The notes under the pieces: model-generated
What the model was told of the DNA's origin: nothing
The model's database searches: none
What the model saw: the letters and a program-made list of their open reading frames with translations, nothing else
Position numbers and translations under genes: made by a program
Source of the DNA: a virus
DNA: 64,000 nt
IMG/VR virus record: IMGVR_UViG_3300021478_000015
Location: 62,001 to 126,000 of that record
Reading direction: 5' to 3' (one strand)
Shown: positions 1-64,000 of the stretch, in pieces
How the letters are laid out: the number at the start of each line of letters is the position of its first letter
Position numbering within the stretch: position 1 is the stretch's first letter

Positions 1-1
1 C

Positions 2-241
2 CACACCGCAGTACGGACCGTCTACGACCGCCACGGCGAGCAAGGGCTCATCACCGCCCTGGCCAACCACGATGAGCTACCGGACTTCTACGGGGTGGCC
101 GAGGAGGCGGTACAGCGCGTCATCGCCACTGTTCGCAACCATCCGGTGATGCTGAGGGTACTGGCAGAGCTAGATGATGAGGAGGGGGAGAACTTCATCC
201 AATCGTTGGCCATGTCCGCCATCGATGAGGTGGTGGGATGA
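2..241 (+). CDS. Hypothetical protein, C-terminal part only
   Basis: The reading frame is open from the window edge and stops with TGA, giving at least 79 residues rich in acidic and helical positions, without a motif I recognise. The stop overlaps the ATG of the next gene (ATGA), which argues that this is a real co-translated gene. In tailed phages the slot just before the portal often holds terminase or packaging genes, but nothing here shows that this is one. Confidence 0.6.
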   Translation, partial: HTAVRTVYDRHGEQGLITALANHDELPDFYGVAEEAVQRVIATVRNHPVMLRVLAELDDEEGENFIQSLAMSAIDEVVG

Positions 242-1008
242 GTGATACCGAGACCCCTACCAATCGGAGTTCAACATCGGATACTCCTATGTTCTGCACC
301 AAGTGTCATCAGATTGTGCAGAAGCCAGGACCCTGCCCCAAAGGCGGAAACCATCATCTTGTCTCCATCTCTGACAAAGGGGTGCAGGGTCAGGGGGAGA
401 ATGCCGGGACTGAGAGCACCAAGACCGATAAGCCTGATGATCCCAAGAAGTCTCCCAAGGATCAGGATATGAAGAATAAGCCCAATGGTCGGCAGGCCTC
501 AGTAGCTAACCAGAATGATCGTATTCGGGCTTATGCCATGCAGTATTTGGCTCATGACTCCGGTGATGGCCAGACGGTGTATCACTGCCCGTTCTGCGGT
601 GGTGGCAACGTCATCGGCCGATCGGACGGCACCATCGCCTGTGGCTTCTGCAATACCCACTTCACCGTGCAGGTCCAGCCCGAGTTCGCGGGCATGCCCC
701 AGACCATCGACGGCCAGCCCTACGACATCCCCGGCATGCCTGGTGGGGTCGATCCCAACACCGGCATGCCGCCCCAGATGGACGGCATGGCAGACGGGGA
801 AGAGGGCGAGGACGGAGGCTTTCCACCCGAGGAACCGCCGGATGGAGCGGACATGGGCAGCCCTGAGGATGAAGAGGCCCAGGGCAAGAACGGCACCTCG
901 GTGCCCTGGGAGCATCAGTCGAGACGGCTCTACCGCACGGCGGCCGGAACCATGACCGAGGAGCAGTACCTGGCCCATCTCGCGCTCATACACAGTGTGT
1001 CCGAGTGA
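238..1008 (+). CDS. Zinc-ribbon protein with acidic Pro/Met-rich tail
   Basis: 256 residues. The N-terminal part has a CTKC pair followed by a downstream Cys and His-His. The centre has a clear four-cysteine zinc ribbon (CPFC, about 15 residues, CGFC near residues 118-140). The remainder is rich in Gly, Met, Asp, Glu and Pro and probably disordered. ATGA overlap with the upstream gene supports the start. Position before the portal suggests a virion or packaging accessory role, but the family is not recognised. The first 340 bases use noticeably more A/T than the rest of the gene. Confidence 0.75.
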   Translation: MSDTETPTNRSSTSDTPMFCTKCHQIVQKPGPCPKGGNHHLVSISDKGVQGQGENAGTESTKTDKPDDPKKSPKDQDMKNKPNGRQASVANQNDRIRAYAMQYLAHDSGDGQTVYHCPFCGGGNVIGRSDGTIACGFCNTHFTVQVQPEFAGMPQTIDGQPYDIPGMPGGVDPNTGMPPQMDGMADGEEGEDGGFPPEEPPDGADMGSPEDEEAQGKNGTSVPWEHQSRRLYRTAAGTMTEEQYLAHLALIHSVSE

Positions 1009-1011
1009 TGC

Positions 1012-1353
1012 ATGACCGTGCCGGTTTTGATTCAGCAGTATACGGCCAATATCTACCCGAACGCGGGCTCAGCTTATTCGTCTGAGCATGAATGTGAAGG
1101 ATCGAAGTTTCATTCCCCTAATCCGCTACTGGTCCATGAGGTAGATCTTGTTCCCTGGGATGGTCATCCGACATCACATACCGCTTGGCTGTGCGGAACC
1201 TGCCGCGGAAATCTGTGGGTCTACCAGAAGATCCTCTATGAGCGTAAAGGCGACATCCCCTGGGATGTGCAGCGCTCCTTCGGCAATGGGATCCGAGCCT
1301 TGGCCAAGCGAGGTTGGGCCTTCTATACCAGCTACCTGGCAGGTTTGAGATGA
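1012..1353 (+). CDS. Hypothetical protein
   Basis: 113 residues, starting three bases after the previous stop and overlapping the portal start (ATGA). It contains scattered His and Cys (a CEGSKFH stretch and a CGTC pair around residue 65) that could bind one zinc ion, and a basic C-terminal helix. No family recognised. Its tight placement in front of the portal gene suggests co-expression with the packaging/head genes. Confidence 0.7.
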   Translation: MTVPVLIQQYTANIYPNAGSAYSSEHECEGSKFHSPNPLLVHEVDLVPWDGHPTSHTAWLCGTCRGNLWVYQKILYERKGDIPWDVQRSFGNGIRALAKRGWAFYTSYLAGLR

Positions 1354-3521
1354 GTTCGTTCTGGACACCGACCGGTGAGCACCCCATACCTAACGAGCGT
1401 GACACCGATGTCCTGGGCAGGTTGGCCGCGGCCTCCCTGCGCCGGGGCGTGGCCGATGGTCCAGGGGAGGAGTCCCCTGAGGTCCAGGAGATGCGGAAGA
1501 ACCGCCGGGTCAACCGCCGTCTGAACGGGATCAGTCGGACGGCCGATCTCATGTCGGGCTCGGGGGCCTCGTCCCTGTCGTTTGCCACCGGGCGTCCACA
1601 GGACCCCATGTTCTATTGGAAGCAGGCCAACCTTCCCTATGACATCTGGAAGGAAGAGGAGCTTGTAGTCATCCGGCATTACTGTCGGTTGCTCTACCTC
1701 ACGCATCCACTGCTGGCCTCAGCCATTGATATCTTCAGCAAATACCCCATGCAAGGCATGGAGCTAGCCTGCAAGGACAACGAGCTTGTTGACTTCTATA
1801 GCACACACTTCTTGGAGGATCTGAACTACCCAGAGTATCTGACCGATGTCTTGCATGAGCGTTGGCTGGTAGGAGAAGCGTGGCCATTAGGGCAATGGAA
1901 TGACACCCTGGGTATCTGGGAGGACGACGAGCTAATCAACCCCGATGACGTGGATGTCATCAAGAGCCCGTTCATCAAAGAGCCCCGCTTCGAGATGCGC
2001 CTGCCGGAGTCCCTCCGCAAGATCCTGAAGGAGCGCCAGCCCGAGTGGGAGTACAAGAAGCTGGTCAACGCCTACCCCGAGCTTCTGGCCTTCCTGGCCG
2101 ACGACGCCCGCATGCCGGTGTCCAACATCCTGCTCAAGCAGATCAAGTTCAAGGCCGACACCTTCCATCCCCGCGGCGTGCCCATCCTGATGCGAGGCTT
2201 CCGGGCCGTCTTCCAGGAGGAGATGCTGAACGCGGCCCAGGACGCCATCGCCTCCCGGCTGTACACCCCGCTCATCCTGGCCAAGATCGGAGCCTCGGCT
2301 ACTGATCTGGGCACCCAGTACCCCTTCATCCCCACCTCGGCCGACCTGGCCGACTTCGAGGAGGCCCTGGACGAGGCTCTGGCCGCCGACTTCCGGGTGT
2401 TGACCCACCACTTCGCCCTGACCATGGAGTCGGTGTTCGGCCGCGAGGTCATGCCCGATCTCAGCGGGGACTTCGATCGCCTGGCCGAGCGCCAGCTACA
2501 GGTCTTCGGCATCTCCAAGACCATGCTATCCGGAGCCCAGAATGGTGAGACCTACGCTGCTGACGCCTTGAACCTGGACATCATGAGTCAGCTATTGGGC
2601 GGGGCACAACGGCTGATAAAGAGATTCTTCAAAGAGCGAGCATTGGTGGTAGCCGAAGCTCAGCAGCACTGGGATTACGAGATAAGAGGTGGCAAGAAGT
2701 ACCCGGTGATGGAGGAGGTCCTCGAAGTGGATGAGGAGACCGGTGAGAAGCGCATCATCGAGCAGCCCAAGCTGTTGGTGCCTGATCTGGTCCTCAAGTC
2801 CATGGACATGAAGAACGACACTCTGCGCCGCCAGCTACTCGAAGAGCTACGCAGCACCGGGGTGCCCATTTCCATGAAGACCCGACTTACCAACATCGAC
2901 ATCGATCTGGACGACGAGATCGAGCAAACCCGCGACGAGCAGATCAAGATCGCGGTGGCCACCCAAGAGACCCGCCGGGACACCTTCTCCGCCCTCACCG
3001 CCCAGGGCCTGCCTATCCCCGAGGACCTGGAGACCGACTTCCGGGCCAAGGCCATCGACGCTGAGGAAGGCGGTCCAGCGGCCGAGCAGTTACCCCCGCC
3101 CAACATGGCCATGGATCCCGCCGGAGGAGCCCCCACTGCTCTGGTCCCTGGTCCCGAGGACTATGCCATGGCTGACCAGGCCGAGGAGGAAGGTGGGCTG
3201 CCACCTGACACCGGAGCCGCCACCGGGGCAGTACCACCGAGCCCGCCTCTAGCCACCATCATCCCCCTGCCGCGCCAGCGCATGCGCCCTGAGGAGTCCG
3301 ACGAGCGCCGAGGGGACATGCCCAAGCGATCTGCCCTCTTCAACAGCGATGACATCGTCTTCGATCCCTGGGTGGCCAAGGCGGTCATCAGGGGTGACGA
3401 CGGCGAGGACCATGAAGAGGGTGCCCACCGGCTGATCACCGGCCCGGCTCACATCGGCATGCGCCGCTACGTCCGCCTCGATCCCACCGAGCCCCTGCCG
3501 GACGCTGAATCAGAGCGATGA
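1350..3521 (+). CDS. Portal protein
   Basis: 723 residues. The N-terminal third carries the layout typical of large actinophage portals: a YWKQANLPYD-type segment, then a helix with HPLLASAIDIFSKYP, and acidic loops leading to the wing region. The central part contains long helices and QAFGISKTML-like text (here QLQVFGISKTML, about residue 380), and the C-terminal 150 residues are Pro/Gly/acidic and probably disordered. The portal forms the dodecameric DNA channel at one capsid vertex. A TTG 36 bases upstream is in frame, but the ATG overlapping the preceding stop is the better start. The identification is by overall resemblance and position; the family was not searched. Confidence 0.8.
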   Translation: MSSFWTPTGEHPIPNERDTDVLGRLAAASLRRGVADGPGEESPEVQEMRKNRRVNRRLNGISRTADLMSGSGASSLSFATGRPQDPMFYWKQANLPYDIWKEEELVVIRHYCRLLYLTHPLLASAIDIFSKYPMQGMELACKDNELVDFYSTHFLEDLNYPEYLTDVLHERWLVGEAWPLGQWNDTLGIWEDDELINPDDVDVIKSPFIKEPRFEMRLPESLRKILKERQPEWEYKKLVNAYPELLAFLADDARMPVSNILLKQIKFKADTFHPRGVPILMRGFRAVFQEEMLNAAQDAIASRLYTPLILAKIGASATDLGTQYPFIPTSADLADFEEALDEALAADFRVLTHHFALTMESVFGREVMPDLSGDFDRLAERQLQVFGISKTMLSGAQNGETYAADALNLDIMSQLLGGAQRLIKRFFKERALVVAEAQQHWDYEIRGGKKYPVMEEVLEVDEETGEKRIIEQPKLLVPDLVLKSMDMKNDTLRRQLLEELRSTGVPISMKTRLTNIDIDLDDEIEQTRDEQIKIAVATQETRRDTFSALTAQGLPIPEDLETDFRAKAIDAEEGGPAAEQLPPPNMAMDPAGGAPTALVPGPEDYAMADQAEEEGGLPPDTGAATGAVPPSPPLATIIPLPRQRMRPEESDERRGDMPKRSALFNSDDIVFDPWVAKAVIRGDDGEDHEEGAHRLITGPAHIGMRRYVRLDPTEPLPDAESER

Positions 3522-3529
3522 AGGGGTGA
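3494..3529 (+). promoter_or_regulatory. 36-base late-gene element, copy 1
   Basis: CCTGCC, 20 bases ending in TCAGAGCGAT, then GAAGGGGTGA, four bases before the ATG of the following gene. It overlaps the portal stop codon. It is the most upstream of seven copies sharing exactly the same spacing. The 3' half resembles an extended Shine-Dalgarno sequence; the conserved 5' half does not and implies another function. Confidence 0.6.
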
Positions 3530-3533
3530 GGCC

Positions 3534-6500
3534 ATGCCTTTCTCTTCCTTCCCTCACCTGCGAAAGACGGCCCGAGCCGAGGCCAACGTGGCCAGCCGCG
3601 ACTACCCCGAGCTTGAAGAGGTGCTGGTCGAGAGGCCCCCGCCTAACTCTCACCAGGCCAAGGGCGTGGACGGCCTGTGCGCCCTCTGTAACGCCGAGCC
3701 TGCCACCCAGGAGATCTCCGGGACCACCGTAGGGGAGCGCTGCGCCGAGCACCTCATGGGCGTCCCTGGGGCCGGTACAGCCCCTCCTGAGTTCGGTCAG
3801 GCCATCTATGGCAGCCGAGAAGTTGTGGATAAGTTGTATCCGAAGACCGGCGGGATCCTGGACTGGCTGGACCGCAAGATCGGTCCTCTGGCCCCTCCCC
3901 AGGGCAACCGATGGAGCTTTGACTGGTGTCGGTACCGCCATGACTCCCACTGCTTCTACCCCTCCGGGCTCGATCCGCAGGCCACCTCCCTGGCGGGCTA
4001 CGCCGTCTGGTCCCCTCAGGACCGAGGCACCTGCCCTCGCATCTCCTGGGAGTCCCAGGAGGCCTGCCCTATCGGCGCGCCCGGTCCCAACTCCGGGGTA
4101 TCCGGAGCCGCCCCCGACGCTTACACCCTGCAGCAACCGGCTCGACCCCGAGGGTTCCTCAACCGGCTCTTTGGATCGCTGGATCAAAAGGATCCGGATT
4201 TCCGTTTTCACTTCATAGCAACCTGGGCTGATGTCAGAGCTAAGGCCAATGAGCTAAAGACAACGGGTTGTGTAAGGATCATCAGTTCTCCCACTGCTAC
4301 GAATCCGTATACGATGGCCGAGGTTAAGAGCGGTGATCGTGTTTATCAAACTACTATTCTTCGCACCCTTGGGGGCAGATCGGTAGCTGGGTGGGAATGC
4401 ACCTGTGCATGGGCGCATTATGCTTGGGGTAGATCAGGTAGATGGCAGAGATTCGAGGGACGTATGTGCTCTCATGCCTTGGCTACTTATATGACTCCGA
4501 AGAAAACCCCGGAGTACGATAAGACTAAGGAAGTGGATGAGAAGAATAAGTGGCCTGAGCCTTATCGAAGTCCCTTAGGACCATCTCCGGTTATCCCTGT
4601 TACTACGCAAACATTCTCACCGGGGGATCCAATACCAGAGTTTAAACCCTCTGACAAAATGCAGAGGTATCTTGAAACAGGCACATCTGCAGAGAAGGAT
4701 CGAGAAGGTAATCCTATTGAGAACTGGAGACAAGACATATCCAAGCGGGAGCCTGAGGTTCTGCAATGGATGGAGGATTACGAGAAGCGGGGCAGCCTTC
4801 ACAAGCTGAGCAACTTCTCCCCTGAGCGACCCATCGCCATGGAGGTCGAGGCTCGCCTGGAGGCCGGTGAGCACCCCAATGTGGTCCTGAGCTACCTGCG
4901 GGAGGCCGGAGCCCCCTGGCCGGAGTACATCCTCACCGAGGCCATGCAGAAGCCCTTCATCGCCCGCGATCCGGCCGATGAGCTACATACCATCGTCCAT
5001 CTGGACGGGGGTGAGGCGGTCACCGACGCTGGGGAGCGGATCCCGGCCGAGCACCTGTTCCATCCGGAGTTCGACTGGCATAGCGGGCTGGAACCTCCGG
5101 CGCAGCTTCAGTCGCATGCTGCGAAGATCCAGCGGGACCCCAGTCCCCACCTCAATGCTGACGGCAGCGTTCACTCCGGGGTCATGATCGCCCTGGTTCC
5201 ACCGGACAAAGTGCGTCAGAACCTGGCGGTTGAAGACGGCGAGACCCCGGAAAACATGCACGTCACCGTTGGGTATCTGGGCAAGAAGGACAGCGTTGAC
5301 CCCGACGCTCTCCATCGAGCCGTCTCTTCCTTTGCCAAGGAGGCCCCGCCGCTTCGGGGCAAGGTCTCCGGCTTCGGCAACTTCGAAGTGGATCCCGATC
5401 GTAACGATGGCTATTCCCATGCCCATGTCGGCCTGGTGGACATCCCCGGCATCTCGGGCTTCCGCTCCAAGCTCGAAGAGCATCTCGGGCGCGAGGGTCT
5501 CAAGATCAACGACGAACATGGTATTCAGCCACATCTGACAGTCGCTTACGGCCATGAGCCTGCCGAGTACGACCAGATGCCCGATACCACCGACCATTTT
5601 GATCTCCCTCACGTCACCGTGGGCCATGGCGGTGAATGGACCCATTATCCCCTCGAAGGCAGCCCGCCCGTGCCAAAAGAGGGCATGCTGCGCTGGGTGG
5701 CGGTGGGAGGCTACGGCGACCTGCTGGCTCCGCACTGGCAGCCCTCTGAGCCAGCCCAGGGCCGGGGCCGCGGTCGGGCGCACAATCCCGATGCCACCAA
5801 GTTCTCCACCTACGACCCGAACTTCCAGAAGAAGATCTCCACTCAGTTCCATGACAACGTGCCGTCCGAACTCGGCGTCAACAGTCATAAGGACTTGGTC
5901 GAGAACATCAAGGGCATGTACCGGGAGGCCAAGAAGACCAATCCCAATGCGGTGCGAGCCGGGATGTCCTGGTACCGGGATGCTCACAACTTCAACAAGC
6001 AGCTAGCCGATAAGCACCCGGATGGGAACCTGAGGAAAGCTCTCGGTATGACGGCGGCTTTGTCGCCGCAGAACCACTGGGAGGAGAACAAGACTCAGGC
6101 CGAGTACATCCACCATCACCTGAGCGCCGATCCGGACTCCGAGGATGGCCGGTTCAACATCTCGACCGAGCACGCCCAGGCGGCCATGGACAAACAAGCC
6201 GAGCAGGCCAGCGTGGTCAAAGGCAATCGTCAGGTGCAGCAACTTACGCCGGGCAAGCGCTTTGCCGACATGAGCCATGAAGAGGCGGCCCACTCCCTCA
6301 AGGCCCAGGCCCAGTACACCCACCAGTTGAAGGTCCCCGGCCGCCTGAAGAACAACGGCGAGCCCTGGTCGGCCACCTTCGCCAACGGCACCGGGGCGAT
6401 CACCAAGGCAGTGCGGATCCATCGCGGCGAGGATCCCGATGATGTCCTGCAGGGTCACAAGGTCCGTTCTTTCTTCAACAACATGGCGGATCACACCAAC

Positions 6501-7964
6501 CGTAAGAAGCAGGACGATCTCACTATCGACACCCATGCAGTCTCGCTGGCGGCCGGAGCCAAGTTCGGAGCCAGCGCCCCGGAGATCAAGACCATGTTCG
6601 CCAATGGGGCCAACAAGGAGCAGAATGTCACCGGCACCTACGGTTACTTGGCCGATGCCTACCGCAAGGCCCACAAGGATCTGGTGGACTCCGGCGAGAT
6701 GCCCAAGACCAGTTCGCCCCATCACCTGCAGGCCGTCACCTGGACCCACTGGCGCGACATCAACGACGAGCCCGGTCCGCTGAAGGAAGCCAACAAGGGC
6801 CGCTTCCGCGACTACTCCGGTGAGAACGCCGCCCGGCTGAAGAAGTTCCGCCAGGAGCGGGCGCAGAGCCAACAGGTGGCCGCCAGCATTCACTGGGCGG
6901 CCGATGACACCGATCCTGACGATTCTGGCGACCTGCTCGATCCCACCGCCTACGACCCCGACGCCATCGATCCGGACTTCGATCCGGACCTGGCTGACGA
7001 GGCCGAGCAGGCTGAGTGGGATGCCGAGCCCGAGGAGATGGCCCAGCGCCAGGCCGAGCGCACCGAGAGCGATGCCCTGGCCCGGCGGAATGACCACGGT
7101 CAGCTACCCCGCATCTCCATGCTGCATTGGTCAAGTGTCCAAGACAGCGGGATTTCCGAGGATGTCGATCCCGGCACCGCCGATGCCATGGACGAGGCCT
7201 CATCGGTGCAGAAGGCCTACAACGACGAGGCGGAGGCGGCTCAGGATGACTGGTACTTCAACCAGCCCAACAACACCAAGCCCTTCGCGGACAACTCGGC
7301 CAACGTCCCCACCTACATGAGCGCCCTCCCCCATGGGGCCTCGATGGTGCGTTGGGGTGCGGAGGCGGCCGAGGAGATGCTCAGAGACGAGCCCGAGGGG
7401 GCCTTGCCCTCTACGGACGGTGGAGCGCCCTCAGAGGACTGGGAGGCCCAGCACTCCACCACGGCCGCCGATCCCATCAGCGCCGGTCCTGCGGGCTTTG
7501 GGAGCCCTTTGGACCCCGGCTACAGCCATGAGGACCTGGGCTACCCCGAAGCCGACGAAGCGGTTCTGCGGCCATCCGGCGGGCCAGGGGCCGGGTCCTT
7601 CATGAACAAGATGGAAGACCAGTTCACATCGCTGGACGCGACAGGCTCTCTGGACCCCGGAGCCGGGAGTAGAGCTTGGCTGCTTCAAGGAGATCCCTCT
7701 CGAAATGCTGGTGGTGACCAGGGCATCAGGGATTCCGACATCGCAGCCATGGCTCGGCGCTTCTTAGATACGGGTGAGCTACCCGAGGGGTCGGGACCGC
7801 AAGCCAAGGTGGCGGCCAAGGTGTTCTCTCCGGCCGAGCAGCAGGAGTTGATCCAGGAGGGCTCAGACGGCACCAGGGCCTCCAACCTCGATCGCCTGCA
7901 GTTGGAGGGCACCCACTACCAGCCGGACGAAGACGAGGAACTTGAGGGGCTCTTTGATGCCTGA
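3534..7964 (+). CDS. Giant multidomain head-region protein: SWIM-like zinc, 2H phosphoesterase and glycosylase-like domains
   Basis: 1476 residues. Residues about 30-70 hold a Cys/His cluster (CALC, later CAEH). Residues about 286-325 have CTC, 21 residues, CSH, matching the SWIM zinc motif CxCx(n)CxH. Residues about 545-700 contain HVTVGYLG (about 577) and HLTVAYG (about 667), the paired HxTx motifs of 2H phosphoesterases (LigT/2'-5' RNA ligase-like), which act on 2',3'- or 2',5'-phosphodiesters. Residues about 760-1120 contain AALSPQNHW and DTHAVSLA signatures seen in a phage family I associate, tentatively, with HhH-type DNA glycosylase folds. The last 350 residues are acidic and low complexity. 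The SWIM region (about 4190-4760) has much more A/T-rich codons than its flanks, as if inserted. Placed directly after the portal and behind a late element, it is probably a virion protein, perhaps packaged with DNA. Confidence 0.75.
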   Translation: MPFSSFPHLRKTARAEANVASRDYPELEEVLVERPPPNSHQAKGVDGLCALCNAEPATQEISGTTVGERCAEHLMGVPGAGTAPPEFGQAIYGSREVVDKLYPKTGGILDWLDRKIGPLAPPQGNRWSFDWCRYRHDSHCFYPSGLDPQATSLAGYAVWSPQDRGTCPRISWESQEACPIGAPGPNSGVSGAAPDAYTLQQPARPRGFLNRLFGSLDQKDPDFRFHFIATWADVRAKANELKTTGCVRIISSPTATNPYTMAEVKSGDRVYQTTILRTLGGRSVAGWECTCAWAHYAWGRSGRWQRFEGRMCSHALATYMTPKKTPEYDKTKEVDEKNKWPEPYRSPLGPSPVIPVTTQTFSPGDPIPEFKPSDKMQRYLETGTSAEKDREGNPIENWRQDISKREPEVLQWMEDYEKRGSLHKLSNFSPERPIAMEVEARLEAGEHPNVVLSYLREAGAPWPEYILTEAMQKPFIARDPADELHTIVHLDGGEAVTDAGERIPAEHLFHPEFDWHSGLEPPAQLQSHAAKIQRDPSPHLNADGSVHSGVMIALVPPDKVRQNLAVEDGETPENMHVTVGYLGKKDSVDPDALHRAVSSFAKEAPPLRGKVSGFGNFEVDPDRNDGYSHAHVGLVDIPGISGFRSKLEEHLGREGLKINDEHGIQPHLTVAYGHEPAEYDQMPDTTDHFDLPHVTVGHGGEWTHYPLEGSPPVPKEGMLRWVAVGGYGDLLAPHWQPSEPAQGRGRGRAHNPDATKFSTYDPNFQKKISTQFHDNVPSELGVNSHKDLVENIKGMYREAKKTNPNAVRAGMSWYRDAHNFNKQLADKHPDGNLRKALGMTAALSPQNHWEENKTQAEYIHHHLSADPDSEDGRFNISTEHAQAAMDKQAEQASVVKGNRQVQQLTPGKRFADMSHEEAAHSLKAQAQYTHQLKVPGRLKNNGEPWSATFANGTGAITKAVRIHRGEDPDDVLQGHKVRSFFNNMADHTNRKKQDDLTIDTHAVSLAAGAKFGASAPEIKTMFANGANKEQNVTGTYGYLADAYRKAHKDLVDSGEMPKTSSPHHLQAVTWTHWRDINDEPGPLKEANKGRFRDYSGENAARLKKFRQERAQSQQVAASIHWAADDTDPDDSGDLLDPTAYDPDAIDPDFDPDLADEAEQAEWDAEPEEMAQRQAERTESDALARRNDHGQLPRISMLHWSSVQDSGISEDVDPGTADAMDEASSVQKAYNDEAEAAQDDWYFNQPNNTKPFADNSANVPTYMSALPHGASMVRWGAEAAEEMLRDEPEGALPSTDGGAPSEDWEAQHSTTAADPISAGPAGFGSPLDPGYSHEDLGYPEADEAVLRPSGGPGAGSFMNKMEDQFTSLDATGSLDPGAGSRAWLLQGDPSRNAGGDQGIRDSDIAAMARRFLDTGELPEGSGPQAKVAAKVFSPAEQQELIQEGSDGTRASNLDRLQLEGTHYQPDEDEELEGLFDA

Positions 7965-8310
7965 TGTCGAGCGCCATCCCGAGGGTGATGTCGAGGACGT
8001 GGTCTCCGGCTACCGGGTGTACAAGCCCTTCGTTCCGCATGTCCTGGACGAGGAACTGGCCACCGAGCTTGGCCGGGACAAGGTCGATATCGCCTTTGAG
8101 GGTGATCCGGCCACTGCCTCAGAGGATGAGCCGGTCATCATCTACATCCCTCATGACATCCCGGTCAAGCAGGTCACCCGCATCCTGGCCGCCCATGAGA
8201 CTGCTCCGGCGGTGGATGCCTTGGCTGATGTCAGGGGAAAGTTGGAGCGAGACGAAGAGCTAAGTGATCGTGAGGTCAGGGCTGTTCTCAAGTTCTTGCT
8301 GGGGATCTGA
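7957..8310 (+). CDS. Hypothetical head-region protein
   Basis: 117 residues beginning MPDVERHPEGDV. The start overlaps the end of the preceding gene by eight bases, and the stop overlaps the next ATG. Sequence is mixed helix and strand without Cys clusters or membrane segments. Its place between the large head-region protein and the appendage genes would suit a connector or accessory structural role, but no family is recognised. An in-frame GTG 15 bases earlier is less likely. Confidence 0.7.
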   Translation: MPDVERHPEGDVEDVVSGYRVYKPFVPHVLDEELATELGRDKVDIAFEGDPATASEDEPVIIYIPHDIPVKQVTRILAAHETAPAVDALADVRGKLERDEELSDREVRAVLKFLLGI

Positions 8311-9305
8311 TGGCCACATCCATCTCAGCCCGGAACTACTCCTCTACCACTCTGCCCACGCAGATCACCACCAATATCGATAATCAGACCACCACCAATA
8401 ACATTCCGGTGGTATCCACTGCTGGCTATCCTCCGGCTCCTTTCACCGGTTGTTTCGAACGCAATACCATCAATCAAGAGTTCTGTCTGGTCACTGGCAT
8501 TCCTGATGCCTATCACTTCACTGTGGTTCGAGGGTATGACGGTACTCCTCCGGTGCAACACCTGGCCCCGGCCACATTCGAGCATTGTGTCGGAGCCATT
8601 GACTACCGCGAGGCCAACTGGCATCACACCGACAACACCCGCGACGATCACCTCCAGTATCTCCTGACCAACGGGTCGAGGCCCTCCACCGGCCCGCAGG
8701 CCTTTCCGGCTGGGATCAGCACCAACATCCTGTCGGTGGCCGGGAACACCCCTGGCTCCTACGTGGCCACTCGGTACGTCGGAGGGACGGCCGGTCCTGG
8801 GCCGCCGGGAGCGGGGACCTATCAGGTAGGGGACTGGGCGCTCGACACCATCAACTCCCGCTGGCTGTGCGTGCTGGCTGGCACCCCCGGTACCTGGATC
8901 CCTGAGACCGGCCATGTCTACGCCCGTGTCTATGGACCTGCTGCATCTACAGACATCGTCAATACCACCATCAATGTACTGACCTATACCTTCACTGCAG
9001 TGAAGGGCGTGCAGTATGTGGTGGATGCTCGGTTCCAGGCCTCGATAGTCACGGCTCTTCCTAACTACGTCAACTCCGCCTTGTATTGCTCGGGTGGATT
9101 GCTGACGCCTACGGTTTACATCTGCAGCTTCAACTCGGCGGCGTTGGCTGTAGGTGGGGCCTTCAATGGATCAGCGACGGCAGCCTTGAACATTCCGGCG
9201 GCTACGGCCACTGTCACTCTGACCTTGCAAGCCACCTCATCGGGAGCCGGAGCAGCGGCCAGGTGTGGAGGATACAACGGTGAACTGATCTTGAGGAGAG
9301 GCTGA
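8310..9305 (+). CDS. Virion appendage/fibre protein, paralogue 1 of 3
   Basis: 331 residues. Residues 1-125 are a conserved module shared with the next two genes (ISARNY, then STAGYPPAPFTGCFERN, RGYDGTPP, and the fibre signature DDHLQYL). A short collagen-like PGPPGAG turn follows, then VGDWALD and a beta-rich C-terminal domain with many Thr/Val/Ala alternations. Such architecture is typical of capsid fibres or tail appendages in actinophages: a conserved attachment module with an exchangeable tip. Start and stop overlap neighbours (ATGA and TGATG), so the three paralogues form one translational unit. Confidence 0.7.
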   Translation: MATSISARNYSSTTLPTQITTNIDNQTTTNNIPVVSTAGYPPAPFTGCFERNTINQEFCLVTGIPDAYHFTVVRGYDGTPPVQHLAPATFEHCVGAIDYREANWHHTDNTRDDHLQYLLTNGSRPSTGPQAFPAGISTNILSVAGNTPGSYVATRYVGGTAGPGPPGAGTYQVGDWALDTINSRWLCVLAGTPGTWIPETGHVYARVYGPAASTDIVNTTINVLTYTFTAVKGVQYVVDARFQASIVTALPNYVNSALYCSGGLLTPTVYICSFNSAALAVGGAFNGSATAALNIPAATATVTLTLQATSSGAGAAARCGGYNGELILRRG

Positions 9306-10300
9306 TGCCCACCGCTATCTCGGCTCGCAACTTCAATAACACCGCTCCTCCCACCAACATCACCGCCAACATCGACAATGCCCTGACCACCACCAACATC
9401 CCGGTCACCTCCACCGCCGGATATCCTCCGGTCCCCTTCACCGGCTGCCTGGAGCGCAACACCCTCAACCAGGAGTTCGTGCTGGTCACCAACGTCATCG
9501 ACGCCAACCACTTCAGCGTGGTGCGCGGCTACGACGGCACCCCGGCCATCAACCACGTCGCCCCAGCCACCTTCGAGCACTGCACCGGAGCCATCGACTT
9601 CCGGGAGGCCAACCAGCACCATACCGACACCACCAGGGACGACCACCTGCAGTACGTGCCGACCAATGGCTCCCGAGCCATCACCGGGCCACAGACCTTC
9701 AACGCCGGGATCAGCGCCCAGACCTTGGCTCTGGCCGGATTCCCCGGTGCCAACATCGCCACCCGATACGTGGGCGGCACTGGTCCTACCGCTCAGGGTC
9801 CGCCAGGAGCGGGGACCTTCCTGGTCGGTGACTGGGTCCGCGACATCGTTGGGGTGGTCTGGACCTGCGTGGTGGCTGGCTCTCCGGGCACCTGGATACC
9901 TGAGTGCGGTCGCACCATATGGAACGTCAAGGGGCCAGGCGCGCCCATGGACGTGGTCAACACCACCCGGACCCTGATCTCTCACACCTTCTCAGCGGTG
10001 AAGAACGTTCAGTACATCGCTAATGTGAGCATCCAGGGAACCATCGTCACGGCTATTCCTGGTTACATCAACTGTGTTGTCACCGGATCAGCCGGGACAT
10101 TGACCGGAAGCATTTTCGTGATGTCCTACAATGCTACGGCGTTGGCGGTAGGTGCTGTCATGGGCGGCAGCTTGACCATTGGGCTCAACGTGCTCGGGGC
10201 TACGGCCAATACCACCATCACGGTGACGGCAGCAGCATCTATTCATGGGGCCTATCGATTGGGTGCAGGGGCGGCGCAGTTGATGATCTGGAGAGGCTGA
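9305..10300 (+). CDS. Virion appendage/fibre protein, paralogue 2 of 3
   Basis: 331 residues, the same length as paralogue 1 and alignable over its whole length, including the DDHLQY signature, the GPPGAG turn and VGDWVRD. By eye its first 600 bases use distinctly more G/C-ending codons than the flanking paralogues, so the copies may have separate histories or be an old duplication recoded by drift. The C-terminal tip differs most, as expected for a surface-exposed or receptor-contacting domain. Confidence 0.7.
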   Translation: MPTAISARNFNNTAPPTNITANIDNALTTTNIPVTSTAGYPPVPFTGCLERNTLNQEFVLVTNVIDANHFSVVRGYDGTPAINHVAPATFEHCTGAIDFREANQHHTDTTRDDHLQYVPTNGSRAITGPQTFNAGISAQTLALAGFPGANIATRYVGGTGPTAQGPPGAGTFLVGDWVRDIVGVVWTCVVAGSPGTWIPECGRTIWNVKGPGAPMDVVNTTRTLISHTFSAVKNVQYIANVSIQGTIVTAIPGYINCVVTGSAGTLTGSIFVMSYNATALAVGAVMGGSLTIGLNVLGATANTTITVTAAASIHGAYRLGAGAAQLMIWRG

Positions 10301-11302
10301 ATGGCTACTCCCATCGCGGTCAGGAACTACTCCTCCACCGCTCTTCCCACCCAGATCAGCACCAATATCGACAACCAGTTGACCACCACCAACATCCCGG
10401 TGGTCTCCACGTCGGGATATCCACCGGCTCCTTTCACTGGCTGCTTCGAGCGTAATACCATCAATCAGGAGTTCGTACTGGTCACGGGTGTTCCCGATGG
10501 GTTTCACTTCATCGTGGTGCGGGGTTATGACGGCACGCCTCCAGTGCAGCATCTCGCTCCAGCTACCTTCGAGCACTGTGTGGGTGCCATCGATTATCGA
10601 GAAGCGAACTGGCATCACACTGACACCACTCGGGATGATCATCTGCAGTATGTCCCAGCTAATGGATCGAGGCCTTTCACCGCCCCTATGTCGGCTCCGG
10701 GCGTAGCCTCGAACCTGACCGGCACCAGTGGACGTTATGTCGGTGTGACCCACGGGGCTCCCACCGGAACCAGCGTGACCTATCAGGTCAACGACTACGC
10801 CAGTGATCCTACGAATCATTGCTTCTGGTATTGCACTACGGCAGGCGCGCCGGGGACCTGGACATCTTCCTTGGTCCTCCCCGCCGCCCGACTCTTTGCC
10901 TCAGCGCAGACGGTGATAGGAGTCAACGCCTATGCTCAGGTCGTCTCATTAGCTCAGGATCACGCGGTGGGTGGATGTACGACAGCCTCCAACGCCATCA
11001 AGCTTCCTATCAGTGGGATCTACCGGGTGTCCTGTGCGATCATGTGGCAAACCAGCAACAATCCAGCGGGAGCAGGTCGTTACGTCGCGGCTATCTTTCG
11101 TAATGGAGCCATGGTTCGACAGTACAATCAATACACCTATGGATCGGCATTTGCTCATCCTGGGGGGTCAGATACCGGGCAGTACGCCGCTAATGATCTC
11201 ATTACTCTTTACGGCTGGCAGGGCAGTAGTGGGGTAGAAGGCACTTATGCTGGTTCGCCGTACACGTATATTGCTGTTGAGTTTGTGAGCATGCTCTCAT
11301 GA
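10301..11302 (+). CDS. Virion appendage/fibre protein, paralogue 3 of 3, with C1q-like tip
   Basis: 333 residues. The first 125 residues match paralogues 1 and 2 closely, but the second half is unrelated to theirs. It has the rhythm of a C1q/TNF-like jelly roll (LPISGIYRVSCAIMW, then AAIFRNGAMVRQYN, then NDLITLYGWQ), similar to the repeated domains encoded at 57-61 kb. This is a clear case of a shared base with a swapped tip. It starts directly after the preceding stop codon. Confidence 0.7.
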   Translation: MATPIAVRNYSSTALPTQISTNIDNQLTTTNIPVVSTSGYPPAPFTGCFERNTINQEFVLVTGVPDGFHFIVVRGYDGTPPVQHLAPATFEHCVGAIDYREANWHHTDTTRDDHLQYVPANGSRPFTAPMSAPGVASNLTGTSGRYVGVTHGAPTGTSVTYQVNDYASDPTNHCFWYCTTAGAPGTWTSSLVLPAARLFASAQTVIGVNAYAQVVSLAQDHAVGGCTTASNAIKLPISGIYRVSCAIMWQTSNNPAGAGRYVAAIFRNGAMVRQYNQYTYGSAFAHPGGSDTGQYAANDLITLYGWQGSSGVEGTYAGSPYTYIAVEFVSMLS

Positions 11303-11318
11303 CGCGAAAGGTTGTGGC

Positions 11319-12155
11319 ATGACCATTTACGTGCAGATGGACAACTCGGCTGCCGTCGAGCATTACCGAGATGATCCTGACTCCGAGGAACTCAAGACTC
11401 GCGCCTTGACCGGCGAGCGTATCTTCGAGATCTCCTTTCCCGATGGTGACGAGGAGAACCCCGTCACTCTGCGGGAGATGATCATGACCACCATGGCCAC
11501 CTACCGGCATCACCAGGAGGCCGGGAACACCGAGGGCCGTGCTCTGGTCCGGCCCAGGTGGGTGCGCTCCAATGACGATCGGCTGGAGGCTGCCCTGGTC
11601 GATGAGTACCGCATCACCAAGAACGAGATCCCGAGTGGCTTCGGCTCCGAGCATGGCTCCTGGGATCAGGTGGCCATGCCCTCCCTGCGGACCATCACCC
11701 AGACGGCCAGCTTGCTCAGCCTGAGCTTGTACGTCTTGGCCGCCTGGAGCCTGTTCCGCCTCACCCGGCTCAACCTGAGGACCACGGTCGGGCGCGACTG
11801 GCAGGCCAACCTCATGGGCAACCCGGCCAACAATGGCACCGGGGTCTACGCCGCGGCCGCCTGGATCGGGCTCACCGCCGACAGCACTGCGCCCACCTTG
11901 GCCGACACGGTCTTGCCGGGCGAGATCATCTCAGGTACCTTGACCCGTGCCCAGGGGGCCTACGGGCATACCACCGGAGCAGCCAGCTATACGGTCAGCA
12001 AGCTGTTCGTGTCCGACCAGAGCATCACCATTCCTAAGATCGGAATCTTCAATGGTCCTACCGGTGGGTCACCATTCATCGAGACCATGTTGTCGGCTAC
12101 TGCAGTATTGAACTCGGGGGACCAGTTGCAGATAGTCTCAACTGTCACTTTGTAG
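11319..12155 (+). CDS. Structural protein, tail/appendage type
   Basis: 278 residues preceded by a GAAAGG ribosome site. The N-terminal half is acidic and helical; the C-terminal half is Ala/Thr-rich beta sequence (VYAAAAWIGLT, then ISGTLTRAQGAYGH, then IFNGPTGG) resembling the small beta proteins found beside fibres in phages, including the one at 55634-56017 here. Residues 130-150 are hydrophobic (LLSLSLYVLAAWSLF) but flanked by coding sequence of ordinary structural type, so a membrane role is uncertain. Confidence 0.65.
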   Translation: MTIYVQMDNSAAVEHYRDDPDSEELKTRALTGERIFEISFPDGDEENPVTLREMIMTTMATYRHHQEAGNTEGRALVRPRWVRSNDDRLEAALVDEYRITKNEIPSGFGSEHGSWDQVAMPSLRTITQTASLLSLSLYVLAAWSLFRLTRLNLRTTVGRDWQANLMGNPANNGTGVYAAAAWIGLTADSTAPTLADTVLPGEIISGTLTRAQGAYGHTTGAASYTVSKLFVSDQSITIPKIGIFNGPTGGSPFIETMLSATAVLNSGDQLQIVSTVTL

Positions 12156-12827
12156 ATGCGCTCTGATGGTACCCATTCCGACAATGGTCGGAAGATGTAC
12201 TGCTATGTGTGCGCTCATCCATGGCGGAATCTCATTGATCTAGAGATCCACGAAGATAAGCCGCCGGGCACCATCTGGGGCCATCTGCCGGTCACCCCCT
12301 CAGTCCCGTTGCCCACCATCCCCGAGATCAAGCGCCATCAGCAACGGAGCCACATGCGGCCCAAGGACGTGATCCTGGCTGAGCAGGCCTACAAGCTCAA
12401 GCTGCTCAACGATCTCATCGACGGTCCGGATCCCATCGAGGCTATGCACGCCTCCCTGGTCGCTCCCATCCCCCCTCTTCCACCCCGGCCCAAGCCGCGC
12501 AACACCAAGCCTGCGCCCCGGCTGTCCACCAAGCCTCCAGAGGCGGCCTGGAGCCCCTGGGTGCTCCGCTACCGCCAGACCAAGTCCGGATGGACCCCGG
12601 AGGCCCAGATGGCCCTCAGGGACCTCCAGCACAACCGCTGCTGGGTCTGTGACGCCGACAACCCCACCTGCTTCGATGTCATCACCAAGGACGAAGGCCA
12701 GACGGTGTACGGTTACCTGTGCCAACGCTGTAAGGGGGCGGTGTCCATGCTGGATCACAACCCGATCCTCCTTGGTCGAGCGCAGGATTACCTGTTGAAC
12801 CCCCCGTCGAAAAGGATGCTGCAGTAG
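12156..12827 (+). CDS. Endonuclease VII-like zinc protein, probably degenerate
   Basis: 223 residues. The C-terminal 70 residues contain CWVC, then YLCQRCKGAVSML and a RAQDYL end, the framework of the phage recombination endonuclease VII/HNH fold (zinc by four cysteines, terminal helix). The VDHDH catalytic strand expected between the two Cys pairs is absent; the spot reads CFDVITKDEG. It may therefore be a DNA-binding or structural relic rather than an active nuclease. The N-terminus has another CYVC and a His that may bind zinc, and the middle is a Pro/Lys linker. First gene after the structural block, starting right after its stop. Confidence 0.55.
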   Translation: MRSDGTHSDNGRKMYCYVCAHPWRNLIDLEIHEDKPPGTIWGHLPVTPSVPLPTIPEIKRHQQRSHMRPKDVILAEQAYKLKLLNDLIDGPDPIEAMHASLVAPIPPLPPRPKPRNTKPAPRLSTKPPEAAWSPWVLRYRQTKSGWTPEAQMALRDLQHNRCWVCDADNPTCFDVITKDEGQTVYGYLCQRCKGAVSMLDHNPILLGRAQDYLLNPPSKRMLQ

Positions 12828-12847
12828 TCCATAGAAAAGGGGTTGGA

Positions 12848-13510
12848 ATGTCCATGCATCAAGAGCTACAGCCTGAGCATCGAGCCCGATGGGGACCGGC
12901 CTGTGGGGTGGCCTTCGTGGTGCTGCTGGTGGCGAGCTTCCTGGTCGGAAGCACGCCCAACACCAACAAGTCACCCGCCTACATCCTGGCCTGGTACAAC
13001 AAGAGCAGTCACCAGACCCAGTTGAAGGTCTCTCTGCTGCTGACCGACATCGCCATCGTGTTCGCCATCTTCTGGTTCGGCTACCTGCGGGACCGCTGGG
13101 GTCGTACCGACATCGGAGCCCGGTTGGCCCCGGTCCTGTTGGTGGGGGCCGGGATATCGGTCCTCGGAGGTTTGATCTTCTCGGGGACCTCGTTGGCCCT
13201 CTTCGATGAGCCCAAGCACATGACCCCCGACACCGCTCAGACCCTGAACTTCCTCAACTCCGATCTCGGTGCCCTGGCCACCGTCGTCGGGGTGTCGATC
13301 CTCATGTTCGCGGCAGGGTTCATCATCCTGAAGACCAGGATCGTGCCGGTGTGGCTGGCCTGGGTTAGCTTCGTGTTGGCCGTGGTGGCCCTGGCCGGGC
13401 CGATCGGGTTCTTCGCCTTCCTGGGCATGGGCATCTGGACCCTGATCGTGGCCTTTCTGATGTGGCGTTATGAGGAGACCTTGCCAGTGGAGGTAGTCGC
13501 CCCGGCATAG
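12848..13510 (+). CDS. Integral membrane protein, host-like
   Basis: 220 residues with about five hydrophobic segments (near residues 18-36, 68-88, 100-122, 145-165, 170-205) and short charged loops. Overall look is that of the DUF4386-type small membrane proteins of actinobacterial chromosomes, which suggests acquisition from a host as an accessory gene. An AAAAGGGG ribosome site stands five to six bases ahead of ATG. A role in membrane modification or exclusion of other phages is possible but not shown. Confidence 0.7.
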   Translation: MSMHQELQPEHRARWGPACGVAFVVLLVASFLVGSTPNTNKSPAYILAWYNKSSHQTQLKVSLLLTDIAIVFAIFWFGYLRDRWGRTDIGARLAPVLLVGAGISVLGGLIFSGTSLALFDEPKHMTPDTAQTLNFLNSDLGALATVVGVSILMFAAGFIILKTRIVPVWLAWVSFVLAVVALAGPIGFFAFLGMGIWTLIVAFLMWRYEETLPVEVVAPA

Positions 13511-13516
13511 GCCGAC

Positions 13517-13545
13517 TTGCGGGCTCTAAGAAAACCTGCTAAGCT
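13517..13545 (+). promoter_or_regulatory. Leaderless promoter 1 (TTGCGG, 17 bp, TAAGCT)
   Basis: The -35 TTGCGG and -10 TAAGCT are separated by exactly 17 bp, and the spacer carries the CTCTAAG and CCTGC blocks shared with sister promoters. The -10 ends six bases before an ATG, so transcription should begin at or beside the start codon. It drives the leader peptide and the metallohydrolase gene. Confidence 0.75.
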
Positions 13546-13551
13546 GGTGGG

Positions 13552-13581
13552 ATGACCACCAAACTGAGTAATCCATCATGA
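13552..13581 (+). CDS. Nine-residue leader peptide MTTKLSNPS
   Basis: ATGACCACC begins at the position expected for the transcript 5' end of promoter 1; the frame stops after nine codons with TGA overlapping the next ATG (ATGA). A second promoter (14837-14865) is followed by an almost identical arrangement. The probable role is to load ribosomes on a leaderless mRNA and hand them to the downstream gene, which lacks its own ribosome site. Confidence 0.55.
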   Translation: MTTKLSNPS

Positions 13582-14204
13582 GACCGCGTGACAGTCAGCG
13601 GAGCAAGCTCTACGCCGCCGAGGCTATCTTGCAGGGCGCTCCCGACTTTAAGACCGTCCAGGAATGCCAGGCCTTTGCCGATTCGGTTATGGCCAACCGC
13701 TGGGTCCGAGCCCGCTGGAATCGCTACATCGAAGTGCGTCCCGGCAAGGGTCATACCCGAGCCACCGGCAGTCACTCCTCGGGCATCATTCAGCTACCGC
13801 TGTGGTCCCGTCAACGCTTGGTCGTTTTGCATGAAGTGGCCCACGTCCTGACCCCCGGCAACTATGCCCATCACGGCCCGGAGTACGCTGGGGTTCTGCT
13901 CTCCCTGGTCCACCACGTCCTCGGGGCTGAACAAGCGGCCAAGCTGCGAGTCAGCTATCGAGAACACCGGGTCCGGTACAACCTCAAGGGCGTTCCATCT
14001 TCGCCTCGCTATACCGTGCCCACCCAGGCCTCGGTGGCGGCCAAGCAGCGTGAGCGCAACACCCGGCCGTTGTCCTCTGACGAGAAGGTCGCCATGGCGG
14101 CTATGTTGCGCCGGGGAGCCAAGGCCGGTCAGTTCGGTCCCTCGGGACGCAAGCCCCGAGCGAATGCCTTGGCCCTGGCCAGGCTGCTGGAGGTGGCCCC
14201 ATGA
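13578..14204 (+). CDS. TIGR04338-like zinc metallohydrolase
   Basis: 208 residues. The opening RPRDSQRSKLYAAE and the zinc motif HEVAH (about residue 84) followed by HHGPEYAGVLL fit the actinobacterial TIGR04338 putative metallohydrolase family, a SprT/zincin-like group. Two His of HExxH and a downstream residue would bind zinc, with Glu as catalytic base. The C-terminal 50 residues are basic and could bind nucleic acid. Translation appears coupled to the nine-codon leader. The substrate is unknown; proteolysis of a host protein is possible. Confidence 0.7.
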   Translation: MRPRDSQRSKLYAAEAILQGAPDFKTVQECQAFADSVMANRWVRARWNRYIEVRPGKGHTRATGSHSSGIIQLPLWSRQRLVVLHEVAHVLTPGNYAHHGPEYAGVLLSLVHHVLGAEQAAKLRVSYREHRVRYNLKGVPSSPRYTVPTQASVAAKQRERNTRPLSSDEKVAMAAMLRRGAKAGQFGPSGRKPRANALALARLLEVAP

Positions 14205-14674
14205 TGACCCCTCGACGGCGCAGTGAGGCCGAGGTAGTGATGCGCCTGCGCCAGAACCATGATGACTTCCTGGGCTTCAAGCGGGAGGTGCTGGCCGATC
14301 ATCTCAGCGTCGAGGCACTCCGAGAGTTTGCCACCAAGGATTCGGACCTGAGTGACTGGCGGCCCCGTTCTTTGGACCTGGAGCCGGTCATGACCGAGCT
14401 TGGTGACTACATGGAGTTCGCCTGGGGCAAGGTCGCAGATCACCGGGGTATCTCTGCCAATCGCAGCGTGGACAAAGTGGGAGAATATGTCTGGTTACTC
14501 GGACTTGATGACCTGTTGGCTGAGATGGAAGCAGCCGACTATCCTCAATATGGAGCGCCAAAGTTAGCTGTGGTATGCCAAGCCTTGATGCTGGTCATTC
14601 CAGATGATGAAGGCATTCAGCGTATGATCCAGGGTCTACCATGCGAACCTGGATGTGATGAGGGATGTGGCTAG
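14201..14674 (+). CDS. Hypothetical protein
   Basis: 157 residues, ATG overlapping the previous stop. Mostly helical with many acidic residues; the end is Cys-rich (CEPGCDEGCG). The second half (from about 14460) uses A/T-richer codons than the first. No family recognised. It converges tail to tail with a small minus-strand membrane gene, overlapping it by four bases. Confidence 0.7.
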   Translation: MMTPRRRSEAEVVMRLRQNHDDFLGFKREVLADHLSVEALREFATKDSDLSDWRPRSLDLEPVMTELGDYMEFAWGKVADHRGISANRSVDKVGEYVWLLGLDDLLAEMEAADYPQYGAPKLAVVCQALMLVIPDDEGIQRMIQGLPCEPGCDEGCG

Positions 14675-14787
14675 TTCATCAATATGGCGAGTAGTATGCC
14701 TAAGGTAAATGCCAGTACTCCCGTCAATATCGCAATGCTTAACCAGATCAACAGGATGCCCGTATGCTTCCGCCGGACTTGGGTCAC
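14671..14787 (-). CDS. Small membrane protein, 38 residues
   Basis: Minus-strand frame beginning GTG: a basic N-terminus (MTQVRRKHTG) followed by one long hydrophobic helix to the end. A TACGAT -10-like box lies six bases before the GTG, matching the leaderless layout used by the plus-strand promoters, although I see no good -35. A longer frame with an upstream ATG at 14892 exists but would run antisense through leaderless promoter 2, so the short form is preferred. Function unknown; single-span phage peptides are often lysis or exclusion factors. Confidence 0.45.
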   Translation of the reverse strand: MTQVRRKHTGILLIWLSIAILTGVLAFTLGILLAILMN

Positions 14788-14836
14788 CCCGTCATCGTAG
14801 AGGTGGCGGGAGTGACCCCCAGGTATAGAGAGCGAC

Positions 14837-14865
14837 TTGCGTTCTCTAAGAGATTCTGATAGAGT
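14837..14865 (+). promoter_or_regulatory. Leaderless promoter 2 (TTGCGT, 17 bp, TAGAGT)
   Basis: TTGCGT and TAGAGT are 17 bp apart with the shared CTCTAAG block in the spacer. The ATG of a second nine-codon leader begins nine bases after the -10. Confidence 0.7.
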
Positions 14866-14874
14866 ACCGATCCT

Positions 14875-14904
14875 ATGACCACCACTCATAATCAGGCCTG
14901 CTAA
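14875..14904 (+). CDS. Nine-residue leader peptide MTTTHNQAC
   Basis: Starts ATGACCACC at the predicted transcript start of promoter 2 and ends with TAA overlapping the following ATG (TAATG). Same length, position and first three residues as the leader at 13552, which argues for a shared device rather than chance. Confidence 0.55.
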   Translation: MTTTHNQAC

Positions 14905-16958
14905 TGGAAGAACTCCATCTGCCGAACAGCGAGCGGTTCGCTGACATCCCACCCGAGGTCCAGGTGGGGTTCAACCGCTTCGTGGGCAAGCTCAAGGATG
15001 TCTCCGGGGCTTGGCCCAAGGACCTAGAAGCTCAGACGACCGTTGTCCTGCGGCTCATCGTTGACGCGAACGAGGAGACGCTCGATGACATCGTTCAGAC
15101 TGAGCGACTGTTCAAGAACTCCGCCAACGTCCGGTGGTACGACGACGTGGTGGAAGCTGATCTACCGGTTGAAGCTCGGGATCCTGACAACGTTCAGTGG
15201 TATGAGCTTCCTGAGTACCATTCCCGTCGTCAACGAGCCCGTCGCTTAGCCAGTTGCTTACAGCACTCCATTGACTCGGCTCAAGCCAGGGTGGATGCCG
15301 AAGTCCTCCAGGAGCATGTGGCCTGGGAGGAGCGGGCTATGAGCTTTATTGAAAAGCTCGGGTTCTGGGACCGACATAATCGTGAGGCCCAGTTAACTGC
15401 TCTGGCTGAGATAGCTCTGGATACTGATGAAGAGACCTTGGCTGCTATTGAAGCCATAGAGGATGGACTCAAGACAGACAACCTGGCTTGGTATCCACTT
15501 CCTGAGGACCATACCAGAGAAGATCGACTGCGTCGTTTGGCCGCCGTATTGCAATGGTTCATAGAGGATCGTGAGGCCCAGGAGTACGTGAAGAACAATC
15601 CTCCTCCTGGTGCCGATCCCTGGATCTGTCCTCGCTGTGGTGGGGACATTCCCATGCCCGGTCGCAAGGGTGAGTACGAGGGAGGAGTGAGTCGTACCAC
15701 TCGCGATGGCCAGGAGGAGATACGGGTCTGCTCCCCCTGTAGCAACGAGGAGGCCTATGAGCAGGCCGCGGGTTGCCTCACTCCTCGAAGCGAGTGGCCC
15801 GTCCCGGCCGAGAAGCTCCTGCCCCGCATGCAGCCGGACCAGTACGCCGGGTGGCGTGACACCTGGGAGGAGTATCGCTCCTCTCATCGCCGGGCCATCG
15901 CCCCTCCGCCCCTGCCCCGAGAGCTACCGGATCTGCGCTTGCACCTGATGGAGCGCTGGATCCCCAAGGGCATGTTCGAGAAGAGCCTGGTGGCCCGTGG
16001 CATCTGGGAGGATCGTGGTCCCGACACCGTCAACCTCATGAGGGAGCGGGCCAGGGGCGAGCGGGAGTCGCTGCGGAAGGCCTCGCTGTGGTGGGTCCGG
16101 GACGAGATGGTCAACCTCACTCTGGCCGGAGCCAAGTCCATCCCCGACGACGTGCGCGGTGGGGATGTCAAGTTCCCCGGTGAGCAACTGTTCGGCCTGG
16201 TAGTGCTCGGCACCCCTTGGCTCGGCATGGACGCCAACGACCCCAACGAGGTGGTCCAGACCGATGCCATCGTCTGGGCTGCTACCAACATCGATGGCGG
16301 GGACTGCATCAGTTTGTCCATGTACCGCTACTTCGATTTCACCGCCGGACTGACCCCGGCTGACATGCGGGAGGCGGTGGCCACCGGAGCTATCCTCGAT
16401 GCCTACCAGGAGGAGGTGGGCAACGGTCCGCCCGATACCCGCGCCAAGCGGCTGCGGGGTGGCTCCTGGATCTTCATGGGCCGGTCTGACTGGCCTCTCA
16501 CCGAGACGCTGGGCGGCTTCGAGGTGCTCAAGGCCGAGTACCCCGAGGGCACGCCTTACGACGAGCTTCGCATGGCCTCCATGATCGAGGACCGCAAGTT
16601 CTTCGCCAGCTTCTGTGTCCTGGTCAATCACAAGCTGAGCCAGACCGAAATGGTCTGGGCTCCCCGCGCCGTTCGCAAACGGGCTGAGAAGGCCGGGGTG
16701 GACTCCGAGAAGGAGCCCTCTCACGTCCGCCTCATCCGCCTGCGGGAAGTCCGCCGGGCGGCAGGGGTCACCGACGAGGAGCATGAGAAGCGCAAGGTGG
16801 AGTGGACGCATCGCTGGATCAGTAGTGCTCACATCGGCTGGCGTCGTTGTGGCCCAGGGAGGAAAGAGCGCAGGCTGTCCTATATCCCAGCTTCGATAAA
16901 GGGACCGGAAGACAAAGAACTGATCATCAAAGAGAATGTGCGAGTGTGGACACGATGA
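14904..16958 (+). CDS. Large zinc-ribbon protein with duplicated N-terminal repeat
   Basis: 684 residues. An N-terminal unit is duplicated: DANEETLDDI, NVQWYELPEYHSR and ARRLASCLQ near residues 50-125 recur as DTDEETLAAI, NLAWYPLPEDHTR and LRRLAAVLQ near residues 170-220. A CPRCGGD and CSPC pair (about residues 240-275) form a zinc ribbon. The C-terminal 60 residues, with an HRWISSAHIGW segment and KGPEDKELIIKENV, match a C-terminal signature I know from actinobacterial and actinophage proteins of undefined role, some near replication genes. Translation is coupled to the leader peptide at 14875. The gene body shifts from A/T-richer (before 15600) to G/C-rich codons. A DNA-related role is possible but unproven. 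Confidence 0.7.
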   Translation: MEELHLPNSERFADIPPEVQVGFNRFVGKLKDVSGAWPKDLEAQTTVVLRLIVDANEETLDDIVQTERLFKNSANVRWYDDVVEADLPVEARDPDNVQWYELPEYHSRRQRARRLASCLQHSIDSAQARVDAEVLQEHVAWEERAMSFIEKLGFWDRHNREAQLTALAEIALDTDEETLAAIEAIEDGLKTDNLAWYPLPEDHTREDRLRRLAAVLQWFIEDREAQEYVKNNPPPGADPWICPRCGGDIPMPGRKGEYEGGVSRTTRDGQEEIRVCSPCSNEEAYEQAAGCLTPRSEWPVPAEKLLPRMQPDQYAGWRDTWEEYRSSHRRAIAPPPLPRELPDLRLHLMERWIPKGMFEKSLVARGIWEDRGPDTVNLMRERARGERESLRKASLWWVRDEMVNLTLAGAKSIPDDVRGGDVKFPGEQLFGLVVLGTPWLGMDANDPNEVVQTDAIVWAATNIDGGDCISLSMYRYFDFTAGLTPADMREAVATGAILDAYQEEVGNGPPDTRAKRLRGGSWIFMGRSDWPLTETLGGFEVLKAEYPEGTPYDELRMASMIEDRKFFASFCVLVNHKLSQTEMVWAPRAVRKRAEKAGVDSEKEPSHVRLIRLREVRRAAGVTDEEHEKRKVEWTHRWISSAHIGWRRCGPGRKERRLSYIPASIKGPEDKELIIKENVRVWTR

Positions 16959-17344
16959 GTACGGAGAATGGAGTATCCCATCCAAAGGAAGTGGCCAAGC
17001 ATATTAAGTACTTGCGTAAGCGCATTGCTTATATAGAGAGCCGCATTCGCCATGGTCAAGGCAATATGTACCATGAGCGTGAGCTTGCAGCCATGGAGTG
17101 GGCCATGCCCGTCCTCGAAGCGGAGGAGGCCTGGATTCGCAATCACACCATCTATGCCCATGATCGTCGTCGCGACGATGATCGGGTGGTTGATGAGAAG
17201 TGCCCGGCTTGTGGCTCTCACCCTGGCCAGATCCGCAAGCGGGGCAACCGGGTGAGGTTCACCTGGAGTGGGGAGGCCTCATCCGATGAGGAGCTTGACT
17301 TGTCCGGGGACGCGCCTACCGTGCCAAGTGGTGACGAGGGGTGA
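16955..17344 (+). CDS. Coiled-coil and zinc-knuckle hypothetical protein
   Basis: 129 residues; ATG overlaps the stop of the preceding gene. The first 65 residues form a charged helical region (KEVAKHIKYLRKRIAYIESRI) likely to be a coiled coil. CPACGSH near residue 88 could bind zinc with an additional ligand. The tail is acidic. Probably co-translated with the 684-residue protein and possibly a partner of it. Confidence 0.65.
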   Translation: MSTENGVSHPKEVAKHIKYLRKRIAYIESRIRHGQGNMYHERELAAMEWAMPVLEAEEAWIRNHTIYAHDRRRDDDRVVDEKCPACGSHPGQIRKRGNRVRFTWSGEASSDEELDLSGDAPTVPSGDEG

Positions 17345-17397
17345 CCCATCAACTTACTGCCCCTTCGTTGGTGCCGGAGCCTCTCGTCACCCCTGAC

Positions 17398-17426
17398 TTG
17401 ACTGCTCTAAGCAAGTCTGCTAACGT
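17398..17426 (+). promoter_or_regulatory. Leaderless promoter 3 (TTGACT, 17 bp, TAACGT)
   Basis: The best match to consensus: TTGACT, 17 bp containing CTCTAAG and TCTGC, then TAACGT, seven bases before ATG at 17434. Confidence 0.8.
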
Positions 17427-17433
17427 ATTTCCC

Positions 17434-17943
17434 ATGCAGACCACCACGCAAACCCAAGACCTGCACATCGTGATCGCCGCCCTCGGGGGCCGCAGCGATC
17501 GTGCCCTCATCGGCCACACCGCGGTGTCAGCCCCGCTGACCTGGAGCGATGCTCAGGCCCTCTTCGACCGCCTCGATACCGAGCGTCGCGCTGGCGTGTG
17601 GACCTCCGGCAACGGGGTGCGTCACCCTGGCCACGTCCTCCACTACGCCGTCCGCAGCATCGAGGACCCCCGCTGGGCCAGCCTGGTCGGCCGGGGCTAC
17701 GCCAACGGCATCAGCCGCCGCACCGGCTACCCCAACGGGGACCGGGGCATCGAGAAGGCGGCCAAGGCCTGGGCCAAGGAGTTCGGCTACGAGGGCCGCG
17801 CCGGGGGCTGGATCTACAATCCCTCCGGCCGGACCGTGACCCAGGGATGGGGCAGCTTCGCTGACACCCTCCGCCGCCAGGGCAAGATCGCCCAGGGCTC
17901 GGACGGCCTGTGGTACGTGCTCGACCGGGAGTTGGTGGCCTGA
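17434..17943 (+). CDS. Hypothetical protein expressed from a leaderless transcript
   Basis: 169 residues starting MQTTTQTQ at the predicted 5' end of the transcript from promoter 3. An in-frame GTG at 17341 overlapping the previous stop would add 31 residues, but those codons are the promoter itself, so the ATG is preferred. The protein contains a small Gly/Arg/Trp-rich middle (GGWIYNPSGRTV) and no recognised family. Confidence 0.65.
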   Translation: MQTTTQTQDLHIVIAALGGRSDRALIGHTAVSAPLTWSDAQALFDRLDTERRAGVWTSGNGVRHPGHVLHYAVRSIEDPRWASLVGRGYANGISRRTGYPNGDRGIEKAAKAWAKEFGYEGRAGGWIYNPSGRTVTQGWGSFADTLRRQGKIAQGSDGLWYVLDRELVA

Positions 17944-18194
17944 TGACCAAGCTCACCACCCGCCAGGCCGACAAGCTGATCGAGGCCGCCCAGAACGCCG
18001 TCACCTTCTCCGTAGTCGGTCATGGGGAGTTCCCCGCCGACATGCTGCGCTACGACCTGTGCTGGCCTGCCAGTCATGGTGACTCAGCCCTGCTGGGCTA
18101 CAGCACTGGGACGCGCCGCATCGAACTGAAGGGCCTCAAGCTGCCCACCGCAGCCCGCTGGGAGTCCTTCGGCTGGAAGCTGGTCCAAGCTTGA
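17943..18194 (+). CDS. Hypothetical protein
   Basis: 83 residues, MTKLTTRQADKLIEAAQNAV at the start, ATG overlapping the preceding stop (TGATG). Helix followed by beta sequence; no known motif. Last gene of the unit ahead of two hairpins, the second an intrinsic terminator. Confidence 0.65.
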   Translation: MTKLTTRQADKLIEAAQNAVTFSVVGHGEFPADMLRYDLCWPASHGDSALLGYSTGTRRIELKGLKLPTAARWESFGWKLVQA

Positions 18195-18245
18195 TTCTCC
18201 ACCCCCAACCATTAGGATGAGCCCAGATCGCCATCCCAAAGGTCC

Positions 18246-18285
18246 ACCTCAGCGGAATGTACTGTGGTGGTCTGACCGCTGAGGT
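18246..18285 (+). other. Ten-bp stem-loop ahead of terminator
   Basis: ACCTCAGCGG (18246-18255) pairs perfectly with CCGCTGAGGT (18276-18285) around a 20-base loop, and a further GGT/ACC pair can extend it. It has no U-tract. It precedes a strong terminator by a few bases, so it may be the body of a short structured RNA or 3' UTR. The 18195-18404 interval holds only these hairpins and promoter 4. Confidence 0.5.
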
Positions 18286-18289
18286 CACC

Positions 18290-18346
18290 TACCGCCGCCG
18301 CTCCCCTGGAATAGATACCCAGAGGGGCGGCGGCGGTACATTTTTT
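18290..18346 (+). terminator. Intrinsic terminator
   Basis: TACCGCCGCCG (18290-18300) and CCCCT (18303-18307) pair with AGGGG and CGGCGGCGGTA (18323-18338) with only a two-base bulge; CATTTTTT follows. This is the clearest rho-independent terminator in the window and separates the upstream unit from promoter 4. Confidence 0.9.
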
Positions 18347-18367
18347 GAACTAGGAATCCGGGGTGAC

Positions 18368-18396
18368 TTGCCCTCTCTAGGGAAACCTGCTAACGT
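18368..18396 (+). promoter_or_regulatory. Leaderless promoter 4 (TTGCCC, 17 bp, TAACGT)
   Basis: TTGCCC, 17 bp with CTCTAGG and CCTGC, TAACGT; ATG begins nine bases on. It lies just after the terminator, as expected for an independent unit. Confidence 0.8.
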
Positions 18397-18404
18397 GGTT
18401 GGTG

Positions 18405-19160
18405 ATGAGCACCGACCACCACAGTGAGGAAATCAAAGTGACCGTGACCATGTCCCGCGACGAGCTTCTGGCCGCCATGAACGCCAACAAGCCCGCTCCC
18501 CGCCTGTCCACCACCCAGCAGTCCGCCGCCGCGGGCTCCAAGTTCGCCCGGCCCGACTTCGATCAGCAGCAGGCTGCGGTCCGGCGCACCGGCCAGCCCG
18601 CCACCGAGAAGCAGTCGGCCTTCATCCGCAAGCTCCTGGCCGAGCGGGTCGGCATCACCGAGGCCGAGGACATCCGCAACGCCCTCAACATCGCCCGTAC
18701 CAACAAGACCCTGGACCGGAGCATGGTCAGCGCCTTCATCACCCGCCTGCTGGCCATCAAGCCCAACCCGGTCGAGGCTCCCCAGGCCCCTCAGGCCCCC
18801 GTCAGCGCCCCCCAGGGCGGCGACGAGGCCTGGAAGCGCCCCAACTGCGTCCCCAACGGCCAGTACGCCCTCAAGGGCGAGGACGGGGTCGTCAAGTTCT
18901 ACTCGGTCAACACCCCCGACGAGGGCAAGTTCGCCGGGACCTGCTTCGTGGCCGTCCACGCCTCCGATGAGCGCCACAACATCAAGGGCCGGGCTCGCCA
19001 CCAGATCCTCGACGCCATCGCCGCCGATCCTCAGGCCGCCGCCATCCTGTTCGGTCATGAGACCAACCACTGCGGGCGCTGCGGCCGGGAGTTGACCGAC
19101 GAGGTCAGTCGGGCCAACGGCATCGGCCCGGTGTGCGCCAAGAAGGCCGGGTGGGCGTGA
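18405..19160 (+). CDS. DUF6011-like zinc protein
   Basis: 251 residues, starting MSTDHHS at the predicted transcript start. Middle part has a KQSAFIRKLLAER helix typical of phage proteins that carry this tail; the C-terminus reads HCGRCGRELTD followed by GIGPVCAKK, the DUF6011 signature (a one-zinc knuckle with CxxCGR and GIGPxC). A Pro/Ala linker separates the halves. DUF6011 proteins are common in actinophages and actinobacteria; the role is undefined and may involve nucleic acid binding. Confidence 0.75.
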   Translation: MSTDHHSEEIKVTVTMSRDELLAAMNANKPAPRLSTTQQSAAAGSKFARPDFDQQQAAVRRTGQPATEKQSAFIRKLLAERVGITEAEDIRNALNIARTNKTLDRSMVSAFITRLLAIKPNPVEAPQAPQAPVSAPQGGDEAWKRPNCVPNGQYALKGEDGVVKFYSVNTPDEGKFAGTCFVAVHASDERHNIKGRARHQILDAIAADPQAAAILFGHETNHCGRCGRELTDEVSRANGIGPVCAKKAGWA

Positions 19161-19777
19161 TGGCCTCCCTGGCCATCATCATCGTGGGTTGCTTCGTCCT
19201 CTTCCTGATCATCCGAGCGATGATCAGGAGGGGCGGGGCCAACCTCCCTATCGATGCCCGATCCAACGACTATCGCACGGTCCTTTTCACCAAGCACTAC
19301 ACGGCCTGGGATCCCCAGACGGGTAGCAAGACCCTCCACTTCACTTATCCTGATGGCAGCCGTTACCTTCCTGGCCGTATCCCGCTGAACTACGACGTGG
19401 TCTCTGATATCGAGGGTGTCACCGTGGCGCAGATTGAGGGTCCTATCGTCAATCGCACCTACCCCGCCCAGCCTCCCATGCCGGTTCAGCCCTCCTGGGC
19501 TCCGGCCCTGGCCGCGGGAGCCATCGGATTCATCGCCGGGGAGATGGTCGAGCGCCATCACCACCATAAGGTCGAGGCCCGTGCTCAGGCTCACGCTCAG
19601 TTCCAGGCCGACATGGACCGGATCATCCATCCCCAGCCAGTCCACCATCAGCCTCAGCCGGTCTGGGATGCCGCGGGCGCTGATCATCGTCCCTACTGGG
19701 GTGATGCCCCGAATCAGGCTCCCTTCGATCCCTACAACAGCGATGGTGGCCACCACTTCGGGCACCATTCCTGGTGA
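19160..19777 (+). CDS. Membrane-anchored His-rich protein
   Basis: 205 residues. The N-terminal helix (ASLAIIIVGCFVLFLIIRAMI) is a membrane anchor followed by a positively charged RR. A second weakly hydrophobic stretch (ALAAGAIGFIAGEMV) precedes a long histidine-rich tail (VERHHHHK, then several HH and a HHFGHH end) that could bind metal ions. Start overlaps the preceding stop. Not recognised as a family; likely acts at the host membrane. Confidence 0.65.
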   Translation: MASLAIIIVGCFVLFLIIRAMIRRGGANLPIDARSNDYRTVLFTKHYTAWDPQTGSKTLHFTYPDGSRYLPGRIPLNYDVVSDIEGVTVAQIEGPIVNRTYPAQPPMPVQPSWAPALAAGAIGFIAGEMVERHHHHKVEARAQAHAQFQADMDRIIHPQPVHHQPQPVWDAAGADHRPYWGDAPNQAPFDPYNSDGGHHFGHHSW

Positions 19778-19782
19778 CGTGA

Positions 19783-19914
19783 TCAGCTAGGGTCCTCGGG
19801 CTCAGGCTCGATGGGTCGCTGCGAGTACATCTCCTTGGCCATCTGCACCGCCTGGTCGAAGGCCTCCTGCTCCTCCGGGGACAGGGGGATCTTCGGCTTT
19901 AACGGGTCTCCCAT
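19783..19914 (-). CDS. Small acidic helical protein, 43 residues
   Basis: Minus-strand frame MGDPLKPKIPLSPEEQEAF to a PEPEDPS end: one helix with Pro/Glu ends, coherent composition and a normal codon pattern. The ATG lies inside the 13-base GAATATATGGGAG motif shared with 32747-32759. Convergent with the His-rich membrane protein gene and divergent from the C2H2-like gene at 19935. Confidence 0.5.
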   Translation of the reverse strand: MGDPLKPKIPLSPEEQEAFDQAVQMAKEMYSQRPIEPEPEDPS

Positions 19915-19920
19915 ATATTC
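19908..19920. repeat. 13-base motif CTCCCATATATTC, copy 1
   Basis: Read on the minus strand it is GAATATATGGGAG and contains the ATG of the 43-residue gene. An identical copy is at 32747-32759, also at the 5' end of a minus-strand unit. A/T-rich core in a G/C-rich genome suggests a promoter or start-site element. Confidence 0.5.
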
Positions 19921-19934
19921 TGAGAGCTACCACT

Positions 19935-20105
19935 ATGTCACCTGATGCAAAAGAGCCCTTTCACGAAGACTATTTTGGGACGTTCTGCATTTACTGCCAA
20001 CGGGACTACAGCACCGAGCGAAAGCTGTTTGCTCACATCAAGCGCAGCCATCCGAACACCTATGCCTTGAACGCGGTGAGGGAGCGGGAGGAGCGCAGGA
20101 AGTAG
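19935..20105 (+). CDS. C2H2-like zinc finger protein, 56 residues
   Basis: The sequence has FCIYCQRDY, then KLFAHIKRSH: two Cys two apart, a hydrophobic spacer of 12, and two His five apart, close to a classical C2H2 finger. The tail is strongly basic (REREERRK), suiting DNA or RNA binding. The frame starts ATGTCACC 20 bases from the divergent gene and ends before the 79-base leader of the next gene. A small transcription regulator is a fair guess. Confidence 0.65.
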   Translation: MSPDAKEPFHEDYFGTFCIYCQRDYSTERKLFAHIKRSHPNTYALNAVREREERRK

Positions 20106-20184
20106 TTGCGCTCACCGGGCGAAGGGGTATCATCAGATCTTCGATGCCATCGGAGGCCATCTGACGAAAGGTAAGGCGCATACT

Positions 20185-20724
20185 ATGCCTGGTGCTGCCA
20201 CAAAGAAAGCCCGTAAGGACCGCTACACCGGTCCGATCAAGTTAGAGGACACGAAGATGGAGACGGTCGAGCCCCGGACCAACGTTTCCAAGGTGGACCT
20301 GCGCGAGTACATCGAGGGCCTGAAGGCGTCCAAGCAGAGTGGTCAGTCGGTGGGACACACCATCGTGGCGGACTCGGTCAACATCTTGAAGTCCCGGTAT
20401 CGCCAGGCCGCCCAGCAGCTTGGCTACGGGGTGAGCTTCACCCTGGCCCTGCCCGACAGCGACCTGGCCAAGGAGCGGGGCTACGAGCTTGCCCCCGGCG
20501 ATGCCCGGTTGCTTGTCAAAGCCGGACCCAAGCAGGTTCGCAACCGGCCTGCTGCCCCTACCAACGCTGAGACATCTGAGACCACTGACACCGCGGCATC
20601 TGGTACTGATGATGCAGAGACGGCCGAGGTCGCAGAAGGCGCTGAGGAGGCCCCAGAAGCCGCTATGAGCCCCGAGGAGCTTGCGGAGGCAGCCGAGGTA
20701 GTCGCAGCCGCCAACCCGGCCTAG
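20185..20724 (+). CDS. Basic N-terminus, acidic C-terminus protein
   Basis: 179 residues preceded by GAAAGG. The 20106-20184 leader has a weak hairpin (TCAGAT at 20133, ATCTGA at 20159). The N-terminal 25 residues are basic, residues 35-110 form a folded helical region, and the last 60 are Ala/Glu/Thr-rich with no aromatic residues, like a disordered acidic tail. Charge polarity resembles nucleoid or single-strand-binding proteins but no motif decides it. Confidence 0.65.
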   Translation: MPGAATKKARKDRYTGPIKLEDTKMETVEPRTNVSKVDLREYIEGLKASKQSGQSVGHTIVADSVNILKSRYRQAAQQLGYGVSFTLALPDSDLAKERGYELAPGDARLLVKAGPKQVRNRPAAPTNAETSETTDTAASGTDDAETAEVAEGAEEAPEAAMSPEELAEAAEVVAAANPA

Positions 20725-20751
20725 AAACGTCCCCTACTCATGTGAGGACTG

Positions 20752-21144
20752 ATGCCCTCGAAGTTTTGCCGACATCAACGAGGGGCTCCGCTACAGGAGC
20801 TTCCGGTGACTACGGAGATATCCATCGCGGAGCGCACCGCCCTTCTCAACCAGATCCAGCGCATGGTGAACGAAGGGATGTGCGTATCGGCCATGGTCAT
20901 GGCTCGGGATCGCAACGTGCAGTTCAATGCTGACACCTTGCGATCCTGGGCTAAGGACCAGCGTAAGACCCAGCAGTATCGTCATCGCAAGACGTATGCC
21001 TGGCTGGCTCGTAGTGCCGCCCCCATCACCGTGCCTGCTCCGGCCAAGCCTGCCACCGTGACCTCCATCACCACTCCGGTCGTCCATCCCCTATCCATGC
21101 CCAGGAGGCCGTGGTTTGTGAGGCGTCCCTCTAAGGTGGCTTGA
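20752..21144 (+). CDS. Hypothetical basic protein
   Basis: 130 residues with a GTGAGG site ahead of ATG. The centre (ERTALLNQIQRMVNEG, then NADTLRSWAKDQRKTQQYRHRK) could be a helix-turn-helix with a basic recognition helix; the C-terminal part is Pro/Thr/Ala-rich and basic. A nucleic-acid-binding role is an inference. The end overlaps the -35 of promoter 5. Confidence 0.6.
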   Translation: MPSKFCRHQRGAPLQELPVTTEISIAERTALLNQIQRMVNEGMCVSAMVMARDRNVQFNADTLRSWAKDQRKTQQYRHRKTYAWLARSAAPITVPAPAKPATVTSITTPVVHPLSMPRRPWFVRRPSKVA

Positions 21145-21169
21145 TAATCCTGGGTGGACGTGATAACGT
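21141..21169 (+). promoter_or_regulatory. Leaderless promoter 5 (TTGATA, 17 bp, TAACGT)
   Basis: TTGATA and TAACGT with 17 bp between; ATG follows after seven bases. The spacer lacks the CTCTAAG block, so this is a divergent member of the set. Confidence 0.65.
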
Positions 21170-21176
21170 ACCTCCC

Positions 21177-21470
21177 ATGACCACCACCAACCCTCAGCCC
21201 ATCTCTAACCCTGACCCCTTCGTCAACCGCCCGTCCTGGGAAGAAGTCATCGACCCCCTGGCGGACAGCCCCCTTTGGCCCTTCATCCGTAAGGCCGCCA
21301 CCCTGGTCCTCGAAGCCCGCCTCCACGATGCCGGTGACTACGACAGTGGCATCTCCTCCTCTGACATCAACCACACCATCTTTGCTGTCGCTTCCTGGGT
21401 ACCCCGTACCTCGGCCAGCTACCCCGGCGATGTCCTCACCCGCCTGGTCCATGAGGTGCCCCAGTCATGA
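21177..21470 (+). CDS. Hypothetical protein
   Basis: 97 residues starting MTTTNPQPIS at the predicted transcript start of promoter 5. Contains a WEEVIDPLADSPLWPFI segment and a C-terminal helix. No family recognised. The start codon context ATGACCACC is shared with most genes behind these promoters. Ends with an ATGA overlap. Confidence 0.65.
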   Translation: MTTTNPQPISNPDPFVNRPSWEEVIDPLADSPLWPFIRKAATLVLEARLHDAGDYDSGISSSDINHTIFAVASWVPRTSASYPGDVLTRLVHEVPQS

Positions 21471-21655
21471 GCTACCGGGTCGTCCAGTCCTCCTGGGACC
21501 AGAGCGGCCGTCGCACTGACCAGGCCGTCACCGGCCCGGTCCGCGAGGCCCTGGCCACCATCGCCGCTCAAGCCTTAGAGCAGTTCCCGGCCATTGGCTC
21601 GGTGGTCTTCGAGGCCCCCGACCACCACTCCCGCATCACCGTGGTCCATGCCTAG
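21467..21655 (+). CDS. Small hypothetical protein
   Basis: 62 residues, ATGA overlap at the start and eight-base overlap with the next gene at the end. Alternating beta/helix pattern (SYRVVQSSW, then AIGSVVFEAPDHHSRITVVHA) suggests a compact alpha/beta fold of dodecin-like size, but similarity to any family is not established. Confidence 0.6.
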   Translation: MSYRVVQSSWDQSGRRTDQAVTGPVREALATIAAQALEQFPAIGSVVFEAPDHHSRITVVHA

Positions 21656-22025
21656 CACCCGCATCTATATGTCCTGCCAGGACCCCGCTCACAAGCAGCA
21701 CTGGTACGTGACTCAGCGCAACGGCAATGCCTCGGCCTTCAACGGCTACCGCTGGCAGTGGAGCGCCTACAGCCGGGTCCGCTGTCCTATCGACGGGTTG
21801 ACCTGGCGGACCAAGGCCAAGTTCGTGGACACCCTGCCGGACGCCCCGGCGGGGTGGTCGAAGGATCCTCCTCCAGGTCAACTCTGGGACCCCGAGCATC
21901 CGGTCTGGCGCGAGCACAAGCTGCTCGGCTCCGACCTCCAGTATCACCTCTCCGAGTGCGTGCTCACGCTCATGCCGGTCAGCGACGGCTTCCACTGCAC
22001 CTGCCGGGATTACTCCCCCGATTGA
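21648..22025 (+). CDS. Hypothetical protein with Cys/His sites
   Basis: 125 residues. Features CQDPAHK near the start, CPIDG in the middle and HCTCRDY at the end, possibly a structural zinc site; many aromatic residues. Overlaps both neighbours or sits one base from them, typical of this gene block. Function unknown. Confidence 0.6.
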   Translation: MPSTRIYMSCQDPAHKQHWYVTQRNGNASAFNGYRWQWSAYSRVRCPIDGLTWRTKAKFVDTLPDAPAGWSKDPPPGQLWDPEHPVWREHKLLGSDLQYHLSECVLTLMPVSDGFHCTCRDYSPD

Positions 22026-22113
22026 CATGGCGACCGACATCGTCCATGCCGCCAACAATCAGGCCTTCATCGAGGAGATGGCCCGGTGGCTCCAGGAGCA
22101 TCCCGAAGGCGAC

Positions 22114-22142
22114 TTGCCCTCTCTAGCCTTTTCTGCTAATGT
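22114..22142 (+). promoter_or_regulatory. Leaderless promoter 6 (TTGCCC, 17 bp, TAATGT)
   Basis: TTGCCC, 17 bp with CTCTAGC and TCTGC, TAATGT; ATG seven bases later at 22150. It lies inside a frame that is open from 22027. Confidence 0.75.
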
Positions 22143-22149
22143 CTCAGTC

Positions 22150-22467
22150 ATGGCCACCACCTTCGCTTGTGCCACCTGCTTCGACACCGAGACCATCGAT
22201 GTAGGCGGGCGTGAGATCGTCTGCCCGGATTGCACCTCGGTCACCATCAAGCTGACTGGCCTGGCCCACGGGCTCGGGCTGGAGGGCGAGCGCTACGCCA
22301 CCGCCACCGCCTGGACCTCCTCGACCATCACCTTCACCGCCGCCACCAAGGCCGCCATCCTGGCCGACGTGACCGCGGTCGAGCGCAAGGCCAAGGCCGG
22401 GACCAAGGGCCGCACCTCGGCCTCGTCCTGGGCCATCGCCATCGCCAAGCGGGTGCGTCGGTCATGA
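22150..22467 (+). CDS. Zinc-ribbon protein, leaderless start
   Basis: 105 residues, MATTFACATC: a four-Cys ribbon (CATC, then CPDC at about residue 28) followed by a compact domain and a basic C-terminus (WAIAIAKRVRRS). The same frame is open from ATG at 22027, one base after the previous stop, giving a 146-residue form; the extra 41 codons include promoter 6. Two products from one frame are therefore possible: a long one by readthrough transcription and a short leaderless one. Confidence 0.6.
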   Translation: MATTFACATCFDTETIDVGGREIVCPDCTSVTIKLTGLAHGLGLEGERYATATAWTSSTITFTAATKAAILADVTAVERKAKAGTKGRTSASSWAIAIAKRVRRS

Positions 22468-22655
22468 CCGCCAGCAAGGACGACTTCCGCCGTCACACCC
22501 TGCGGACCTTCGAGCACGATGAGGACCGCTACATCGCCTGCTGCGTGGGCTGTAGCTGGCGCAGTGACCCCGAGGAGACCAAGCGTGACGCCCGCCGGGC
22601 GCACTCCGACCACGTCCTCTCCGAGCGACTCAAGCCCCACACAGGAGAACCATGA
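22464..22655 (+). CDS. Small Cys/His protein
   Basis: 63 residues with ATGA overlap. CCVGC near residue 27 followed by HSDH about 20 residues later gives a plausible CxxC...HxxH zinc site in a two-helix peptide. Similar small zinc peptides recur through this gene block. Confidence 0.6.
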   Translation: MTASKDDFRRHTLRTFEHDEDRYIACCVGCSWRSDPEETKRDARRAHSDHVLSERLKPHTGEP

Positions 22656-23227
22656 CCGTCATCGACACCGAGTTCCTGGAGGGCTGGGGCAATCGCCCGG
22701 ACGCCTTTCGGCCGTTCTTCGTCACCGCCCGCGACGACATCCGCATCACCATGCTGGACGCCCTGATCCACGCCTGTCGCTTCGTGGAGGACGGCGAGTA
22801 CGGCACCTCCGACCCCGATGGTCAAGTCTTGTTGGCCTGGGCGCAACTGTGGCGGCCCAAGCTGCAGCGCTATCGGCACAAGGACTGGATCCCCGGCGGG
22901 GTGGCCGACCGCAACGGGCTCATGGACGTGGTGGCGGACTTCGTGGCCTACGAGGAGACCATCCGCGACTTCGGTGGCTGGGACAAGCTCAAGCGCTACG
23001 AGGACGATCCTCAGGGCGAGTACCTGCCCGACGAGTGCGACCCGGACTGCCTGGAGCGGTACCTGATCTACAGCATCCTGTCGGGCTACCAGATGGTCCT
23101 GGACGCCGACTACATCGGCACCGGTATCCGCAAGCGCCAGGCCGAGGACCAGAGGCGCTACGAGGCCGCTCTGCGCCGCTGGGAGGCCGGTCCTCGCTGG
23201 CTGCCCCAGCCCCAGCCCCCGTCATGA
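22652..23227 (+). CDS. Hypothetical protein
   Basis: 191 residues. The gene lies between two ATGA overlaps. Rich in Trp, Tyr, Arg and Asp, mostly helical, with CDPDCLERYL in the second half. No transmembrane segment or recognised domain. One of the larger proteins in the block, so probably a folded enzyme or adaptor, but no function can be named. Confidence 0.65.
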   Translation: MTVIDTEFLEGWGNRPDAFRPFFVTARDDIRITMLDALIHACRFVEDGEYGTSDPDGQVLLAWAQLWRPKLQRYRHKDWIPGGVADRNGLMDVVADFVAYEETIRDFGGWDKLKRYEDDPQGEYLPDECDPDCLERYLIYSILSGYQMVLDADYIGTGIRKRQAEDQRRYEAALRRWEAGPRWLPQPQPPS

Positions 23228-23430
23228 GCCTGCCTCGCTTCTACGTGCGCCAGGAGGGCTCTGTGCGCCACTGGGTGGTCATGGACCGCACCACCGGCAC
23301 CACGGCCACTCTGGGCACCTCACCGACCTTAGATTGGCGCTCAGCCACCCACGTCAGCTTCTCGCAGGCCCTCATGGAGGAGCGTGCCCTGGAGTTGAAC
23401 CGCCGCTTTGACGGCTGGAGGCAACCATGA
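23224..23430 (+). CDS. Small hypothetical protein
   Basis: 68 residues, ATGA at both ends. Two beta strands (FYVRQEGSVRHWVVMDRTTG) then a helix (FSQALMEERALELNRRF): the plan of a small alpha/beta domain. Not recognised. Confidence 0.6.
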   Translation: MSLPRFYVRQEGSVRHWVVMDRTTGTTATLGTSPTLDWRSATHVSFSQALMEERALELNRRFDGWRQP

Positions 23431-23600
23431 CCACCGAGCCCCAGGAGCCCTCTCAGGACGCCCTGGAGGCCCTCAAGCGCCTGCCGAGGCGTATCGGGTG
23501 GGTGCAAGGCTACCAGCGCCGCCAGCGCCAGCCTGACGGCACCTGGCGGGACGTGCCGGTCAAGGGCCACGTCCGGGTCTACCCCAGGGTCAAGTCATGA
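23427..23600 (+). CDS. Small basic protein, 57 residues
   Basis: ATGA at both ends. Begins MTTEPQEP and turns into a basic beta-rich segment (RRIGWVQGYQRRQRQPDG, then VRVYPRVKS). Too short to assign; the basic surface suggests nucleic acid or ribosome contact. Confidence 0.55.
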   Translation: MTTEPQEPSQDALEALKRLPRRIGWVQGYQRRQRQPDGTWRDVPVKGHVRVYPRVKS

Positions 23601-23887
23601 AAGGGCGCGCAGTTTTGGCTCCAGGTGGATATACGAGGGCTACAACGACCTGGCGGCAACTGCGCCTCCTGGATTGGATGCGCGACCCCCGCCATCCTGA
23701 CTTGCCCACCCATGAGGCCATCCGCTGGTCCGAGGCCCTGTGGCCGGTGTCGGCCTTGGTGCGCCTGTCCGAAGTGGCCGAGCCCTACACCTACGCCCGC
23801 TGCCGACGTGACCTGGAGGCCCTCCAGGCCCAGAATCTGGTCAACCAGATCGTGCCCGGCCGCTGGCGGGTGGGAGCCCTGTCCTGA
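23597..23887 (+). CDS. Winged-helix-like hypothetical protein
   Basis: 96 residues; ATGA start. The second half (SALVRLSEVAEPYTYARCRRDLEALQAQNLVNQI followed in space by a short strand pair) has the helix, helix, recognition helix, wing order of a winged helix. This is an inference from pattern only. The stop codon overlaps a CTG that seems to start the next gene. Confidence 0.6.
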   Translation: MKGRAVLAPGGYTRATTTWRQLRLLDWMRDPRHPDLPTHEAIRWSEALWPVSALVRLSEVAEPYTYARCRRDLEALQAQNLVNQIVPGRWRVGALS

Positions 23888-24123
23888 GCATAGAAGCCCG
23901 CCTGACCGCGCTGGCCCGGCGGACCATCCCCGATCGGTACGGCCGGGAGGGCATCACCGTGAACTGGTACCCGCGCTCGGATGACCGGGGGGAGTGGGTC
24001 ATCCGGCTGGCCGTCTTCCAGGTGAAGGCCGGAGCCAACCGCAGATGGGTCGAGGTGCGTTACCCCAGTCTGGAGGTCGCGGTCTCCGAGGCCGAGAACA
24101 AGCTGACTGCCGAGGGACGATGA
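23884..24123 (+). CDS. Small protein with apparent CTG start
   Basis: The frame runs 79 residues (SIEARLTALARRTIPDR at the front, VSEAENKLTAEGR at the end) and fills the gap between genes that otherwise overlap by four bases. Its only in-frame starter at the expected place is CTG, overlapping the upstream stop as CTGA, exactly as ATGA and GTGA do elsewhere. An internal GTG near 23959 would leave 75 bases of good coding sequence unused. The protein looks like a small alpha/beta domain. A second CTGA case is at 27516. Confidence 0.55.
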   Translation: MSIEARLTALARRTIPDRYGREGITVNWYPRSDDRGEWVIRLAVFQVKAGANRRWVEVRYPSLEVAVSEAENKLTAEGR

Positions 24124-24404
24124 GCGACATCGAGGCCGAGCCCATCCGTTTGTGGTTCGAGCCCGATCGCATCGTCATCGAGGGCTCCTGGGTGGCGGTG
24201 CCGTTGACGCTACGGCCGGGTGACTCCCTGCACCTGGCCCACAGCTACCGGCGGGTGCTGGTCTACTACCTGCTGGGCGACGAGGAGTTCCCGCCCGAGA
24301 CCTTGACGCGCCTGGTCCGCTGGGGTGCCGATCGGGGTCTGGACCTGCAGCAGGAAGACTTCCTGGCGCTACTCCGCATCCTGCATGGCGCGGACCTGCC
24401 GTGA
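24120..24404 (+). CDS. Hypothetical protein
   Basis: 94 residues, ATGA start. Beta-rich first half (IRLWFEPDRIVIEGSWVAVPLTL) then helices. Last gene of a plus-strand run; a bidirectional terminator follows. Confidence 0.65.
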   Translation: MSDIEAEPIRLWFEPDRIVIEGSWVAVPLTLRPGDSLHLAHSYRRVLVYYLLGDEEFPPETLTRLVRWGADRGLDLQQEDFLALLRILHGADLP

Positions 24405-24412
24405 CAACGAGA

Positions 24413-24437
24413 AGGACCCCCCGAGATGGGGGGTCCT
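24413..24437. terminator. Bidirectional terminator
   Basis: AGGACCCCCC and GGGGGGTCCT form a perfect ten-bp stem with a five-base GAGAT loop between converging genes. No U-tract on either side, but G/C-rich hairpins without one are common terminators in actinobacteria. Confidence 0.75.
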
Positions 24438-24456
24438 CCCTGGTAGCTGGTGGGGA

Positions 24457-24999
24457 TCAGTGCAGGTCGATGAAGCCCACCGCCACCGCGTTGTCGGTCT
24501 CGAAGGCCGAGAACTGGGCATTGAAGTTGCAGTTGCCGTTCAGTAGTCGAGGCTGGAAGCCGTTGACGTTGACGGTGACCACGAAGCCGCCCGTGGCGTG
24601 ACGGTAGAACCCGGTGCCGCCCACCACGCGGGCGGTGATGCCGGTGATGCGAGCGGTGAAGCCGCAGGTGAAGATGTTCTCGCGGCCGGGGAAGAAGTTG
24701 CCCCCGGTGGTGAGCACGGTGATGGAGCCGACCGGATCGATCAGGAGCACCCGACCGCTGTTGACCGGGTCAGTCTTGAGCGACGGAATGCCGGTGATGT
24801 TGCCCCGGTTGGTGGAGATGGGGCCACGGCCGGTCCAGGGGCCGACGCCGAAGCCGGAGCCGACCTCGTACTGGGTGGAGTGGATGACCTCGGGGCCGCG
24901 GGTGGGTATGGCGTTGGCCGAGGCCACCAGGCCTCCGGTGACCGAGCCGACCAGGGCCAGTGCGGATAGGGCGAGCAGCCCTCGTTTCCAGATGTGCAT
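24457..24999 (-). CDS. Secreted barrel protein (allene oxide cyclase/dirigent-like)
   Basis: 180 residues beginning MHIWKRGLLALSALALVG: a classical signal peptide with cleavage expected after ASANA (about residue 30). The mature part is all-beta with VVGGTGFYRHATGG, which resembles the GGTGxYxxArG core of dirigent/AOC-barrel domains known in actinobacteria, and one Cys pair (TCGF, GNCN) that may form a disulfide. The ATG is preceded by AAGGGG and by its own promoter. A second candidate of the same fold is at 50515-50985. Being exported, it should act outside the membrane, perhaps on the cell surface of the infected host. Confidence 0.65.
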   Translation of the reverse strand: MHIWKRGLLALSALALVGSVTGGLVASANAIPTRGPEVIHSTQYEVGSGFGVGPWTGRGPISTNRGNITGIPSLKTDPVNSGRVLLIDPVGSITVLTTGGNFFPGRENIFTCGFTARITGITARVVGGTGFYRHATGGFVVTVNVNGFQPRLLNGNCNFNAQFSAFETDNAVAVGFIDLH

Positions 25000-25051
25000 T
25001 CGGTACCCCTTGCTGCTGAGACGCTGGGCGGATTGTCCGAGCGCACCAGCG

Positions 25052-25080
25052 ACCGTACTGGGAGGACCTTGACCGGTCAA
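25052..25080 (-). promoter_or_regulatory. Promoter of the secreted barrel gene
   Basis: On the minus strand: TTGACC, exactly 17 bp, TACGGT. The predicted start leaves a leader of about 45 bases with a proper ribosome site, so this is a conventional, not leaderless, promoter. It stands back to back with leaderless promoter 7. Confidence 0.7.
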
Positions 25081-25093
25081 TAGTCGGGGTGAC

Positions 25094-25122
25094 TGGACTC
25101 CTCTAAGCTAGTCTGCTAATGT
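25094..25122 (+). promoter_or_regulatory. Leaderless promoter 7 (TGGACT, 17 bp, TAATGT)
   Basis: TGGACT, 17 bp with CTCTAAG and TCTGC, TAATGT; ATG after eight bases. Divergent from the barrel gene promoter with 14 bases between the -35 boxes. Confidence 0.75.
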
Positions 25123-25130
25123 GCTTGGCG

Positions 25131-25502
25131 ATGACCACCACCCAGTTCCCATCGCTTGTGGTCCTGCGCTCGGGTCGCATCGCTTACGTCGATGCCGATC
25201 GCAAGGCCACCCTAGAGACCTGCCCCTGGCTCGTCCGGGTGCCCTCCAATCATCCCGAGCCCGACTCCGAGGCCGATTGCTGGCTCGAAGTCGCCTGCGG
25301 CGCTCCCCTGTTCGCCATCGACGGTGACATCGAGGCCGGTTGGCATTGCGCCCACGGCCACCGTCACCTGACCTACGGCTCGCCTGCTCAGATCGCGGAA
25401 GAGCGCCTCGAAGCCGAGGTCGAGCTTGCCGCCTCCCACGATCCTCGTATCGCCGCCCGGCTGGACGCGGGCGAGTCCTGGCAGTCGGTGATGTACTCAT
25501 GA
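25131..25502 (+). CDS. Hypothetical protein, leaderless start
   Basis: 123 residues starting MTTTQFPSLVVLRSGRIAYV at the predicted transcript start of promoter 7. Contains WCAHGHRH-like His/Cys text (WHCAHGHRHLTYG) and several Cys (TCPW, DCWLEVACG), so a zinc site is possible. No family recognised. First of at least 10 overlapping genes in one unit. Confidence 0.65.
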   Translation: MTTTQFPSLVVLRSGRIAYVDADRKATLETCPWLVRVPSNHPEPDSEADCWLEVACGAPLFAIDGDIEAGWHCAHGHRHLTYGSPAQIAEERLEAEVELAASHDPRIAARLDAGESWQSVMYS

Positions 25503-25690
25503 TCATCCTGGCCACCGGCTTCGTCCGCGACGAGGGCACCCTGGTGCTCTTGTCCGGGCTGACCGAGTACAACCGCCCGGTGATCTTCGCCGTCGAGCAC
25601 CGCTACGCCGGAGACATCCTGGCCGCCGTCGAGGCCGGTGAGGAGCCCGAGTGCGAGGTGCCCCACTACCTGATCGTGAGTAGCTCATGA
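25499..25690 (+). CDS. Small hypothetical protein
   Basis: 63 residues, ATGA at both ends; strand-strand-helix-strand order (IILATGFVRDEGTLVLLSG, then DILAAVEAGEEP). Function unknown. Confidence 0.6.
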   Translation: MIILATGFVRDEGTLVLLSGLTEYNRPVIFAVEHRYAGDILAAVEAGEEPECEVPHYLIVSSS

Positions 25691-25833
25691 CCGCCGAGGA
25701 GATGCTGGCCGCCATGCTGGCCACCCTGGAGGCCTGGCGGGACTCGCTGCCGACCGGCCATCAGGAGAAGCCCGGAGCCATCCGCTCCGTCGAGGTCCTG
25801 CGGGCCTACGGCACCAAGGCGCTGCGGTCATGA
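25687..25833 (+). CDS. Small helical protein, 48 residues
   Basis: MTAEEMLAAMLATLEAWR and onward, ATGA at both ends. Single amphipathic helix plus short tail; no function evident. Confidence 0.55.
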   Translation: MTAEEMLAAMLATLEAWRDSLPTGHQEKPGAIRSVEVLRAYGTKALRS

Positions 25834-26048
25834 CCCACTCCCTGTCCCTGGCCATCGCCATCGTGCTGGGTGGTATCGGGGCCTTTGTGGCCCTGTGGTA
25901 CCTGATCGGCATGGGCATCGGCATCGCTCAGCGCGGCTACAACCGCATCGCCCCCTACCGCATCACCACCAAGGTGGTCGAGCCCCCGCCCCTCTCGGGC
26001 ATGCGTCGGCCGCCCTACACCTGGGAGAACTGGGAGTCGAGACGATGA
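25830..26048 (+). CDS. Small membrane protein, 72 residues
   Basis: One long hydrophobic helix near the N-terminus (LSLAIAIVLGGIGAFVALWY, then LIGMGIGIA) and a basic, Pro-rich cytoplasmic tail. ATGA at both ends. It precedes a coiled-coil gene and another membrane-type peptide, an order resembling small phage membrane complexes. Confidence 0.65.
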   Translation: MTHSLSLAIAIVLGGIGAFVALWYLIGMGIGIAQRGYNRIAPYRITTKVVEPPPLSGMRRPPYTWENWESRR

Positions 26049-26233
26049 GCAATGATGACCCCACCACCAATGTGCTCCTGGCCGACCTGCTCAATCGGGT
26101 CGAGGCCCTCGAAGAGTGGTCCAAGACGGTGCATGATCTGCTGGAGTCGGTCGGCAAGATCCATCAGGAGATGCTGGGCCTGGCCATCGAGTTGGCCGAG
26201 GCCGTCACCAAGCTGCAGGCCAAGCCGTCATGA
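26045..26233 (+). CDS. Small coiled-coil protein, 62 residues
   Basis: Almost the whole chain is one heptad-patterned helix (LLADLLNRVEALEEW, then VHDLLESVGKIHQEML). ATGA at both ends. Probably an oligomerising partner of the membrane proteins on either side. Confidence 0.6.
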   Translation: MSNDDPTTNVLLADLLNRVEALEEWSKTVHDLLESVGKIHQEMLGLAIELAEAVTKLQAKPS

Positions 26234-26352
26234 ACACCTTCTGGGCCGCATTCGTGGGTGGTCTGTCAGGAGCTATGACCACCCAGTTGTTCAACTGGCT
26301 ACGCCAGCGTGATGCCCGGCGTAAGGCCCGGCAGAGATGGATGGAGCGATGA
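26230..26352 (+). CDS. Small membrane-associated peptide, 40 residues
   Basis: A short apolar helix (FWAAFVGGLSGAM) followed by a strongly basic tail (RQRDARRKARQRW). ATGA at both ends. The composition suits a membrane-anchored or amphipathic peptide. Confidence 0.55.
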   Translation: MNTFWAAFVGGLSGAMTTQLFNWLRQRDARRKARQRWMER

Positions 26353-26498
26353 GCCGCGAAGACCAGCGCCGGGAGGATCAGGAAGAGGCCATCGACACCG
26401 CTTGTCGCCGGGTCATCGATGTGACCGGCCTGGTCAAAGCGACCGATGATGTACTGGAGTTCCTCCGAGAGATGGCCGAGAAGTATGACCATGCCTGA
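26349..26498 (+). CDS. Small acidic helical protein, 49 residues
   Basis: MSREDQRREDQEEAIDTACR followed by a second helix. ATGA start; the end overlaps the next gene. No function evident. Confidence 0.55.
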   Translation: MSREDQRREDQEEAIDTACRRVIDVTGLVKATDDVLEFLREMAEKYDHA

Positions 26499-26763
26499 TG
26501 TCCCCTACAACCGCCGGGCTGAGGCCGGGGCCAAAGCCGCTCGCATGCTGGGCGTCGATGTGTCCTGGCTACCGCACATCGTGCAGGTCTTGTACCGGGA
26601 CTATCCCAACGAGCTTGACACCGCCATTGGCACGGCCGTAACCGAGCATCTCGAAGATCGGAATAACGATCCCGAGCGTCACCCTTATACTGGAGATGGC
26701 ACCAGCAGTTGTGTCTTCTGTAACTATCCCATGAATGCCCACCTAGAAGGAACAGGACTATGA
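26485..26763 (+). CDS. Small zinc-knuckle hypothetical protein
   Basis: 92 residues if the first ATG (MTMPDV) is used, 90 from the second ATG at 26491. A CVFCNYP pair near the end and two His could bind zinc. Codons are A/T-richer than in the neighbours. ATGA overlap with the following gene. Confidence 0.6.
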   Translation: MTMPDVPYNRRAEAGAKAARMLGVDVSWLPHIVQVLYRDYPNELDTAIGTAVTEHLEDRNNDPERHPYTGDGTSSCVFCNYPMNAHLEGTGL

Positions 26764-26999
26764 CCACCACACCGAACACCGATGACATCCGCCGGGACAT
26801 GATCGAGACCGGCCAGACCAGGGAGGACCTGATGGCCAACATCGGCCCCACCTGGGACACCACGGCCATGCAGAAGGAGTTTGAGCCCCTCGGCTTCGCC
26901 GCCCCCTTCATCGTGGTCCGTCGCCGCTCAGACGGGGCCAAGGGATCCCTGGAGTTCACCCACTCGCCCAGGGTGTACTTCAACTGGGTGGCGGACTGA
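26760..26999 (+). CDS. Small hypothetical protein
   Basis: 79 residues, MTTTPNTDDIRRD. The C-terminal part (FIVVRRRSDGAKGSLEF) is a beta hairpin with a basic turn. It shares its last base with the next ATG. Not recognised. Confidence 0.6.
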   Translation: MTTTPNTDDIRRDMIETGQTREDLMANIGPTWDTTAMQKEFEPLGFAAPFIVVRRRSDGAKGSLEFTHSPRVYFNWVAD

Positions 27000-27343
27000 T
27001 GGCCACCACACCTCGCACCAGCTTCGGCTGGGAGACCGACAGTGCCTTCGGACCCCGCGCCATCATCGCCACCCCGGAGCGCTCCATGGCAGGCAACATC
27101 GTGTTGCGGGCTGGACCGGCCTACGAGGATGGTGGCTGGTCGCAATCCCTCCACATCGTCCTCACCCCCACCGAGGCGGCTGAGCTTGTGGCCGCCATCC
27201 AGGCCCAGATCGGAGATGACACCTCGGCTCGTTGGCAACAGCTTGCCCGGCGCATCCTCAAGGCCAACGACGATCCCGAAGAGGCCGCCAAGCTGCACGC
27301 CGACACCATGGCGGCCATCCTGAGTGAGGTCCCGGAGACGTGA
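26999..27343 (+). CDS. Hypothetical protein
   Basis: 114 residues. Front half beta (SFGWETDSAFGPRAIIATP), back half helices (TPTEAAELVAAIQAQI). TGATG start, GTGA end. No known family. Confidence 0.6.
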   Translation: MATTPRTSFGWETDSAFGPRAIIATPERSMAGNIVLRAGPAYEDGGWSQSLHIVLTPTEAAELVAAIQAQIGDDTSARWQQLARRILKANDDPEEAAKLHADTMAAILSEVPET

Positions 27344-27495
27344 GCGTCTACGAGCCCCACTTCTGGGGCGACCTGTGGTACGAGGTGTTCCCCGAGGACC
27401 GGCCGGAGTCAGAGCCCGGCGGATTGGGCCACGTTGAGCAGCCACCACATGGTGAAGCCGAGCACGATGGCCTCGATCAGCAGGCAGACGAGTAG
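27340..27495 (+). CDS. Small acidic protein, 51 residues
   Basis: Frame starts GTG overlapping the preceding stop (GTGA) and encodes SVYEPHFWGDLWYEVFPEDR then an acidic tail. The last 87 bases lie antisense to the candidate holin at 27409-27516, so at most one of the pair may be functional. The overlap start favours this gene; the membrane-helix pattern favours the other. Confidence 0.45.
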   Translation: MSVYEPHFWGDLWYEVFPEDRPESEPGGLGHVEQPPHGEAEHDGLDQQADE

Positions 27496-27516
27496 GACCC
27501 GGCCGGGGTGTCTCAG
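27409..27516 (-). CDS. Candidate holin: 35-residue single-span membrane protein with CTG start
   Basis: Directly downstream of the endolysin on the same strand, a frame reads RHPGRVLLVCLLIEAIVLGF then TMWWLLNVAQSAGL: basic N-terminus, one uninterrupted membrane helix, short polar tail. No ATG, GTG or TTG precedes it; the only candidate is CTG overlapping the endolysin stop (CTGA), the same layout seen at 23884. Holins form the membrane lesion that releases endolysin. Size and position suit a holin or pinholin, but the start codon and the opposing plus-strand frame leave doubt. Confidence 0.45.
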   Translation of the reverse strand: MRHPGRVLLVCLLIEAIVLGFTMWWLLNVAQSAGL

Positions 27517-28283
27517 GTCACCGGGGCGGTGAACACCGAGTTCCAGGTCTGGGGACCTACCAGGCCGTCCGCGGTGAGATGCTTCTCGCGTTGGTACTGA
27601 ACGGTGACCTGCTCACTCTGCGGCCCGAATATGCCATCGACACCAATGGCCCAGCCCCGGTTTTTCATCTGCTGCTGGTACGTCCGCACATCGGGCACCG
27701 TCGAGTTGTGGGTGCGGCCAAAGTAGTCCACATGCAGCGGCGGCACCCCCGCTGGAGGCTTGGGGGCCGGGGTGGGAGGCTTGGGATCAGGAGCAGGGGC
27801 GCTGCCCTGAGCGGCGGTCAGGATGGCTTGGCGGCGGTTCTTGCGGAGATCACCAGGGCAACCGGTGTGACCACCCCAGGCCGCCCCGCCCATCCCATGC
27901 CATCCGAAGCCGCGAACACCGGGGCTCTCAGCCAGGCTGTAGGGCCAGCCGTAGACATCGTGGCCCCACTTGTACAGCCGGGCCAGGGTGGCCTCAGCGG
28001 CGGCGGTGAGGGGCTCGGTGGTGTAGCCCTCACTCTCGATGGAGTTGTAGGTGCTGTTGCCCTGGGCTTGTGCCCAGGCCGACACGTTGGCGTCCACGTA
28101 CTGCTCCAGCACGCCGGTCTTGGACACCCACCACGTCGAGGAGGCCCCGGCCCCAGGATTGTTGAACCATCCGGCCAGCGAGTTGTTGCCCTGCTGGACG
28201 TGCAGCACCAGGCCCAGGTGGCTGGCCATGACCCCGCCATGGCCGGACACCGGCTTCCATACTGCGAACGGGCAGACGGTCAT
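27513..28283 (-). CDS. Endolysin: N-acetylmuramoyl-L-alanine amidase with peptidoglycan-binding domain
   Basis: 256 residues. Residues 1-165 form an amidase_2 (PGRP-like) domain: GLVLHVQQGNN (zinc His), a Trp/Tyr core, and GWHGMGGAAWGGHTGCPGD carrying the later zinc His/Cys ligands. A Pro/Lys linker (PDPKPPTPAPKPP) follows. Residues about 195-255 are a PG_binding_1 domain with the repeated DGIFGPQSEQ and DGLVGPQTW loops. No signal peptide, so release needs a holin. The enzyme cuts the bond between MurNAc and L-Ala. It is second in a minus-strand cassette after a 36-residue acidic peptide and before the candidate holin. Confidence 0.9.
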   Translation of the reverse strand: MTVCPFAVWKPVSGHGGVMASHLGLVLHVQQGNNSLAGWFNNPGAGASSTWWVSKTGVLEQYVDANVSAWAQAQGNSTYNSIESEGYTTEPLTAAAEATLARLYKWGHDVYGWPYSLAESPGVRGFGWHGMGGAAWGGHTGCPGDLRKNRRQAILTAAQGSAPAPDPKPPTPAPKPPAGVPPLHVDYFGRTHNSTVPDVRTYQQQMKNRGWAIGVDGIFGPQSEQVTVQYQREKHLTADGLVGPQTWNSVFTAPVT

Positions 28284-28390
28284 GCCTGGTCCTCCTCGGG
28301 GATGGGCTGCTCGGGTACGTCGGGCTCATCGGGATGCTCCCCCGAGAACTCGGTGCCGCCCTTGTCATCTACCGGCTCGACATTGCTCAT
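28280..28390 (-). CDS. 36-residue acidic peptide ahead of endolysin
   Basis: MSNVEPVDDKGGTEFSGE followed by a Pro/Glu/Asp tail; its TGA overlaps the endolysin ATG (ATGA). A strong GGAAGGAG ribosome site precedes its ATG, while the endolysin has none of its own, so endolysin translation probably depends on this frame. It may be an adaptor peptide or simply a ribosome-loading leader. Confidence 0.6.
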   Translation of the reverse strand: MSNVEPVDDKGGTEFSGEHPDEPDVPEQPIPEEDQA

Positions 28391-28456
28391 GGCACTCCTT
28401 CCAGCTAGGAAGCTCACCTGTCAGGAGCCTACTCACCTGGGCACGTACCCTTGACC

Positions 28457-28714
28457 ATGACCGATGAGGTGCGGCGCAAGCCGCTGGATATCGCTTTAGC
28501 CGAAGAGGCGGCCTGGCGTCAAGGCCTGCTGGTAGTGGGCAACATCAAGAAGGCGTATTTGCGAGAGCGCAAGCATCTGCTTGATGTAGGATTCCCAGCC
28601 GGACACGCCCTGTGTGAGGACTTCGACAAGGGGGCCGAGAAGTGGGCCGCTATCGAGACCAACATGCGACGGGACTACCATAAGCACATCGAGGAGAATC
28701 AGATCCGGATATGA
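28457..28714 (+). CDS. Hypothetical helical protein
   Basis: 85 residues, MTDEVRRKPLDIALAEEAAW. All helical, with HALCEDFDKG. A TACCCT box five bases before ATG would suit a leaderless start, but I see no -35. First of a run of about 20 overlapped genes. An in-frame TTG lies six bases upstream. Confidence 0.6.
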   Translation: MTDEVRRKPLDIALAEEAAWRQGLLVVGNIKKAYLRERKHLLDVGFPAGHALCEDFDKGAEKWAAIETNMRRDYHKHIEENQIRI

Positions 28715-28839
28715 GCGAGGAGGAGCCCGAGGAGATGACGTACTTCCTCGGCTGTACCTGTGACCATGACCCGGAGGAGCACGGCTGGGGTCATTGTGAG
28801 GTGGATGGATGTCCTTGCGAGGGAGGGTGGGAGGAATGA
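28711..28839 (+). CDS. Small Cys/His/acidic protein, 42 residues
   Basis: Includes CTCDHDPEEHGWGHC and CPCEGGW: four to five Cys and three His in 30 residues, clearly a metal-binding peptide. ATGA at both ends. An anti-repressor or adaptor role is typical for such peptides but cannot be shown. Confidence 0.6.
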   Translation: MSEEEPEEMTYFLGCTCDHDPEEHGWGHCEVDGCPCEGGWEE

Positions 28840-28982
28840 GCGCGGCCTATCACATCCGCTGGACCGACGACGAAGGCGAGCATCGCGAGGTGCGCTGGAA
28901 TCAGGGGGATGCCATTACCCTGTTCGTCCTGGTCATCGCCAAGGGCGAAGCGGAAGATGTCGAACTGGTGTTCTCGTCATGA
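28836..28982 (+). CDS. Small hypothetical protein, 48 residues
   Basis: MSAAYHIRWTDDEGEHREVR then ITLFVLVIAKGEAE; compact beta-type sequence. ATGA at both ends. Unknown function. Confidence 0.55.
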   Translation: MSAAYHIRWTDDEGEHREVRWNQGDAITLFVLVIAKGEAEDVELVFSS

Positions 28983-29299
28983 GCACCTGGGATGAGGTCA
29001 TCGGCCTGGTCAACGCCCAGGCCATGGACGAGGGCTTGTGGTTTCGGGCTGAGACCGTGGCGGAGGCCTACCTGCAGCGAGAGCTACGCCGCCTGCACGC
29101 CGCCGTTGAGGGCCTCTTAGAGGACCGTCGTCACATCGTTCAGTTTGAGGAGGACGACTGGATGATCGCCCATCCCCTGGCCGAGCGCCTGGAGGGATCC
29201 TTGCTCGACTGCCCTATGCGCTGGGATGAGCCCGACCCAGGCTTACGAGGCCGGTACTGGCTGCACGATGACGGCACCCTGGGCGAGGAGATCCCATGA
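28979..29299 (+). CDS. Hypothetical protein
   Basis: 106 residues, MSTWDEVIGLVNAQAMDEGLW. Helical first half (VAEAYLQRELRRLHAAVEGLL), acidic and aromatic second half. ATGA at both ends. Not recognised. Confidence 0.65.
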   Translation: MSTWDEVIGLVNAQAMDEGLWFRAETVAEAYLQRELRRLHAAVEGLLEDRRHIVQFEEDDWMIAHPLAERLEGSLLDCPMRWDEPDPGLRGRYWLHDDGTLGEEIP

Positions 29300-29421
29300 G
29301 CTACGGCTGCCGGGACTTGGACGACGGCCGTCACCTGTGCGTAGTCGATCTCACCTATGGGCGCGCCCGGCTGCTGATCTCCTCCAACGCCTGTCACCTC
29401 ACCTATGACGACGCCTACTGA
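29296..29421 (+). CDS. Small Cys-containing protein, 41 residues
   Basis: MSYGCRDLDDGRHLCVVDLT and then ARLLISSNACHLTYDDAY: three Cys and two His. ATGA start. Too short to classify. Confidence 0.5.
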   Translation: MSYGCRDLDDGRHLCVVDLTYGRARLLISSNACHLTYDDAY

Positions 29422-29451
29422 TATGACCTCCCTGTGGTTGCGGTCGCAACC

Positions 29452-29559
29452 ATGCATCAATGGGATGGCCAAGGTGAGCCCACTGGCTGGATGCGAAACC
29501 CCATGACCGGACGACGACGGCCGGACGGGGATCCGGAGCGGGAGTACGTGGACCCATGA
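29452..29559 (+). CDS. Small basic protein, 35 residues
   Basis: MHQWDGQGEPTGWMRNPMTG then RRRPDGDPEREYVDP. The stop overlaps the next ATG (ATGA), which supports it. A GTG 18 bases earlier is an alternative start. In the same stretch a 27-codon frame starting at 29424 also exists but lacks the overlap. Confidence 0.45.
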   Translation: MHQWDGQGEPTGWMRNPMTGRRRPDGDPEREYVDP

Positions 29560-29759
29560 GCGCAGCATCATCGACCACGGGGCGTGGATCGCTGGTTGTA
29601 GAGCTACCTGAACCGGTGCAGGTGGCTGACGGTAGATGGCTGGTGGCCGTATGGATCAATGCCCGGCGTCCCGACATCACCGCGGCGAGAGCGGTCCCGA
29701 TGTACGTTCCGAATCGAGATCAGTGGGTGCCCTCTATCGACAGATCCGAGGCATCATGA
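29556..29759 (+). CDS. Small hypothetical protein
   Basis: 67 residues, beta-rich (GSLVVELPEPVQVADGRWLV, then AVPMYVPNRDQW). ATGA at both ends. Function unknown. Confidence 0.6.
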   Translation: MSAASSTTGRGSLVVELPEPVQVADGRWLVAVWINARRPDITAARAVPMYVPNRDQWVPSIDRSEAS

Positions 29760-29944
29760 GCGTGTTGCGACCGACTGCCTCCGAGCGCAAGCACCGAGCC
29801 TTCATCCCCCGAGGTGGTGACCGATCGACGTGGACCAGCCTGGACTACGCCTATGAGATCACCGATGCCACCGACACTGGGCACCTGGGCTGGGCCGAGT
29901 TGCTCATGATGGAGTTCCGCCGCAAGTTCCTGGCCAAGCCATGA
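29756..29944 (+). CDS. Small basic hypothetical protein
   Basis: 62 residues, MSVLRPTASERKHRAFIPRG; ends in a basic helix (MMEFRRKFLAKP). ATGA at both ends. Unknown. Confidence 0.6.
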   Translation: MSVLRPTASERKHRAFIPRGGDRSTWTSLDYAYEITDATDTGHLGWAELLMMEFRRKFLAKP

Positions 29945-30165
29945 GCGACGAGGACCAGGACCTGCTGCGCTACGGCCCCTGCGAGCACTGTGGCGGCCCG
30001 AGGACGGTCAAGGTCACCGAGCACCCAGACGGCATCAGTCTGGTCTACGAGCTTGGATGCCCGACTTGCGACCAAGAGGGCCAGGAGCGCCGTAAGGCCA
30101 GCGACCTCGAACCCTGGGAACGCTACGCCGGGGAGCGCTTCGGGCTACCGGATCCCTGGGCATGA
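29941..30165 (+). CDS. Zinc-ribbon protein, 74 residues
   Basis: CEHCGGPRTVKV near residue 14 and CPTCDQEGQE near residue 40 form a DnaJ-type four-Cys ribbon, followed by an acidic/aromatic helix. ATGA at both ends. Confidence 0.65.
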   Translation: MSDEDQDLLRYGPCEHCGGPRTVKVTEHPDGISLVYELGCPTCDQEGQERRKASDLEPWERYAGERFGLPDPWA

Positions 30166-30320
30166 TCCACGTCGAGGGGAAGGTGGTCATCCGCTACGAG
30201 GTGTGGTGTGACCAGTGCAGTTGGACCGGTGAGTATGCTGATTCGAGAGAAGCTCATGATCGTGGCAACGACCATGAGAAGCATCATCGACAGGCCCGTG
30301 CTGCCCGAGGTGAGAAGTGA
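30162..30320 (+). CDS. Zinc-finger-like protein, 52 residues
   Basis: CDQCSWTGEY then a His-rich helix (HDRGNDHEKHHRQ): a CxxC plus HxnH arrangement close to a C2H2-type finger used by small actinophage proteins. ATGA start, overlap with a GTG at the end. Confidence 0.6.
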   Translation: MIHVEGKVVIRYEVWCDQCSWTGEYADSREAHDRGNDHEKHHRQARAARGEK

Positions 30321-30697
30321 TTTTGGCTCCGCATCACATCTTCGGTCCGGCCAGGGAGGGCCACATCACCTGCCTGGCCTGCCATCACACCTACACCGTG
30401 GAGACGGCCTGGCAGGCCCTGGTCGATCCCTGCATCGACGGTGTACCCACCGGCATCACCGAGATCGAGGCCCTGGAGCGTTACCGGGCGGCGCTCAACG
30501 ACACGCAAGGGAGTGTTGTGAGCAAGGACGAGCTACGGGAGCAGATGGCCATGCTGGTGGCCGGGCGTATGGCCCTGCACTGGCCCCTGCAGTGCCCCAT
30601 GTGCCCCGATCGATCGGCCATGGCCATCGACATCGTGGACTCTCTGCTGGCCAGCCGCGACCTGATCATCACCGGCATCGAGAGCCCTCATGACTGA
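30317..30697 (+). CDS. Protein with two Cys pairs
   Basis: 126 residues starting GTG, overlapping the previous stop. CLACHHTY (about residue 19) and CPMCPDR (about residue 92) each could take part in a zinc site, the first resembling the small zinc module in neighbours. A GTGAGC inside the frame at about 30518 could start a shorter second product. Function unknown. Confidence 0.6.
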   Translation: MILAPHHIFGPAREGHITCLACHHTYTVETAWQALVDPCIDGVPTGITEIEALERYRAALNDTQGSVVSKDELREQMAMLVAGRMALHWPLQCPMCPDRSAMAIDIVDSLLASRDLIITGIESPHD

Positions 30698-30842
30698 CGC
30701 CGATCCAGTCGAACTACCCGACGCCAGGATCAAGTTCTGGGACTGCCCGGAGGATCACCCCAGAGAGCCCCAGAGGGTCCGTATCGTCTGGGACGGGGAT
30801 CTGGCCACCTGCCTGGACTGCGGGCGCACCAACCGTGACTGA
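30690..30842 (+). CDS. Zinc-knuckle protein, 50 residues
   Basis: Contains FWDCPEDHPRE and TCLDCGRTNRD, a CxxxxH plus CxxC metal site. Overlaps the gene before by eight bases and the gene after by eight bases, the same ACTGA-type overlap. Confidence 0.55.
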   Translation: MTDADPVELPDARIKFWDCPEDHPREPQRVRIVWDGDLATCLDCGRTNRD

Positions 30843-31023
30843 GGACTCCTGGGCCAAGTGGCTGGCCCACATCGCCACCTGTGACGCCGCCCACTGCCAG
30901 AACGCCAACGCCCTGCGGCTGGTGCTGGTGGGAGCCGGGCTCGACCCCCGCACCTTCAAGATCGAATCCAAGACGGACGGCACTCATGTGATCAAGACCT
31001 GGGCGGACAGCCATGACCTCTGA
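30835..31023 (+). CDS. Small hypothetical protein
   Basis: 62 residues from GTG: helix (WAKWLAHIATCDAAHCQNAN) with two Cys and two His, then a short alpha/beta end. Eight-base overlap at the start, eleven at the end. Confidence 0.55.
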   Translation: MTEDSWAKWLAHIATCDAAHCQNANALRLVLVGAGLDPRTFKIESKTDGTHVIKTWADSHDL

Positions 31024-31207
31024 GCAGATCGTTGACGCCATCATCTCCGACCTGGCCGGTCGCAGTGCGATCGGCAAGGCCTGGGAGCAGATCGATGCTG
31101 ACATCCAGGCTGAGATCCGCGCTATCTGGCTCGGTTATATCGAGGACAAGAGCGAGGTCTTCTTTGGCTCGCAGGGAGATGACCCCCATGGCATCGACCC
31201 GCCATGA
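31013..31207 (+). CDS. Small helical protein
   Basis: 64 residues, MTSEQIVDAIISDLAGRSAI then WEQIDADIQAEIRAIWLGY; acidic helical bundle. ATGA end. Unknown function. Confidence 0.6.
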   Translation: MTSEQIVDAIISDLAGRSAIGKAWEQIDADIQAEIRAIWLGYIEDKSEVFFGSQGDDPHGIDPP

Positions 31208-31608
31208 GTAGCGCCCCCTGCTCGACCTGCCCTTGGCGCAAGTCCTCGACCCTGGGTGGCTACGACATACCGGGCTTCGGCCTGGATCTCATGAGAGGCC
31301 TCTCCTGCACCGTCTCCGCCCGTGGGATCCGCACCGATGAGTTCCGGCCCACTATGGCCTGCCACGGCTCCTCAGAGGACCACAACCAGATCTGCCGGGG
31401 CTACGCCTATGTCGAGGGCTGGTCCAACCTCAGCTTCCGGCTGATGGCCATGCGGGGAGAGATCGTCCTGGACGAGCTTGACCGGGCCTGCGGGGGGCTC
31501 GACCTGTGGGACAACTTCTGGGAGATGCTAGACGCCTACGAGGAAGTGAGGAGGAATGATAACTCCACAGGATTTTCATCTTCAAGATCTGTTGGTCCTG
31601 TCTGTTGA
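31204..31608 (+). CDS. DUF6283-like cysteine protein
   Basis: 134 residues. The start SSAPCSTCPWRKSSTLGGYD, with later MACH and ICRGYAY, matches the DUF6283 pattern (PCxxCPW near the N-terminus, then Cys/His ligands), a widespread actinophage family of unknown role with a likely metal site. The last 53 bases overlap the next gene, so the true C-terminus may contribute little; the reading changes to Ser/Arg-rich residues there. Confidence 0.7.
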   Translation: MSSAPCSTCPWRKSSTLGGYDIPGFGLDLMRGLSCTVSARGIRTDEFRPTMACHGSSEDHNQICRGYAYVEGWSNLSFRLMAMRGEIVLDELDRACGGLDLWDNFWEMLDAYEEVRRNDNSTGFSSSRSVGPVC

Positions 31609-31882
31609 TGATTTTGGTGATTTAGCCATCCATCACCTGGATGCACTTAGAGAGCTTTTCCCATTAGATGTAGATGTGGCAGAGCCTCAGGAGTTCATAA
31701 TAAAGGCGGAGGACTTTGACATTGATAAGATTGATATCATCTTTCTAAAGTCTTTTCGTGAGTACATGCAATCTGGTTCTGATCCACAGGCCAAAGCCAT
31801 TATTGAGCACCTTCTCAAGTGTGTAGCTAATGTTCACGAAACAAGTTCGGGTGGTAGTTTTGATTACAGGCTCAATGACTGA
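31556..31882 (+). CDS. Low-GC acidic helical protein
   Basis: 108 residues with a good GAGGAGG site. Codon use is unlike the rest of the window: many A/T-ending codons (ATT, GAT, TTT, AAG). The chain is acidic and helical (VDDFGDLAIHHLDALREL, KIDIIFLKSFREYM). The composition and the long overlap with the preceding gene suggest recent arrival. No family recognised. Confidence 0.65.
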   Translation: MITPQDFHLQDLLVLSVDDFGDLAIHHLDALRELFPLDVDVAEPQEFIIKAEDFDIDKIDIIFLKSFREYMQSGSDPQAKAIIEHLLKCVANVHETSSGGSFDYRLND

Positions 31883-32051
31883 CGCCACCATCATCGAGCG
31901 CATCAAGGAACTGGGCATTGATGCCACCCGGCTGAAGGCTTGTATGGACTCAAAGGATCATTGGGGCGACATGATCCACGCCTTCGAATACCTCACGGTA
32001 TGTGGGGTGGTTTGTGATGCCATGCTGGCTGCCGAAGCAGAAAGGAAGTGA
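31875..32051 (+). CDS. Small helical protein, 58 residues
   Basis: MTDATIIERIKELGIDATRL with a later CGVVCDAM pair. Eight-base overlap with the preceding gene. Unknown function. Confidence 0.55.
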   Translation: MTDATIIERIKELGIDATRLKACMDSKDHWGDMIHAFEYLTVCGVVCDAMLAAEAERK

Positions 32052-32058
32052 ACAGGAC

Positions 32059-32235
32059 ATGAATCTGATCATCGATCATCAATGGAAGGTCATTGGTAAG
32101 CCATGGCTACATCGTAAGGAGAGGAATGGAGTCATCCATTATTCGGCTCTTGATCTCTTTACTGGACGTAGGACCAGGCGTATTCAAAGGCCAGGGTACG
32201 AGAACTATGATCGGCTCCTGGAGTTGATGGGATGA
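32059..32235 (+). CDS. Small basic protein, 58 residues
   Basis: MNLIIDHQWKVIGKPWLHRK, ending LDLFTGRRTRRIQRPGYEN and a short helix. Basic, A/T-richer codons. ATGA end. Could bind nucleic acid. Confidence 0.55.
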   Translation: MNLIIDHQWKVIGKPWLHRKERNGVIHYSALDLFTGRRTRRIQRPGYENYDRLLELMG

Positions 32236-32492
32236 CCTATCAGACGCATCCGGCTGAACGCCGGGATGACAGCGGCAACATCATCCCCATGGATCACCGC
32301 TATCTCCACCTGGCGGAGGCCCGTGGCAAGGCCCATCGTCTCAGCCCTGAGCAGCTAGCCGTGGAGCTTGACACGATGGGCGATGCCATCGAGGCCAACG
32401 TCATCCTGACCCGCAAGTGGCACCAGGCCATAGTCGAGGAAGCCGCCCAGCGCCTGCGGGGCGTGGACGGCTCCCTCAAAGGTCAGGCTTAG
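32232..32492 (+). CDS. Hypothetical helical protein
   Basis: 86 residues; helical with LSPEQLAVELDTMGDAIEAN. ATGA start; converges on and overlaps the minus-strand coiled-coil gene by four bases. Last gene of the run. Confidence 0.6.
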   Translation: MTYQTHPAERRDDSGNIIPMDHRYLHLAEARGKAHRLSPEQLAVELDTMGDAIEANVILTRKWHQAIVEEAAQRLRGVDGSLKGQA

Positions 32493-32710
32493 GGAGCGGG
32501 TGGCGTCTCTGGGGTGGTCAGCCCCTGGACGCTGTCGGTGGCGTTGGTGAGATCAGCGATGGCCTGATCGAGTTCACTCCAGTCCATGTCGGGGTTTTGG
32601 GCCTTGGCCGCGTCCATGGCGGTCTTGACGGCCGCGACGGCTGTGTTCAGGTCCACGATCTCGGCCTGGATCGCGGACACTCGCCTATCGAGGTTCTCCT
32701 GGTTGGACAT
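32489..32710 (-). CDS. Coiled-coil protein, 73 residues
   Basis: MSNQENLDRRVSAIQAEIVD then AAVKTAMDAAKAQ: an extended heptad helix with a Pro-rich end. A GCAAGG site precedes the ATG. The frame is open back to 32803 (Trp/Arg-rich extension), but a 22-codon frame (32685-32753) starting inside the 13-base motif overlaps this start and may feed ribosomes to it. Confidence 0.6.
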   Translation of the reverse strand: MSNQENLDRRVSAIQAEIVDLNTAVAAVKTAMDAAKAQNPDMDWSELDQAIADLTNATDSVQGLTTPETPPAP

Positions 32711-32746
32711 GAGCCTTGCCACCTGCCTTTCTAGTAAGCGAACTCT

Positions 32747-32759
32747 CTCCCATATATTC
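32747..32759. repeat. 13-base motif CTCCCATATATTC, copy 2
   Basis: Identical to 19908-19920 and likewise reads GAATATATGGGAG on the minus strand at the 5' end of a minus-strand unit, with an in-motif ATG. The surrounding 32711-32934 interval contains no other gene I can support; it is the divergent control region between the coiled-coil gene and the gene at 32935. Confidence 0.5.
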
Positions 32760-32934
32760 CACCGCTCCCACCGTGTCCACATCCACGCCCACACCGTGGT
32801 CACCTTAGGCGCGGCGGCGAGAAGTTCCCGGCTTCCAGCCTCGGGCGGAGAGATTGAGGACTAGATGGGTGCCGGGTTGCCCCTCGCCGCCAAATCAATC
32901 TTGACACTCCGGACACCAAGCCTCCTTCCTCCGT

Positions 32935-33168
32935 ATGGGAGGAGATGTGAAGGCCAAGTTGGTAACCCGCGCCGAGCTAGCCGCCCTGGTGGGGCCAGGC
33001 CATGCCACCGGGGTGGTCCGCAACGGTTGCTCGCCGGAGGACTGGCGAGTGTGGACCAAGCACGTCGAAGAGCAGGGTCAGCCCACCCAGCCGAACCGGG
33101 CCGGGCGGCGGGCGACCAAGCGCCTCAAGCAGAAGGCCTTGACCAAGAAGCGCATTAGGAGCGCTTGA
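32935..33168 (+). CDS. Basic hypothetical protein
   Basis: 77 residues from ATG, or 73 from the GTG at 32947, which has GGAGGAG at ideal distance and may be the real start. Contains RAELAALVGPGHATGVVRNG and a strongly basic C-terminus (RAGRRATKRLKQKALTKKR), suggestive of nucleic-acid binding. Overlaps tail to tail with the cell-wall protein gene by 14 bases. Confidence 0.6.
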   Translation: MGGDVKAKLVTRAELAALVGPGHATGVVRNGCSPEDWRVWTKHVEEQGQPTQPNRAGRRATKRLKQKALTKKRIRSA

Positions 33169-34261
33169 ACCGGCGGGTCAGCAGCACGATCACCCCACCG
33201 GCCATGACCAGCAGCAGGCCCGAGCCCAGGCCCAGGCGGGTGTTGGAGCCGGTGAACGGCAGGGTGCCAGAAGCTGACGCCGGGGTGACCAGAGCGGGAA
33301 CAGCGGTCTCCGGGGTGATGGTCTGGACCGCAGGGGTGCCGGGGCCGCCAGGAGTGGTCTGACCCGGCGGGAGCGTGGTGCCCGAAGGGGCAACGGTGGT
33401 GCCCGTGGGGGCAATCGTGGTCGTTGCACTGGGCAGCGTTGTGCCGGTTGGTGCAGTGGTGGTGGCTCCCGGAGCCGTGGTGGTGGTCACCGCGAACTGG
33501 GTGGTGAAGTTGATCACGCACAGGGCGTCCTCACCCTGATCCAGAGTGGTGGAGGCCGGGGTGAAAGAAGCGCTGCCGACACAGGACCAGCCCGAGTTGG
33601 TGTACCCCTCCGACTGGGCCAGAGGAGACAAGGTGTCGAAGAGCCCATAGGTGCCGGGTGGCACCACCGCGAAGGTCACACCAGGGCTATCGGTGATGCC
33701 CGAGAGGCTGACCGGCCCAGAGGCATCCAGAGTGAAGTCAGCCAGGGTGGCCGTACCGCCGTTCACCGTCGCCGCCAGGGTCAGGATGGTCAGGTTGGGC
33801 TGCTCGGTGGTGGTCGTTTCACCAGGCTGCGTGGTAGTGGTCTCGGCCGGTTGGGTGGTGGTCGTTTGCTCCGGCTGAGTAGTGGTGGTCTCCATGGGTT
33901 GCGTAGTGGTGGTCTGTTCCGGCTGAGTAGTAGTGGTTTGCTCTGGTTGGGTGGTGGTCGTTTCGTGTGGCTGAGTGGTGGTGGTCATCTCAGGCTTGGT
34001 GGTGGTGGTCTGGTGCGGCTGCGTGGTGGTCGTTTCCTGCGGTTTGGTCGTTGTCGTTTGATGCGGGTAGGTGGTGGTCGTTTCGTGTGGTGGCTTGGTG
34101 GTGGTGGTCGGATACGTCACCTTGGTGGTGGTGGTGCCGCAGTTGTAGCCACACCCGCCTGGAGGGGCTTGTCCGGCCGAGGCCGTGCTCGGCTGGAACA
34201 ACAGGACCACTCCGAGGAGCCCAGCCAGCACGGTGACGACCTGGACAGCGTATTTCCTCAT
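33155..34261 (-). CDS. Cell-wall-anchored surface protein (LPFTG), Thr-rich stalk
   Basis: 368 residues. Signal peptide (VQVVTVLAGLLGVVLLF, cleavage about residue 29); a Cys-containing head (GGCGYNCG); about a dozen units of the type TTTTQPEQ or TTTTKPHE (residues about 38-150) forming a stalk; a beta domain (residues about 152-260) with DFTLDASGPVSLSG and a WSCVG...CVINF Cys pair, of the prealbumin-like type found in actinobacterial surface proteins; a second Thr/Pro/Gly region; then LPFTG, a hydrophobic helix and RRFKRS, a textbook sortase signal. The protein should be covalently fixed to the host wall. GAAAGGAAC precedes the ATG. It is a homologue of the product of 34724-35572. Confidence 0.85.
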   Translation of the reverse strand: MRKYAVQVVTVLAGLLGVVLLFQPSTASAGQAPPGGCGYNCGTTTTKVTYPTTTTKPPHETTTTYPHQTTTTKPQETTTTQPHQTTTTKPEMTTTTQPHETTTTQPEQTTTTQPEQTTTTQPMETTTTQPEQTTTTQPAETTTTQPGETTTTEQPNLTILTLAATVNGGTATLADFTLDASGPVSLSGITDSPGVTFAVVPPGTYGLFDTLSPLAQSEGYTNSGWSCVGSASFTPASTTLDQGEDALCVINFTTQFAVTTTTAPGATTTAPTGTTLPSATTTIAPTGTTVAPSGTTLPPGQTTPGGPGTPAVQTITPETAVPALVTPASASGTLPFTGSNTRLGLGSGLLLVMAGGVIVLLTRRFKRS

Positions 34262-34330
34262 GGTGTTCCTTTCAGCCTCGATGCCCTTATTGAGGCGCTG
34301 TTATCTTGGCTCTGGTGCTGGACATTAGCA

Positions 34331-34525
34331 ATGGTCAATAATCCCGAGAGACTGCCGGACTTCGAGGCTGGTCCCTGCCCAGCCTTAGAACGCTGCGTCG
34401 ATCCTGAGACCTGCGTCGAGCCTCTACGCTGCATGATAGATCGGGCCACGGCGGCCATCGGCAACCCCCGCTTCATGATGATCGACACCAAGTTCTACTA
34501 TGTTTATCCCGTTCAGGAGAAATAG
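34331..34525 (+). CDS. Small Cys-rich protein
   Basis: 64 residues, MVNNPERLPDFEAGPCPALE with four Cys spaced CPALERC, CVDPETCVEPLRC, then a beta end (MMIDTKFYYVYP). A disulfide- or metal-stabilised miniprotein. No clear ribosome site. It lies in the divergent region between the two surface-protein genes. Confidence 0.5.
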   Translation: MVNNPERLPDFEAGPCPALERCVDPETCVEPLRCMIDRATAAIGNPRFMMIDTKFYYVYPVQEK

Positions 34526-34532
34526 AAACAGG

Positions 34533-34727
34533 ATGACCCGTTGGATCATCGAAGTCTCCCATGATGGGGCCATCGATATCATGCGGAATGGCAAGGCCTT
34601 CGCTTATGACCTCGATGACTACGACGAGGCCTTTGCTCGTATCAAGAAGGACAAGCGCTATCAGAAGGGGGATAGAGTGGAGATGGTTGATCCGGATGGA
34701 TACCGGCGTAAGATCACGTCCCTGTGA
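34533..34727 (+). CDS. Small hypothetical protein
   Basis: 64 residues, MTRWIIEVSHDGAIDIMRNG; beta strands then KDKRYQKGDRVEMVDPDG. An in-frame ATG at 34500 would add 11 basic residues but overlaps the preceding gene; the chosen ATG has ACAGG ahead. The stop overlaps the GTG of the next gene. Confidence 0.55.
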   Translation: MTRWIIEVSHDGAIDIMRNGKAFAYDLDDYDEAFARIKKDKRYQKGDRVEMVDPDGYRRKITSL

Positions 34728-35572
34728 AGTGGGCCTCGATAAAGCGTCCGATCATTGCCGCCGGGATTGTCGGATGCTTGATCGGCATCACCTTGCTGAG
34801 CCTGGACGTGACCAAGTCCACAGCCGCTCCCCAGTCGCACGCTGACCCGCTGCTGACCCTGGCCAAGGAGGTCATCAACCTGGAGGGTGGCACCGCCGTG
34901 GCCGCCGACTTCACCTTGATGGCCATCGGCCCGGTCACCGTCTCCGGCCCGGCCAACACCGCCGCGGTCCGTAATCAGCCGGTGCCGATCGGGACCTACC
35001 AGCTACGGGAGTCCGGCCCGGCCAACTACGTCCCCTCGATCTGGGAGTGCCTGGGCAGCTTCGTGTCGTCCACCAGCAACTCGGTGACCCTGGCCGAGGG
35101 CGACAACGCCACCTGCCTGATCACCAACACCTTCCGTCCTCCCACCACCACCACGACCACCACCACCGTGCCGGGCACCACCACCACCACGGTGCCGGGG
35201 GCGACGACGACCACCACACCGGGTGAGACGACCACCACGGTGCCTCGGTCCACCACTACCGCTGTCCCGGCCACCACCGTGCCTGAGACTACGGTGCCGG
35301 GCGCGCCCACCACTACGCTGCCACCCGAGTTCACCGTGCCGACCGTGCCGGGTCAGACCACCACCACCGTGGCCGTCCCTCCTTTGCTGCCTCCTGCACC
35401 GGGGCCAGGCGCGCCTGCGGCCGCCGGGATCCCCCCGGCTACCCTTCCCCTGGCCTCCACCGGCAGCGATACTGGCCAGTACGCCGGGATCGGGGTCCTG
35501 GCCCTGTTGGCCGGACTGGGCTTGGTGGTCCTCGCCCGCGGCAGGAAGAAGAAGGTGGATGACCACGGCTGA
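34724..35572 (+). CDS. Cell-wall-anchored surface protein (LASTG), Thr/Pro stalk
   Basis: 282 residues from GTG (GTGA overlap). Signal peptide (IIAAGIVGCLIGITLLSL). Residues about 40-135 form the same prealbumin-like beta domain as in the 33155-34261 product: GGTAVAADFTLMAIGPVTVSG, WECLG and NATCLITNTF keep the motif order and Cys pair. A stalk of TTTTVPG-type repeats follows, then LPLASTGSDTG, a hydrophobic helix and RGRKKK. LAxTG is the form recognised by class E sortases of high-GC Gram-positives. Expected location is the host cell wall or its pilus-like structures. Confidence 0.85.
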   Translation: MKWASIKRPIIAAGIVGCLIGITLLSLDVTKSTAAPQSHADPLLTLAKEVINLEGGTAVAADFTLMAIGPVTVSGPANTAAVRNQPVPIGTYQLRESGPANYVPSIWECLGSFVSSTSNSVTLAEGDNATCLITNTFRPPTTTTTTTTVPGTTTTTVPGATTTTTPGETTTTVPRSTTTAVPATTVPETTVPGAPTTTLPPEFTVPTVPGQTTTTVAVPPLLPPAPGPGAPAAAGIPPATLPLASTGSDTGQYAGIGVLALLAGLGLVVLARGRKKKVDDHG

Positions 35573-35768
35573 GATCCCAGACGGCTTCGAGGAGTGGCTG
35601 CACACCGGCATCGAAGCGGGTTACTGCTCCGAGGTGGTGTGCAACACCCATGATGGGCTGCCTTCGTCCGCAGCCGAGGACGCCGAGTGGGAGGCCGGGG
35701 GTGATCCCTGCGTCCCGGCGGTACGGCTGTTCTGGTCCATGGAGACGGGTCAGCGCACCGATGGCTGA
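35559..35768 (+). CDS. Small acidic protein
   Basis: 69 residues, MTTAEIPDGFEEWLHTGIEA with three Cys (YCSE, VCNTH, PCVPA). Starts inside the end of the surface-protein gene (14-base overlap). Unknown function. Confidence 0.55.
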   Translation: MTTAEIPDGFEEWLHTGIEAGYCSEVVCNTHDGLPSSAAEDAEWEAGGDPCVPAVRLFWSMETGQRTDG

Positions 35769-35994
35769 CCGGCCCGGCGAGGACGAGCTATTGCAGAAGG
35801 TGGTGAAGGAGGCCGCCTTGAGGTCCGACACCGACCCCCAGGTCCATGCCGAGATCGAGATGGTCCACCAGATGATGGTCAAGATGGTGAACGAGTTCGG
35901 GTGGATCGATGACGACGGCCACCCCCTGATCTACACCGCCGCCGCCCTGGCCATCACCCTGCACGATCCTATGGATGGCCACCCCTTCTTCTGA
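35761..35994 (+). CDS. Hypothetical helical protein
   Basis: 77 residues, MADRPGEDELLQKVVKEAAL; helical with a Met-rich centre (MVHQMMVKMV). Overlaps the previous gene by eight bases. The late element begins at the very next base after its stop. Confidence 0.6.
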   Translation: MADRPGEDELLQKVVKEAALRSDTDPQVHAEIEMVHQMMVKMVNEFGWIDDDGHPLIYTAAALAITLHDPMDGHPFF

Positions 35995-36030
35995 CCTGTC
36001 CCTGGTCGAGCCAGACCCCCGAAGGTGTGA
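35995..36030 (+). promoter_or_regulatory. 36-base late-gene element, copy 2
   Basis: CCTGTC, 20 bases, GAAGGTGTGA, ending exactly at the base before the protease ATG. Within the 20 bases CTGG and CCAG can form a four-bp hairpin over a five-base loop. Confidence 0.7.
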
Positions 36031-39000
36031 ATGAAGCACTACGCCGCCCTGGAGATCATCAGCGCTGAGTACGGCGATCAGCACTCCCTCCGTCACCTGG
36101 CCCATCGGGCGGACTTCACCTACGCGCCACGTCCCGGCTACCTGTACGTCCGCTCCAGGGCCATCAGTTCACGCACGAATGACAACTTCGATGACTTCCC
36201 GGCCGAGGAGATAGAGAAGGGCTACCGGTCGTTCATCGGGAAGCCAGTGTTCGTTAACCATGTCAACGAGGATCACAAGCGTGCTCGGGGTGTGGTCATC
36301 GATGCCGCCCTGCATCATGATGTGAATCCCAATGGTTCGCCGGATACATGGTGTGAAGTATTGATGGAAGTAGACGCACTACGCTTTCCGAAGTTGGCTC
36401 AAGCGATCGTCCAAGGTCATATCGATCGTACTTCCATGGGTGTTGACGTGGAGTACTCGATCTGTAGTGCCTGTGGTAATAAGGCCACGAACCCGGCGGA
36501 GTATTGTCGTCATATTCCGCAGATGAAGGGCTCGAAGATCGTCCGGCGGAATGCCGCCACCAACCGGCCAGAAGAGACTCTCATCTTTGAGACCTGCTAT
36601 GGGCTGAGCTTCTTCGAGAACTCGTTACTGGTCGAGGATCCCGCCGATCCCACGGCCTACTTCCTGGGCGTGGACGATCGTGGCCTCAGGATGGCCCAGA
36701 AGACCGCACATAGGAAGCTATGTCGGCAATGTCTCACTTCGTCATCATGTGCCGCGTACGGATGTGGGCGTAGCTCAGAGGGCCTGGGAGCTTTCGTGGC
36801 CAGCACACCGGGCAACTTCGACAAGATCCCTCAGCACCACTGGGATTACCTGTCCGATCTGGTGGACCGAGTGGGCCAGCGCGAGAAGACCCCCAAGGTG
36901 TGCTGGCAGGTGTTCTCGGCCATCGATCACAAGCTGGGCTACCCCCAGGAGTCCGGCTACTACCGGGGTGAGGGCCACTACTGGAATCGCCTGCCGGACG
37001 GCTCCATCCTCGATGCCAGCCATGATCAGTTCGAGGAGGACGACGACCCGGTGCGGATCTTCGCCCCTGGTGATCCCGAGCACGGCCATTTTAAGACGGC
37101 TGTGCGCCACCAGGAGGGCCTGGGAGCCTTCGTGGCGGCCCATGACCTGGACGAGGCTGTGACCTCCTTCAAGCCCTATGCCGAAGAGCAAGGTTGGCAT
37201 GATCCGACTTGCGTAGGTGGGCAATGCGACGTGGCCTCGACGGAGTTCGCCCAGCACCTCCATGAGCACGGCATCCCCCATGAGGTGGTGACCCACTATC
37301 CCGAGCCGGGTGGCCCCATGAGCCACAGCGTGGTCGAGGTCGGGGACCACACAGTGGACTGGACGGCTCGCCAGTTTGACCCCAAGGCGGACTTTCCTCA
37401 CATCGAGCCCCATCACGTCACCCGCAGTCGCTGGCACCGCACCGAGCCCTACTACGGTGAGATCGAGTATGGCAAGGATTACCGAGAGGCGTCCTTAGCG
37501 GGTGATAAGTCCTGGATCAAAGAGGAGCATGACTACGAGGGTCGTCATGGGGAGCGCCGTCACATCACCCGCACCATGACGGGAGCATTGCCCACCCATC
37601 TGGTCCAGCACTTGATGGGTGTCAAGGGCGAGATACCCGGTGAGCATCGTAATAAGCAAGGTCAGCAATGGGAGGACTTCAAGTCCGACATCGCTCAGAA
37701 CGGCATCAAGAACCCCATCTTTATCACCCAGGATCCGGGGGAGCGACCCAAGATCTCCGAGGGCAATCACCGCCGGGACGCGGCGGTGGAGCTTGGCCAT
37801 CCCTACGTGCCGGTGGAGATGCGCTACTTCGGTCACGCCGAGCAGGATCCCGACAACCTGGAGGACAAGGCCCAGGCCCACTTCGATCGGGAGAACCAGA
37901 TCCGCAGCTTGGGTACTCGCAGGCTCGCCCGTTACGAGCCCGAGCCCGACGCTCCCGAGGAGGGTGAGTACGAGAAGGAGCCCGATCCTTCGGGTTTCTT
38001 CCCCAACGGCATCGCCACCCGTTGGCGACAAGCGCATAAGCCGCTGGTGGCGGACGCCTTGCACGCCTGGAAGGGCGACCCCGTCAACGCTCTGACTCAC
38101 TGGCACCACGAACTCAACGACGATCCCCAGCCTGACTCGGGCTCGGGCAAGCAGATGCGAGCCCAGTCCGGGGCTCTGCGCTGGGAACTTCAAAATAACT
38201 CCAAGACGTTCGGACGCAAGCTCTATCGAGGAGTGCCCACCGCCCAGGACCGCCTGCCCAAGGTGGGCGACATCATCGACCATGACGACCGGCCGCGGGG
38301 CTACTCTTCCAACCGGGCCACGGCTTGGGCCTTCGCCCGCAAGTCGGGCTCCGACCACCTGCGCCGTCCCCTGGTCCCGGTCACCTACCAGACCGCGCCG
38401 GGCACCCAAGGCCTGCGGATCAAGGACTACGGCACCGGCAGCGGTCTTGATCAGTCCGAGCAGGAGTACGTCCTCCATGGCCAGCATCAGGTCACCCACG
38501 TCGAGTCCACCGACAAGGGCCTCCATGTGCGGACCCGACCGTTACAGAGCTACACGGCCGGGCTCAGAGGCTTTGTGGCCGCACGGGGCGATGACCCTGG
38601 CCTGGATGAGGCCCTGGACCAGTTGGGAGAGATCCTCTCCCGCCCTTCCCATGCTCCTCCCCCGAAGATCCTGCCCGAGGCCCATGAGATGTACGGCGGC
38701 TACATCCATGAGCACCCTTCCGGTCACCTGCACGTCTCTGAGGCCCCTGGAGCGCTGTCTAAGCCCCTGGAGAAGCTCTACCGCATCGTTCACCCTAAGG
38801 AGTGGGAGGAGGCCCAGCAGAAGGGCTACCTGCAGTCCAACACGGCCTTCTCGCCGGGTTACACCAGGGCCTCGGCCCAGCCGGACGAACGCTGGCGGCG
38901 GCAATCGGCTGATCCCTCCGAGATTGCCCCCAAGGGCCACACCATAGAGATCGACTACCACCCCGATGACAACTGGCATGCCTCGGCCGAGGGCTACGCC

Positions 39001-42000
39001 GCCACCCGCTCGAAGATCCCGCTCAGCCGGGTCCGCAAGATGGCCAAGACCGAGGTCTCGGTGGCCGGGCTAGCAGTACTGGCCGCCGATACGGGCCGGG
39101 TGCTGATGCTGCAGCGCGCCAACCATGATGTCAAGGATCCGGCTGCGGGCACCTGGGAGTTCCCCGGTGGTCATCTCAACCCCGACGAAGCGCCAGTCGA
39201 GGGGGCTATACGGGAGTGGAAGGAAGAGCTTGGCTGCAAGCTGCCTGCCGGGCATGTCCAGGGCCATTGGATCTCGAAGAAGATCTATCAAGGCTTCGTC
39301 TATGTCATCGAGCATGAGGACGAGGTTGACATAAACCACGATCATGAGAATCGCCAGGTCCTGAACCCCGATGATCCTGATGGGGATGAGATCGAGGTGG
39401 CGGCCTGGTTCGAGCCCAAGGACCTGCCCGACATGCCTGCCCTGCGCGACGAGGTCAAGAGCGGCACCGACTGGTCCAAGCTCAAGCTCAAGAAGACGGC
39501 CGGACTCGAAGCATTCCTGGCCGCCTACTACCATGTCAGCCCGCACTGGTTGCCATCAGGGACCAAGCTCACCCCCGGCGGGGGCCGTCGCAACTTCGGG
39601 GGCCGGGCCGACAGTGACGCCGTGTACATGGCTGGGTCAGAGGGCGAGGCCGAGCAGTGGGGCAACGCCATGGCCCAGGACGAGCCCACTGGCCATCTGC
39701 ACATCTACGAGGTCCAGCCTCACGGCCCGGTCACCCACAGTCAGGGTCATGTGACCATGGACGACTTCCACGATGTGATCGGCCAGCACGCTGCCCCAGC
39801 GGCCACCATCGTCCGCCATCACTACTCCTACGATCCCGAGAGCGGGGAGGCCTTCTATCCCCATGAGGCCGGGCTTGGAGCCTTGGCGGCGGCCGAACCC
39901 ACCTTCTACCACGGGACCAGCGACGATCTAGAGCCGGGTAGCCAGCTTTCGGTGGAGGAGGCCACTCGGCGGCAACCAGAGGTGGCCAAGGCCTTAGAGG
40001 ATCGGGGTGGTCAGCACATCAGCTTCACCACCGACTACCAGCACGCCCAGATGTACGCCGGGGTCCGCGCCCAGACCCGCGGCGGGACGCCTCGGGTGTA
40101 TCGGGTGCAACCAACCGGGGGCTACGAGCCCAACCCCGCCGACGAGAAGTGGCGGGAGGGCAAGCCGCCCATGTCCTTCAGGACCAAGGAGCCGGTCACC
40201 GTCCTGGGGGAGGCCACGCCACCGAAGCGGCGACGGAAGCAGAGCGGACTGATGGCCTTTGTGGCTGTCAATGCTTCGGATGAGGTCCCGCCTGAGCCTG
40301 GTCTCTCGCCTATCCCTGAGGGCCACGTCCGGCTGTTCCACCAGACCGGCCCGAAGCACGTCGAGTCCATCCGTCAGAACGGGCTGACCATGGAGCATGC
40401 TCGGGCCACCGGAGGGCCGGTCGGGGTGTGGGCCAGCCACGGCACCCGCTTCTATCCCGGCCAGGACCACGCCACGGTGGAGTTCCACGTCCCCTACAAG
40501 GAGCTACAGGACACCGCCGGAGGCCAGTCGCCCCACCGCCATCAGCCCCAGGAGGACTGGGAGCAGTCCAACCACCACACCCTGGTCATCCCCCGCTCGA
40601 TCAAGCCCCATGAGATCACCGCCATCCATGAGCCCTGGCACGATCGCTATCGGTACTTCCACAACGAGGGCATGACCGACGAGGTCAAGCAGGGTGGCTT
40701 CGACAACCTGAAGGACATCCCTGACTACGGCCGGGCCATCGACAAGATCAAGAGCGAGGCCAGCCTGCACCTGGCCATGAACACCGAGGACGAGGTACCC
40801 CCTCGACTGGGCACCGCGCCCATCCCGGAGGGCCATGTGCGCCTCTATCACCACACTTGGTCCAAGAACGTGCCCAGCATCCGCGAGCACGGTCTCCTGG
40901 CCGAGATGGGAAAAGGTGACAGTGGCAAGGGCTACGGCAATGAGCTATCGGCCGGGGTATGGGCGGCTAGTCAGCATCCCGAGCCTGATCCCCAGAGCGA
41001 CCGGCATGTGATCGAGTTCCACGCCCACCCCTCCGAGATCGATGTCAACGGGCCTTCTCCTGGCCAGGATGTCCATAAGTGGCAGCAAGGTGATCACAAC
41101 GTCTTGATGCGGGGCTCGGTCAAGCCCGAGAACATCCTGGCTATCCATGCCCCCTGGCATACCGCTTATCATCAGATCAACGATGATCCCCGCGACCGGG
41201 AGGATGTCAAGAACGGCAAGCTGGACTGGGTCCATAACGATCCCTCCATGCCGGGCGTGAGCAAGGCCGTTCACAAGATCCAGGCCGAGGGGGCGGCCCG
41301 GCCCAACATCGGCAAGGGCTGGTGGCTCACCCCCGAGGGCAAGAAGATCGGCGTGTACGACCACTATGAGACGACGCCTGGCATGGCTCGTCAGATGATC
41401 CGCCCGCACATGGCGGAGAGTGGTCAGGTTAGGGTCCGTAGTTTCAACAATCAACTCAACGTGCAAACGGCCCGTCCCTTCACCGATAAGCAGCGTCAGA
41501 GTTTGCTGATGGATGCGGACCGACATAGCCGCATGTTTGTGGACGTGCTCCACCCCGATACTGAGGAGTCCATCCACTCCGAGTCCGGGGGTCCCGAAGA
41601 AGCCGATCGCATGCTGGCCCGAGCCCATCGCGCTGCCATCCCCCATGAGGCCAAGAGGGCGGTGCAGGGTGCTCGAAAGGTCACTCAGGTGCCCCTGCAA
41701 CACATCCTCACTCACACCGAGCCCACCGACATGGCTAGCTACGGCCACACCTGGCCGGACGCCTTCCGCGACATCGAGGAGAACCATGAGGACTTCGCCC
41801 CCAAGCATTGGGGCAAGTTCCTCGATCACGTCCAGGCTCACGGCATCCAGACTCCGGTGGTGATCCTGCATGACGGGGAGCGCCAGAAGCTGTTCTCCGG
41901 CCATCACCGGGTGTGGGCCGCCCACCGTTTGGGCCTCAGCCATGTCCCCGCCTATCACACCGACGATCCCTCCGAGGCCTATGACTTGATGGACGAGCAG

Positions 42001-45000
42001 GCCGCTCATGAAAGCGATTGGCACAAGCAGGCTGGGCTATCGACCTTCATAGCCATCGAGGCTCACCCTGACAGCTACCATACGCTGTATCGAGGATTGC
42101 ACTTCGGTGAGATTGAGCCACACAATATCGATGACTTCCACAAGAATCCCCAGAAGTACATGGGCCATGAGAAGAATGTTGGGATCCATTGGACCGACAA
42201 TCCGGACTCGGCCTACAACTTTGCCACCGATAGAGATCCCGAAGGCTGGGCGCATGAGGGAGATCCCGATGAGGAGCAGGGACATCTCCACGGCGTGATC
42301 CTGGAGGGAAGAGTCCATCCTCGCCACATCATCGACCCGGAGTCTGAGGAGGGCCAGGGCTATGCCATGTCCGACGCCATCCTGGGCCATGAGCATCCCG
42401 AGAACGAGGTGACGGTGCGCGGCGATGCCCGTGTGCATGTCCACAAGATCCACGCCATCACCGAGCACCCCGAGACCGGTGAGAATCGTTGGACCACCCA
42501 CAACGTCTCAGAGCATCACTTGGCCGTTCAATATGAAGCCCTCGGTCCTTATCGCAAGATCAACGTCGAAGACATCAAGCGCAACATGATCATTCGTCCC
42601 AGTTGGGGGCAACATGATTGGACCCGTACTACTGGTGATGCTCAGCATGATCCCGATCATCCTGACGACACTTCGCGTGAGTTTCCCGATGAGGATGATC
42701 CCGATCACGTCAAGATGTACGTGATCCCCATTCACCGGACCTTCACGCCCCATCAGCCTGAGGGGACTCCCTATCACGTCCGGGTTCGCAAGCAGGCCGG
42801 ATTGGAGGGCTTCATAGCGGCCCAGGGACCTACCTACTACCAGGGGCGGCGCAGCGATGGCAGCCGGGCTCAGATCGGCGGAGAGCGGGGTCAGGGCTGG
42901 GACGAGCATATGTTCGTGTCCCACGATCCCGAGGTGGCCCGCCTGTACGCCGGGCATCAGGGCAGCGTCCACGCCATCCACATGGCCCCCGACACCAAGG
43001 TGCTCAAGATCGACCGGGCCAATGGCCCCACCTGGAAGCGCTACGCCAAGGGCACCGAGGGCCAGGGCCTGCTGGACGAGGCCAAGACCATCGTGGCCCG
43101 TGCCGGAGGAGAGGGCTACCACGTTGTGGAGTTCCACCGGCCGCACGATTACATCGGCCACGTCATCCTGGACCGATCCAAGGTTCAGGGCGAGGAGCAT
43201 ATGGCCGCCGGTCACGGTGATCTCATAGGACGAGGATTACACCTCAATCTCTCCGATGAAGACGGCGATCATGAGCTAGCCAATAAGATCTGGGATCATC
43301 ATCCTGATGCGGCTCGACATCTCCTCCACACTATCCATGACATAGGCGGTGGTCACGCCGGGGCTTGGTGGGGAAGACTTAATCCTCAACATCGTGAGTT
43401 CAGCACCCATGAGGTCAAGGATTACGCCGAAGGAGGCGAAGGCGGCGAGGAGTTGATGAACAAGTGGCATCCTGAGGCCCATGATCCCGAGGAAGGCAAT
43501 CACGGTTTGCACGGTGGTGTGGATGTCGCCTTGATCGCTCACAACACCCATGGCTGGGACCCCGAGAAGAATCCTCTGGTGGCGGGCGGGCTCATGGGTA
43601 GCTCCTACATCCCCGAGGGCCAGGGCAAGGACATGCCCCTGCACTCGATCCATGTCAACGACGGTAGGGGCTGGCGACGGCTGCCTCACCCTCCTGGGCT
43701 GACCGTGACCGCGGCTGACGATGACGAGGATTGGCGGGGCCTGCACCAGCCCTCGATGGGGCCGCCTATCCACAACCTGCTGGAGAAGGACGAGGACGGC
43801 GGCCAGCTAGCCCCTGACGACATCTACACCCACATGCACTACTACACCGATGGCGAGGCCAACTGGGACAACGAGTCCCACGCCGCTATCCGCAAGGCCC
43901 GTGGTGACATGCCGCTACACCAGCGCCCGGCTGCACCGGCCAAGATGTTCTCGGAGCGAGCCGGTGGGGGCGAGATGAGCCCGGCCCGAGAAGCTGAAAG
44001 CGATGAGGCCTTCGCCCAGCGCCAGCAACGGCGCAAAGACGGTGAGCACCACGTCACCATCTACCGGGCTGCCCCCAAGGGGCTCAAGTCCATCGGGCCA
44101 GGGGATTGGGTCACGCCCTCGCCCAGCTACGCCCGCGACCACGCCCGTCAGGCCAGCGACCCCAAGAAGGACTGGCCGGTCTACAAGGCCTCGGTCCCGG
44201 CCAAGCATGTGCGCTGGGCCGGGGACTCCCTCAACGAGTTCGGATATTCGGGGCCTGCGGTTAAGCCCACTTACCACACCAGGGGTGGCACCCAGGCCGA
44301 GCGTCTGGCCGCATTCGTGGTCGAGGCTGATCAGCCTTACGCCGGGGGCTACCAGTTCAAGTTCCGCAAGGCCCAACCCAACTCCATGGAGGCTCAGGCC
44401 GATAAGACGCTGAACTATCACCGCCTGGATGCCTTCCATGAGAACACCCAGGATCTTACCCAGGGTCGCGGTGGTCATGCAGGCTTTCTACTCTGGCATC
44501 ACAAGACCGGTGAGATCGGCAGTATCGAGACCCTGCCCGAGCATCAGCGTCGAGGGCTGGCCACCGAGATGCTGGACCAGGCCCGCCAGATCTCCGCCAC
44601 CACCCGAGGGGTCAAGCCCCCGAAGCACTCCAATCAGCGCACCGACGCCGGGGAGGCCTGGGCACGCTCGACTGGCGACCGGCTGCCTCGCCGGGTGCAA
44701 TCCCTGGCCGCCTTCGTGGCTGCCCTGGACCCCTCCGAGATCTCTGAGACCTCACCGGAGGAGTTCCACCGCAACTTCTCCCGGTCCATCGCCGGTAGCC
44801 CCTTCGAGCGTCATGTCACCAACCACACCCCGGAGGAGATCCGCTCCGAGGGTATGAAGCCGCTTACTATCAACCATGGTACGAGTGGTGTCCTGATCCA
44901 TGATCACGGGGATGGTAGGATAGAGCCGACAGGACTGTACAACGATCGGGAGAAAGGAGTGAAGGGTGCCGGTATAGATCTTCTCAAGCATGCCGTTGAG

Positions 45001-45381
45001 CATCACGGGGCGAACTACTTTGAGTGTTACGGCCCGCAACTGCCGAAGATGTACGAGAAGCTCGGGTTCCATACCACCGAGAAGTATCCGTTCGATCCCT
45101 CCCAGGCCCATCCGGACTGGGATTACGAGCAGCACAACCACCCTGATTACCACATCATGAGACCGAACGATCCCCAGCAGAAGACGGCCGCGCTCCCGGC
45201 TGACGTGATCAGTCTTTCCGACGTGGACTGGGACGACCCGGCGGCGGTGGCCGCGTTCAAGGCCCAGACCGAAGCTGAGCTTGACGCTGAGGGCGGCCAG
45301 GACTGGGTCCACATGACGCCCGAGCAGAAGGAAGCCTCCTGGCAGGCAGCCCTGGCTCAACTCGGGGTCCATCTCCCCTAG
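36031..45381 (+). CDS. Prohead-protease/multi-effector polyprotein, 3116 residues
   Basis: Residues 1-230 resemble a capsid maturation protease: KPVFVNH (His77) and HIDRTSMGVDV (Ser135), plus CSACGN zinc-type Cys. Then follow, in order and approximately: two papain-like modules (C, HYWNRLPDG, LDASHDQF at 255-360; GQCDVAS, HSVVEV, DWTARQFD at 363-490); a ParB-like module (500-615, EGNHRRDAA); an R-S-E ADP-ribosyltransferase (670-840, LYRGV, YSS, EQE); an ART-like unit; a Nudix hydrolase (1010-1155, box from GHLNPDEAP to REWKEELG); four more ART-like units (1157-1750, the last two duplicates); an unknown unit; a second ParB-like module (1885-1990, SGHHRVWAAHRLG); further ART-like units (2003-2755); two GNAT-like acetyltransferases (2766-2887, 2904-3034). 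A peptide of the form AGLxxFxAA recurs between modules and may be a processing or targeting site. Head proteases of this kind normally have 200-700 residues. It starts directly after a late element. Confidence 0.8.
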   Translation: MKHYAALEIISAEYGDQHSLRHLAHRADFTYAPRPGYLYVRSRAISSRTNDNFDDFPAEEIEKGYRSFIGKPVFVNHVNEDHKRARGVVIDAALHHDVNPNGSPDTWCEVLMEVDALRFPKLAQAIVQGHIDRTSMGVDVEYSICSACGNKATNPAEYCRHIPQMKGSKIVRRNAATNRPEETLIFETCYGLSFFENSLLVEDPADPTAYFLGVDDRGLRMAQKTAHRKLCRQCLTSSSCAAYGCGRSSEGLGAFVASTPGNFDKIPQHHWDYLSDLVDRVGQREKTPKVCWQVFSAIDHKLGYPQESGYYRGEGHYWNRLPDGSILDASHDQFEEDDDPVRIFAPGDPEHGHFKTAVRHQEGLGAFVAAHDLDEAVTSFKPYAEEQGWHDPTCVGGQCDVASTEFAQHLHEHGIPHEVVTHYPEPGGPMSHSVVEVGDHTVDWTARQFDPKADFPHIEPHHVTRSRWHRTEPYYGEIEYGKDYREASLAGDKSWIKEEHDYEGRHGERRHITRTMTGALPTHLVQHLMGVKGEIPGEHRNKQGQQWEDFKSDIAQNGIKNPIFITQDPGERPKISEGNHRRDAAVELGHPYVPVEMRYFGHAEQDPDNLEDKAQAHFDRENQIRSLGTRRLARYEPEPDAPEEGEYEKEPDPSGFFPNGIATRWRQAHKPLVADALHAWKGDPVNALTHWHHELNDDPQPDSGSGKQMRAQSGALRWELQNNSKTFGRKLYRGVPTAQDRLPKVGDIIDHDDRPRGYSSNRATAWAFARKSGSDHLRRPLVPVTYQTAPGTQGLRIKDYGTGSGLDQSEQEYVLHGQHQVTHVESTDKGLHVRTRPLQSYTAGLRGFVAARGDDPGLDEALDQLGEILSRPSHAPPPKILPEAHEMYGGYIHEHPSGHLHVSEAPGALSKPLEKLYRIVHPKEWEEAQQKGYLQSNTAFSPGYTRASAQPDERWRRQSADPSEIAPKGHTIEIDYHPDDNWHASAEGYAATRSKIPLSRVRKMAKTEVSVAGLAVLAADTGRVLMLQRANHDVKDPAAGTWEFPGGHLNPDEAPVEGAIREWKEELGCKLPAGHVQGHWISKKIYQGFVYVIEHEDEVDINHDHENRQVLNPDDPDGDEIEVAAWFEPKDLPDMPALRDEVKSGTDWSKLKLKKTAGLEAFLAAYYHVSPHWLPSGTKLTPGGGRRNFGGRADSDAVYMAGSEGEAEQWGNAMAQDEPTGHLHIYEVQPHGPVTHSQGHVTMDDFHDVIGQHAAPAATIVRHHYSYDPESGEAFYPHEAGLGALAAAEPTFYHGTSDDLEPGSQLSVEEATRRQPEVAKALEDRGGQHISFTTDYQHAQMYAGVRAQTRGGTPRVYRVQPTGGYEPNPADEKWREGKPPMSFRTKEPVTVLGEATPPKRRRKQSGLMAFVAVNASDEVPPEPGLSPIPEGHVRLFHQTGPKHVESIRQNGLTMEHARATGGPVGVWASHGTRFYPGQDHATVEFHVPYKELQDTAGGQSPHRHQPQEDWEQSNHHTLVIPRSIKPHEITAIHEPWHDRYRYFHNEGMTDEVKQGGFDNLKDIPDYGRAIDKIKSEASLHLAMNTEDEVPPRLGTAPIPEGHVRLYHHTWSKNVPSIREHGLLAEMGKGDSGKGYGNELSAGVWAASQHPEPDPQSDRHVIEFHAHPSEIDVNGPSPGQDVHKWQQGDHNVLMRGSVKPENILAIHAPWHTAYHQINDDPRDREDVKNGKLDWVHNDPSMPGVSKAVHKIQAEGAARPNIGKGWWLTPEGKKIGVYDHYETTPGMARQMIRPHMAESGQVRVRSFNNQLNVQTARPFTDKQRQSLLMDADRHSRMFVDVLHPDTEESIHSESGGPEEADRMLARAHRAAIPHEAKRAVQGARKVTQVPLQHILTHTEPTDMASYGHTWPDAFRDIEENHEDFAPKHWGKFLDHVQAHGIQTPVVILHDGERQKLFSGHHRVWAAHRLGLSHVPAYHTDDPSEAYDLMDEQAAHESDWHKQAGLSTFIAIEAHPDSYHTLYRGLHFGEIEPHNIDDFHKNPQKYMGHEKNVGIHWTDNPDSAYNFATDRDPEGWAHEGDPDEEQGHLHGVILEGRVHPRHIIDPESEEGQGYAMSDAILGHEHPENEVTVRGDARVHVHKIHAITEHPETGENRWTTHNVSEHHLAVQYEALGPYRKINVEDIKRNMIIRPSWGQHDWTRTTGDAQHDPDHPDDTSREFPDEDDPDHVKMYVIPIHRTFTPHQPEGTPYHVRVRKQAGLEGFIAAQGPTYYQGRRSDGSRAQIGGERGQGWDEHMFVSHDPEVARLYAGHQGSVHAIHMAPDTKVLKIDRANGPTWKRYAKGTEGQGLLDEAKTIVARAGGEGYHVVEFHRPHDYIGHVILDRSKVQGEEHMAAGHGDLIGRGLHLNLSDEDGDHELANKIWDHHPDAARHLLHTIHDIGGGHAGAWWGRLNPQHREFSTHEVKDYAEGGEGGEELMNKWHPEAHDPEEGNHGLHGGVDVALIAHNTHGWDPEKNPLVAGGLMGSSYIPEGQGKDMPLHSIHVNDGRGWRRLPHPPGLTVTAADDDEDWRGLHQPSMGPPIHNLLEKDEDGGQLAPDDIYTHMHYYTDGEANWDNESHAAIRKARGDMPLHQRPAAPAKMFSERAGGGEMSPAREAESDEAFAQRQQRRKDGEHHVTIYRAAPKGLKSIGPGDWVTPSPSYARDHARQASDPKKDWPVYKASVPAKHVRWAGDSLNEFGYSGPAVKPTYHTRGGTQAERLAAFVVEADQPYAGGYQFKFRKAQPNSMEAQADKTLNYHRLDAFHENTQDLTQGRGGHAGFLLWHHKTGEIGSIETLPEHQRRGLATEMLDQARQISATTRGVKPPKHSNQRTDAGEAWARSTGDRLPRRVQSLAAFVAALDPSEISETSPEEFHRNFSRSIAGSPFERHVTNHTPEEIRSEGMKPLTINHGTSGVLIHDHGDGRIEPTGLYNDREKGVKGAGIDLLKHAVEHHGANYFECYGPQLPKMYEKLGFHTTEKYPFDPSQAHPDWDYEQHNHPDYHIMRPNDPQQKTAALPADVISLSDVDWDDPAAVAAFKAQTEAELDAEGGQDWVHMTPEQKEASWQAALAQLGVHLP

Positions 45382-45389
45382 TGGTTAGA

Positions 45390-45412
45390 ACAACCCTACT
45401 GGGAAGGGTTGT
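45390..45412 (+). terminator. Hairpin after the polyprotein gene
   Basis: ACAACCC and GGGTTGT form a seven-bp stem over a nine-base loop nine bases after the stop codon, with no U-run. It may be a terminator or 3' stabiliser. The rest of the 45382-45575 interval shows no gene I can support. Confidence 0.45.
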
Positions 45413-45575
45413 GCCATATTGCGGTGCCCCAGGGAGGAGGGACCCCGAAGGGTGTCAGTCCCCATTGGACGGTGCTCAGGCCAAATGCATTCCCCGGAGC
45501 CTCTAGGAGGTCGTTGACGGGTTGCTCTAACCACAACTGACAATAGCATCTCGGGCCGGGGGATGTGGGCGCGGG

Positions 45576-45611
45576 CCTGTCGGTGACCGGGTCAGGGCGA
45601 CGAAGGGATGA
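45576..45611 (+). promoter_or_regulatory. 36-base late-gene element, copy 3
   Basis: CCTGTC, 20 bases ending in TCAGGGCGAC, then GAAGGGATGA, one base before ATG of the scaffold-like gene. Confidence 0.7.
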
Positions 45612-45612
45612 G

Positions 45613-47796
45613 ATGTCGGTCTTCACCGCCAAGGAGCAGATCTCGGTCCCGCCCGAGGTGGACACCATGCGGGAGGAGATCTGCCCGGTCTGCGGGTCGG
45701 ATGACTCCTACGTGGGCGACAAGTGCTCGGTGTGCGGCTTCGAGAAGCCCCCGTCGATCTTCATGGACCCCGACACCTCTCTGGCTCAGAACGTCAACCT
45801 GCGCCAGGAGGACCAGGAGGACCAGAACGACGATGGGGCCGGAGAGCTTCAGTGCCCCAACTGCGGTGAGACCTTCCCCTCCGCCGAGGCCCTGAACGCG
45901 GCCGGGGATCCCCATCTGGCCCCCGCCGCCCAGACCATCCCGGCCGAGCAGGACCTGGAGGTCCCAGAAGGGGCGGAGGAGGAGCCTGAGCCCCTCCAGA
46001 GCCCGGACGACAACCAGATGGCCCCGCCGCCCCCAGCGGGCCAGGAGGGGCCTCCTGAGCCCCCTGAGAACGAAGATGAGCAAGTCCCGCCCGGCCAAGA
46101 GGAGGATGAGGATGAGCAGCCTCCGCCTGAGGGCGCAGTCCCGCCGGAGGAGGAGCCCGAGGAGGAGGGTGGCCCACCTGCTGAGCTAGCCGGACCCCCT
46201 GAGCCCGGTGGAGCCCCCGAGGAGGAGTCTCCCGAGCAGGGCCAGGTCGAGCAGGTCGATCCCGAGGCCATGGCCGAGCAGCAGTACGCCGCCGACCAGG
46301 AGGGCATGCAGCAGACCGGCTACGAGGAGGGCGACATCTGCCCCAACTGTGGCCAGGGCCTGCTCCAGCCCCTCGGCACCGAGAACGCCGTGCCGGAGCC
46401 GGGTCAACCGCCCGAGGTCGAGGGCTCTGACGAGATGCCCCAGGGCGGTCCTCGACCCTTCCCGCCCGGCGTGCCCGGCGATGACGAGCCCGAGCCCGAG
46501 GACGAAGAGGAGGAGGGTCCTCCCTCAGCGGCTGCTCCGGACCAGGAGGGCGGCGAAGCCGAAGACGAGCAGGAAGACGACGAAGACGAAGAGGACGAAG
46601 ACGGGGACCAGCCTCCCTGGCTGAACAAGAAGAAATCAGCAGTTCTTTTTAACTACCAAACCAGCAGCATCGAAAGGAGCCTCAGTACGATGCCTACCCG
46701 CCCCCGCCGCCCAGTGCAGCGCCAAGCTACCACTCAGACCCAGCCCGAGCCGACGCCGCGTAGCTCGGTCCGTACCGCCCTGCACGCCTCGCTCAACGCC
46801 CAGGCCAACGTCCTGCGCCGTATGACCGCCGCCTGCCAGCAGGAGCGTCTCCTGCGCCTGGCCGCCGAGGCCCGCATCTTTACCCTGGAGCGGCAGATGT
46901 TCCGCTTCGCCACCTTGGCCGGAGCCGACGCTGACCCCGAGCTTCGAGGCATCAACGAGGAGGGCTATCGGGTCCATGCCTCCTTGATGGCTCGCGCCGC
47001 CTCCTTGCACACCGCCGACCAGAGGGATCCAGCCCAGCCGGTGCCCGAGGGCGCACCCGAGGCCCCCATCGTCACCGAGCAGCAGGCGGCCGAGCCCGCG
47101 GCGCGCACCGACGTGACCCAGCTTGGAGCCACCCCGGTGACCGATGTGTCGGCCGACGCCACCATCGCCGTGGACCAGCCCTACGGCACCGAGGCCTTCG
47201 AGCCCATGAACCTCAACGAGGTGGACGTGACCGCACCCGTACAGAACACCCAGGGGCACCTGCCGCCTGAGCAAACCATCATCCCCGTCGAGGTGCGTGT
47301 CGGTGACCCCGACGATCCCCAGCCCTCCTACGGCTGGACCCTTGATGGTGGCAATCCGTCCGGCCAGACCGGAGGGTCGGTGGGATCCGGGCAGCCCACT
47401 GCAGGCGCGCCGGGCTCGCCTCCGGGGGTCATGCCGGGCACCAGGGCATCCCGTAACGACGGCCAGGTGTCCCTGGGTGCGCTGCGCCTGGCTCGTCTTC
47501 GCATCCAGGCTGGTATTGCCCCGGCCAACCAGGACGACCTGTCCATCGCCGCGAGCATCCAGGACAACCCGGATATGACCGTCGAGGCCGTCAACACCGA
47601 GATCAAGACCCTGACCCAGGTGCTCTCGGTCCAGGTCCCCAACGGCCGGGTGGCCTCGGCCAACCGTCGCCTGGTCCCTCGCTCGGCTACCACCCAGAGC
47701 CCGGCTCCATCCCTGGCTCCCACCGAGATGGAAGGCCCCATCCGCGCCCATGCCTCCACCGGGCAAGTAACCGCGGATGAGATGCTCTTCGAGTAG
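45613..47796 (+). CDS. Scaffold-like head protein with zinc ribbons and acidic region
   Basis: 727 residues. The first 250 hold three zinc-ribbon type Cys groups (CPVCGSD and CSVCGFE; CPNCGET; CPNCGQG) within long Glu/Pro/Gln-rich stretches. Residues about 275-350 are almost entirely acidic. Then a basic patch, a helical segment (RTALHASLNAQANVLRRM and QERLLRLAAEARIFTLERQM) and a Pro/Gly/Thr-rich C-terminal part ending in a helix (TADEMLFE). Position between protease and major capsid protein, high helicity and acidic bulk fit an assembly scaffold or internal core protein. A GTG 48 bases upstream is in frame but precedes the element's end, so ATG is preferred. Confidence 0.65.
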   Translation: MSVFTAKEQISVPPEVDTMREEICPVCGSDDSYVGDKCSVCGFEKPPSIFMDPDTSLAQNVNLRQEDQEDQNDDGAGELQCPNCGETFPSAEALNAAGDPHLAPAAQTIPAEQDLEVPEGAEEEPEPLQSPDDNQMAPPPPAGQEGPPEPPENEDEQVPPGQEEDEDEQPPPEGAVPPEEEPEEEGGPPAELAGPPEPGGAPEEESPEQGQVEQVDPEAMAEQQYAADQEGMQQTGYEEGDICPNCGQGLLQPLGTENAVPEPGQPPEVEGSDEMPQGGPRPFPPGVPGDDEPEPEDEEEEGPPSAAAPDQEGGEAEDEQEDDEDEEDEDGDQPPWLNKKKSAVLFNYQTSSIERSLSTMPTRPRRPVQRQATTQTQPEPTPRSSVRTALHASLNAQANVLRRMTAACQQERLLRLAAEARIFTLERQMFRFATLAGADADPELRGINEEGYRVHASLMARAASLHTADQRDPAQPVPEGAPEAPIVTEQQAAEPAARTDVTQLGATPVTDVSADATIAVDQPYGTEAFEPMNLNEVDVTAPVQNTQGHLPPEQTIIPVEVRVGDPDDPQPSYGWTLDGGNPSGQTGGSVGSGQPTAGAPGSPPGVMPGTRASRNDGQVSLGALRLARLRIQAGIAPANQDDLSIAASIQDNPDMTVEAVNTEIKTLTQVLSVQVPNGRVASANRRLVPRSATTQSPAPSLAPTEMEGPIRAHASTGQVTADEMLFE

Positions 47797-47964
47797 CTAT
47801 TGATCTCCACTCAGGAACTGGACTTCGAGATAGTCCACCGTCTCCGGGAGCATCAACAGGAACATTCGTAGTTCGCTTCGACGCATACGCACGGTAATAC
47901 GAGCCTGTTGATCTGGATTCGGTAGCTCAGGATCCGGGCCGGTAATAGGTGGCAGTGAAGTCAT
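47797..47964 (-). CDS. Small minus-strand protein, 55 residues
   Basis: MTSLPPITGPDPELPNPDQQ then ITVRMRRSELRMFLLMLPET and an acidic end. A TACAAT box six bases before ATG matches the leaderless -10 layout. The frame stays open further upstream to 48165, overlapping a plus-strand late element and the decoration gene, so the short form is preferred. It lies antisense to nothing else and converges on the scaffold gene. Confidence 0.45.
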   Translation of the reverse strand: MTSLPPITGPDPELPNPDQQARITVRMRRSELRMFLLMLPETVDYLEVQFLSGDQ

Positions 47965-48033
47965 GTCGAGATTGTAGATACCCACGAACTCCGGTCTTCG
48001 GGCCGGGGTTCGTTCACGCTCGGCAGAGAAAAG

Positions 48034-48069
48034 CCTGTCCTCCCGACCACCAGAGCGACGAAGTGGTGA
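48034..48069 (+). promoter_or_regulatory. 36-base late-gene element, copy 4
   Basis: CCTGTC, 20 bases ending in CCAGAGCGAC, then GAAGTGGTGA. Here the start codon lies 27 bases further on and has a separate AGGAGG site, so the element's conservation cannot be due to ribosome binding alone. Confidence 0.7.
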
Positions 48070-48096
48070 AAGCCACTCATAGGAGGCTGAGCGCCC

Positions 48097-48732
48097 GTGA
48101 TTCGTGTTCCCATCTCCAGGTCGTACATCAAGCGGACGATCCGGCCCAACTATGGGTGGACGCAAGCCACGCCCAAGTCCGGGTATCTGGATCCGGCTTG
48201 GAACCGCTCCGTTCCCATCTGGCCCGGCATGGCCTTCATGCGGACCACGGGCGCGTCCGGTTACACCGGCCCGTATCAGACCTTCGGAGCCACTTCAGGT
48301 GGTCCCAACTACAGCCTTCTCAACGCCACTGGCGTCCCGGCTGGTCTGGTCGGTAACTACATCGGCGGCGAGGGCATCGATGAGCTTCTCGATACCGGTG
48401 TGTCGGCCTTGGCCGTGTGGGTCCTCGACCCTGACGCCGAGTTCGAGATCCTGGCCCCGGCCTTCGACGCCAACCTGACCTGGACCGACCCTGGCAACGG
48501 CACTGACGCCCTGGTCTACGCCCGCACCGCCAACCTGGGTGGAGCGGTAGGTCTCAACGGTCTCGGTGGAGCCATCGCAGGAGGCAGCTACACCGGCACC
48601 TACGGCCTGCAGGGTCAGCTTGTGACCGCCGCGGACGCCAACAAGTCCACCCAGCCGGTGGCCCGGCTCATCGCCGTGAACTCGAACATCTCCATCACTG
48701 TCGGCGGCCTGATGGTCCGCTCCGGCTTCTGA
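48097..48732 (+). CDS. Head decoration-like protein
   Basis: 211 residues from GTG with AGGAGG ahead. Sequence is beta-rich and Gly/Thr-rich with aromatic turns (NYGWTQATPKSGYLDPAW, FMRTTGASGYTGPYQ, DANLTWTDPGNGTDALVY). Such a protein immediately before the major capsid gene is usually a capsid-decorating or stabilising protein. Family not identified. Confidence 0.65.
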   Translation: MIRVPISRSYIKRTIRPNYGWTQATPKSGYLDPAWNRSVPIWPGMAFMRTTGASGYTGPYQTFGATSGGPNYSLLNATGVPAGLVGNYIGGEGIDELLDTGVSALAVWVLDPDAEFEILAPAFDANLTWTDPGNGTDALVYARTANLGGAVGLNGLGGAIAGGSYTGTYGLQGQLVTAADANKSTQPVARLIAVNSNISITVGGLMVRSGF

Positions 48733-48772
48733 TCGTCCTAGCCCTACCTCGTCACACAAGGAGTCCATCAAC

Positions 48773-49765
48773 ATGAGCATGGTTGCCACCGCAGCGGGGC
48801 TAGCGCCGAAGCGAGCCAAGAAGTCGGACGATTACGTCCAGGAGATCCTCAAGCGCCGCGGTGGGGACGGCAACGTTCCCTCCCTGACCCATGAGGCCAA
48901 GGTCCGCAAGCTCTCGTTGATCCTCCAGGACGAGGTCAACGGCATCCGCCGCCTGGGCGTGGGCATGGTCGGCCCTATCCAGCTAAAGCTGCGCTACCAG
49001 GGCATCGTCCGCAACGTGCTGATCGAGGACCCGGTCACGCCGGGCACCCCGGTGGAGTACGACGTGTGGGACGACCTCGGCCAGGCCTACCTCATGAGTG
49101 GCACCGAAGGCGAGGTCCGGGTCACTCCCTTCGAAGGCAAGCGCCTGCCCATCCGGTTCTGGCGTATCGCCTCCCGTCCGGCCATCCGCAAGGAGGACCT
49201 GTTCTACCTCCGCATCAATGCAGTCGAGCAGGCCCAGGACGAGACCAAGCAGGCCATCATGAAGCAAGAGGACAGCCGGATGATGGTGATCATCCAGGCC
49301 GCCCTCACCGACTACGCCTCCCGGCCGGACCATGTGGTCACCCCCAACCACACCGTGTACGAGGCTTCGGGGTACTTCACCCCGCAGTCCATGTACACCG
49401 CGGTGGCCCAGTCCGACATGCACGAACTGCCTGCCGGGCGCATGTTGGTCAACCCCTTTGACTACCGGGACTTCTTCCGCTGGGACATCAACACCACCGG
49501 CTGGGCCTTCAAGGACCGTATCGTGGCCGGGGAGCAGATCCAGAGCTTCGGTGAGTTCCAGTTCCAGCGTTCCATCATGGTCCCCTCGGGCCAGATGTTC
49601 CTGCTTCCCAACCCTGACTTCCTGGGTGTGTTCCCGGTCCTGTACTCGCTCGATGTGGAGGAGAACCACAACGTCGAGGCCTTCTGGAAGGGCTGGGTGT
49701 TCGATGAGATGGTGTCGATGGCCATCCTCAACCCTCGGGGTATCACCACCGTTCTCAAGGGCTAA
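48773..49765 (+). CDS. Major capsid protein
   Basis: 330 residues, AAGGAG site. It shows the plan of HK97-fold capsid proteins of large phages: a helical N-arm (DDYVQEILKRRGGDG), a long spine helix region (INAVEQAQDETKQAIMKQE), a P-domain with MYTAVAQSDMHELPAGRML, and the terminal signature MFLLPNPDFLGVFPVLYSL, then WKGWVFDEMVSMAILNPRGI, closely resembling the ending of other phage major capsid proteins. Its place after protease, scaffold and decoration genes agrees. Confidence 0.85.
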   Translation: MSMVATAAGLAPKRAKKSDDYVQEILKRRGGDGNVPSLTHEAKVRKLSLILQDEVNGIRRLGVGMVGPIQLKLRYQGIVRNVLIEDPVTPGTPVEYDVWDDLGQAYLMSGTEGEVRVTPFEGKRLPIRFWRIASRPAIRKEDLFYLRINAVEQAQDETKQAIMKQEDSRMMVIIQAALTDYASRPDHVVTPNHTVYEASGYFTPQSMYTAVAQSDMHELPAGRMLVNPFDYRDFFRWDINTTGWAFKDRIVAGEQIQSFGEFQFQRSIMVPSGQMFLLPNPDFLGVFPVLYSLDVEENHNVEAFWKGWVFDEMVSMAILNPRGITTVLKG

Positions 49766-49794
49766 TACTTCGGCCCCCGATGGGGTAGTGGTGC

Positions 49795-50052
49795 ATGGTG
49801 ACTGAACCTGAGGACTATCAGTACCAGAATCCACTACCTGTCGAAGAACCCGTCACTCCGGCCAATAAGCTCTCGTCCAGGGCGCATTTCGCGGCCACCA
49901 GACGGGCGGTGGTCTTCCTCTTGGGCGTGCTGGTAATCATCGATGCCTTTTTTCAAAGTCACCATGTCGTTGCCCAGTTAATCATCGGAACATTTCTGGT
50001 CGGGGTGCTTCCCATTGACGATTTTCTGGTTGCGATCAGACGACGGCGATGA
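49795..50052 (+). CDS. Two-span membrane protein, holin-like
   Basis: 85 residues: polar N-terminus, RAVVFLLGVLVIIDAFF (span 1), VAQLIIGTFLVGVLPIDDF (span 2), basic RRRR end. Size and topology resemble holins, but it lies next to the capsid gene, not the endolysin. Confidence 0.6.
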   Translation: MVTEPEDYQYQNPLPVEEPVTPANKLSSRAHFAATRRAVVFLLGVLVIIDAFFQSHHVVAQLIIGTFLVGVLPIDDFLVAIRRRR

Positions 50053-50055
50053 GGA

Positions 50056-50319
50056 ATGCGGAAGCCATCTGTCGATCTGATCGCCTTCATACTGGCGCTG
50101 ACATTGGGTCTTTCTGTGATATTGATCATCGCTGCCGTCATTATCCAGATCTTCGTAGCCTCCAACAACCCGGTGCTGAGTGCGGCTCCCAGCCAGGTGA
50201 TCGACTCAGCCGTGACTGGCATTATTGGCGTGTTGGGCAGCTACGTGGGCTACAGCATGAAACGTAAACACGACGATGACGCAACGGGTGACAATGACCG
50301 TGAGGATCGGGAGACGTGA
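50056..50319 (+). CDS. Two-span membrane protein, holin-like
   Basis: 87 residues: LIAFILALTLGLSVILIIAA (span 1), then AVTGIIGVLGSYVGYSMKRK (short second span), acidic tail (DDDATGDNDREDRE). The second span with GIIGVLGSYVGY is very like the small membrane proteins encoded near actinophage lysins. Three bases separate it from the previous gene, so the two are likely partners. Confidence 0.65.
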   Translation: MRKPSVDLIAFILALTLGLSVILIIAAVIIQIFVASNNPVLSAAPSQVIDSAVTGIIGVLGSYVGYSMKRKHDDDATGDNDREDRET

Positions 50320-50326
50320 TACGTCA

Positions 50327-50366
50327 TTGCTTGCGCCGGTTAGAGATTTGCTTGCGCCGGTTAGAG
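50327..50366. repeat. Tandem direct repeat of 19 bases, 21-base period
   Basis: TTGCTTGCGCCGGTTAGAG occurs at 50327-50345 and again at 50348-50366, two bases apart. The spacing is two helical turns, as expected for tandem binding sites of a regulator. The 50320-50514 interval contains no gene; it holds this repeat, an A-rich stretch and a hairpin before the secreted-protein gene. Confidence 0.7.
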
Positions 50367-50464
50367 GGTGGCGGGGGAACCACTTGATGTGTCAGAGAAA
50401 TCTAAAAAAGTTTCTTAGGGGGCTTTCAGGTTGCTCTTAGCTGAGCTATGGTTCGAATCTGCTG

Positions 50465-50478
50465 CCCTCATTTGAGGG
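50465..50478 (+). other. Six-bp hairpin in the leader of the secreted-protein gene
   Basis: CCCTCA and TGAGGG separated by TT, about 36 bases before the ATG and ahead of the AAGGAG ribosome site. Possible transcription or mRNA stability element. Confidence 0.35.
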
Positions 50479-50514
50479 TGGGGCATCATCACTCAGACAG
50501 AAGGAGCAAGCTGA

Positions 50515-50985
50515 ATGAACATCTTCAAACGGGGGGCTATCGCGCTCGCCGCTCTCGCCATGGCCGGAACTACCGCCGGTTTGGTCACGGCTCAGGCGGC
50601 TTCGGCTGCCCCTCCCACCGTCATCACCGCCACCAGCGTGGAGACCTCGGCCACCTTCCTGGCCCCTGGTCTTGAGGCCCTGACCTTCAACCTGTATCAG
50701 CCCAGCGTGGTCCCGCCTGGCTTCCGTCTCTTTGCCAGCGTCAGCGAACTCTGCTTGGTCGGTCCTCTCGGCAACGCCCGGTGCAACTGGCGTCTGACCA
50801 CCAACGCCCCGCCGCTGCTTCAGCAGCAACTGCGCGGCAACGCTGTCATCCCCCGTATCGGTTTCGGTCAGGCCGGTGCCATCACCGGAGGTACCAGGGG
50901 TTGGACCGGTGCCCGTGGCGTCTTCCGGTCTCTCAACATCGCTCCCAACGTGGCCAGCAACACCTACGTGTTCTCGACCCCGTAA
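50515..50985 (+). CDS. Secreted barrel protein (allene oxide cyclase/dirigent-like), second copy
   Basis: 156 residues. Signal peptide MNIFKRGAIALAALAMAGTT with cleavage near ASAA (about residue 33). The mature chain is beta-rich, has a Cys pair (LCLVG, RCNW) and AGAITGGTRGWTGARGVF, close to the GGTGxYxGARG core of dirigent/AOC barrels. Its AAGGAG site, own upstream repeat region and downstream terminator make it a stand-alone expression unit amid structural genes. Probably the same fold as the 24457-24999 product, though overall similarity is low. Confidence 0.65.
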   Translation: MNIFKRGAIALAALAMAGTTAGLVTAQAASAAPPTVITATSVETSATFLAPGLEALTFNLYQPSVVPPGFRLFASVSELCLVGPLGNARCNWRLTTNAPPLLQQQLRGNAVIPRIGFGQAGAITGGTRGWTGARGVFRSLNIAPNVASNTYVFSTP

Positions 50986-50999
50986 TCAGCCATTCACTG

Positions 51000-51031
51000 A
51001 CGATGCCCACCTCTTCCGGGGTGGGCATCGT
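51000..51031 (+). terminator. Terminator hairpin
   Basis: ACGATGCCCACC pairs perfectly with GGTGGGCATCGT over an eight-base loop, 14 bases after the stop of the secreted-protein gene. No U-tract; stem length and position support termination. Confidence 0.8.
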
Positions 51032-51048
51032 CGCGTCTACACTCGGTC

Positions 51049-51306
51049 ATGGCCACTGGAGCAACCTTCGCTGTCATCAACGGGCAGATGGTTCAGGTCG
51101 GTCTCGACGGGTCGATAGCCCACAAGGCGGTGGTCGGCACCTGCATCAACTGCGGGCAGGCCAACGTGCAACTGGACACCCACTACGGCCGTCATGAGAA
51201 CGTGCGCTATGTTTGCCTGTCCGCCACCCAGCTTCCCTTCATCGACGCCAACCAGAGCGCTCTGCCCGCCAACCAGAAGGGAGCGGCTCCAAGCAAGCAC
51301 CGATGA
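51049..51306 (+). CDS. Small zinc-motif structural protein
   Basis: 85 residues. Contains GTCINCGQANVQLDTHYGRH and then YVCLS: CxxC, His, Cys in the same spacing as the C-terminal part of the next protein. The shared motif looks like a small zinc ribbon that both proteins carry. Stop overlaps the following ATG. Confidence 0.6.
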   Translation: MATGATFAVINGQMVQVGLDGSIAHKAVVGTCINCGQANVQLDTHYGRHENVRYVCLSATQLPFIDANQSALPANQKGAAPSKHR

Positions 51307-52148
51307 CCAATCTCAAGATCAGTACGCTGGTCGATGACTTCAACAGCGGTACATGGAATCCAGCCTTATGGCAAGTCGTCCCCGCCGATGGTGGAGACAT
51401 GGTGAACGGTGGTTTTGTCGGTAACGGTGGGTCTGTAGCCGTGGTCGGTGGACAACTGTGCATCACCACTGCCATTAGTGCCGGTTCTAACTGGCGGTCA
51501 TTGGAGACTATCGGCCTTTACGATCTGACGAACTCGCAGATCACTATCCAGATGGTTAGTTACGGCGATGATGTCGCGGTGCCACAGTTGGATGCCTATC
51601 CGATGATCATATTTGATCCATCAGGGGCTTACGATTTTATCTGGACAGAGATCTACGATGGAACCTTGGTGATATGGGATGGGCAGGGTATTGGTGCATC
51701 ACTTGCCTACGATCCCGCCGTTCACAAATGGTTTCGGGTGTGGGAGTCCAGTGGTACTTACGGCTTCGACCACTCGATAGATGGCCTGACCTGGACGAAC
51801 ATCTACACCAGCGGCAGTGATCCCTTCGATCTAAGTGCTGTGAAGTTTGCTATCTGTTCCGGCAACGGTCAAGGAGTAGCGACAGCAGCCACAACTTCCA
51901 TCTTCGACAACGTCAATGTTCTGCCCCCACAGAAGCTCCACTACACCGAGCGCAACGGTGTCCTGGTCCAGGATGGGCTCAACCCCCTCCAGGGTATCCA
52001 GGACCCCGGCCCCGGCACCTGCATCAACTGCGGCCAGTACATCCCCAAGCTGAACCATCATTACTCGCAGTACTTCGGCTACATCTGCTTGCCGCCCTGG
52101 CAGCCCAACGGCACCGACCCCAGGCCCATCACCGTTCCCACTTCCTGA
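51303..52148 (+). CDS. Lectin-like structural protein with C-terminal zinc motif
   Basis: 281 residues. Residues 8-215 form a beta-sandwich with DDFNSGTWNPALWQVV at the front and DHSIDGLTWTNIYTSG and FDNVNV at the end, the pattern of concanavalin-like carbohydrate-binding domains (DUF1349-type) also seen at the start of the 61450 protein. The last 60 residues have GTCINCGQYIPKLNHHYSQY and YICLP, matching the preceding small protein. Codons are A/T-rich compared with neighbours. Probably a virion surface protein that touches glycans. Confidence 0.65.
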   Translation: MTNLKISTLVDDFNSGTWNPALWQVVPADGGDMVNGGFVGNGGSVAVVGGQLCITTAISAGSNWRSLETIGLYDLTNSQITIQMVSYGDDVAVPQLDAYPMIIFDPSGAYDFIWTEIYDGTLVIWDGQGIGASLAYDPAVHKWFRVWESSGTYGFDHSIDGLTWTNIYTSGSDPFDLSAVKFAICSGNGQGVATAATTSIFDNVNVLPPQKLHYTERNGVLVQDGLNPLQGIQDPGPGTCINCGQYIPKLNHHYSQYFGYICLPPWQPNGTDPRPITVPTS

Positions 52149-52183
52149 CTGTCCCTGGCCGCCCCAGAGCGCCGAAGGGGTGA
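52148..52183 (+). promoter_or_regulatory. 36-base late-gene element, copy 5
   Basis: ACTGTC, 20 bases ending in CCAGAGCGCC, then GAAGGGGTGA, one base before ATG at 52185. CTGG and CCAG can pair. Confidence 0.7.
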
Positions 52184-52184
52184 G

Positions 52185-52502
52185 ATGGCTACCGTCAACA
52201 AGAACCGGGCCTATCACGGCACCTTGACCGCGGCCACGGTGGACACCGTCAACTTGAGCCGGGTCTACGGCCGGGTCCAGGTCCTCAACCGGGGCGGGGC
52301 CAACGAGATCTACTGGACCACCGATGGCACCGCTCCCACCGTGGGCGGGGACAACTGCTGGGTGGTCCCTTCCCAGGTCGGGGCCTCCGACATCAGGGCC
52401 AACAGCCAGGCCCAGTCCAACACCTGCGTGGTCAAGCTGATCTCCACCGGGACCCCGACCTACTCGGTGCTGGGCGTGGACGAGACCGACATCGACCTCT
52501 AG
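52185..52502 (+). CDS. Small beta-rich structural protein
   Basis: 105 residues, MATVNKNRAYHGTLTAATVD; Thr/Val/Gly strands (GRVQVLNRGGANEIYWTTDG) typical of capsid or tail decorating proteins with a single beta barrel. Two late elements flank it, implying high, separate expression. Confidence 0.65.
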   Translation: MATVNKNRAYHGTLTAATVDTVNLSRVYGRVQVLNRGGANEIYWTTDGTAPTVGGDNCWVVPSQVGASDIRANSQAQSNTCVVKLISTGTPTYSVLGVDETDIDL

Positions 52503-52504
52503 AG

Positions 52505-52540
52505 CCTGTCCCTGGGCCATCCAGAGCCACGAAGTGGTGA
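52505..52540 (+). promoter_or_regulatory. 36-base late-gene element, copy 6
   Basis: CCTGTC, 20 bases ending in CCAGAGCCAC, then GAAGTGGTGA, 27 bases before the ATG at 52568, which has its own GGGAG site. The element starts two bases after the upstream stop. Confidence 0.7.
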
Positions 52541-52567
52541 AGCCCCATCATCGAGGGAGATCTCCAA

Positions 52568-52882
52568 ATGGCGCGTGGTGTCAGAGTCAACAAAGCCAAT
52601 ACCAACTTGCCGAACGGGTTCTACTACCCGGTCAACGCCAACGTGGTGCTCAGCGACGATGAGTTTGCCCGGCTGGCCTTCGACGTGTTCTCCTCGGGCA
52701 CCCTCACCGACTTGGGCCAGCAAGGTGTCGCCGGGCAGCAGGTTACCACCCAGGGCGCGCACGTCGCCCTGACCTCTTCGCAGATCGCCGCTGCTCCCAC
52801 CCAGGCCAACTACAACGCCCTCCAGGCCGATGTGGCGGCCATCGTGGCCTCCCTCTCGGGGGCCGGAAAGGCCATGGCCTGA
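52568..52882 (+). CDS. Small structural protein
   Basis: 104 residues. Begins MARGVRVNKANTNLPNGFYY, contains SDDEFARLAFDVFSSGTLTD and an Ala-rich end (ADVAAIVASLSGAGKAMA). The form is common for small head or connector proteins next to capsid genes. A strong terminator hairpin follows. Confidence 0.65.
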   Translation: MARGVRVNKANTNLPNGFYYPVNANVVLSDDEFARLAFDVFSSGTLTDLGQQGVAGQQVTTQGAHVALTSSQIAAAPTQANYNALQADVAAIVASLSGAGKAMA

Positions 52883-52913
52883 CCTGACGCCCGTCGCCTG
52901 ATCTTCGGCGCGA

Positions 52914-52948
52914 GGCCACACCCCCTTCGTCCTGTTCGGGGTGTGGCC
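52914..52948 (+). terminator. Terminator hairpin
   Basis: GGCCACACCCC pairs with GGGGTGTGGCC (eleven bp) over a 13-base loop, 31 bases after the stop; followed by TTCGTCG. It is placed between two late elements, so transcription probably ends here and restarts at copy 7. Confidence 0.8.
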
Positions 52949-52958
52949 TTCGTCGCGT

Positions 52959-52994
52959 CCTGTCACCGGTTCGACCAGGCCTACGAAGGGATGA
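52959..52994 (+). promoter_or_regulatory. 36-base late-gene element, copy 7
   Basis: CCTGTC, 20 bases ending in CCAGGCCTAC, then GAAGGGATGA. ATG of the gene follows 35 bases later with its own GGAGG. Directly after a terminator, as a promoter would be. Confidence 0.7.
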
Positions 52995-53029
52995 AGACCA
53001 TTCAAGTTCATCTCATGGAGGTAATCATC

Positions 53030-53575
53030 ATGTCTGGTTCCGGTGTTCTCATCGTTCGTAACATGCATGGGGGTCCAACCACTTTCCTTCATGAACATGA
53101 TGGGATGAAGACTCCCTACGAATGGTTCGGAGCCGGAGACATAGACGAGCGCGACATCCTCGAAGTGCCTGAGTCCATGGCCATGAGCCCCCACTTTCGC
53201 AAGGCGGTGGCGCGGGGCATCCTCAAGGTCGAGGAGGGTGACGAGGACGTGATCGCCTCGGTGAATCGGGCTGGGATGAGGTGGCAGGAGCGCCAGCTAC
53301 AAAGGCGCAACGAGATCGAGGCCCAGATGGACCGCCAGGAGGATCGCTCCATGGTGGTCATCCCTTGCCAGGCTCCTGGCCCCAGAGGATCCCTCTGTGG
53401 GGCCAGCGTGTTCGAGCGCGAGGCCACCAAGGGGGCCAAGCCCCCACTGTGCTCAGCCCACCAGCATCTCTCGACCAACTTCGTCCAGGTGGAGACGGAT
53501 GAGATCCGCAATGGCAAGGCCGTGATGATCTGGGTCGAAGCCTCCAAGACGGCCCGCAACGAAATCCCCGGATAG
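53030..53575 (+). CDS. Hypothetical head-region protein
   Basis: 181 residues with GGAGG ahead. N-terminal part contains PTTFLHEHDG and an IDERDILEVPESM segment of the sort found in capsid-joining proteins; the second half has charged helices and a Cys/His set (VIPCQAPGPRGSLCG, then CSAHQH) that may bind zinc. A longer frame from upstream start codons exists, but it crosses the late element. Confidence 0.6.
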   Translation: MSGSGVLIVRNMHGGPTTFLHEHDGMKTPYEWFGAGDIDERDILEVPESMAMSPHFRKAVARGILKVEEGDEDVIASVNRAGMRWQERQLQRRNEIEAQMDRQEDRSMVVIPCQAPGPRGSLCGASVFEREATKGAKPPLCSAHQHLSTNFVQVETDEIRNGKAVMIWVEASKTARNEIPG

Positions 53576-53584
53576 GAGATCCCC

Positions 53585-54415
53585 ATGCCTGACAAGACCG
53601 AAGAGAAGGCCCCTGCTGAAGAGGAAACCTCTGACGAGCCGGTGGTAGACGAGCGAAAGTCGGATGATGAGCCTCGGGTGGAAGGCCGCGCCGCCGAGGA
53701 GGAAGAGGAGGATCTGCGGCCCATCGCAGACCCGGAGGTGGCGGCTCAGATGGCCAAGGCCCGCGACATGGGCATCACCGGGGACCCCGATGCTCCGCCC
53801 GGCTACTTCGTGGACGAGAACCACCGGCCCAACCCCCTGGACGTGGGCACCGTCATCACCACCGAGTACCACGGGGTGTCCAGCTACGACGTGGCCTCCT
53901 ACTCCGGGGCCATCGCCAACGCCGGAGCCGATCCCTTCGAAGGGGTCGAGGTGCCCGAGAGCCCCGAGCCGCCCCCACAAATGGGAGCCACCGACTACGA
54001 CCCCACCCTGGCTCCTGGTGTCCCCACCGAGGAGGCGGTCAAGGCCCACAACGAGTCCATGGTGGCCATGCAGGAGGCGGCCATTCGGACCGCCCCTTCT
54101 GGAGCCAGCGAGTACGACCCCTCTACGCCCGGTGGCATCGCGCCCAGCGGTACCCATGTGGAGGAGTCCGCCCGGTCTGAGGCCGACAAGTCAGCCACGC
54201 CTGAGGGGACCTCGGGTGATCAGGACCCCAAGCTGGCCGAGGCCAGGGCCAAGGCGGAGGAGACCGTAGAGGCCGCCGAGGGGACCGTGGCCGCCGTTGA
54301 TGAGGCTCAGGGGGCTGACAAGGCTCAGGGGGCCAGGAAGGCCGCCAAGGCGGCCGCTCCGGCCTCTCCAGCGGGGACCAAGGACACCGCCCTGGAGGCG
54401 GACCCCAAGAAGTAA
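53585..54415 (+). CDS. Acidic disordered protein
   Basis: 276 residues after AGGAGA. Very rich in Glu, Asp, Ala and Pro; N-terminal 45 residues almost all charged, centre with DEPRV and MGATDYDP/SGASEYDP repeats, C-terminal Ala/Glu helix (AKAEETVEAAEGTVAAVDEA) and a Lys-Ala tail. Could be an internal or assembly protein. No family recognised. Confidence 0.65.
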   Translation: MPDKTEEKAPAEEETSDEPVVDERKSDDEPRVEGRAAEEEEEDLRPIADPEVAAQMAKARDMGITGDPDAPPGYFVDENHRPNPLDVGTVITTEYHGVSSYDVASYSGAIANAGADPFEGVEVPESPEPPPQMGATDYDPTLAPGVPTEEAVKAHNESMVAMQEAAIRTAPSGASEYDPSTPGGIAPSGTHVEESARSEADKSATPEGTSGDQDPKLAEARAKAEETVEAAEGTVAAVDEAQGADKAQGARKAAKAAAPASPAGTKDTALEADPKK

Positions 54416-54418
54416 CCG

Positions 54419-55096
54419 ATGCCCACCCCGTCCACCAAGCTGGGGATCAACATCTTCAGCACCGCCGATCAGTTCTCCACGGCTGCCTACAACAACAACT
54501 GGCAGATCCTGGACGGCTTTCCGGGGTTCTACATCTGCACGTCCACCACCCGCCCGGTGTGGGGAGCCAACCAGTACGGCATGCGGATCACCGAAACCGA
54601 CACCGGGCTGACCTGGATGTGGACGGGGACGGGTTGGGTCCGCAACATCGCCGCGGGCTCGGCGCTGGGAGCTTCGGGGGCGCAGGCTCGGGTGACCAGG
54701 ACCTCGAACATCGGCACCACCACCACCTGGACCCCGCCCGGCACCGGCACCTTGACCACGGCGGTGACCCAGACCGTGCATCCCCCCAACGGGGGACGAC
54801 TGCTCATGATCGTGGCCGAGGTCCCCGAGGTCGGCAATCCCAGTGGGCTGTCCTACATCGTGATCCAGCGCGACGCCACCATCTTGAACTCCTACCCGGT
54901 GTGGACCGCCCAGCAGACCGGCTCGGGCAACTCCGGTAAGGCCGGGTCGCCGGGGAACTTCGTCACCTTCGACGTGCCTGGCGAGGCCTCGGCCGTCTAC
55001 ACCCTGGCCTTCGCCGCGGCCACCGTCTCGGGTGGGACCACCACCCTGGTCGCCGCCCCCACCCGGCCCATCAGTTTGACGGTGATCGAGACATGA
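54419..55096 (+). CDS. Minor tail/appendage protein
   Basis: 225 residues. The front (TADQFSTAAYNNNWQILDGF, then TRPVWGANQYGMRITETDTG, then WMWTGTGW) is the signature stretch of minor tail or capsid-appendage proteins in actinophages. The rest is a beta domain with Thr/Val/Gly strands. ATGA overlap with the next gene. Confidence 0.7.
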   Translation: MPTPSTKLGINIFSTADQFSTAAYNNNWQILDGFPGFYICTSTTRPVWGANQYGMRITETDTGLTWMWTGTGWVRNIAAGSALGASGAQARVTRTSNIGTTTTWTPPGTGTLTTAVTQTVHPPNGGRLLMIVAEVPEVGNPSGLSYIVIQRDATILNSYPVWTAQQTGSGNSGKAGSPGNFVTFDVPGEASAVYTLAFAAATVSGGTTTLVAAPTRPISLTVIET

Positions 55097-55290
55097 TCGA
55101 GACGGTCCGTCCGGGAGCCCCTTTCTATCCCTATCCCGAAGTGGGAGCACCGGTCGTAGACACCACCATCGATCCTGATCTCATACGGCAAGGGAGTGTC
55201 TTATACGCCCTTCCTACCGCCGATAGTCCAGTGGTGGAGAACACGGTAGGAAGCATCATCATAACCGGACAACCAGGCCGAGAGTATTGA
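55093..55290 (+). CDS. Small hypothetical structural protein
   Basis: 65 residues, MIETVRPGAPFYPYPEVGAP; Pro-rich, beta (VLYALPTADSPVVENTVGSI). Co-translated with the tail/appendage gene through ATGA. Unknown role. Confidence 0.55.
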   Translation: MIETVRPGAPFYPYPEVGAPVVDTTIDPDLIRQGSVLYALPTADSPVVENTVGSIIITGQPGREY

Positions 55291-55309
55291 CCAGAACAGG
55301 ATTGAGATC

Positions 55310-55633
55310 ATGACTGATACCCCTCCAGATCCAGAAACCAGAACGTGTGATATTTGTGGTCAGACGGACTCTGATCCACATCATGTTCAGTACGTCGCTT
55401 TCAACCATCCGGTGACCGGGGAGCCGACTGATCTCTCGATTAGCCGACACCTTGATTGCTGCTCCACTGATGGTTGCGAGATTTGCGCTACTGACGTGGC
55501 TGCGGCCACCCAGGCCGGGCTCTCCATCCCGGAGTTCGTCCAGAACCGGCCCGAGGCCAACCTGCAGGCCCTGTTCGAGCAGCACAGCATCGAGACGCCG
55601 GAGTTTTCCATCCCAGGGACCCAGGAGGCATAA
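55310..55633 (+). CDS. Zinc-binding hypothetical protein
   Basis: 107 residues. CDICGQTDSDPHH, then HLDCCSTDGCEIC: five to six Cys and several His, probably a two-zinc fold like those in small phage proteins. The first half has A/T-richer codons. Stop touches the next ATG (TAAATG). Confidence 0.6.
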   Translation: MTDTPPDPETRTCDICGQTDSDPHHVQYVAFNHPVTGEPTDLSISRHLDCCSTDGCEICATDVAAATQAGLSIPEFVQNRPEANLQALFEQHSIETPEFSIPGTQEA

Positions 55634-56017
55634 ATGGCCAACCTCGTTACCGTCGAAGCCAATGCCCTGCTGGCGGCCTCCTCGGGGCAAGCGGCATACC
55701 CGGCGGTCACCGCCCCGGTCAAGGTCGCCCTGGTGACCGCCACCGGCACCGCGGCTGCTCCCGGTACCGAGGTGACCGGCGGCTCCTACGCCCGGCAGAC
55801 CATCACCTTCGCGGCTCCCTCGGGTGGCTCGATCGCCTCCAACGTGGCCCTCACCTACACCAACATGCCCGCCTGCACCGTCACCGGAGTGGATGAGTAC
55901 GATAGTACAGCCACACCCGTGAGACGCTGGTTTGGCGCTCTAAGTGCATCAAAAACGGTGAATGCAGGTGATACGTTCTCGATTGCGTCGGGTAGCTATA
56001 CAAAGACCCTGAGCTAG
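55634..56017 (+). CDS. Small beta-structured tail/fibre accessory protein
   Basis: 127 residues. Front NLVTVEANALLAASSGQAAY, then VKVALVTATGTAAAPGTEVTG, GGSYARQTITF: this matches the widespread small phage proteins with GTEVxGxGYARQ. They lie next to fibre genes. The last 110 bases have A/T-rich codons. Role unknown but probably structural. Confidence 0.65.
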   Translation: MANLVTVEANALLAASSGQAAYPAVTAPVKVALVTATGTAAAPGTEVTGGSYARQTITFAAPSGGSIASNVALTYTNMPACTVTGVDEYDSTATPVRRWFGALSASKTVNAGDTFSIASGSYTKTLS

Positions 56018-56020
56018 CCC

Positions 56021-57634
56021 ATGGCGCTGTATCCGCCGCTGTGGATGCAGGAGGGCACCTATCCGGCCAACCTGGACCGGTTCTTCATCCAGGACGCCCT
56101 GGGACCCGGCCCAGCCCTTCTGAGTGGCTCTGGAGCCCTCCAGGTGACCCAACGGGCCGCCGGGACCAATATGTCGGTGGACGTGGCTGCAGGGCGAGCT
56201 TTGATCCCCGGCACCGACATCGCCAACCAGGGGGCCTACACCATCTGGTCCGACACCGTGGTCAACGTGCCCATCGCCGTCGCGCCGGGGGTGGGCACCG
56301 CCCGTATCGATCTGATCGTGGCTCAGGTTCGCGACGACTTCGTCATCGGTGGAGGCCGCAGCGACTTCGTCATCGTCCCCATCCAGGGCACCGCCGCTGT
56401 CACTGGTTCGCAGGTAGCTCCGGCCGTTCCATCTAGCACCTTGGTCTTGGCCCAGATCCTGGTCGGATCCAATGTTCCGGCCATCCTCAACTCCTTCATC
56501 ACCGACGTGCGGCCTTATGCCCGTGCCGCGAACACCCAGCTACTGGTCAGCCGTCCCCTGGCCTCTCTGATCACGGCGGGGTCGCCTTACACGGTCAACC
56601 ACAACCTGAACACCACCAGCCTGATCGTGGATATCTGGGACACGGTGACCAATCAGCGCATCATGGCCAACGTGGCCATCGTGGACGCCAACAACATCTC
56701 GGTGTCGGTGACCCAGAACGCCCCCAACCCGGTCAACGTGGTCATCATGGGCACCTCGGTGGCCCCCACCATGGTGTTGCCCTCGAACCTGGCCACCGTC
56801 CAGTACGTCCAGCAGCAACTGACCCAGGCGTACAACTTCGCCTTCATGCAGACCATTGCTTCGCCCACGGCCGCGGGCTCGCCTTACAGCATCGCCCACA
56901 ACCTCAATACCACCAACGTCTTTGTCGAGATCTGGGACGCCGTCACCAACCAGCTTGTGATGACTCAGATCAACATCGTGGATGTCAATCACATCTCGAT
57001 CACAGTGGCTCAGAACATGCCCAACTCCATCAACGTGGTGGTCATGGGCGTGGGTAATGCCCCTCTGCCACTCAACCCCTCTAACACCGCCACCAAGCAG
57101 TATGTCGATTCTAAGACGCCCACTCTTCCGGCTGCGGTTACCACTGGTGCCACCATTCAGAGCTTCACCGATTCGTTGGGCGATGTGTGGGTGGCTCTCA
57201 ACGGTGTTAACGGTGGGAACTGGAGGCGAGCCCGTGATGTCTTGCACTCCGCCGTTTATCGCAATGCTGCCTGGACTACTTCCAATGCTAATACTCCAAT
57301 AGCCTTTGACACTGTTATTAAGGACGACTACGGCCTCTGGGTTTCTCCTAGCTGGACTGCGCCTGTAGCGGGGTGGTACGACATTTATGGTCAGTATGAG
57401 GCCACGCCTGCGGCTGCTGGTAACTTGTTTAACATCTTCATTGGTGCGGGCGTATCCGCATATCAGTCTACGTTTGCGAGGGCAGTCGAGACCACGGCGG
57501 CTCGAACTCATGCCTCTCTCTACTTGGCCGCGGGTGGACAGGGTCAAGTTGTCCTTCAAACCACGGCGGCCTACACAGGAAGCACTGGTAACCAGTCTAC
57601 TTGTGGCCGCTTTCACTATATGGGATCGGGCTGA
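56021..57634 (+). CDS. Tail/fibre protein with C-terminal receptor-like domain
   Basis: 537 residues. N-terminal 180 residues (LYPPLWMQEGTYPANLDRFF, then IDLIVAQVRDDFVIGGGRSD, VLAQILVGSNVPAILNSFIT) resemble base-plate or minor-tail proteins of actinophages. Two repeats follow (SPYTVNHNLNTTSLIVDIWD and SPYSIAHNLNTTNVFVEIWD, each with an NxxNVVxMG end), short beta units about 85 residues apart. From about residue 363 the sequence becomes the first copy of the domain repeated in the next six genes (IQSFTDSLGDVWVALNGVNG, WRRARDVLHS, YRNAAW, AGWYDIYGQYE). It may be the anchor that fixes the array to the virion. Confidence 0.7.
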   Translation: MALYPPLWMQEGTYPANLDRFFIQDALGPGPALLSGSGALQVTQRAAGTNMSVDVAAGRALIPGTDIANQGAYTIWSDTVVNVPIAVAPGVGTARIDLIVAQVRDDFVIGGGRSDFVIVPIQGTAAVTGSQVAPAVPSSTLVLAQILVGSNVPAILNSFITDVRPYARAANTQLLVSRPLASLITAGSPYTVNHNLNTTSLIVDIWDTVTNQRIMANVAIVDANNISVSVTQNAPNPVNVVIMGTSVAPTMVLPSNLATVQYVQQQLTQAYNFAFMQTIASPTAAGSPYSIAHNLNTTNVFVEIWDAVTNQLVMTQINIVDVNHISITVAQNMPNSINVVVMGVGNAPLPLNPSNTATKQYVDSKTPTLPAAVTTGATIQSFTDSLGDVWVALNGVNGGNWRRARDVLHSAVYRNAAWTTSNANTPIAFDTVIKDDYGLWVSPSWTAPVAGWYDIYGQYEATPAAAGNLFNIFIGAGVSAYQSTFARAVETTAARTHASLYLAAGGQGQVVLQTTAAYTGSTGNQSTCGRFHYMGSG

Positions 57635-58227
57635 TGTCGCTCATTCCCACCTACGCCCCTCCGGACAACCTTCCGGCTCCGCTCACATACGGCGGCATCC
57701 AGTCGTACACCGACATCTACGGCGACGTGTGGGTGGCCCTGGTCGGGGTCAATGGAGGAGCCTGGAGACGAGCCAAGGATGTCCTCTTCAGCCACGTCTA
57801 TCGCGTCGCTGCTCTGAACTTGACGGCTGGCGGTGCCACCACGCTTATGGATGGCACGATCTCGGACAACTATAGTCTGTACAATCCCGGCTTCCAAAGC
57901 GGAGTGGGTGCCTACATCATCCCGGTAGCAGGCTGGTACGAAGCTGTCCATCAAGTGGGAGGCACTGCCACTGCGGTCGGTCAGCAGATGGATGCTCGCA
58001 TCTATAACAACGGTGTTTTGATGAGCGTGGCCAGGGTGCATACCACGCTGGCCACCAGTTTCTCAGCCATAACAACGTACTTGGGCCTCTGCAATGTCAA
58101 TGACTACGTGCAGCCTTGGGACTACTGCAGCGCCACCATAGCGGCCATTGTGGGCTCGGGTACCCCGCCGAGCTTCGGTCCAGGGTACTGGACCTATTCC
58201 ATCCTTCGATACCGGGGGACGGGCTGA
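57634..58227 (+). CDS. Receptor-binding-like protein, array copy 1
   Basis: 197 residues: MSLIPTYAPPDNLPAPLTYG, then IQSYTDIYGDVWVALVGVNG, WRRAKDVL, YRVAALN and a jelly-roll-like second half (PVAGWYEAVHQVGGTATAVG, ARIYNNGVLMSVARV) ending YRGTG. Homologous to the C-terminal domain of the preceding gene and to five following genes. TGATG overlap at both ends. Confidence 0.7.
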   Translation: MSLIPTYAPPDNLPAPLTYGGIQSYTDIYGDVWVALVGVNGGAWRRAKDVLFSHVYRVAALNLTAGGATTLMDGTISDNYSLYNPGFQSGVGAYIIPVAGWYEAVHQVGGTATAVGQQMDARIYNNGVLMSVARVHTTLATSFSAITTYLGLCNVNDYVQPWDYCSATIAAIVGSGTPPSFGPGYWTYSILRYRGTG

Positions 58228-58793
58228 TGAGCCTAATCCCCACTTACGCTATCCCCGACAGTCTTCCGCCTCCGGTTATCTCTGGTACCACCGTGCAGTC
58301 ATTCACCGACGTGTGGGGCGATGTGTGGATAGCCAAGAACGGGGTCTATGGAGGAGCTTGGAAACGGGCGCGGGACACCCTCTACGGCAAGTGGTATCGC
58401 AATGCTGCCTTCACGTTGCCAGCGGGGCAGGCCGCGGTCCCACTTGATAGCACTACCCGAGATCCCTACAGCATGTACACCAATCCTGCCGGTAGTGCTG
58501 CGTATCCGCCTATTTCAGGTCTGTATGACATTCTCTGGCAGGTTACGGCTAATGCTACTGCTAGCGGTCAGTGGGTACAACCTCGGTTTTTCATCAATGG
58601 TATGCTGATGGGTGTTTCTCAGTCTTATGCCTCTTCGGTTAACGCCTTTAGCAGTGTCATAAGCCAGCAGTTTGTTCTCCATGTGGGAGATTACATACAG
58701 TTCTACGACAACGCTAGTACTGCGTTGGCAGCAGGAGTAGGCGCTCCGGGTTACTGGACTTACGCCACCGTCGAGTACTACGGAACGGGGTGA
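58227..58793 (+). CDS. Receptor-binding-like protein, array copy 2
   Basis: 188 residues, MSLIPTYAIPDSLPPPVISG, DVWGDVWIAKNGVYGGAWKR, YRNAAF, then PISGLYDILWQVTANATASG and an end in YYGTG. Front half nearly matches copy 1; the second half differs in most loops. Start overlaps the previous stop. Confidence 0.7.
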   Translation: MSLIPTYAIPDSLPPPVISGTTVQSFTDVWGDVWIAKNGVYGGAWKRARDTLYGKWYRNAAFTLPAGQAAVPLDSTTRDPYSMYTNPAGSAAYPPISGLYDILWQVTANATASGQWVQPRFFINGMLMGVSQSYASSVNAFSSVISQQFVLHVGDYIQFYDNASTALAAGVGAPGYWTYATVEYYGTG

Positions 58794-58797
58794 TGTC

Positions 58798-59346
58798 ATG
58801 AGCCTTGTTCCTGCCTATGCCATTCCTGATAATCTTCCGGCTCCCGTTACCTCGGGTGCCACCATCCAATCGTTCACCGATGTTTGGGGTGACGTATGGG
58901 TGGCCAAGAACGGTGTCAATGGTGGGAGATGGAAACGGGCACGCGACGCCATCTACGCCAAGTGGTTTCGTAATGCGGCCATTTCCATTGCTGGTGCCGC
59001 TGTTCTTACGCTGGATACTATGACCAAGGACGACTATGGCCTCTACTCTGCGGCGGCGTTCACCGTACCGGTAGCAGGCTGGTACGATGTCGTCTTTCAG
59101 CTAGCCGTCACGGCCACCGCTACGGGACAATGGTGTTCGGCTCGCATCAACGTCAACGCGGCCTTGCAAGGGATTATGCGAGCGCATTCTGGTGCGGCGG
59201 CCGCCATCTCGGCCACCTGCATCCAGCAGCTTGCTTTCAACGCTGGAGACACCGTGAACGCGGTGGCTGAGGCCAGCGTTTCATTGGCTTGTACGCCGTT
59301 GGTTTACTGGACCTACGCCACCTTGCAGTATCGGGGGACGGGCTGA
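58798..59346 (+). CDS. Receptor-binding-like protein, array copy 3
   Basis: 182 residues; MSLVPAYAIPDNLPAPVTSG, IQSFTDVWGDVWVAKNGVNG, FRNAA, PVAGWYDVVFQLAVTATATG, ending YRGTG. Very close to copy 2 in the first 60 residues. Confidence 0.7.
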   Translation: MSLVPAYAIPDNLPAPVTSGATIQSFTDVWGDVWVAKNGVNGGRWKRARDAIYAKWFRNAAISIAGAAVLTLDTMTKDDYGLYSAAAFTVPVAGWYDVVFQLAVTATATGQWCSARINVNAALQGIMRAHSGAAAAISATCIQQLAFNAGDTVNAVAEASVSLACTPLVYWTYATLQYRGTG

Positions 59347-59915
59347 TGACCATCCAGACCTACGCCCTCATCGATAACCTGCCGCCGCCGGTCACCTCGG
59401 GATCGGGCATCCAGAGCTTTACCGACGCCATGACCGGCGAGGTTTGGATCGCCAAGAACGGTGTCTACGGTGGAGCTTGGCGCAAGGCCCGAGATGTGGT
59501 GCATTTCCATACCTACCGTGCTGCTGCCTACAACTTGCCCACCGCGTCGGCTGTTATCGTTTTCGATACCCCTTGGCATGACACCTGGGGATTTTCTGCT
59601 GGATCTAACTACCAGTTTACGGCCTGGATCCCAGGCTTTTATCGTGTCTTTTCCTACCTGGAAGTCTCGGTAGCGGCAGCGGGTACTTATATCCAGATGA
59701 ACCTCATGCAGAACAACGCCACCAACTGGTCCAGCGACAACTATTTCACCAGCCGTGCCTCCGGTGGTCTGTGTGCCCGGACTCAAGCGCTTATGTATTT
59801 AAGCATAGGAGATCTTGTCAACCTCCATGCTTACCAGCCACAGGGTTACCCATGCATCGTCAGTGGGAGTCCTCCTCCCTGTCATCTTGAAGTCAGTTAT
59901 CTGGGTACCGGATGA
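59346..59915 (+). CDS. Receptor-binding-like protein, array copy 4
   Basis: 189 residues; MTIQTYALIDNLPPPVTSGS, TGEVWIAKNGVYGGAWRKAR, YRAAAYN, then a divergent beta half (IPGFYRVFSYLEVSVAAAGT) with YLGTG at the end. TGATG overlap. Confidence 0.7.
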   Translation: MTIQTYALIDNLPPPVTSGSGIQSFTDAMTGEVWIAKNGVYGGAWRKARDVVHFHTYRAAAYNLPTASAVIVFDTPWHDTWGFSAGSNYQFTAWIPGFYRVFSYLEVSVAAAGTYIQMNLMQNNATNWSSDNYFTSRASGGLCARTQALMYLSIGDLVNLHAYQPQGYPCIVSGSPPPCHLEVSYLGTG

Positions 59916-60517
59916 CCATCCAGGCTTATACCGGCGCTGAACTCAACATCCTGCCACCCCCGGTGACCACGGGTGGCATCCAGAGCTTCCTGGACCTCTA
60001 CAGAGAGCTTTGGATAGCAAAACCTGGCGTTAACGGAGGCAACTGGAGGAAGGCTCGCGATGTCCTCCACGCCTCGGTGTACCGTAATGCGGCTCTTGTT
60101 GCTCCCACGGCTAACTCCGTTTTTCCGGCTGACACCGTTATTCGTGACCCGTATGGCATCTGGGTTGGCAGCCCCACCTACGCGTTTGTGTTGCCAGTGG
60201 CGGGCAGTGTTTCAGGTGCGGTATACCCGGCCAGTTGGTGGCGCTTCGCCTTCCACTGGGTCTTGCAATCAGCGACCAGCCCCAACTATGTCGGCTGCCA
60301 GATCTTCCAGAACGGTTCGGGCGTCACCCAGGACAACATGATCATGAATCAAACCTCAGCCGGTAACTGTTCGGCCCGGACGCAGTACATGGGTCTTGGC
60401 TCGGCTAATGACACGTTTCAAGCGTATTATTCGTCCAGTGTTGCCAGCTTGAATGTCTATACTGGTCCGTCTATAAATACCTTCTCCTGCGCCTTCATGG
60501 GATTGTTCTTCGGATGA
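59912..60517 (+). CDS. Receptor-binding-like protein, array copy 5
   Basis: 201 residues; MTIQAYTGAELNILPPPVTT, IQSFLDLYRELWIAKPGVNG, WRKARDVL, YRNAAL. Insertion in the middle (VSGAVYPASWWRFAFHW) and an atypical end (AFMGLFFG) make it the most divergent copy. ATGA at both ends. Confidence 0.7.
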   Translation: MTIQAYTGAELNILPPPVTTGGIQSFLDLYRELWIAKPGVNGGNWRKARDVLHASVYRNAALVAPTANSVFPADTVIRDPYGIWVGSPTYAFVLPVAGSVSGAVYPASWWRFAFHWVLQSATSPNYVGCQIFQNGSGVTQDNMIMNQTSAGNCSARTQYMGLGSANDTFQAYYSSSVASLNVYTGPSINTFSCAFMGLFFG

Positions 60518-61074
60518 GCATTAACACGGGTGTTCCCGTCAATGGTTTCCCTCCTCCTTGGACGGCCTCGAACGTTGTTCAGTCTTACGTCGATCCATGG
60601 GGCGAAGTATGGGTGGCTAGAAGCAGTGTGGCCGGTGGCCAGTGGGGCAGAGCGCGTGATTGGCTACACGCTGTCATATATCGCAACGCCGCTTACACCA
60701 TGCCCACGTCACAGACCGTTATTCCCTATGACACTCAACTGGCTGACAACTTTGGTCTGTACACTGTCTCTCCCACTTACGGTTTCACCGTTCCGATAGC
60801 AGGCTGGTATTGGGTCCAGGCCACCTGTAATGGCAACTGCAATGCCACCGGGCAGTACATCCAGGGCAGTATCTTTCAAAACAGCACCGGTATCACCAAT
60901 GAGAACAGCATCACTTCTCTTACTGGCGGCGGGTTGTCCTGGCGCACCTGGAATGATGTGTTTTGTGCAGCCGGGGACAAGATCAACGCGCAGGCTTACA
61001 ACCCCACTGGATTGGCGGCCCAGGTGGGTCAGTCGAATACTCGACTAGAGATCTCATACATCGGTACTGGCTAG
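60514..61074 (+). CDS. Receptor-binding-like protein, array copy 6
   Basis: 186 residues; MSINTGVPVNGFPPPWTASN, VQSYVDPWGEVWVARSSVAG, WGRARDWLH, YRNAAY, PIAGWYWVQATCNGNCNATG and the usual YIGTG end. Start overlaps the previous stop. Confidence 0.7.
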   Translation: MSINTGVPVNGFPPPWTASNVVQSYVDPWGEVWVARSSVAGGQWGRARDWLHAVIYRNAAYTMPTSQTVIPYDTQLADNFGLYTVSPTYGFTVPIAGWYWVQATCNGNCNATGQYIQGSIFQNSTGITNENSITSLTGGGLSWRTWNDVFCAAGDKINAQAYNPTGLAAQVGQSNTRLEISYIGTG

Positions 61075-61082
61075 GAGAGCCC

Positions 61083-61424
61083 ATGAGCTACCAGACCCAA
61101 GCCCTGCTCAACGAGGACTCGGATTTCACCGGGCGGCGTTGTCGCTCCTGCCTGTTTCAGAAGGCGTCGGAGGTCTATCAGGAGGCCGGATCGGCCTCCG
61201 ATGTCCAGGCCCTGTCCAGCGCCTTGCTGAAGGACGACCCGGCTCCTCTGAGCGCCTTCCTGCGGGCCATTTGTGCCGCTCCGGGATTTGCCGACATGGT
61301 GGACAACGGGGATGGCACCATCGACCAGTCCAAGATCTCCGACGAGGATCTCCTGGCCGCGGTGACCGAGCTTTATCCCGTCATCGCCACGTTGTTCTTC
61401 ACCAGCGATGGCACTCCGGTCTGA
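61083..61424 (+). CDS. Hypothetical tail-region protein
   Basis: 113 residues with GGAGAG ahead. One CRSC pair near residue 19, helical bulk (VQALSSALLKDDPAPLSAFL), acidic. Similar in layout to small chaperone or connector proteins that accompany fibre genes. Family not recognised. Confidence 0.6.
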   Translation: MSYQTQALLNEDSDFTGRRCRSCLFQKASEVYQEAGSASDVQALSSALLKDDPAPLSAFLRAICAAPGFADMVDNGDGTIDQSKISDEDLLAAVTELYPVIATLFFTSDGTPV

Positions 61425-61449
61425 TCGAATGTAGGTGGTGATTTAGCTC

Positions 61450-64000
61450 ATGCCTGGCGGCCGTGTTTACAGCCTCACCTTCAATCGTAACTACGGCCCG
61501 CCGGTAGACGTTGGGATAGCCCCTTTAGCGGCCTCGGCCGGGATGACCATCGGGGCCACCGTCACCGAGATCGCAGCGGTGGCCATGGCGGGTTCGGCGG
61601 CCCTGCAGGTGGCCAGTACCACGCTGGTCGCAGGCAGCAAGATGGCCACGCTCACCGACGCCTTCACCACGGCCGGAGCCCCCGATTCCACCAAGTGGTT
61701 GCCCTACGCCAGTGCCGGGGTCACGGTGGCCAACTCGGGCGGAGCGTTGAGCGTCAGCCTGCCCGCCAATGCCGCCATAGGCGTCGGCGGGGGGATCTAC
61801 TCCGGCACCGCGGCCCAGCCCAACGGGAGCTACTACGACCTGACCGAGAGCTACGCCCTGTTCCAGATGACCAGCGCCGGGAACCAGGCTGACACCACCC
61901 ATCAGGCCCTGGTCACCTTCATGCTCTACGACCAGGACGGCAACGACTTTGGCTGGGCCGTCCAGGGCAACCAGATCTTCTGGCTGGACCAGGACGGCGT
62001 CCATCAGAATCCCCAGCCCTACAACGCCGCCACCTATCAGTGGTTGCGGATCCGCGAGCACGCCGGGACCACCTATTTCGACTACAGCGCGAACGGCAAC
62101 ATCTGGTCGAACTTCGCCGCCGTCCCGGACAGCACCTGGATCTATCCACCCCGGTACCTGCAGCCCACCTTTCAGTTCGACTCGCAGGCGGGCTCGGGGC
62201 TGGTGGCCCAGAGCGCCACCTTCGACAACTTCAACCTGCCTCCGGCCGCGGCCGTGCCTATGTCAGGGACCGCCGGGATGACCATCGGTGGGGCCGTCAC
62301 CAAGGTGGCGGCGACCTCCTTGGCCGCTACTGCCGGGATGACCGTAACCCCGGCGACGGCGACCGTAACGGCCTCCGTCTTTGCTCCCACCCATCTGCTG
62401 ACCGCCGCCGATGCGGACTTCGAGACCGGCGTGGGCTCCTGGGCTCCCCTCCAATACTGCAATGTGGCCCAGACCACGGCCGTGGCCCATACCGGCTCGG
62501 GAGCGCTGGCCATCACCTCGACAACGGCCACCTCGGGGCTCACCGCTTGGCCGACGCGCTACGCCGTTACCCCCGGCCAGATCTACAAGGCCAGCTTCTG
62601 GGCCATGGCCGCCACCAACGCCCGCAACGTGCAATGCCAACTGGTCTTCTACGACGCCAGTCTGGCGGTGATCGCAGGCTCGGGCGGCACCGCCACCATG
62701 GGCGATCAGGTGGGCTCCTGGAATCAGTTCGGGGCTCCACCGATAGCGGTCGCTCCACCCAACGCGGTCTATGCCGCGGTGCTGTTTGTTGGCTTCGGGG
62801 CGATTCCCGTCAACGAAGTCCACTACATCGACACCGTCACCCTTGATCAGCAACCGGGGGGTGTGGCCGCTCTGACGGTCGGGGCCATCGACATCACGGG
62901 TTCTCCCGATCTGCTATCGGCGGAGTCGTCTGGGTTCGAGGGCGGCACCACCGGTAACTGGAGTGGCACCGGGGGGCTGACGCTCACCAACATCACCTCG
63001 CAGGCCCATTCGGGCACTCACGCCCTGCAGATCTCCGCCACTCAGCCTGTCGGGACGGTCCAGGCCAAGCAGTCCACAACCATCCCGGTGACCCCTGGCT
63101 CGGCCTATGTCTTCAGCGGCTGGGCCATGGCCGGTTCGGCTTCGCTCACATCCGCCTTTTTACAGATCTCTTGGCTGACGGCGGCTCAGGCTCCGATCAG
63201 TACGACCAACGGAGTATCCACGCCGATCTCGACCTCGGCATGGGCATATCTGACCGTTAGTGATGTCGCTCCACCTACCGCGGCCTATGCTCAAATACAG
63301 ATCAACTGGCCGGTCACATCCGCCAATCTACCGATTTACTGGGATGACTTTAGCTTCGCCTCGGTACTGGTCAGCATGGGCGCAGTCAATGTGCTGGCCA
63401 CCGACGACTCGACCTTCGAGGGCGGCACCGCTGGATCCTGGATCAATGTGTCCGGTACCACCGTGGCTAATACTACCGCGGTGGCCTCAAGTGGTACTCA
63501 TGCTCTTGCTATCACCGCCACCGGTACCGGGGGTGGCCAGATTTCGACATCACATACGCTTTATCCAGCCATTGCTGGGGTTAGTTACACGGCCAGTTTG
63601 GATTCTCAGGCGGCGACGATTCCTCGGGTTGTTTCTTGTATATTGAACTTCTACAACAATGCGGGAGGTTTTCTAGGTTCTTATACCAGTCCGCAACTCC
63701 CAGATAATACCTGGGTCAGGGTAACCGTATCGGGTGTTGCTCTGGCGAATACTGCCTATGTGGGAGTAGGTTGGAATAATAACAACAATGTCAGTGTCAA
63801 TGGCGAAGTCCATTACATCGACAATGTCAGCCTTTATCAGACGGCTGGTGCGCTAGCCAAACTGAGCATAACGCCAACGGTCAAAGAGGTCGCCACTGTT
63901 GCTCAGTCGGGCACGGCGGGGTTGAGCATCGATACCTCGGTCACCGAAGTGGCTACGGCTCCTCTGAGCGCCAATGCCAGTCTGGCGGTGAGTGGTGCTC
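61450..64000 (+). CDS. Giant adhesin-like tail protein with carbohydrate-binding modules (3' end outside window)
   Basis: At least 850 residues, open to the window edge. AGGTGGTGA precedes the ATG. Residues about 65-285 form a concanavalin-like sandwich (LTDAFTTAGAPDSTKWLPYA, WLRIREHAGTTYFDYSANGN, FDNFNL), then three CBM-like jelly rolls at about 316-470, 488-640 and 650-800. Each opens with DADFETGVGSW, SGFEGGTTGNW or DSTFEGGTAGSW, has HSGTHAL-type loops and ends VHYIDTV or WDDFSF. Linkers are Ala/Thr/Val repeats containing AGMTIGATVTEIA variants. The protein likely binds host or environmental polysaccharide. Confidence 0.75.
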   Translation, partial: MPGGRVYSLTFNRNYGPPVDVGIAPLAASAGMTIGATVTEIAAVAMAGSAALQVASTTLVAGSKMATLTDAFTTAGAPDSTKWLPYASAGVTVANSGGALSVSLPANAAIGVGGGIYSGTAAQPNGSYYDLTESYALFQMTSAGNQADTTHQALVTFMLYDQDGNDFGWAVQGNQIFWLDQDGVHQNPQPYNAATYQWLRIREHAGTTYFDYSANGNIWSNFAAVPDSTWIYPPRYLQPTFQFDSQAGSGLVAQSATFDNFNLPPAAAVPMSGTAGMTIGGAVTKVAATSLAATAGMTVTPATATVTASVFAPTHLLTAADADFETGVGSWAPLQYCNVAQTTAVAHTGSGALAITSTTATSGLTAWPTRYAVTPGQIYKASFWAMAATNARNVQCQLVFYDASLAVIAGSGGTATMGDQVGSWNQFGAPPIAVAPPNAVYAAVLFVGFGAIPVNEVHYIDTVTLDQQPGGVAALTVGAIDITGSPDLLSAESSGFEGGTTGNWSGTGGLTLTNITSQAHSGTHALQISATQPVGTVQAKQSTTIPVTPGSAYVFSGWAMAGSASLTSAFLQISWLTAAQAPISTTNGVSTPISTSAWAYLTVSDVAPPTAAYAQIQINWPVTSANLPIYWDDFSFASVLVSMGAVNVLATDDSTFEGGTAGSWINVSGTTVANTTAVASSGTHALAITATGTGGGQISTSHTLYPAIAGVSYTASLDSQAATIPRVVSCILNFYNNAGGFLGSYTSPQLPDNTWVRVTVSGVALANTAYVGVGWNNNNNVSVNGEVHYIDNVSLYQTAGALAKLSITPTVKEVATVAQSGTAGLSIDTSVTEVATAPLSANASLAVSGA

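Follow-up and report, generated by a model that had tools for sequence, protein, structure and literature searches.

What does a protein of 1476 residues do directly behind the portal gene of a phage, and could it travel in the virion? The gene lies in a window of 64,000 nucleotides from a metagenome-derived viral record, whose source is probably a large phage with an actinobacterial host. A first-pass annotation had proposed a multi-enzyme virion protein that could disarm nucleotide-based immunity or process DNA at entry. There is a published frame for such a proposal: in the passages of Iyer et al. (PMC5512222) on polyvalent proteins, several unrelated enzyme domains likewise occur in one polypeptide among head genes, cleavage of RNA or of defence nucleotides is already predicted for 2H domains near the portal or MuF, and T4 Alt and others serve as precedents for enzymes packed in the head and then injected.

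The reading frame and its neighbours

The genomic setting is given by these features:

1362..3521, + strand: portal protein gene, just 5' of the 1476-aa reading frame (phrog_2833, E 1.7e-132; portal HMM match)
3522..3533, + strand: 12-nt spacer from the portal gene to the reading frame, with the Shine-Dalgarno-like GGGGTGAGG
3534..7964, + strand: gene of the multi-domain post-portal protein, 1476 aa
36031..45381, + strand: prohead-protease polyprotein, 3116 aa, protease domain at residues 1-215, with NUDIX, Arr, ParB-like and GNAT units (genomic context)
48773..49765, + strand: major head protein gene (phrog_2522, E 9.5e-93; genomic context)

The reading frame is open and complete and, as the first-pass annotation had it, directly after the portal. 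Its placement "behind a late element" is unsupported, because a scan of positions 900-8400 returned 0 promoter-like sites against 1.5 expected; the portal gene and the reading frame look co-transcribed. The portal gene has a possible TTG start at 1314.

Given a record derived from a metagenome, the fusion of several domains might be suspected to be an artefact of assembly or annotation. This is barely credible: an independent contig from another metagenome (L008) carries a homologue of 1901 aa, 71% identical and of the same architecture, with the same unit order in one frame, which largely refutes an artefact, and a further locus (L113) holds another fusion of SWIM region and 2H unit.

The 2H and DUF7178 units

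The enzyme-like part of the protein begins with a 2H phosphoesterase unit:

5145..5690, + strand: 2H phosphoesterase domain, residues about 538-719 (PF13563, PF02834; PDB profile matches)
5259..5270, + strand: catalytic motif 1, H576-V-T-V (His and Thr invariant in alignment A7)
5532..5543, + strand: catalytic motif 2, H667-L-T-V (His invariant in alignment A7)

The paired HxTx motifs had been recognised earlier, and together with two curated profiles above cut-off (PF13563, 36.8 bits against 27; PF02834, 30.3 bits against 23.3) they satisfy the definition of the 2H superfamily. In a profile search against the PDB the unit matched 1vdx, 5h7e and 1iuh, with solved RNA 2',3'-cyclic phosphodiesterases matching at E 1e-9 to 2e-6. 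By profile, then, its nearest relatives appear to be these RNA enzymes (ThpR/LigT) and not Acb1. ThpR/LigT (PF13563, TIGR02258) share the 2H superfamily, whereas the unit here is embedded in a phage head-gene protein. The anti-CBASS nuclease Acb1 (PMC9117128) has the same HxT/HxT active-site layout, but even at E up to 1 its model, PF23474, did not match the 1476-aa protein, and its matches to relatives were weak (E 0.07-0.2). When bacterial genomes were searched with the 2H unit, a single distant match appeared, in Gemmata; an alignment of mixed 2H sequences proved too diverse for use as a query.

The unit could accordingly be read in two ways. The earlier idea of disarming nucleotide immunity has on its side the published prediction for 2H domains of polyvalent proteins, as worded in the relevant passages of PMC5512222, and is weakened by the nearness of RNA phosphodiesterases and the missing Acb1 match; a defence nucleotide as substrate can be put forward tentatively. 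RNA is only slightly less likely as a substrate: the unit would trim RNA ends, as a Usb1-like RNase or as a 2',3'-cyclic phosphodiesterase, in the turnover of host RNA or the repair of tRNA, and would play no part in signalling immunity. The closest solved relatives point this way, as does a weak match to the ThpR equivalog TIGR02258, and an RNase is one of the two options in those passages of Iyer et al. (PMC5512222); yet the TIGR02258 score (22.4 bits) is far under the equivalog cut-off of 65.7. A role in tRNA or RNA repair was considered and rejected: a search with PF09414 found no ATP-grasp RNA ligase, its positive controls having matched, and no tRNA genes occur in the 156,983-base record, which is possibly incomplete.

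The second unit follows downstream:

5883..6770, + strand: DUF7178 domain, HhH-GPD-like, residues about 784-1079 (PF23802; alignments, models, Foldseek, hhalign)

This is the region previously called glycosylase-like; it is DUF7178 by profile (98.4 bits, residues 784-1076), and its similarity to HhH-GPD proteins is distant. In an alignment of 42 sequences (A6), K222, D245 and H247 are invariant and represent the HhH lysine and a downstream D-x-H; in the 1476-aa protein, K976 and D999 correspond to the glycosylase Lys/Asp pair. With hhalign, the invariant Lys/Asp of DUF7178, 17-23 residues apart, fall on K120/D138 of EndoIII, at a pairwise P of 0.0035 (probability 9%) against 0.66 for an unrelated 2H control. 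About 85 residues within the domain of the 1476-aa protein form a low-confidence insert; because this insert is unstructured, the match table for an AlphaFold model of the window's own DUF7178 was uninformative, and a compact relative was therefore folded instead. That model is all-helical, and its most probable Foldseek neighbours are AGOG and OGG1, AGOG being the best glycosylase (probability 0.63, TM 0.50, E 1.0, which is not significant). The Pfam HhH-GPD profile had no match to DUF7178. What the unit appears to share with AGOG, OGG1 and EndoIII is thus the Lys/Asp pair and the helical model, at E-values that are not significant. Taken together, alignments and models make DUF7178 a predicted distant HhH-GPD (DNA-glycosylase-like) fold, with no single test significant, and the proposed role in DNA processing at entry would be compatible with such a fold. 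Of 30 prohead-protease members, 7 carry the domain as a fusion; it also lies in a reading frame 5' of the portal at one locus (L145), and its fold is predicted within other very large phage proteins; a literature search on DUF7178 found nothing.

A conserved frame with exchangeable units

On either side of the enzyme units, and between them, lie the following:

3678..3752, + strand: possible zinc knuckle C49-x2-C52 ... C70-x2-H73 (kept in the L008 alignment; putative function)
4203..4496, + strand: SWIM-like region, residues about 224-321 (phrog_30974; family HMM 9e-39; PF04434 in relatives)
5682..5702, + strand: junction motif GMLRWVA, residues 717-723, between 2H and DUF7178
6882..6902, + strand: junction motif ASIHWAA, residues 1117-1123, past DUF7178
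7116..7136, + strand: junction motif SMLHWSS, residues 1195-1201
7341..7361, + strand: junction motif SMVRWGA, residues 1270-1276 (site of an extra cassette in L008)
7728..7922, + strand: conserved C-terminal GTHY tag, residues about 1399-1463, ...FSPAEQQELIQEG...NLDRLQLEGTHY (family HMM)

The SWIM-like CTC...CSH of the first-pass annotation bears out as a CxC...CxH signature, C289-T-C291 ... C312-S-H314; these cysteines and the histidine, along with W231, W293 and R310, are invariant across 35 family members. With an E limit of 1, the Pfam SWIM profile PF04434 does not match the 1476-aa protein itself; with a limit of 0.01 it matches 4 of the 35 members, and L113 clears its cut-off at the corresponding place (22.4 against 19.6 bits).

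The protein is one of an uncharacterised family, new here, with 59 other viral-contig loci. Used as queries against viral contigs, the whole protein and two-sequence alignments found little besides L008; DUF7178 and SWIM sub-alignments were productive. The family gene order is portal, SWIM protein, prohead protease and major capsid: the portal lies 5' in 48 of the 59 loci and the prohead protease 3' in 44, many of the remaining loci being limited by contig or flank ends. Members have in common the SWIM region and the C-terminal tag (found by family HMM in 51 of the 59), with swappable units in between; among the 35, these are LysM (7), NUDIX (4), 2H (3), and DUF7178, Arr and GNAT (2 each). We name this the Bxz1-like post-portal SWIM/GTHY family, and the 1476-aa protein carries both SWIM region and tag in one reading frame. 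The phages I3, E3, SCentae and Finch have the same gene order. Their gp102, gp76, gp92 and gp16, respectively, share the position, the SWIM region and the tag (likeness of the tag by blastp for the first three and by eye for Finch), but lack the fused 2H and DUF7178. These four genes are annotated as hypothetical or LysM-like. In I3, E3 and SCentae, and at 14 loci, 2H is a separate gene, gp101 in the case of I3, whereas here it is fused.

A short motif recurs in the linkers. At the SMVRWGA point, L008 has about 145 additional residues, a cassette flanked by two motif copies. By eye this cassette resembles an ADP-ribosyltransferase, an identity that we do not claim because no profile passed (PARP E 0.26, no PHROG). 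The GLxAFVA / MLxW motif was sought in other relatives, none of which has it. A looser form, [AS][SG][LIMVF][HR]x[AST], is 5.6-fold enriched in SWIM-family proteins, a figure to be read with the motifs having been picked post hoc and the test set partly overlapping the sequences of origin; portal, capsid and prohead proteins gave no enrichment. Between the window and L008, purifying selection is strongest in the 2H and DUF7178 units (pN/pS 0.22 and 0.24) and weak in the linkers (0.55-0.61). This, with the unit order kept in L008, puts the architecture beyond chance. The alignments and profiles show a frame holding a 2H unit and a putatively HhH-GPD-like DUF7178 unit, with variable linkers in which the short motif recurs.

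Could the enzyme units be inert passengers of a structural head protein, kept for bulk or binding? A conserved SWIM/tag frame whose units vary or are missing in many members would fit this, but both the Lys/Asp pair and the catalytic His/Thr pairs are retained, and constraint on the protein is strongest in the enzyme units, so we think it quite improbable.

A possible head cargo

The reading that we favour, with moderate confidence, is that the protein is a head-associated cargo protein of a Bxz1-like portal/prohead protease/capsid module, a polyvalent protein that is packaged and injected; location in the head would be the firmer step and injection the less firm. The frame (SWIM region and GTHY tag) would bring the protein into the prohead beside the portal, and it would then be packaged with the genome and enter the host together with it. 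There the 2H unit might open a cyclic or 2'-linked phosphodiester, in a defence nucleotide or at the end of a host RNA; the DUF7178 unit would act on DNA bases. The earlier virion idea thus gains from the conserved head position in 59 loci and from the interchange of cargo between two neighbouring head genes, while a literature search found no proteomics of E3 virions or of those of Bxz1-like phages.

That gap would also suit a late enzyme that stays unpackaged in the producing cell, its place beside the portal reflecting operon order only, as would the stand-alone 2H genes at the same place in other phages. We consider this improbable: the head-module position and fixed frame are conserved, the same units are exchanged with the prohead-protease gene, and the passages of PMC5512222 offer head-packaged multi-domain proteins as precedent, all of which make pure operon chance less likely.

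As a head cargo, the protein fits the published polyvalent class as those passages describe it (PMC5512222). First, at least two biochemically unrelated domains share the polypeptide (SWIM, 2H and DUF7178). Second, the gene sits among late head and packaging genes, with the portal 12 nt 5' and the protease and major head protein 3'. A zincin-like peptidase was sought with Pfam and gave no match at E up to 1; it is common in the class (about 36% of polyvalent proteins) and not defining. The frame does differ, being MuF, portal or a zincin peptidase in the published proteins as against SWIM and GTHY tag here, and the passages of PMC5512222 on these proteins make no mention of a 2H and DUF7178 pair or of the linker motif. 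The likeness to T4 Alt and further injected proteins of phage heads is in idea only; no homology is claimed, and packaging here is putative.

A more speculative extension, which we rate as rather doubtful, is that the injected enzymes are made as two head polyproteins (1476 and 3116 aa), cut by the prohead protease at the repeated motifs, with units swapped as motif-bounded cassettes. If so, the virion would hold a set of separate enzymes, and the prohead protease would do the cutting in place of a built-in zincin peptidase.

These comparisons define a conserved head-gene protein family of large actinobacteriophages, a probable carrier of interchangeable enzymes. It is present in the laboratory phages I3 and E3, which opens the polyvalent-protein idea to testing in a tractable host. 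A testable function is also gained for DUF7178, a domain abundant in phages, and where portal-side genes of these phages bear the label "RNA ligase", they encode 2H phosphoesterases.

The post-portal gene and its head-gene setting

The post-portal protein is a conserved multi-domain protein that lies among head genes and whose internal units are exchanged between relatives. Its gene lies in the window (bases 62001-126000 within a 156,983-base virus record):

3534-7964, + strand: post-portal multi-domain protein, 1476 aa

As the first-pass annotation had it, this 1476-residue protein comes directly after the portal: the ORF ending at 3521, immediately upstream, is the portal gene (phrog_2833, E 2e-132), and an SD-like GGGGTGAGG lies inside the 12-nt gap between the two. 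The "late element" also proposed before the gene is not supported, because a scan of 900-8400 turned up no sigma-70-like promoter (0 vs 1.5 expected; it is blind to other promoter types). The SWIM-like CTC...CSH motif resolves into C289xC291 paired with C312xH314; these positions are invariant across 35 family members, together with W231, W293 and R310. PF04434 (SWIM) itself matches 4 of the 35, and is above cut-off in the related locus L113.

The SWIM region matched post-portal genes in Rhodococcus, Gordonia and Mycobacterium phages (tblastn, phage records). Annotated phage maps place the portal first, followed by small genes, in many cases a 2H gene, then the SWIM protein, prohead protease and major capsid. 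A second common block, a C-terminal tag with GTHY at its end, occurs in E3 gp76, SCentae gp92 and I3 gp102 (local blastp). Alignment of the SWIM region recovered 59 viral-contig loci, including the contig of L008 (a homologue sharing this protein's architecture), and portal, prohead protease and tag were scored there with HMMs built in this analysis. The head-gene setting was borne out: the portal is upstream in 48/59, the prohead protease downstream in 44/59 (median gap 32 nt), and the tag is present in 51/59, with most tag-less loci cut off by a contig end. The first-pass annotation had proposed a place in the virion, with a role against nucleotide-based immunity or on incoming DNA; the post-portal protein is probably packaged near the portal and may be injected along with the DNA.

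Residues 124-187 (3903-4094) form a separate, unnamed Cys/His-rich module with 47% identity to MT837022, a human-faeces phage fragment (E 8e-11). Shortly downstream of the gene, three tail-fibre-like paralogues stand in tandem (8310-11302; 331, 331 and 333 aa), a triplet equally present in L008. In L008, an ORF resembling an HNH homing endonuclease (L008:9536-9994, - strand) lies antisense within the 5′ portion of the homologue.

The 2H and DUF7178 units

The 2H phosphoesterase, which the first-pass annotation had recognised from paired HxTx motifs, was recovered by two Pfam models: PF13563 (36.8 bits vs cut-off 27) and PF02834 (30.3 vs 23.3). A profile built from seven portal-associated 2H domains matched solved structures of the RNA 2′,3′-cyclic phosphodiesterase type (1vdx/1vgj 1e-9, 5h7e 4e-7, 1iuh 2e-6). 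The unit scores far under the ThpR equivalog cut-off (22.4 vs 65.7), and the Acb1 model has no match on the window protein. Judged by these comparisons, it is a 2H enzyme that forms a branch of its own, with RNA phosphodiesterases of the cyclic-phosphate type nearer to it than Acb1. This leaves the substrate unsettled, because LigT-like folds have repeatedly been adapted to cGAMP or 2′,5′-oligoadenylate (PMC11410667). Service in tRNA repair is spoken against by the 156,983-base record, in which neither an RNA ligase nor tRNA genes were found, though the record is possibly incomplete. The 2H unit would act on a cyclic or 2′-linked phosphodiester. I3 gp101, E3 gp74 and SCentae gp91, which lie beside the portal and are labelled phosphodiesterase or RNA ligase, are 2H phosphoesterases, and "RNA ligase" misdescribes them. 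At its N-terminus I3 gp101 further carries an ART-like stretch (by eye).

The region first described as glycosylase-like is DUF7178 (98.4 bits vs cut-off 27, Pfam), and is quite probably HhH-GPD-like. It is also frequent on its own, in solo relatives some 200 aa long (420 stretches confirmed across viral contigs), and several of these bear the annotation glycosylase or N-glycosylase/DNA lyase. Three residues are invariant in 42/42 sequences: K976, D999 and H1001 of the protein, which are K222, D245 and H247 when counted along the aligned window stretch. A compact relative gave a confident AlphaFold model (pLDDT 95.9, pTM 0.90), whose most probable PDB neighbours were AGOG (0.63, TM 0.50) and OGG1 (0.30); no PDB match reached a significant E-value. 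Against an EndoIII/MutY-type profile, the K falls on K120 and the D on D138 (P 0.0035, prob 9%), with P 0.66 for an unrelated control. Viral predicted structures show the fold embedded in large proteins as well (600-1500 aa), including one from phage Myrna. The unit may act on DNA bases.

Between the window and L008, pN/pS is 0.22 in 2H, 0.24 in DUF7178, 0.26 in the C-terminal part and 0.55-0.61 in linkers. The enzyme units are, by this measure, maintained.

Exchange of units and the linker motifs

Between fixed ends, the 35 members carry LysM (7), NUDIX (4), 2H (3), DUF7178 (2), Arr (2) and GNAT (2). In 7/30 members DUF7178 forms a fusion with the prohead protease, and in L145 it is part of a large ORF that precedes the portal gene. 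Nine related contigs (L116-L122, L124, L158) have it joined directly to the prohead protease. The fused 2H is the sole 2H match in the window's own genome. Because the tree clusters the window and L008 copies with L113 and Kovu and sets solo 2H genes apart (99/98), it suggests, tentatively given its long branches, that fused and solo 2H were recruited separately. An extra cassette in L008 is located exactly at the window's single-copy motif SMVRWGA and is bracketed by two motif copies, AMLHWAR and AMLHWSA. L113:7389-11645 is a further SWIM + 2H fusion, with two additional ART-like stretches (by eye) and a common EEPEGALPSTDG segment close to its C-terminus.

The window also encodes a very large polyvalent protein, probably the first of the multi-enzyme candidates in the first-pass annotation:

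36031-45381: prohead-protease protein, 3116 aa; N-terminal prohead protease, then NUDIX, Arr ADP-ribosyltransferase, ParB-like and GNAT units

It shows ART-like repeats (by eye) and a recurring GLxAFVA motif. The linker motifs were picked after inspection of the sequences: GLxAFVA-type motifs number nine here (0.06 expected), several adjoining domain edges, and [GSA][MLI]x[HR]W[ASGV] occurs three times in the post-portal protein (0.01 expected) and four times in L008. Among 13 control proteins, the former pattern appears once each in two and the latter in none. The exact linker motif is absent from the other relatives examined; a looser form is enriched in SWIM proteins only (38 vs 6.8). These motifs could be assembly helices or, by analogy, protease sites, since in SPN3US the prohead protease uses a short motif to cleave head proteins and ejection proteins (PMC10052503).

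The class of "polyvalent proteins" and such a 2H prediction are already published (PMC5512222), so novelty, as far as the available text of that paper extends, is confined to the SWIM/GTHY frame, the pairing of 2H with DUF7178, the interpretation of DUF7178 itself and a possible processing step.

Upstream of the window, a stand-alone Arr-type ADP-ribosyltransferase gene (L014:626-1036; PF12120 barely above cut-off) lies ~10 kb before the portal. Two large ORFs upstream of the portal, L014:3521-6613 (1030 aa) and L014:6610-9747 (1045 aa), have no PHROG match; the first carries the linker-like motifs SMMRWGE and SLRMSA.

What the first reader, a model, noticed from the sequence alone, without database searches (positions are those of the whole stretch)
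36031..45381. One 3116-codon gene fuses a prohead-protease-like domain to a long chain of effector-like enzymes
Seen: His77 and Ser135 in protease-like contexts at the N-terminus, then papain-like, ParB-like, ADP-ribosyltransferase-like (many, at least one with R, YSS and EQE motifs), Nudix and GNAT-like modules in one open frame without any stop. Known: in T4 the head protease gp21 cleaves packaged proteins, including the ADP-ribosyltransferase Alt and internal proteins, that are injected with DNA. Inference: here protease and cargo are one polyprotein, which would place effectors inside the capsid and cut them apart during maturation.
Basis: partly seen in the sequence, partly recalled or inferred. 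Interest (0 to 1): 0.92.

Follow-up and report, generated by a model that had tools for sequence, protein, structure and literature searches.

The report
Phage head protease fused to effectors
A soil virus of bacteria makes its capsid-cutting protease and about a dozen effector-like enzymes as one giant protein, with a short repeated sequence between the pieces that resembles the probable cut site in its own shell protein, so the virus probably loads the enzymes into its head and then cuts them apart before injecting them.

Summary
Window 36031-45381 is one intact 3,116-codon frame (349 kDa) in a 157-kb phage record. Residues 31-209 are a head maturation protease (PHROG 18299, E 2e-22) with His77 and Ser135 invariant in 55 relatives. 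Downstream lie Nudix, two Arr-type ADP-ribosyltransferases, two ParB-like, two GNAT-like, YunG-like and several novel modules. Profiles support about half; other ART and papain calls rest on motifs.

New findings. (1) In 73 related actinophages the protease always carries a C-terminal extension; in at least 51 it runs protease-variable cargo-putative scaffold. Window and sister L015 have the longest cargo, shuffled, with the scaffold split off. (2) A linker, AGLxAF[VIL]A, recurs ten times; it is conserved in protein but not in codons. (3) A matrix trained only on other phages' major-capsid-protein N-terminal junctions ranks these linkers 1-5 of 3,110 positions here, and 1-4 in L015. (4) [KR]TA is 4.5-fold enriched in cargo regions across the clade.

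Best reading: a polyvalent effector polyprotein, carried by the head protease and cut at capsid-like sites. Cleavage and injection are inferred. Embedded assemblin-like peptidases in polyvalent proteins were already proposed (PMC5512222), so this is a new variant.

The parts
36031..36102 (+). predicted N-terminal propeptide of the protease (aa 1-24, ends SLRHLA|HR)
   Evidence: AlphaFold pLDDT <50 over most of aa 1-21; [KR]xA just before HR in 48 of 57 relatives
36103..36708 (+). head maturation protease domain (aa 25-226; His77, Ser135; CxxC..CxH insert), predicted C-terminal end at AQKTA|HRK
   Evidence: PHROG 18299 E 2e-22, PHROG 2774 E 4e-61; invariant residues in 55 sequences; fold matches predicted prohead proteases
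36781..36801 (+). linker 1 GLGAFVA (aa 251-257), predicted cut after A257
36802..37137 (+). YunG-like module and linker 2 (GLGAFVA, cut after A369)
   Evidence: Pfam YunG E 5.5e-5, just under cut-off
37138..37485 (+). papain-like module (C..H..D by motif only)
   Evidence: sequence motif; no profile hit
37486..37905 (+). ParB-like module 1
   Evidence: PHROG ParB-like hits up to E 9e-8 at 547-598; shared with L015
37906..38580 (+). ART-like module (R, YSS, EQE motifs) and linker 3 (GLRGFVA, cut after A850)
   Evidence: motif only, no profile; linker
38581..39039 (+). module m06, unassigned
   Evidence: no hit
39040..39522 (+). Nudix hydrolase module and linker 4 (KKTAGLEAFLA, cut after A1157 or A1164)
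   Evidence: Pfam NUDIX E 6e-18
39523..39891 (+). Arr-like ART module m08 and linker 5 (GLGALAA)
   Evidence: Pfam Arr-ms E 3.7e-5, just under cut-off
39892..40266 (+). Arr-type (rifampin) ADP-ribosyltransferase module and linker 6 (GLMAFVA)
   Evidence: Pfam Arr-ms E 1e-17; PDB 2hw2 E 5e-6
40267..41280 (+). duplicated modules m10 and m11
   Evidence: paralogous, and both shared with L015
41281..41685 (+). module m12, 91% identical in L015
41686..42054 (+). ParB-like module 2 and linker 7 (GLSTFIA)
   Evidence: Pfam ParB_N E 6e-5; TIGR00180 E 1e-6
42055..42819 (+). modules m14-m15 and linker 8 (GLEGFIA)
   Evidence: m14 shared with L057 upstream ORF; linker
42820..43713 (+). modules m16-m17 and linker 9 (GLTVTA)
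   Evidence: m16 shared with L015; linker found by the capsid-derived matrix
43714..44322 (+). module m18, PHROG 2579-like, probable ART, and linker 10 (RLAAFVV)
   Evidence: PHROG 2579 E 7e-24; recurs in six other clade phages; weak PARP/ART fold matches
44323..44721 (+). GNAT module 1 and linker 11 (SLAAFVA)
   Evidence: Pfam Acetyltransf_1 E 1e-4, above cut-off
44722..45381 (+). GNAT-like module 2 and C-terminal tail (QQKTA|ALPADV)
   Evidence: PHROG 2563 E 2e-6; GNAT by motif; shared with L015
45610..47796 (+). putative scaffold/core protein (VDTMREE..CPVCGS..CSVCGF, acidic), fused to the protease chain in most relatives
   Evidence: role inferred from position
48773..49765 (+). major capsid protein; N-terminal GLAPKRA|KKSDDYV is the presumed processing site
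   Evidence: PHROG 2522 E 1e-92
1314..3521 (+). portal protein (N-terminal SLRRGVA|DGPGE also resembles the site)
   Evidence: PHROG 2833 E 1e-132
3534..7964 (+). second multidomain protein (2H phosphoesterase, DUF7178) next to the portal, no repeated linker

Best explanation
The gene encodes a polyvalent effector polyprotein whose carrier is the phage's own head maturation protease. The chain is built into the prohead together with the scaffold. In most relatives the putative scaffold is part of the same chain; in this phage it has become a separate gene. On maturation the protease trims itself (after A24 and near A226) and cuts the chain at GLxAF(V/I/L)A| linkers, the same kind of sequence that precedes the conserved start of the mature capsid protein. 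This leaves about a dozen products of 13-67 kDa loose in the head, to be injected with the DNA. Shown: one frame, protease domain, effector-type domains, recurring protein-level linkers, their likeness to the capsid junction, and module shuffling between sisters. Inferred: that the capsid junction is itself a cut site, that the protease cuts the linkers, and that products are packaged and injected.
For: Protease identity and His77/Ser135. Head-gene position. Linker motif in P0001: EM score 208.8 against 166.1 +/- 1.5 in shuffles, and no strong match in any other ORF of the 157-kb genome. Codons at the repeats are no more alike than codon usage predicts (104 of 224 pairs against 104.5 expected), so selection acts on the peptide. 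A matrix trained on other phages' capsid N-terminal heptamers puts linkers at ranks 1-5 in the window and 1-4 in L015; 23 and 29 of 5,039 column-permuted matrices do as well. [KR]xA at P3-P1 recurs at the protease N-terminus (48/57), capsid N-terminus (29/38) and scaffold junction (21/48; P1 = A in 40/48). [KR]TA is 4.5 times expected in cargo regions, 3.0 in upstream ORFs, 1.5 in downstream ORFs; the reversed control [KR]AT is 1.0 in cargo. Module order and content differ between window and L015 around a conserved protease.
Against: No virion proteomics or N-terminal sequencing was found for any member, so cleavage of the capsid protein itself is assumed. The capsid-derived matrix is short and G/L/A-rich and also matches other frames of the genome. 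Two of ten linkers (1158, 2758) score poorly with it. In L006 the recurring linker (GPTKYSLLQHFA) does not closely resemble its own capsid junction. P3 is F in the window linkers but K/R in capsid junctions. Several modules share one predicted fragment (370-850, 1413-2008). The protease model has no significant PDB match.
Confidence: 0.68

Rival explanations
1. The chain is packaged and injected whole, like other polyvalent proteins such as the N4 virion RNA polymerase, and the linkers are only spacers or binding motifs (for scaffold or capsid).
For: PMC5512222 cites uncleaved packaging of N4 vRNAP. A GLxAFVA helix could be a scaffold- or capsid-binding peptide, as with the T4 capsid targeting sequence (PMC3012670). 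The motif has no strong match in other head proteins of this genome.
Against: The linkers match the presumed capsid processing junction, and [KR]TA sites flank protease, cargo and scaffold across the clade.
Confidence: 0.2
2. The protease acts in the infected cell before assembly: it releases cargo in the cytoplasm, and the enzymes modify the producing cell rather than being packaged.
For: Nothing in the sequence fixes the place of cleavage.
Against: Head proteases of this type are known to act in the prohead (SPN3US gp245, PMC10052503). In most relatives the cargo lies between protease and putative scaffold in one chain, which would carry it into the prohead.
Confidence: 0.08
3. The long frame is an artefact of assembly or sequencing that joins several genes.
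For: Very long frames are rare; L015 has its last module in another frame.
Against: Uniform codon periodicity and no stops; an independent 3,243-codon homologue in another metagenome; extensions in all 73 clade relatives.
Confidence: 0.02

Closest known systems
Polyvalent proteins of phages and conjugative elements (Iyer et al. 2017, PMC5512222)
   Same: Many unrelated enzyme domains (ART, GNAT, ParB, NUDIX neighbourhoods) in one polypeptide, embedded peptidase, virion gene neighbourhood; the authors already liken them to polyproteins released by embedded peptidases and note assemblin-like peptidases.
   Different: [quoted passage not shown] here the head protease is N-terminal and lies in the normal head-protease position. 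No repeated capsid-like linker is reported there in the parts read. Two sisters show reshuffling of modules around it.
Bixzunavirus (Bxz1-like) mycobacteriophages, Rhodococcus phage E3 gp77, Gordonia phage Pupper gp94
   Same: Homologous protease (40-48% identical) at the N-terminus of an 895-1,286-aa protein just before the major capsid genes; same VDTLR scaffold junction.
   Different: Little recognisable enzyme cargo, no recurring linker found, annotated mostly as hypothetical or LysM.
T4 gp21 with Alt and internal proteins; SPN3US gp245; P1 Pro with DarA
   Same: A prohead protease trims proteins packaged with the DNA and injected (PMC3012670, PMC10052503, PMC12810830).
   Different: Protease and cargo are separate genes; cut after Glu (A-X-E in SPN3US) rather than the inferred x-A.

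Membership tests
Phage head maturation (prohead) protease | Sequence similarity to a head-protease family | tested here: met
   PHROG 18299 E 2e-22; annotated prohead protease in Rhodococcus phage E3
Phage head maturation (prohead) protease | Conserved catalytic His and Ser | tested here: met
   His77 and Ser135 invariant in 55 sequences down to 32% identity
Phage head maturation (prohead) protease | Prohead-protease fold | tested here: met
   Model pLDDT 88 matches predicted viral head maturation/prohead proteases (E 1e-7 to 1e-9, probability 1.0); no significant match to solved structures
Phage head maturation (prohead) protease | Location with portal, scaffold and capsid genes | tested here: met
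   Portal 1314, chain 36031, putative scaffold 45610, capsid 48773
Phage head maturation (prohead) protease | Proteolytic activity on head proteins | not testable with these tools
   needs enzyme or virion
Polyvalent proteins | Several biochemically disparate domains in one phage or plasmid polypeptide | tested here: met
   Protease, Nudix, Arr, ParB, GNAT
Polyvalent proteins | Assemblin-like peptidase, when present, at the C-terminus (descriptive, not defining) | tested here: not met
   protease is N-terminal in all members seen
Polyvalent proteins | Delivered into the host with the DNA | not testable with these tools
   no virion data
T4-type internal proteins | Separate genes sharing an N-terminal capsid targeting sequence | tested here: not met
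   cargo lies in one frame; the linker motif is internal

The most novel reading that the evidence does not exclude
An interchangeable cargo cassette in the phage head: any effector domain inserted between protease and scaffold and bordered by a mimic of the capsid protein's own processing site is carried into the prohead in cis and freed by the same protease. Capsid maturation and effector release then share one recognition sequence, and effector sets can be swapped freely between sister phages.
Probability: 0.55. Interest if true: 0.85.

Novelty: new variant of a known kind. Interest (0 to 1): 0.74.

Why it matters
How phages choose and load the proteins they inject at the start of infection is poorly known outside T4, P1 and phiKZ-like phages. 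Here the sequence gives explicit, testable cut sites and a clade of at least 73 phages with a variable cargo slot, some related to cultivated Mycobacterium, Rhodococcus and Gordonia phages and to contigs in Streptomyces assemblies. It would give a direct way to find new early-infection effectors by reading what sits between the protease and the scaffold.

Tried and rejected
Linker as a general targeting signal on all head proteins: rejected, no other ORF of the 157-kb genome carries a strong match. Linkers as recent DNA duplications or recombination seams: rejected by the codon test. Repeated linker in the neighbouring 1,476-aa gene 3534-7964: none above chance. T4-like cut motif (L/I)xE or AxE at the linkers: not seen. 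Near DNA relatives in phage records: none. PDB match for the protease model: none significant. ART assignment for m18 by fold: PARP-dominated but not significant. Profile hits for ART1, m06, m10, m12, m14, m15, m16: none. A search with the m18 alignment was not possible because no stretch was conserved enough. Rfam families and tRNAs in the window: none.

Full report
OBSERVATION. The frame 36031-45381 is real and intact: 3,116 codons, no stop, uniform coding periodicity. It lies in a 156,983-bp virus record of which the window is bases 62001-126000. Gene order is portal (1314-3521, PHROG 2833), a second multidomain protein (3534-7964), a stretch of mostly small genes, the giant chain, a putative scaffold (45610-47796), a PHROG 2783 protein (48097-48732) and the major capsid protein (48773-49765, PHROG 2522).

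PROTEASE. Residues 31-209 match PHROG 2774 (E 4e-61) and 55-205 match PHROG 18299, head maturation protease (E 2e-22). His77 and Ser135 are invariant in 55 sequences, including BcepSaruman's annotated head maturation protease at 32% identity. The AlphaFold model (pLDDT 88) matches predicted prohead proteases, COG3740 and XkdF-type proteins in BFVD, and its first residues are disordered. It finds no significant solved structure. In the phage collection the protease is 47-48% identical to proteins of Bxz1-like mycobacteriophages, mostly annotated hypothetical, and 40% to 'prohead protease' gp77 of Rhodococcus phage E3.

CARGO. Pfam, PHROG and NCBIfam support Nudix (1004-1135), two Arr-type ADP-ribosyltransferases (1165-1287 weaker, 1288-1395), two ParB-like domains (about 540-606 and 1886-1999), GNAT (2815-2860), YunG-like (312-337, just under cut-off) and a PHROG 2579-like domain (2666-2749). 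The others (papain-like 370-485, ART-like 626-842, m06, m10/m11, m12, m14, m15, m16, m17) have motifs or no assignment. Against L015, shared modules show dN/dS below 1, lowest for protease and m12 (0.08).

THE CLADE. A scan of IMG/VR gave 80 loci. In all 73 non-redundant members the protease has a C-terminal extension of 241-3,022 residues. In at least 51 a zinc-ribbon protein beginning '..AYGETxxPxxVDTLRExxCPVCG' follows in the same frame, after 50-1,159 residues of variable cargo; in the window, L015, L006, L034 and others it is a separate downstream gene. I read it as scaffold or core protein from its position; this was not tested. DUF7178 is the commonest cargo domain (30 of 48), with Nudix and GNAT also seen. 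Between window and L015 the protease is 82-86% identical, but modules are gained, lost and moved (Nudix and ParB1 swapped, GNAT1 relocated).

LINKER. A de novo motif search finds [QT]AGLxAF[VIL]AA ten times in the window chain (score 208.8 against 166.1 +/- 1.5 in shuffles) and a like motif in L015 between other modules. The codons of the repeats are no more alike than the gene's codon usage predicts (104 of 224 against 104.5), so it is kept as a peptide. In the genome no other ORF matches it strongly.

CUT-SITE INFERENCE. Capsid proteins of the clade have variable N-termini that end in a conserved GL[R]x[KR][VT]A directly before KSDDYV. A matrix from those heptamers, with window and L015 not in the training set, ranks window linkers 1-5 of 3,110 positions and L015 linkers 1-4; it also finds a linker (GLTVTA, 2556) I had placed only as a module border. 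Column-permuted matrices do as well in 23 and 29 of 5,039 cases. The matrix is not specific across a GC-rich genome, so this supports rather than proves the link. Independently, [KR]TA is 4.5-fold over expectation in cargo regions, 3.0-fold in ORFs upstream (portal side) and 1.5-fold downstream, while the reversed control is at 1.0 in cargo. [KR]xA also ends the protease propeptide in 48 of 57 relatives. Counts across related phages are not independent. The predicted fragments run from 13 to 67 kDa, with a 23-kDa protease and a few short pieces.

MECHANISM. Most likely the chain enters the prohead with the scaffold, the protease trims itself, the capsid protein and the linkers, and the freed enzymes are injected. 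Precedents for each step are T4 internal proteins with a capsid targeting sequence (PMC3012670), SPN3US gp245 cutting injected head proteins (PMC10052503), and P1 Pro cutting both capsid protein and DarA (PMC12810830). Cleavage, packaging and injection are not shown here.

NOVELTY. Iyer et al. (PMC5512222) described polyvalent proteins, compared them with polyproteins released by embedded peptidases and noted assemblin-like peptidases, always at C-termini. What is new is the N-terminal placement, the protease-cargo-scaffold arrangement across an actinophage clade, the capsid-like linkers that give explicit cut sites, and the module shuffling. No paper found describes these, but the library holds open-access papers only.

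Noticed in passing
window 34724-35572 (+): Thr-rich secreted-type protein with an LPLASTG, membrane helix and RGRKKK tail, like a sortase-anchored surface protein, encoded in the head-gene region of a phage.
   Followed up: no
window 56021-61074 (+): Six or seven tandem paralogues sharing QSFTDxxGDVWVAxxGVNGGxWxRARD, probably fibre-head or receptor-binding proteins; three further tandem paralogues of about 331 aa at 8310-11302.
   Followed up: no
window 3534-7964 (+): Second large multidomain protein (2H phosphoesterase, DUF7178) beside the portal; DUF7178 sits inside the protease chain in 30 of 48 relatives.
   Followed up: partly
window 1314-3521 (+): Portal N-terminal region AAASLRRGVADGPGE resembles the capsid processing junction; the portal may be trimmed too.
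   Followed up: partly
L020:1544-4981: A 1,146-aa ORF upstream of the protease ORF holds SRKTA-type sites six times, suggesting the same protease cuts it in trans.
   Followed up: partly
L096 and L097: Contigs of 152,548 and 156,949 bp, near full phage length, with a close protease relative lie in Streptomyces assemblies: host genus of relatives, and possibly plasmid-like prophages.
   Followed up: no
L006:10616-16492: A 2,196-codon chain in a relative uses a different recurring linker, GPT[KR]YSLLQHFA.
   Followed up: partly
L015:19597-19842: The window's C-terminal module is present in L015 in another frame, so the chain end has shifted frame in one of the two.
   Followed up: no
window 13578-14204 (+): HEVAHVL zinc metallopeptidase-like protein.
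   Followed up: no
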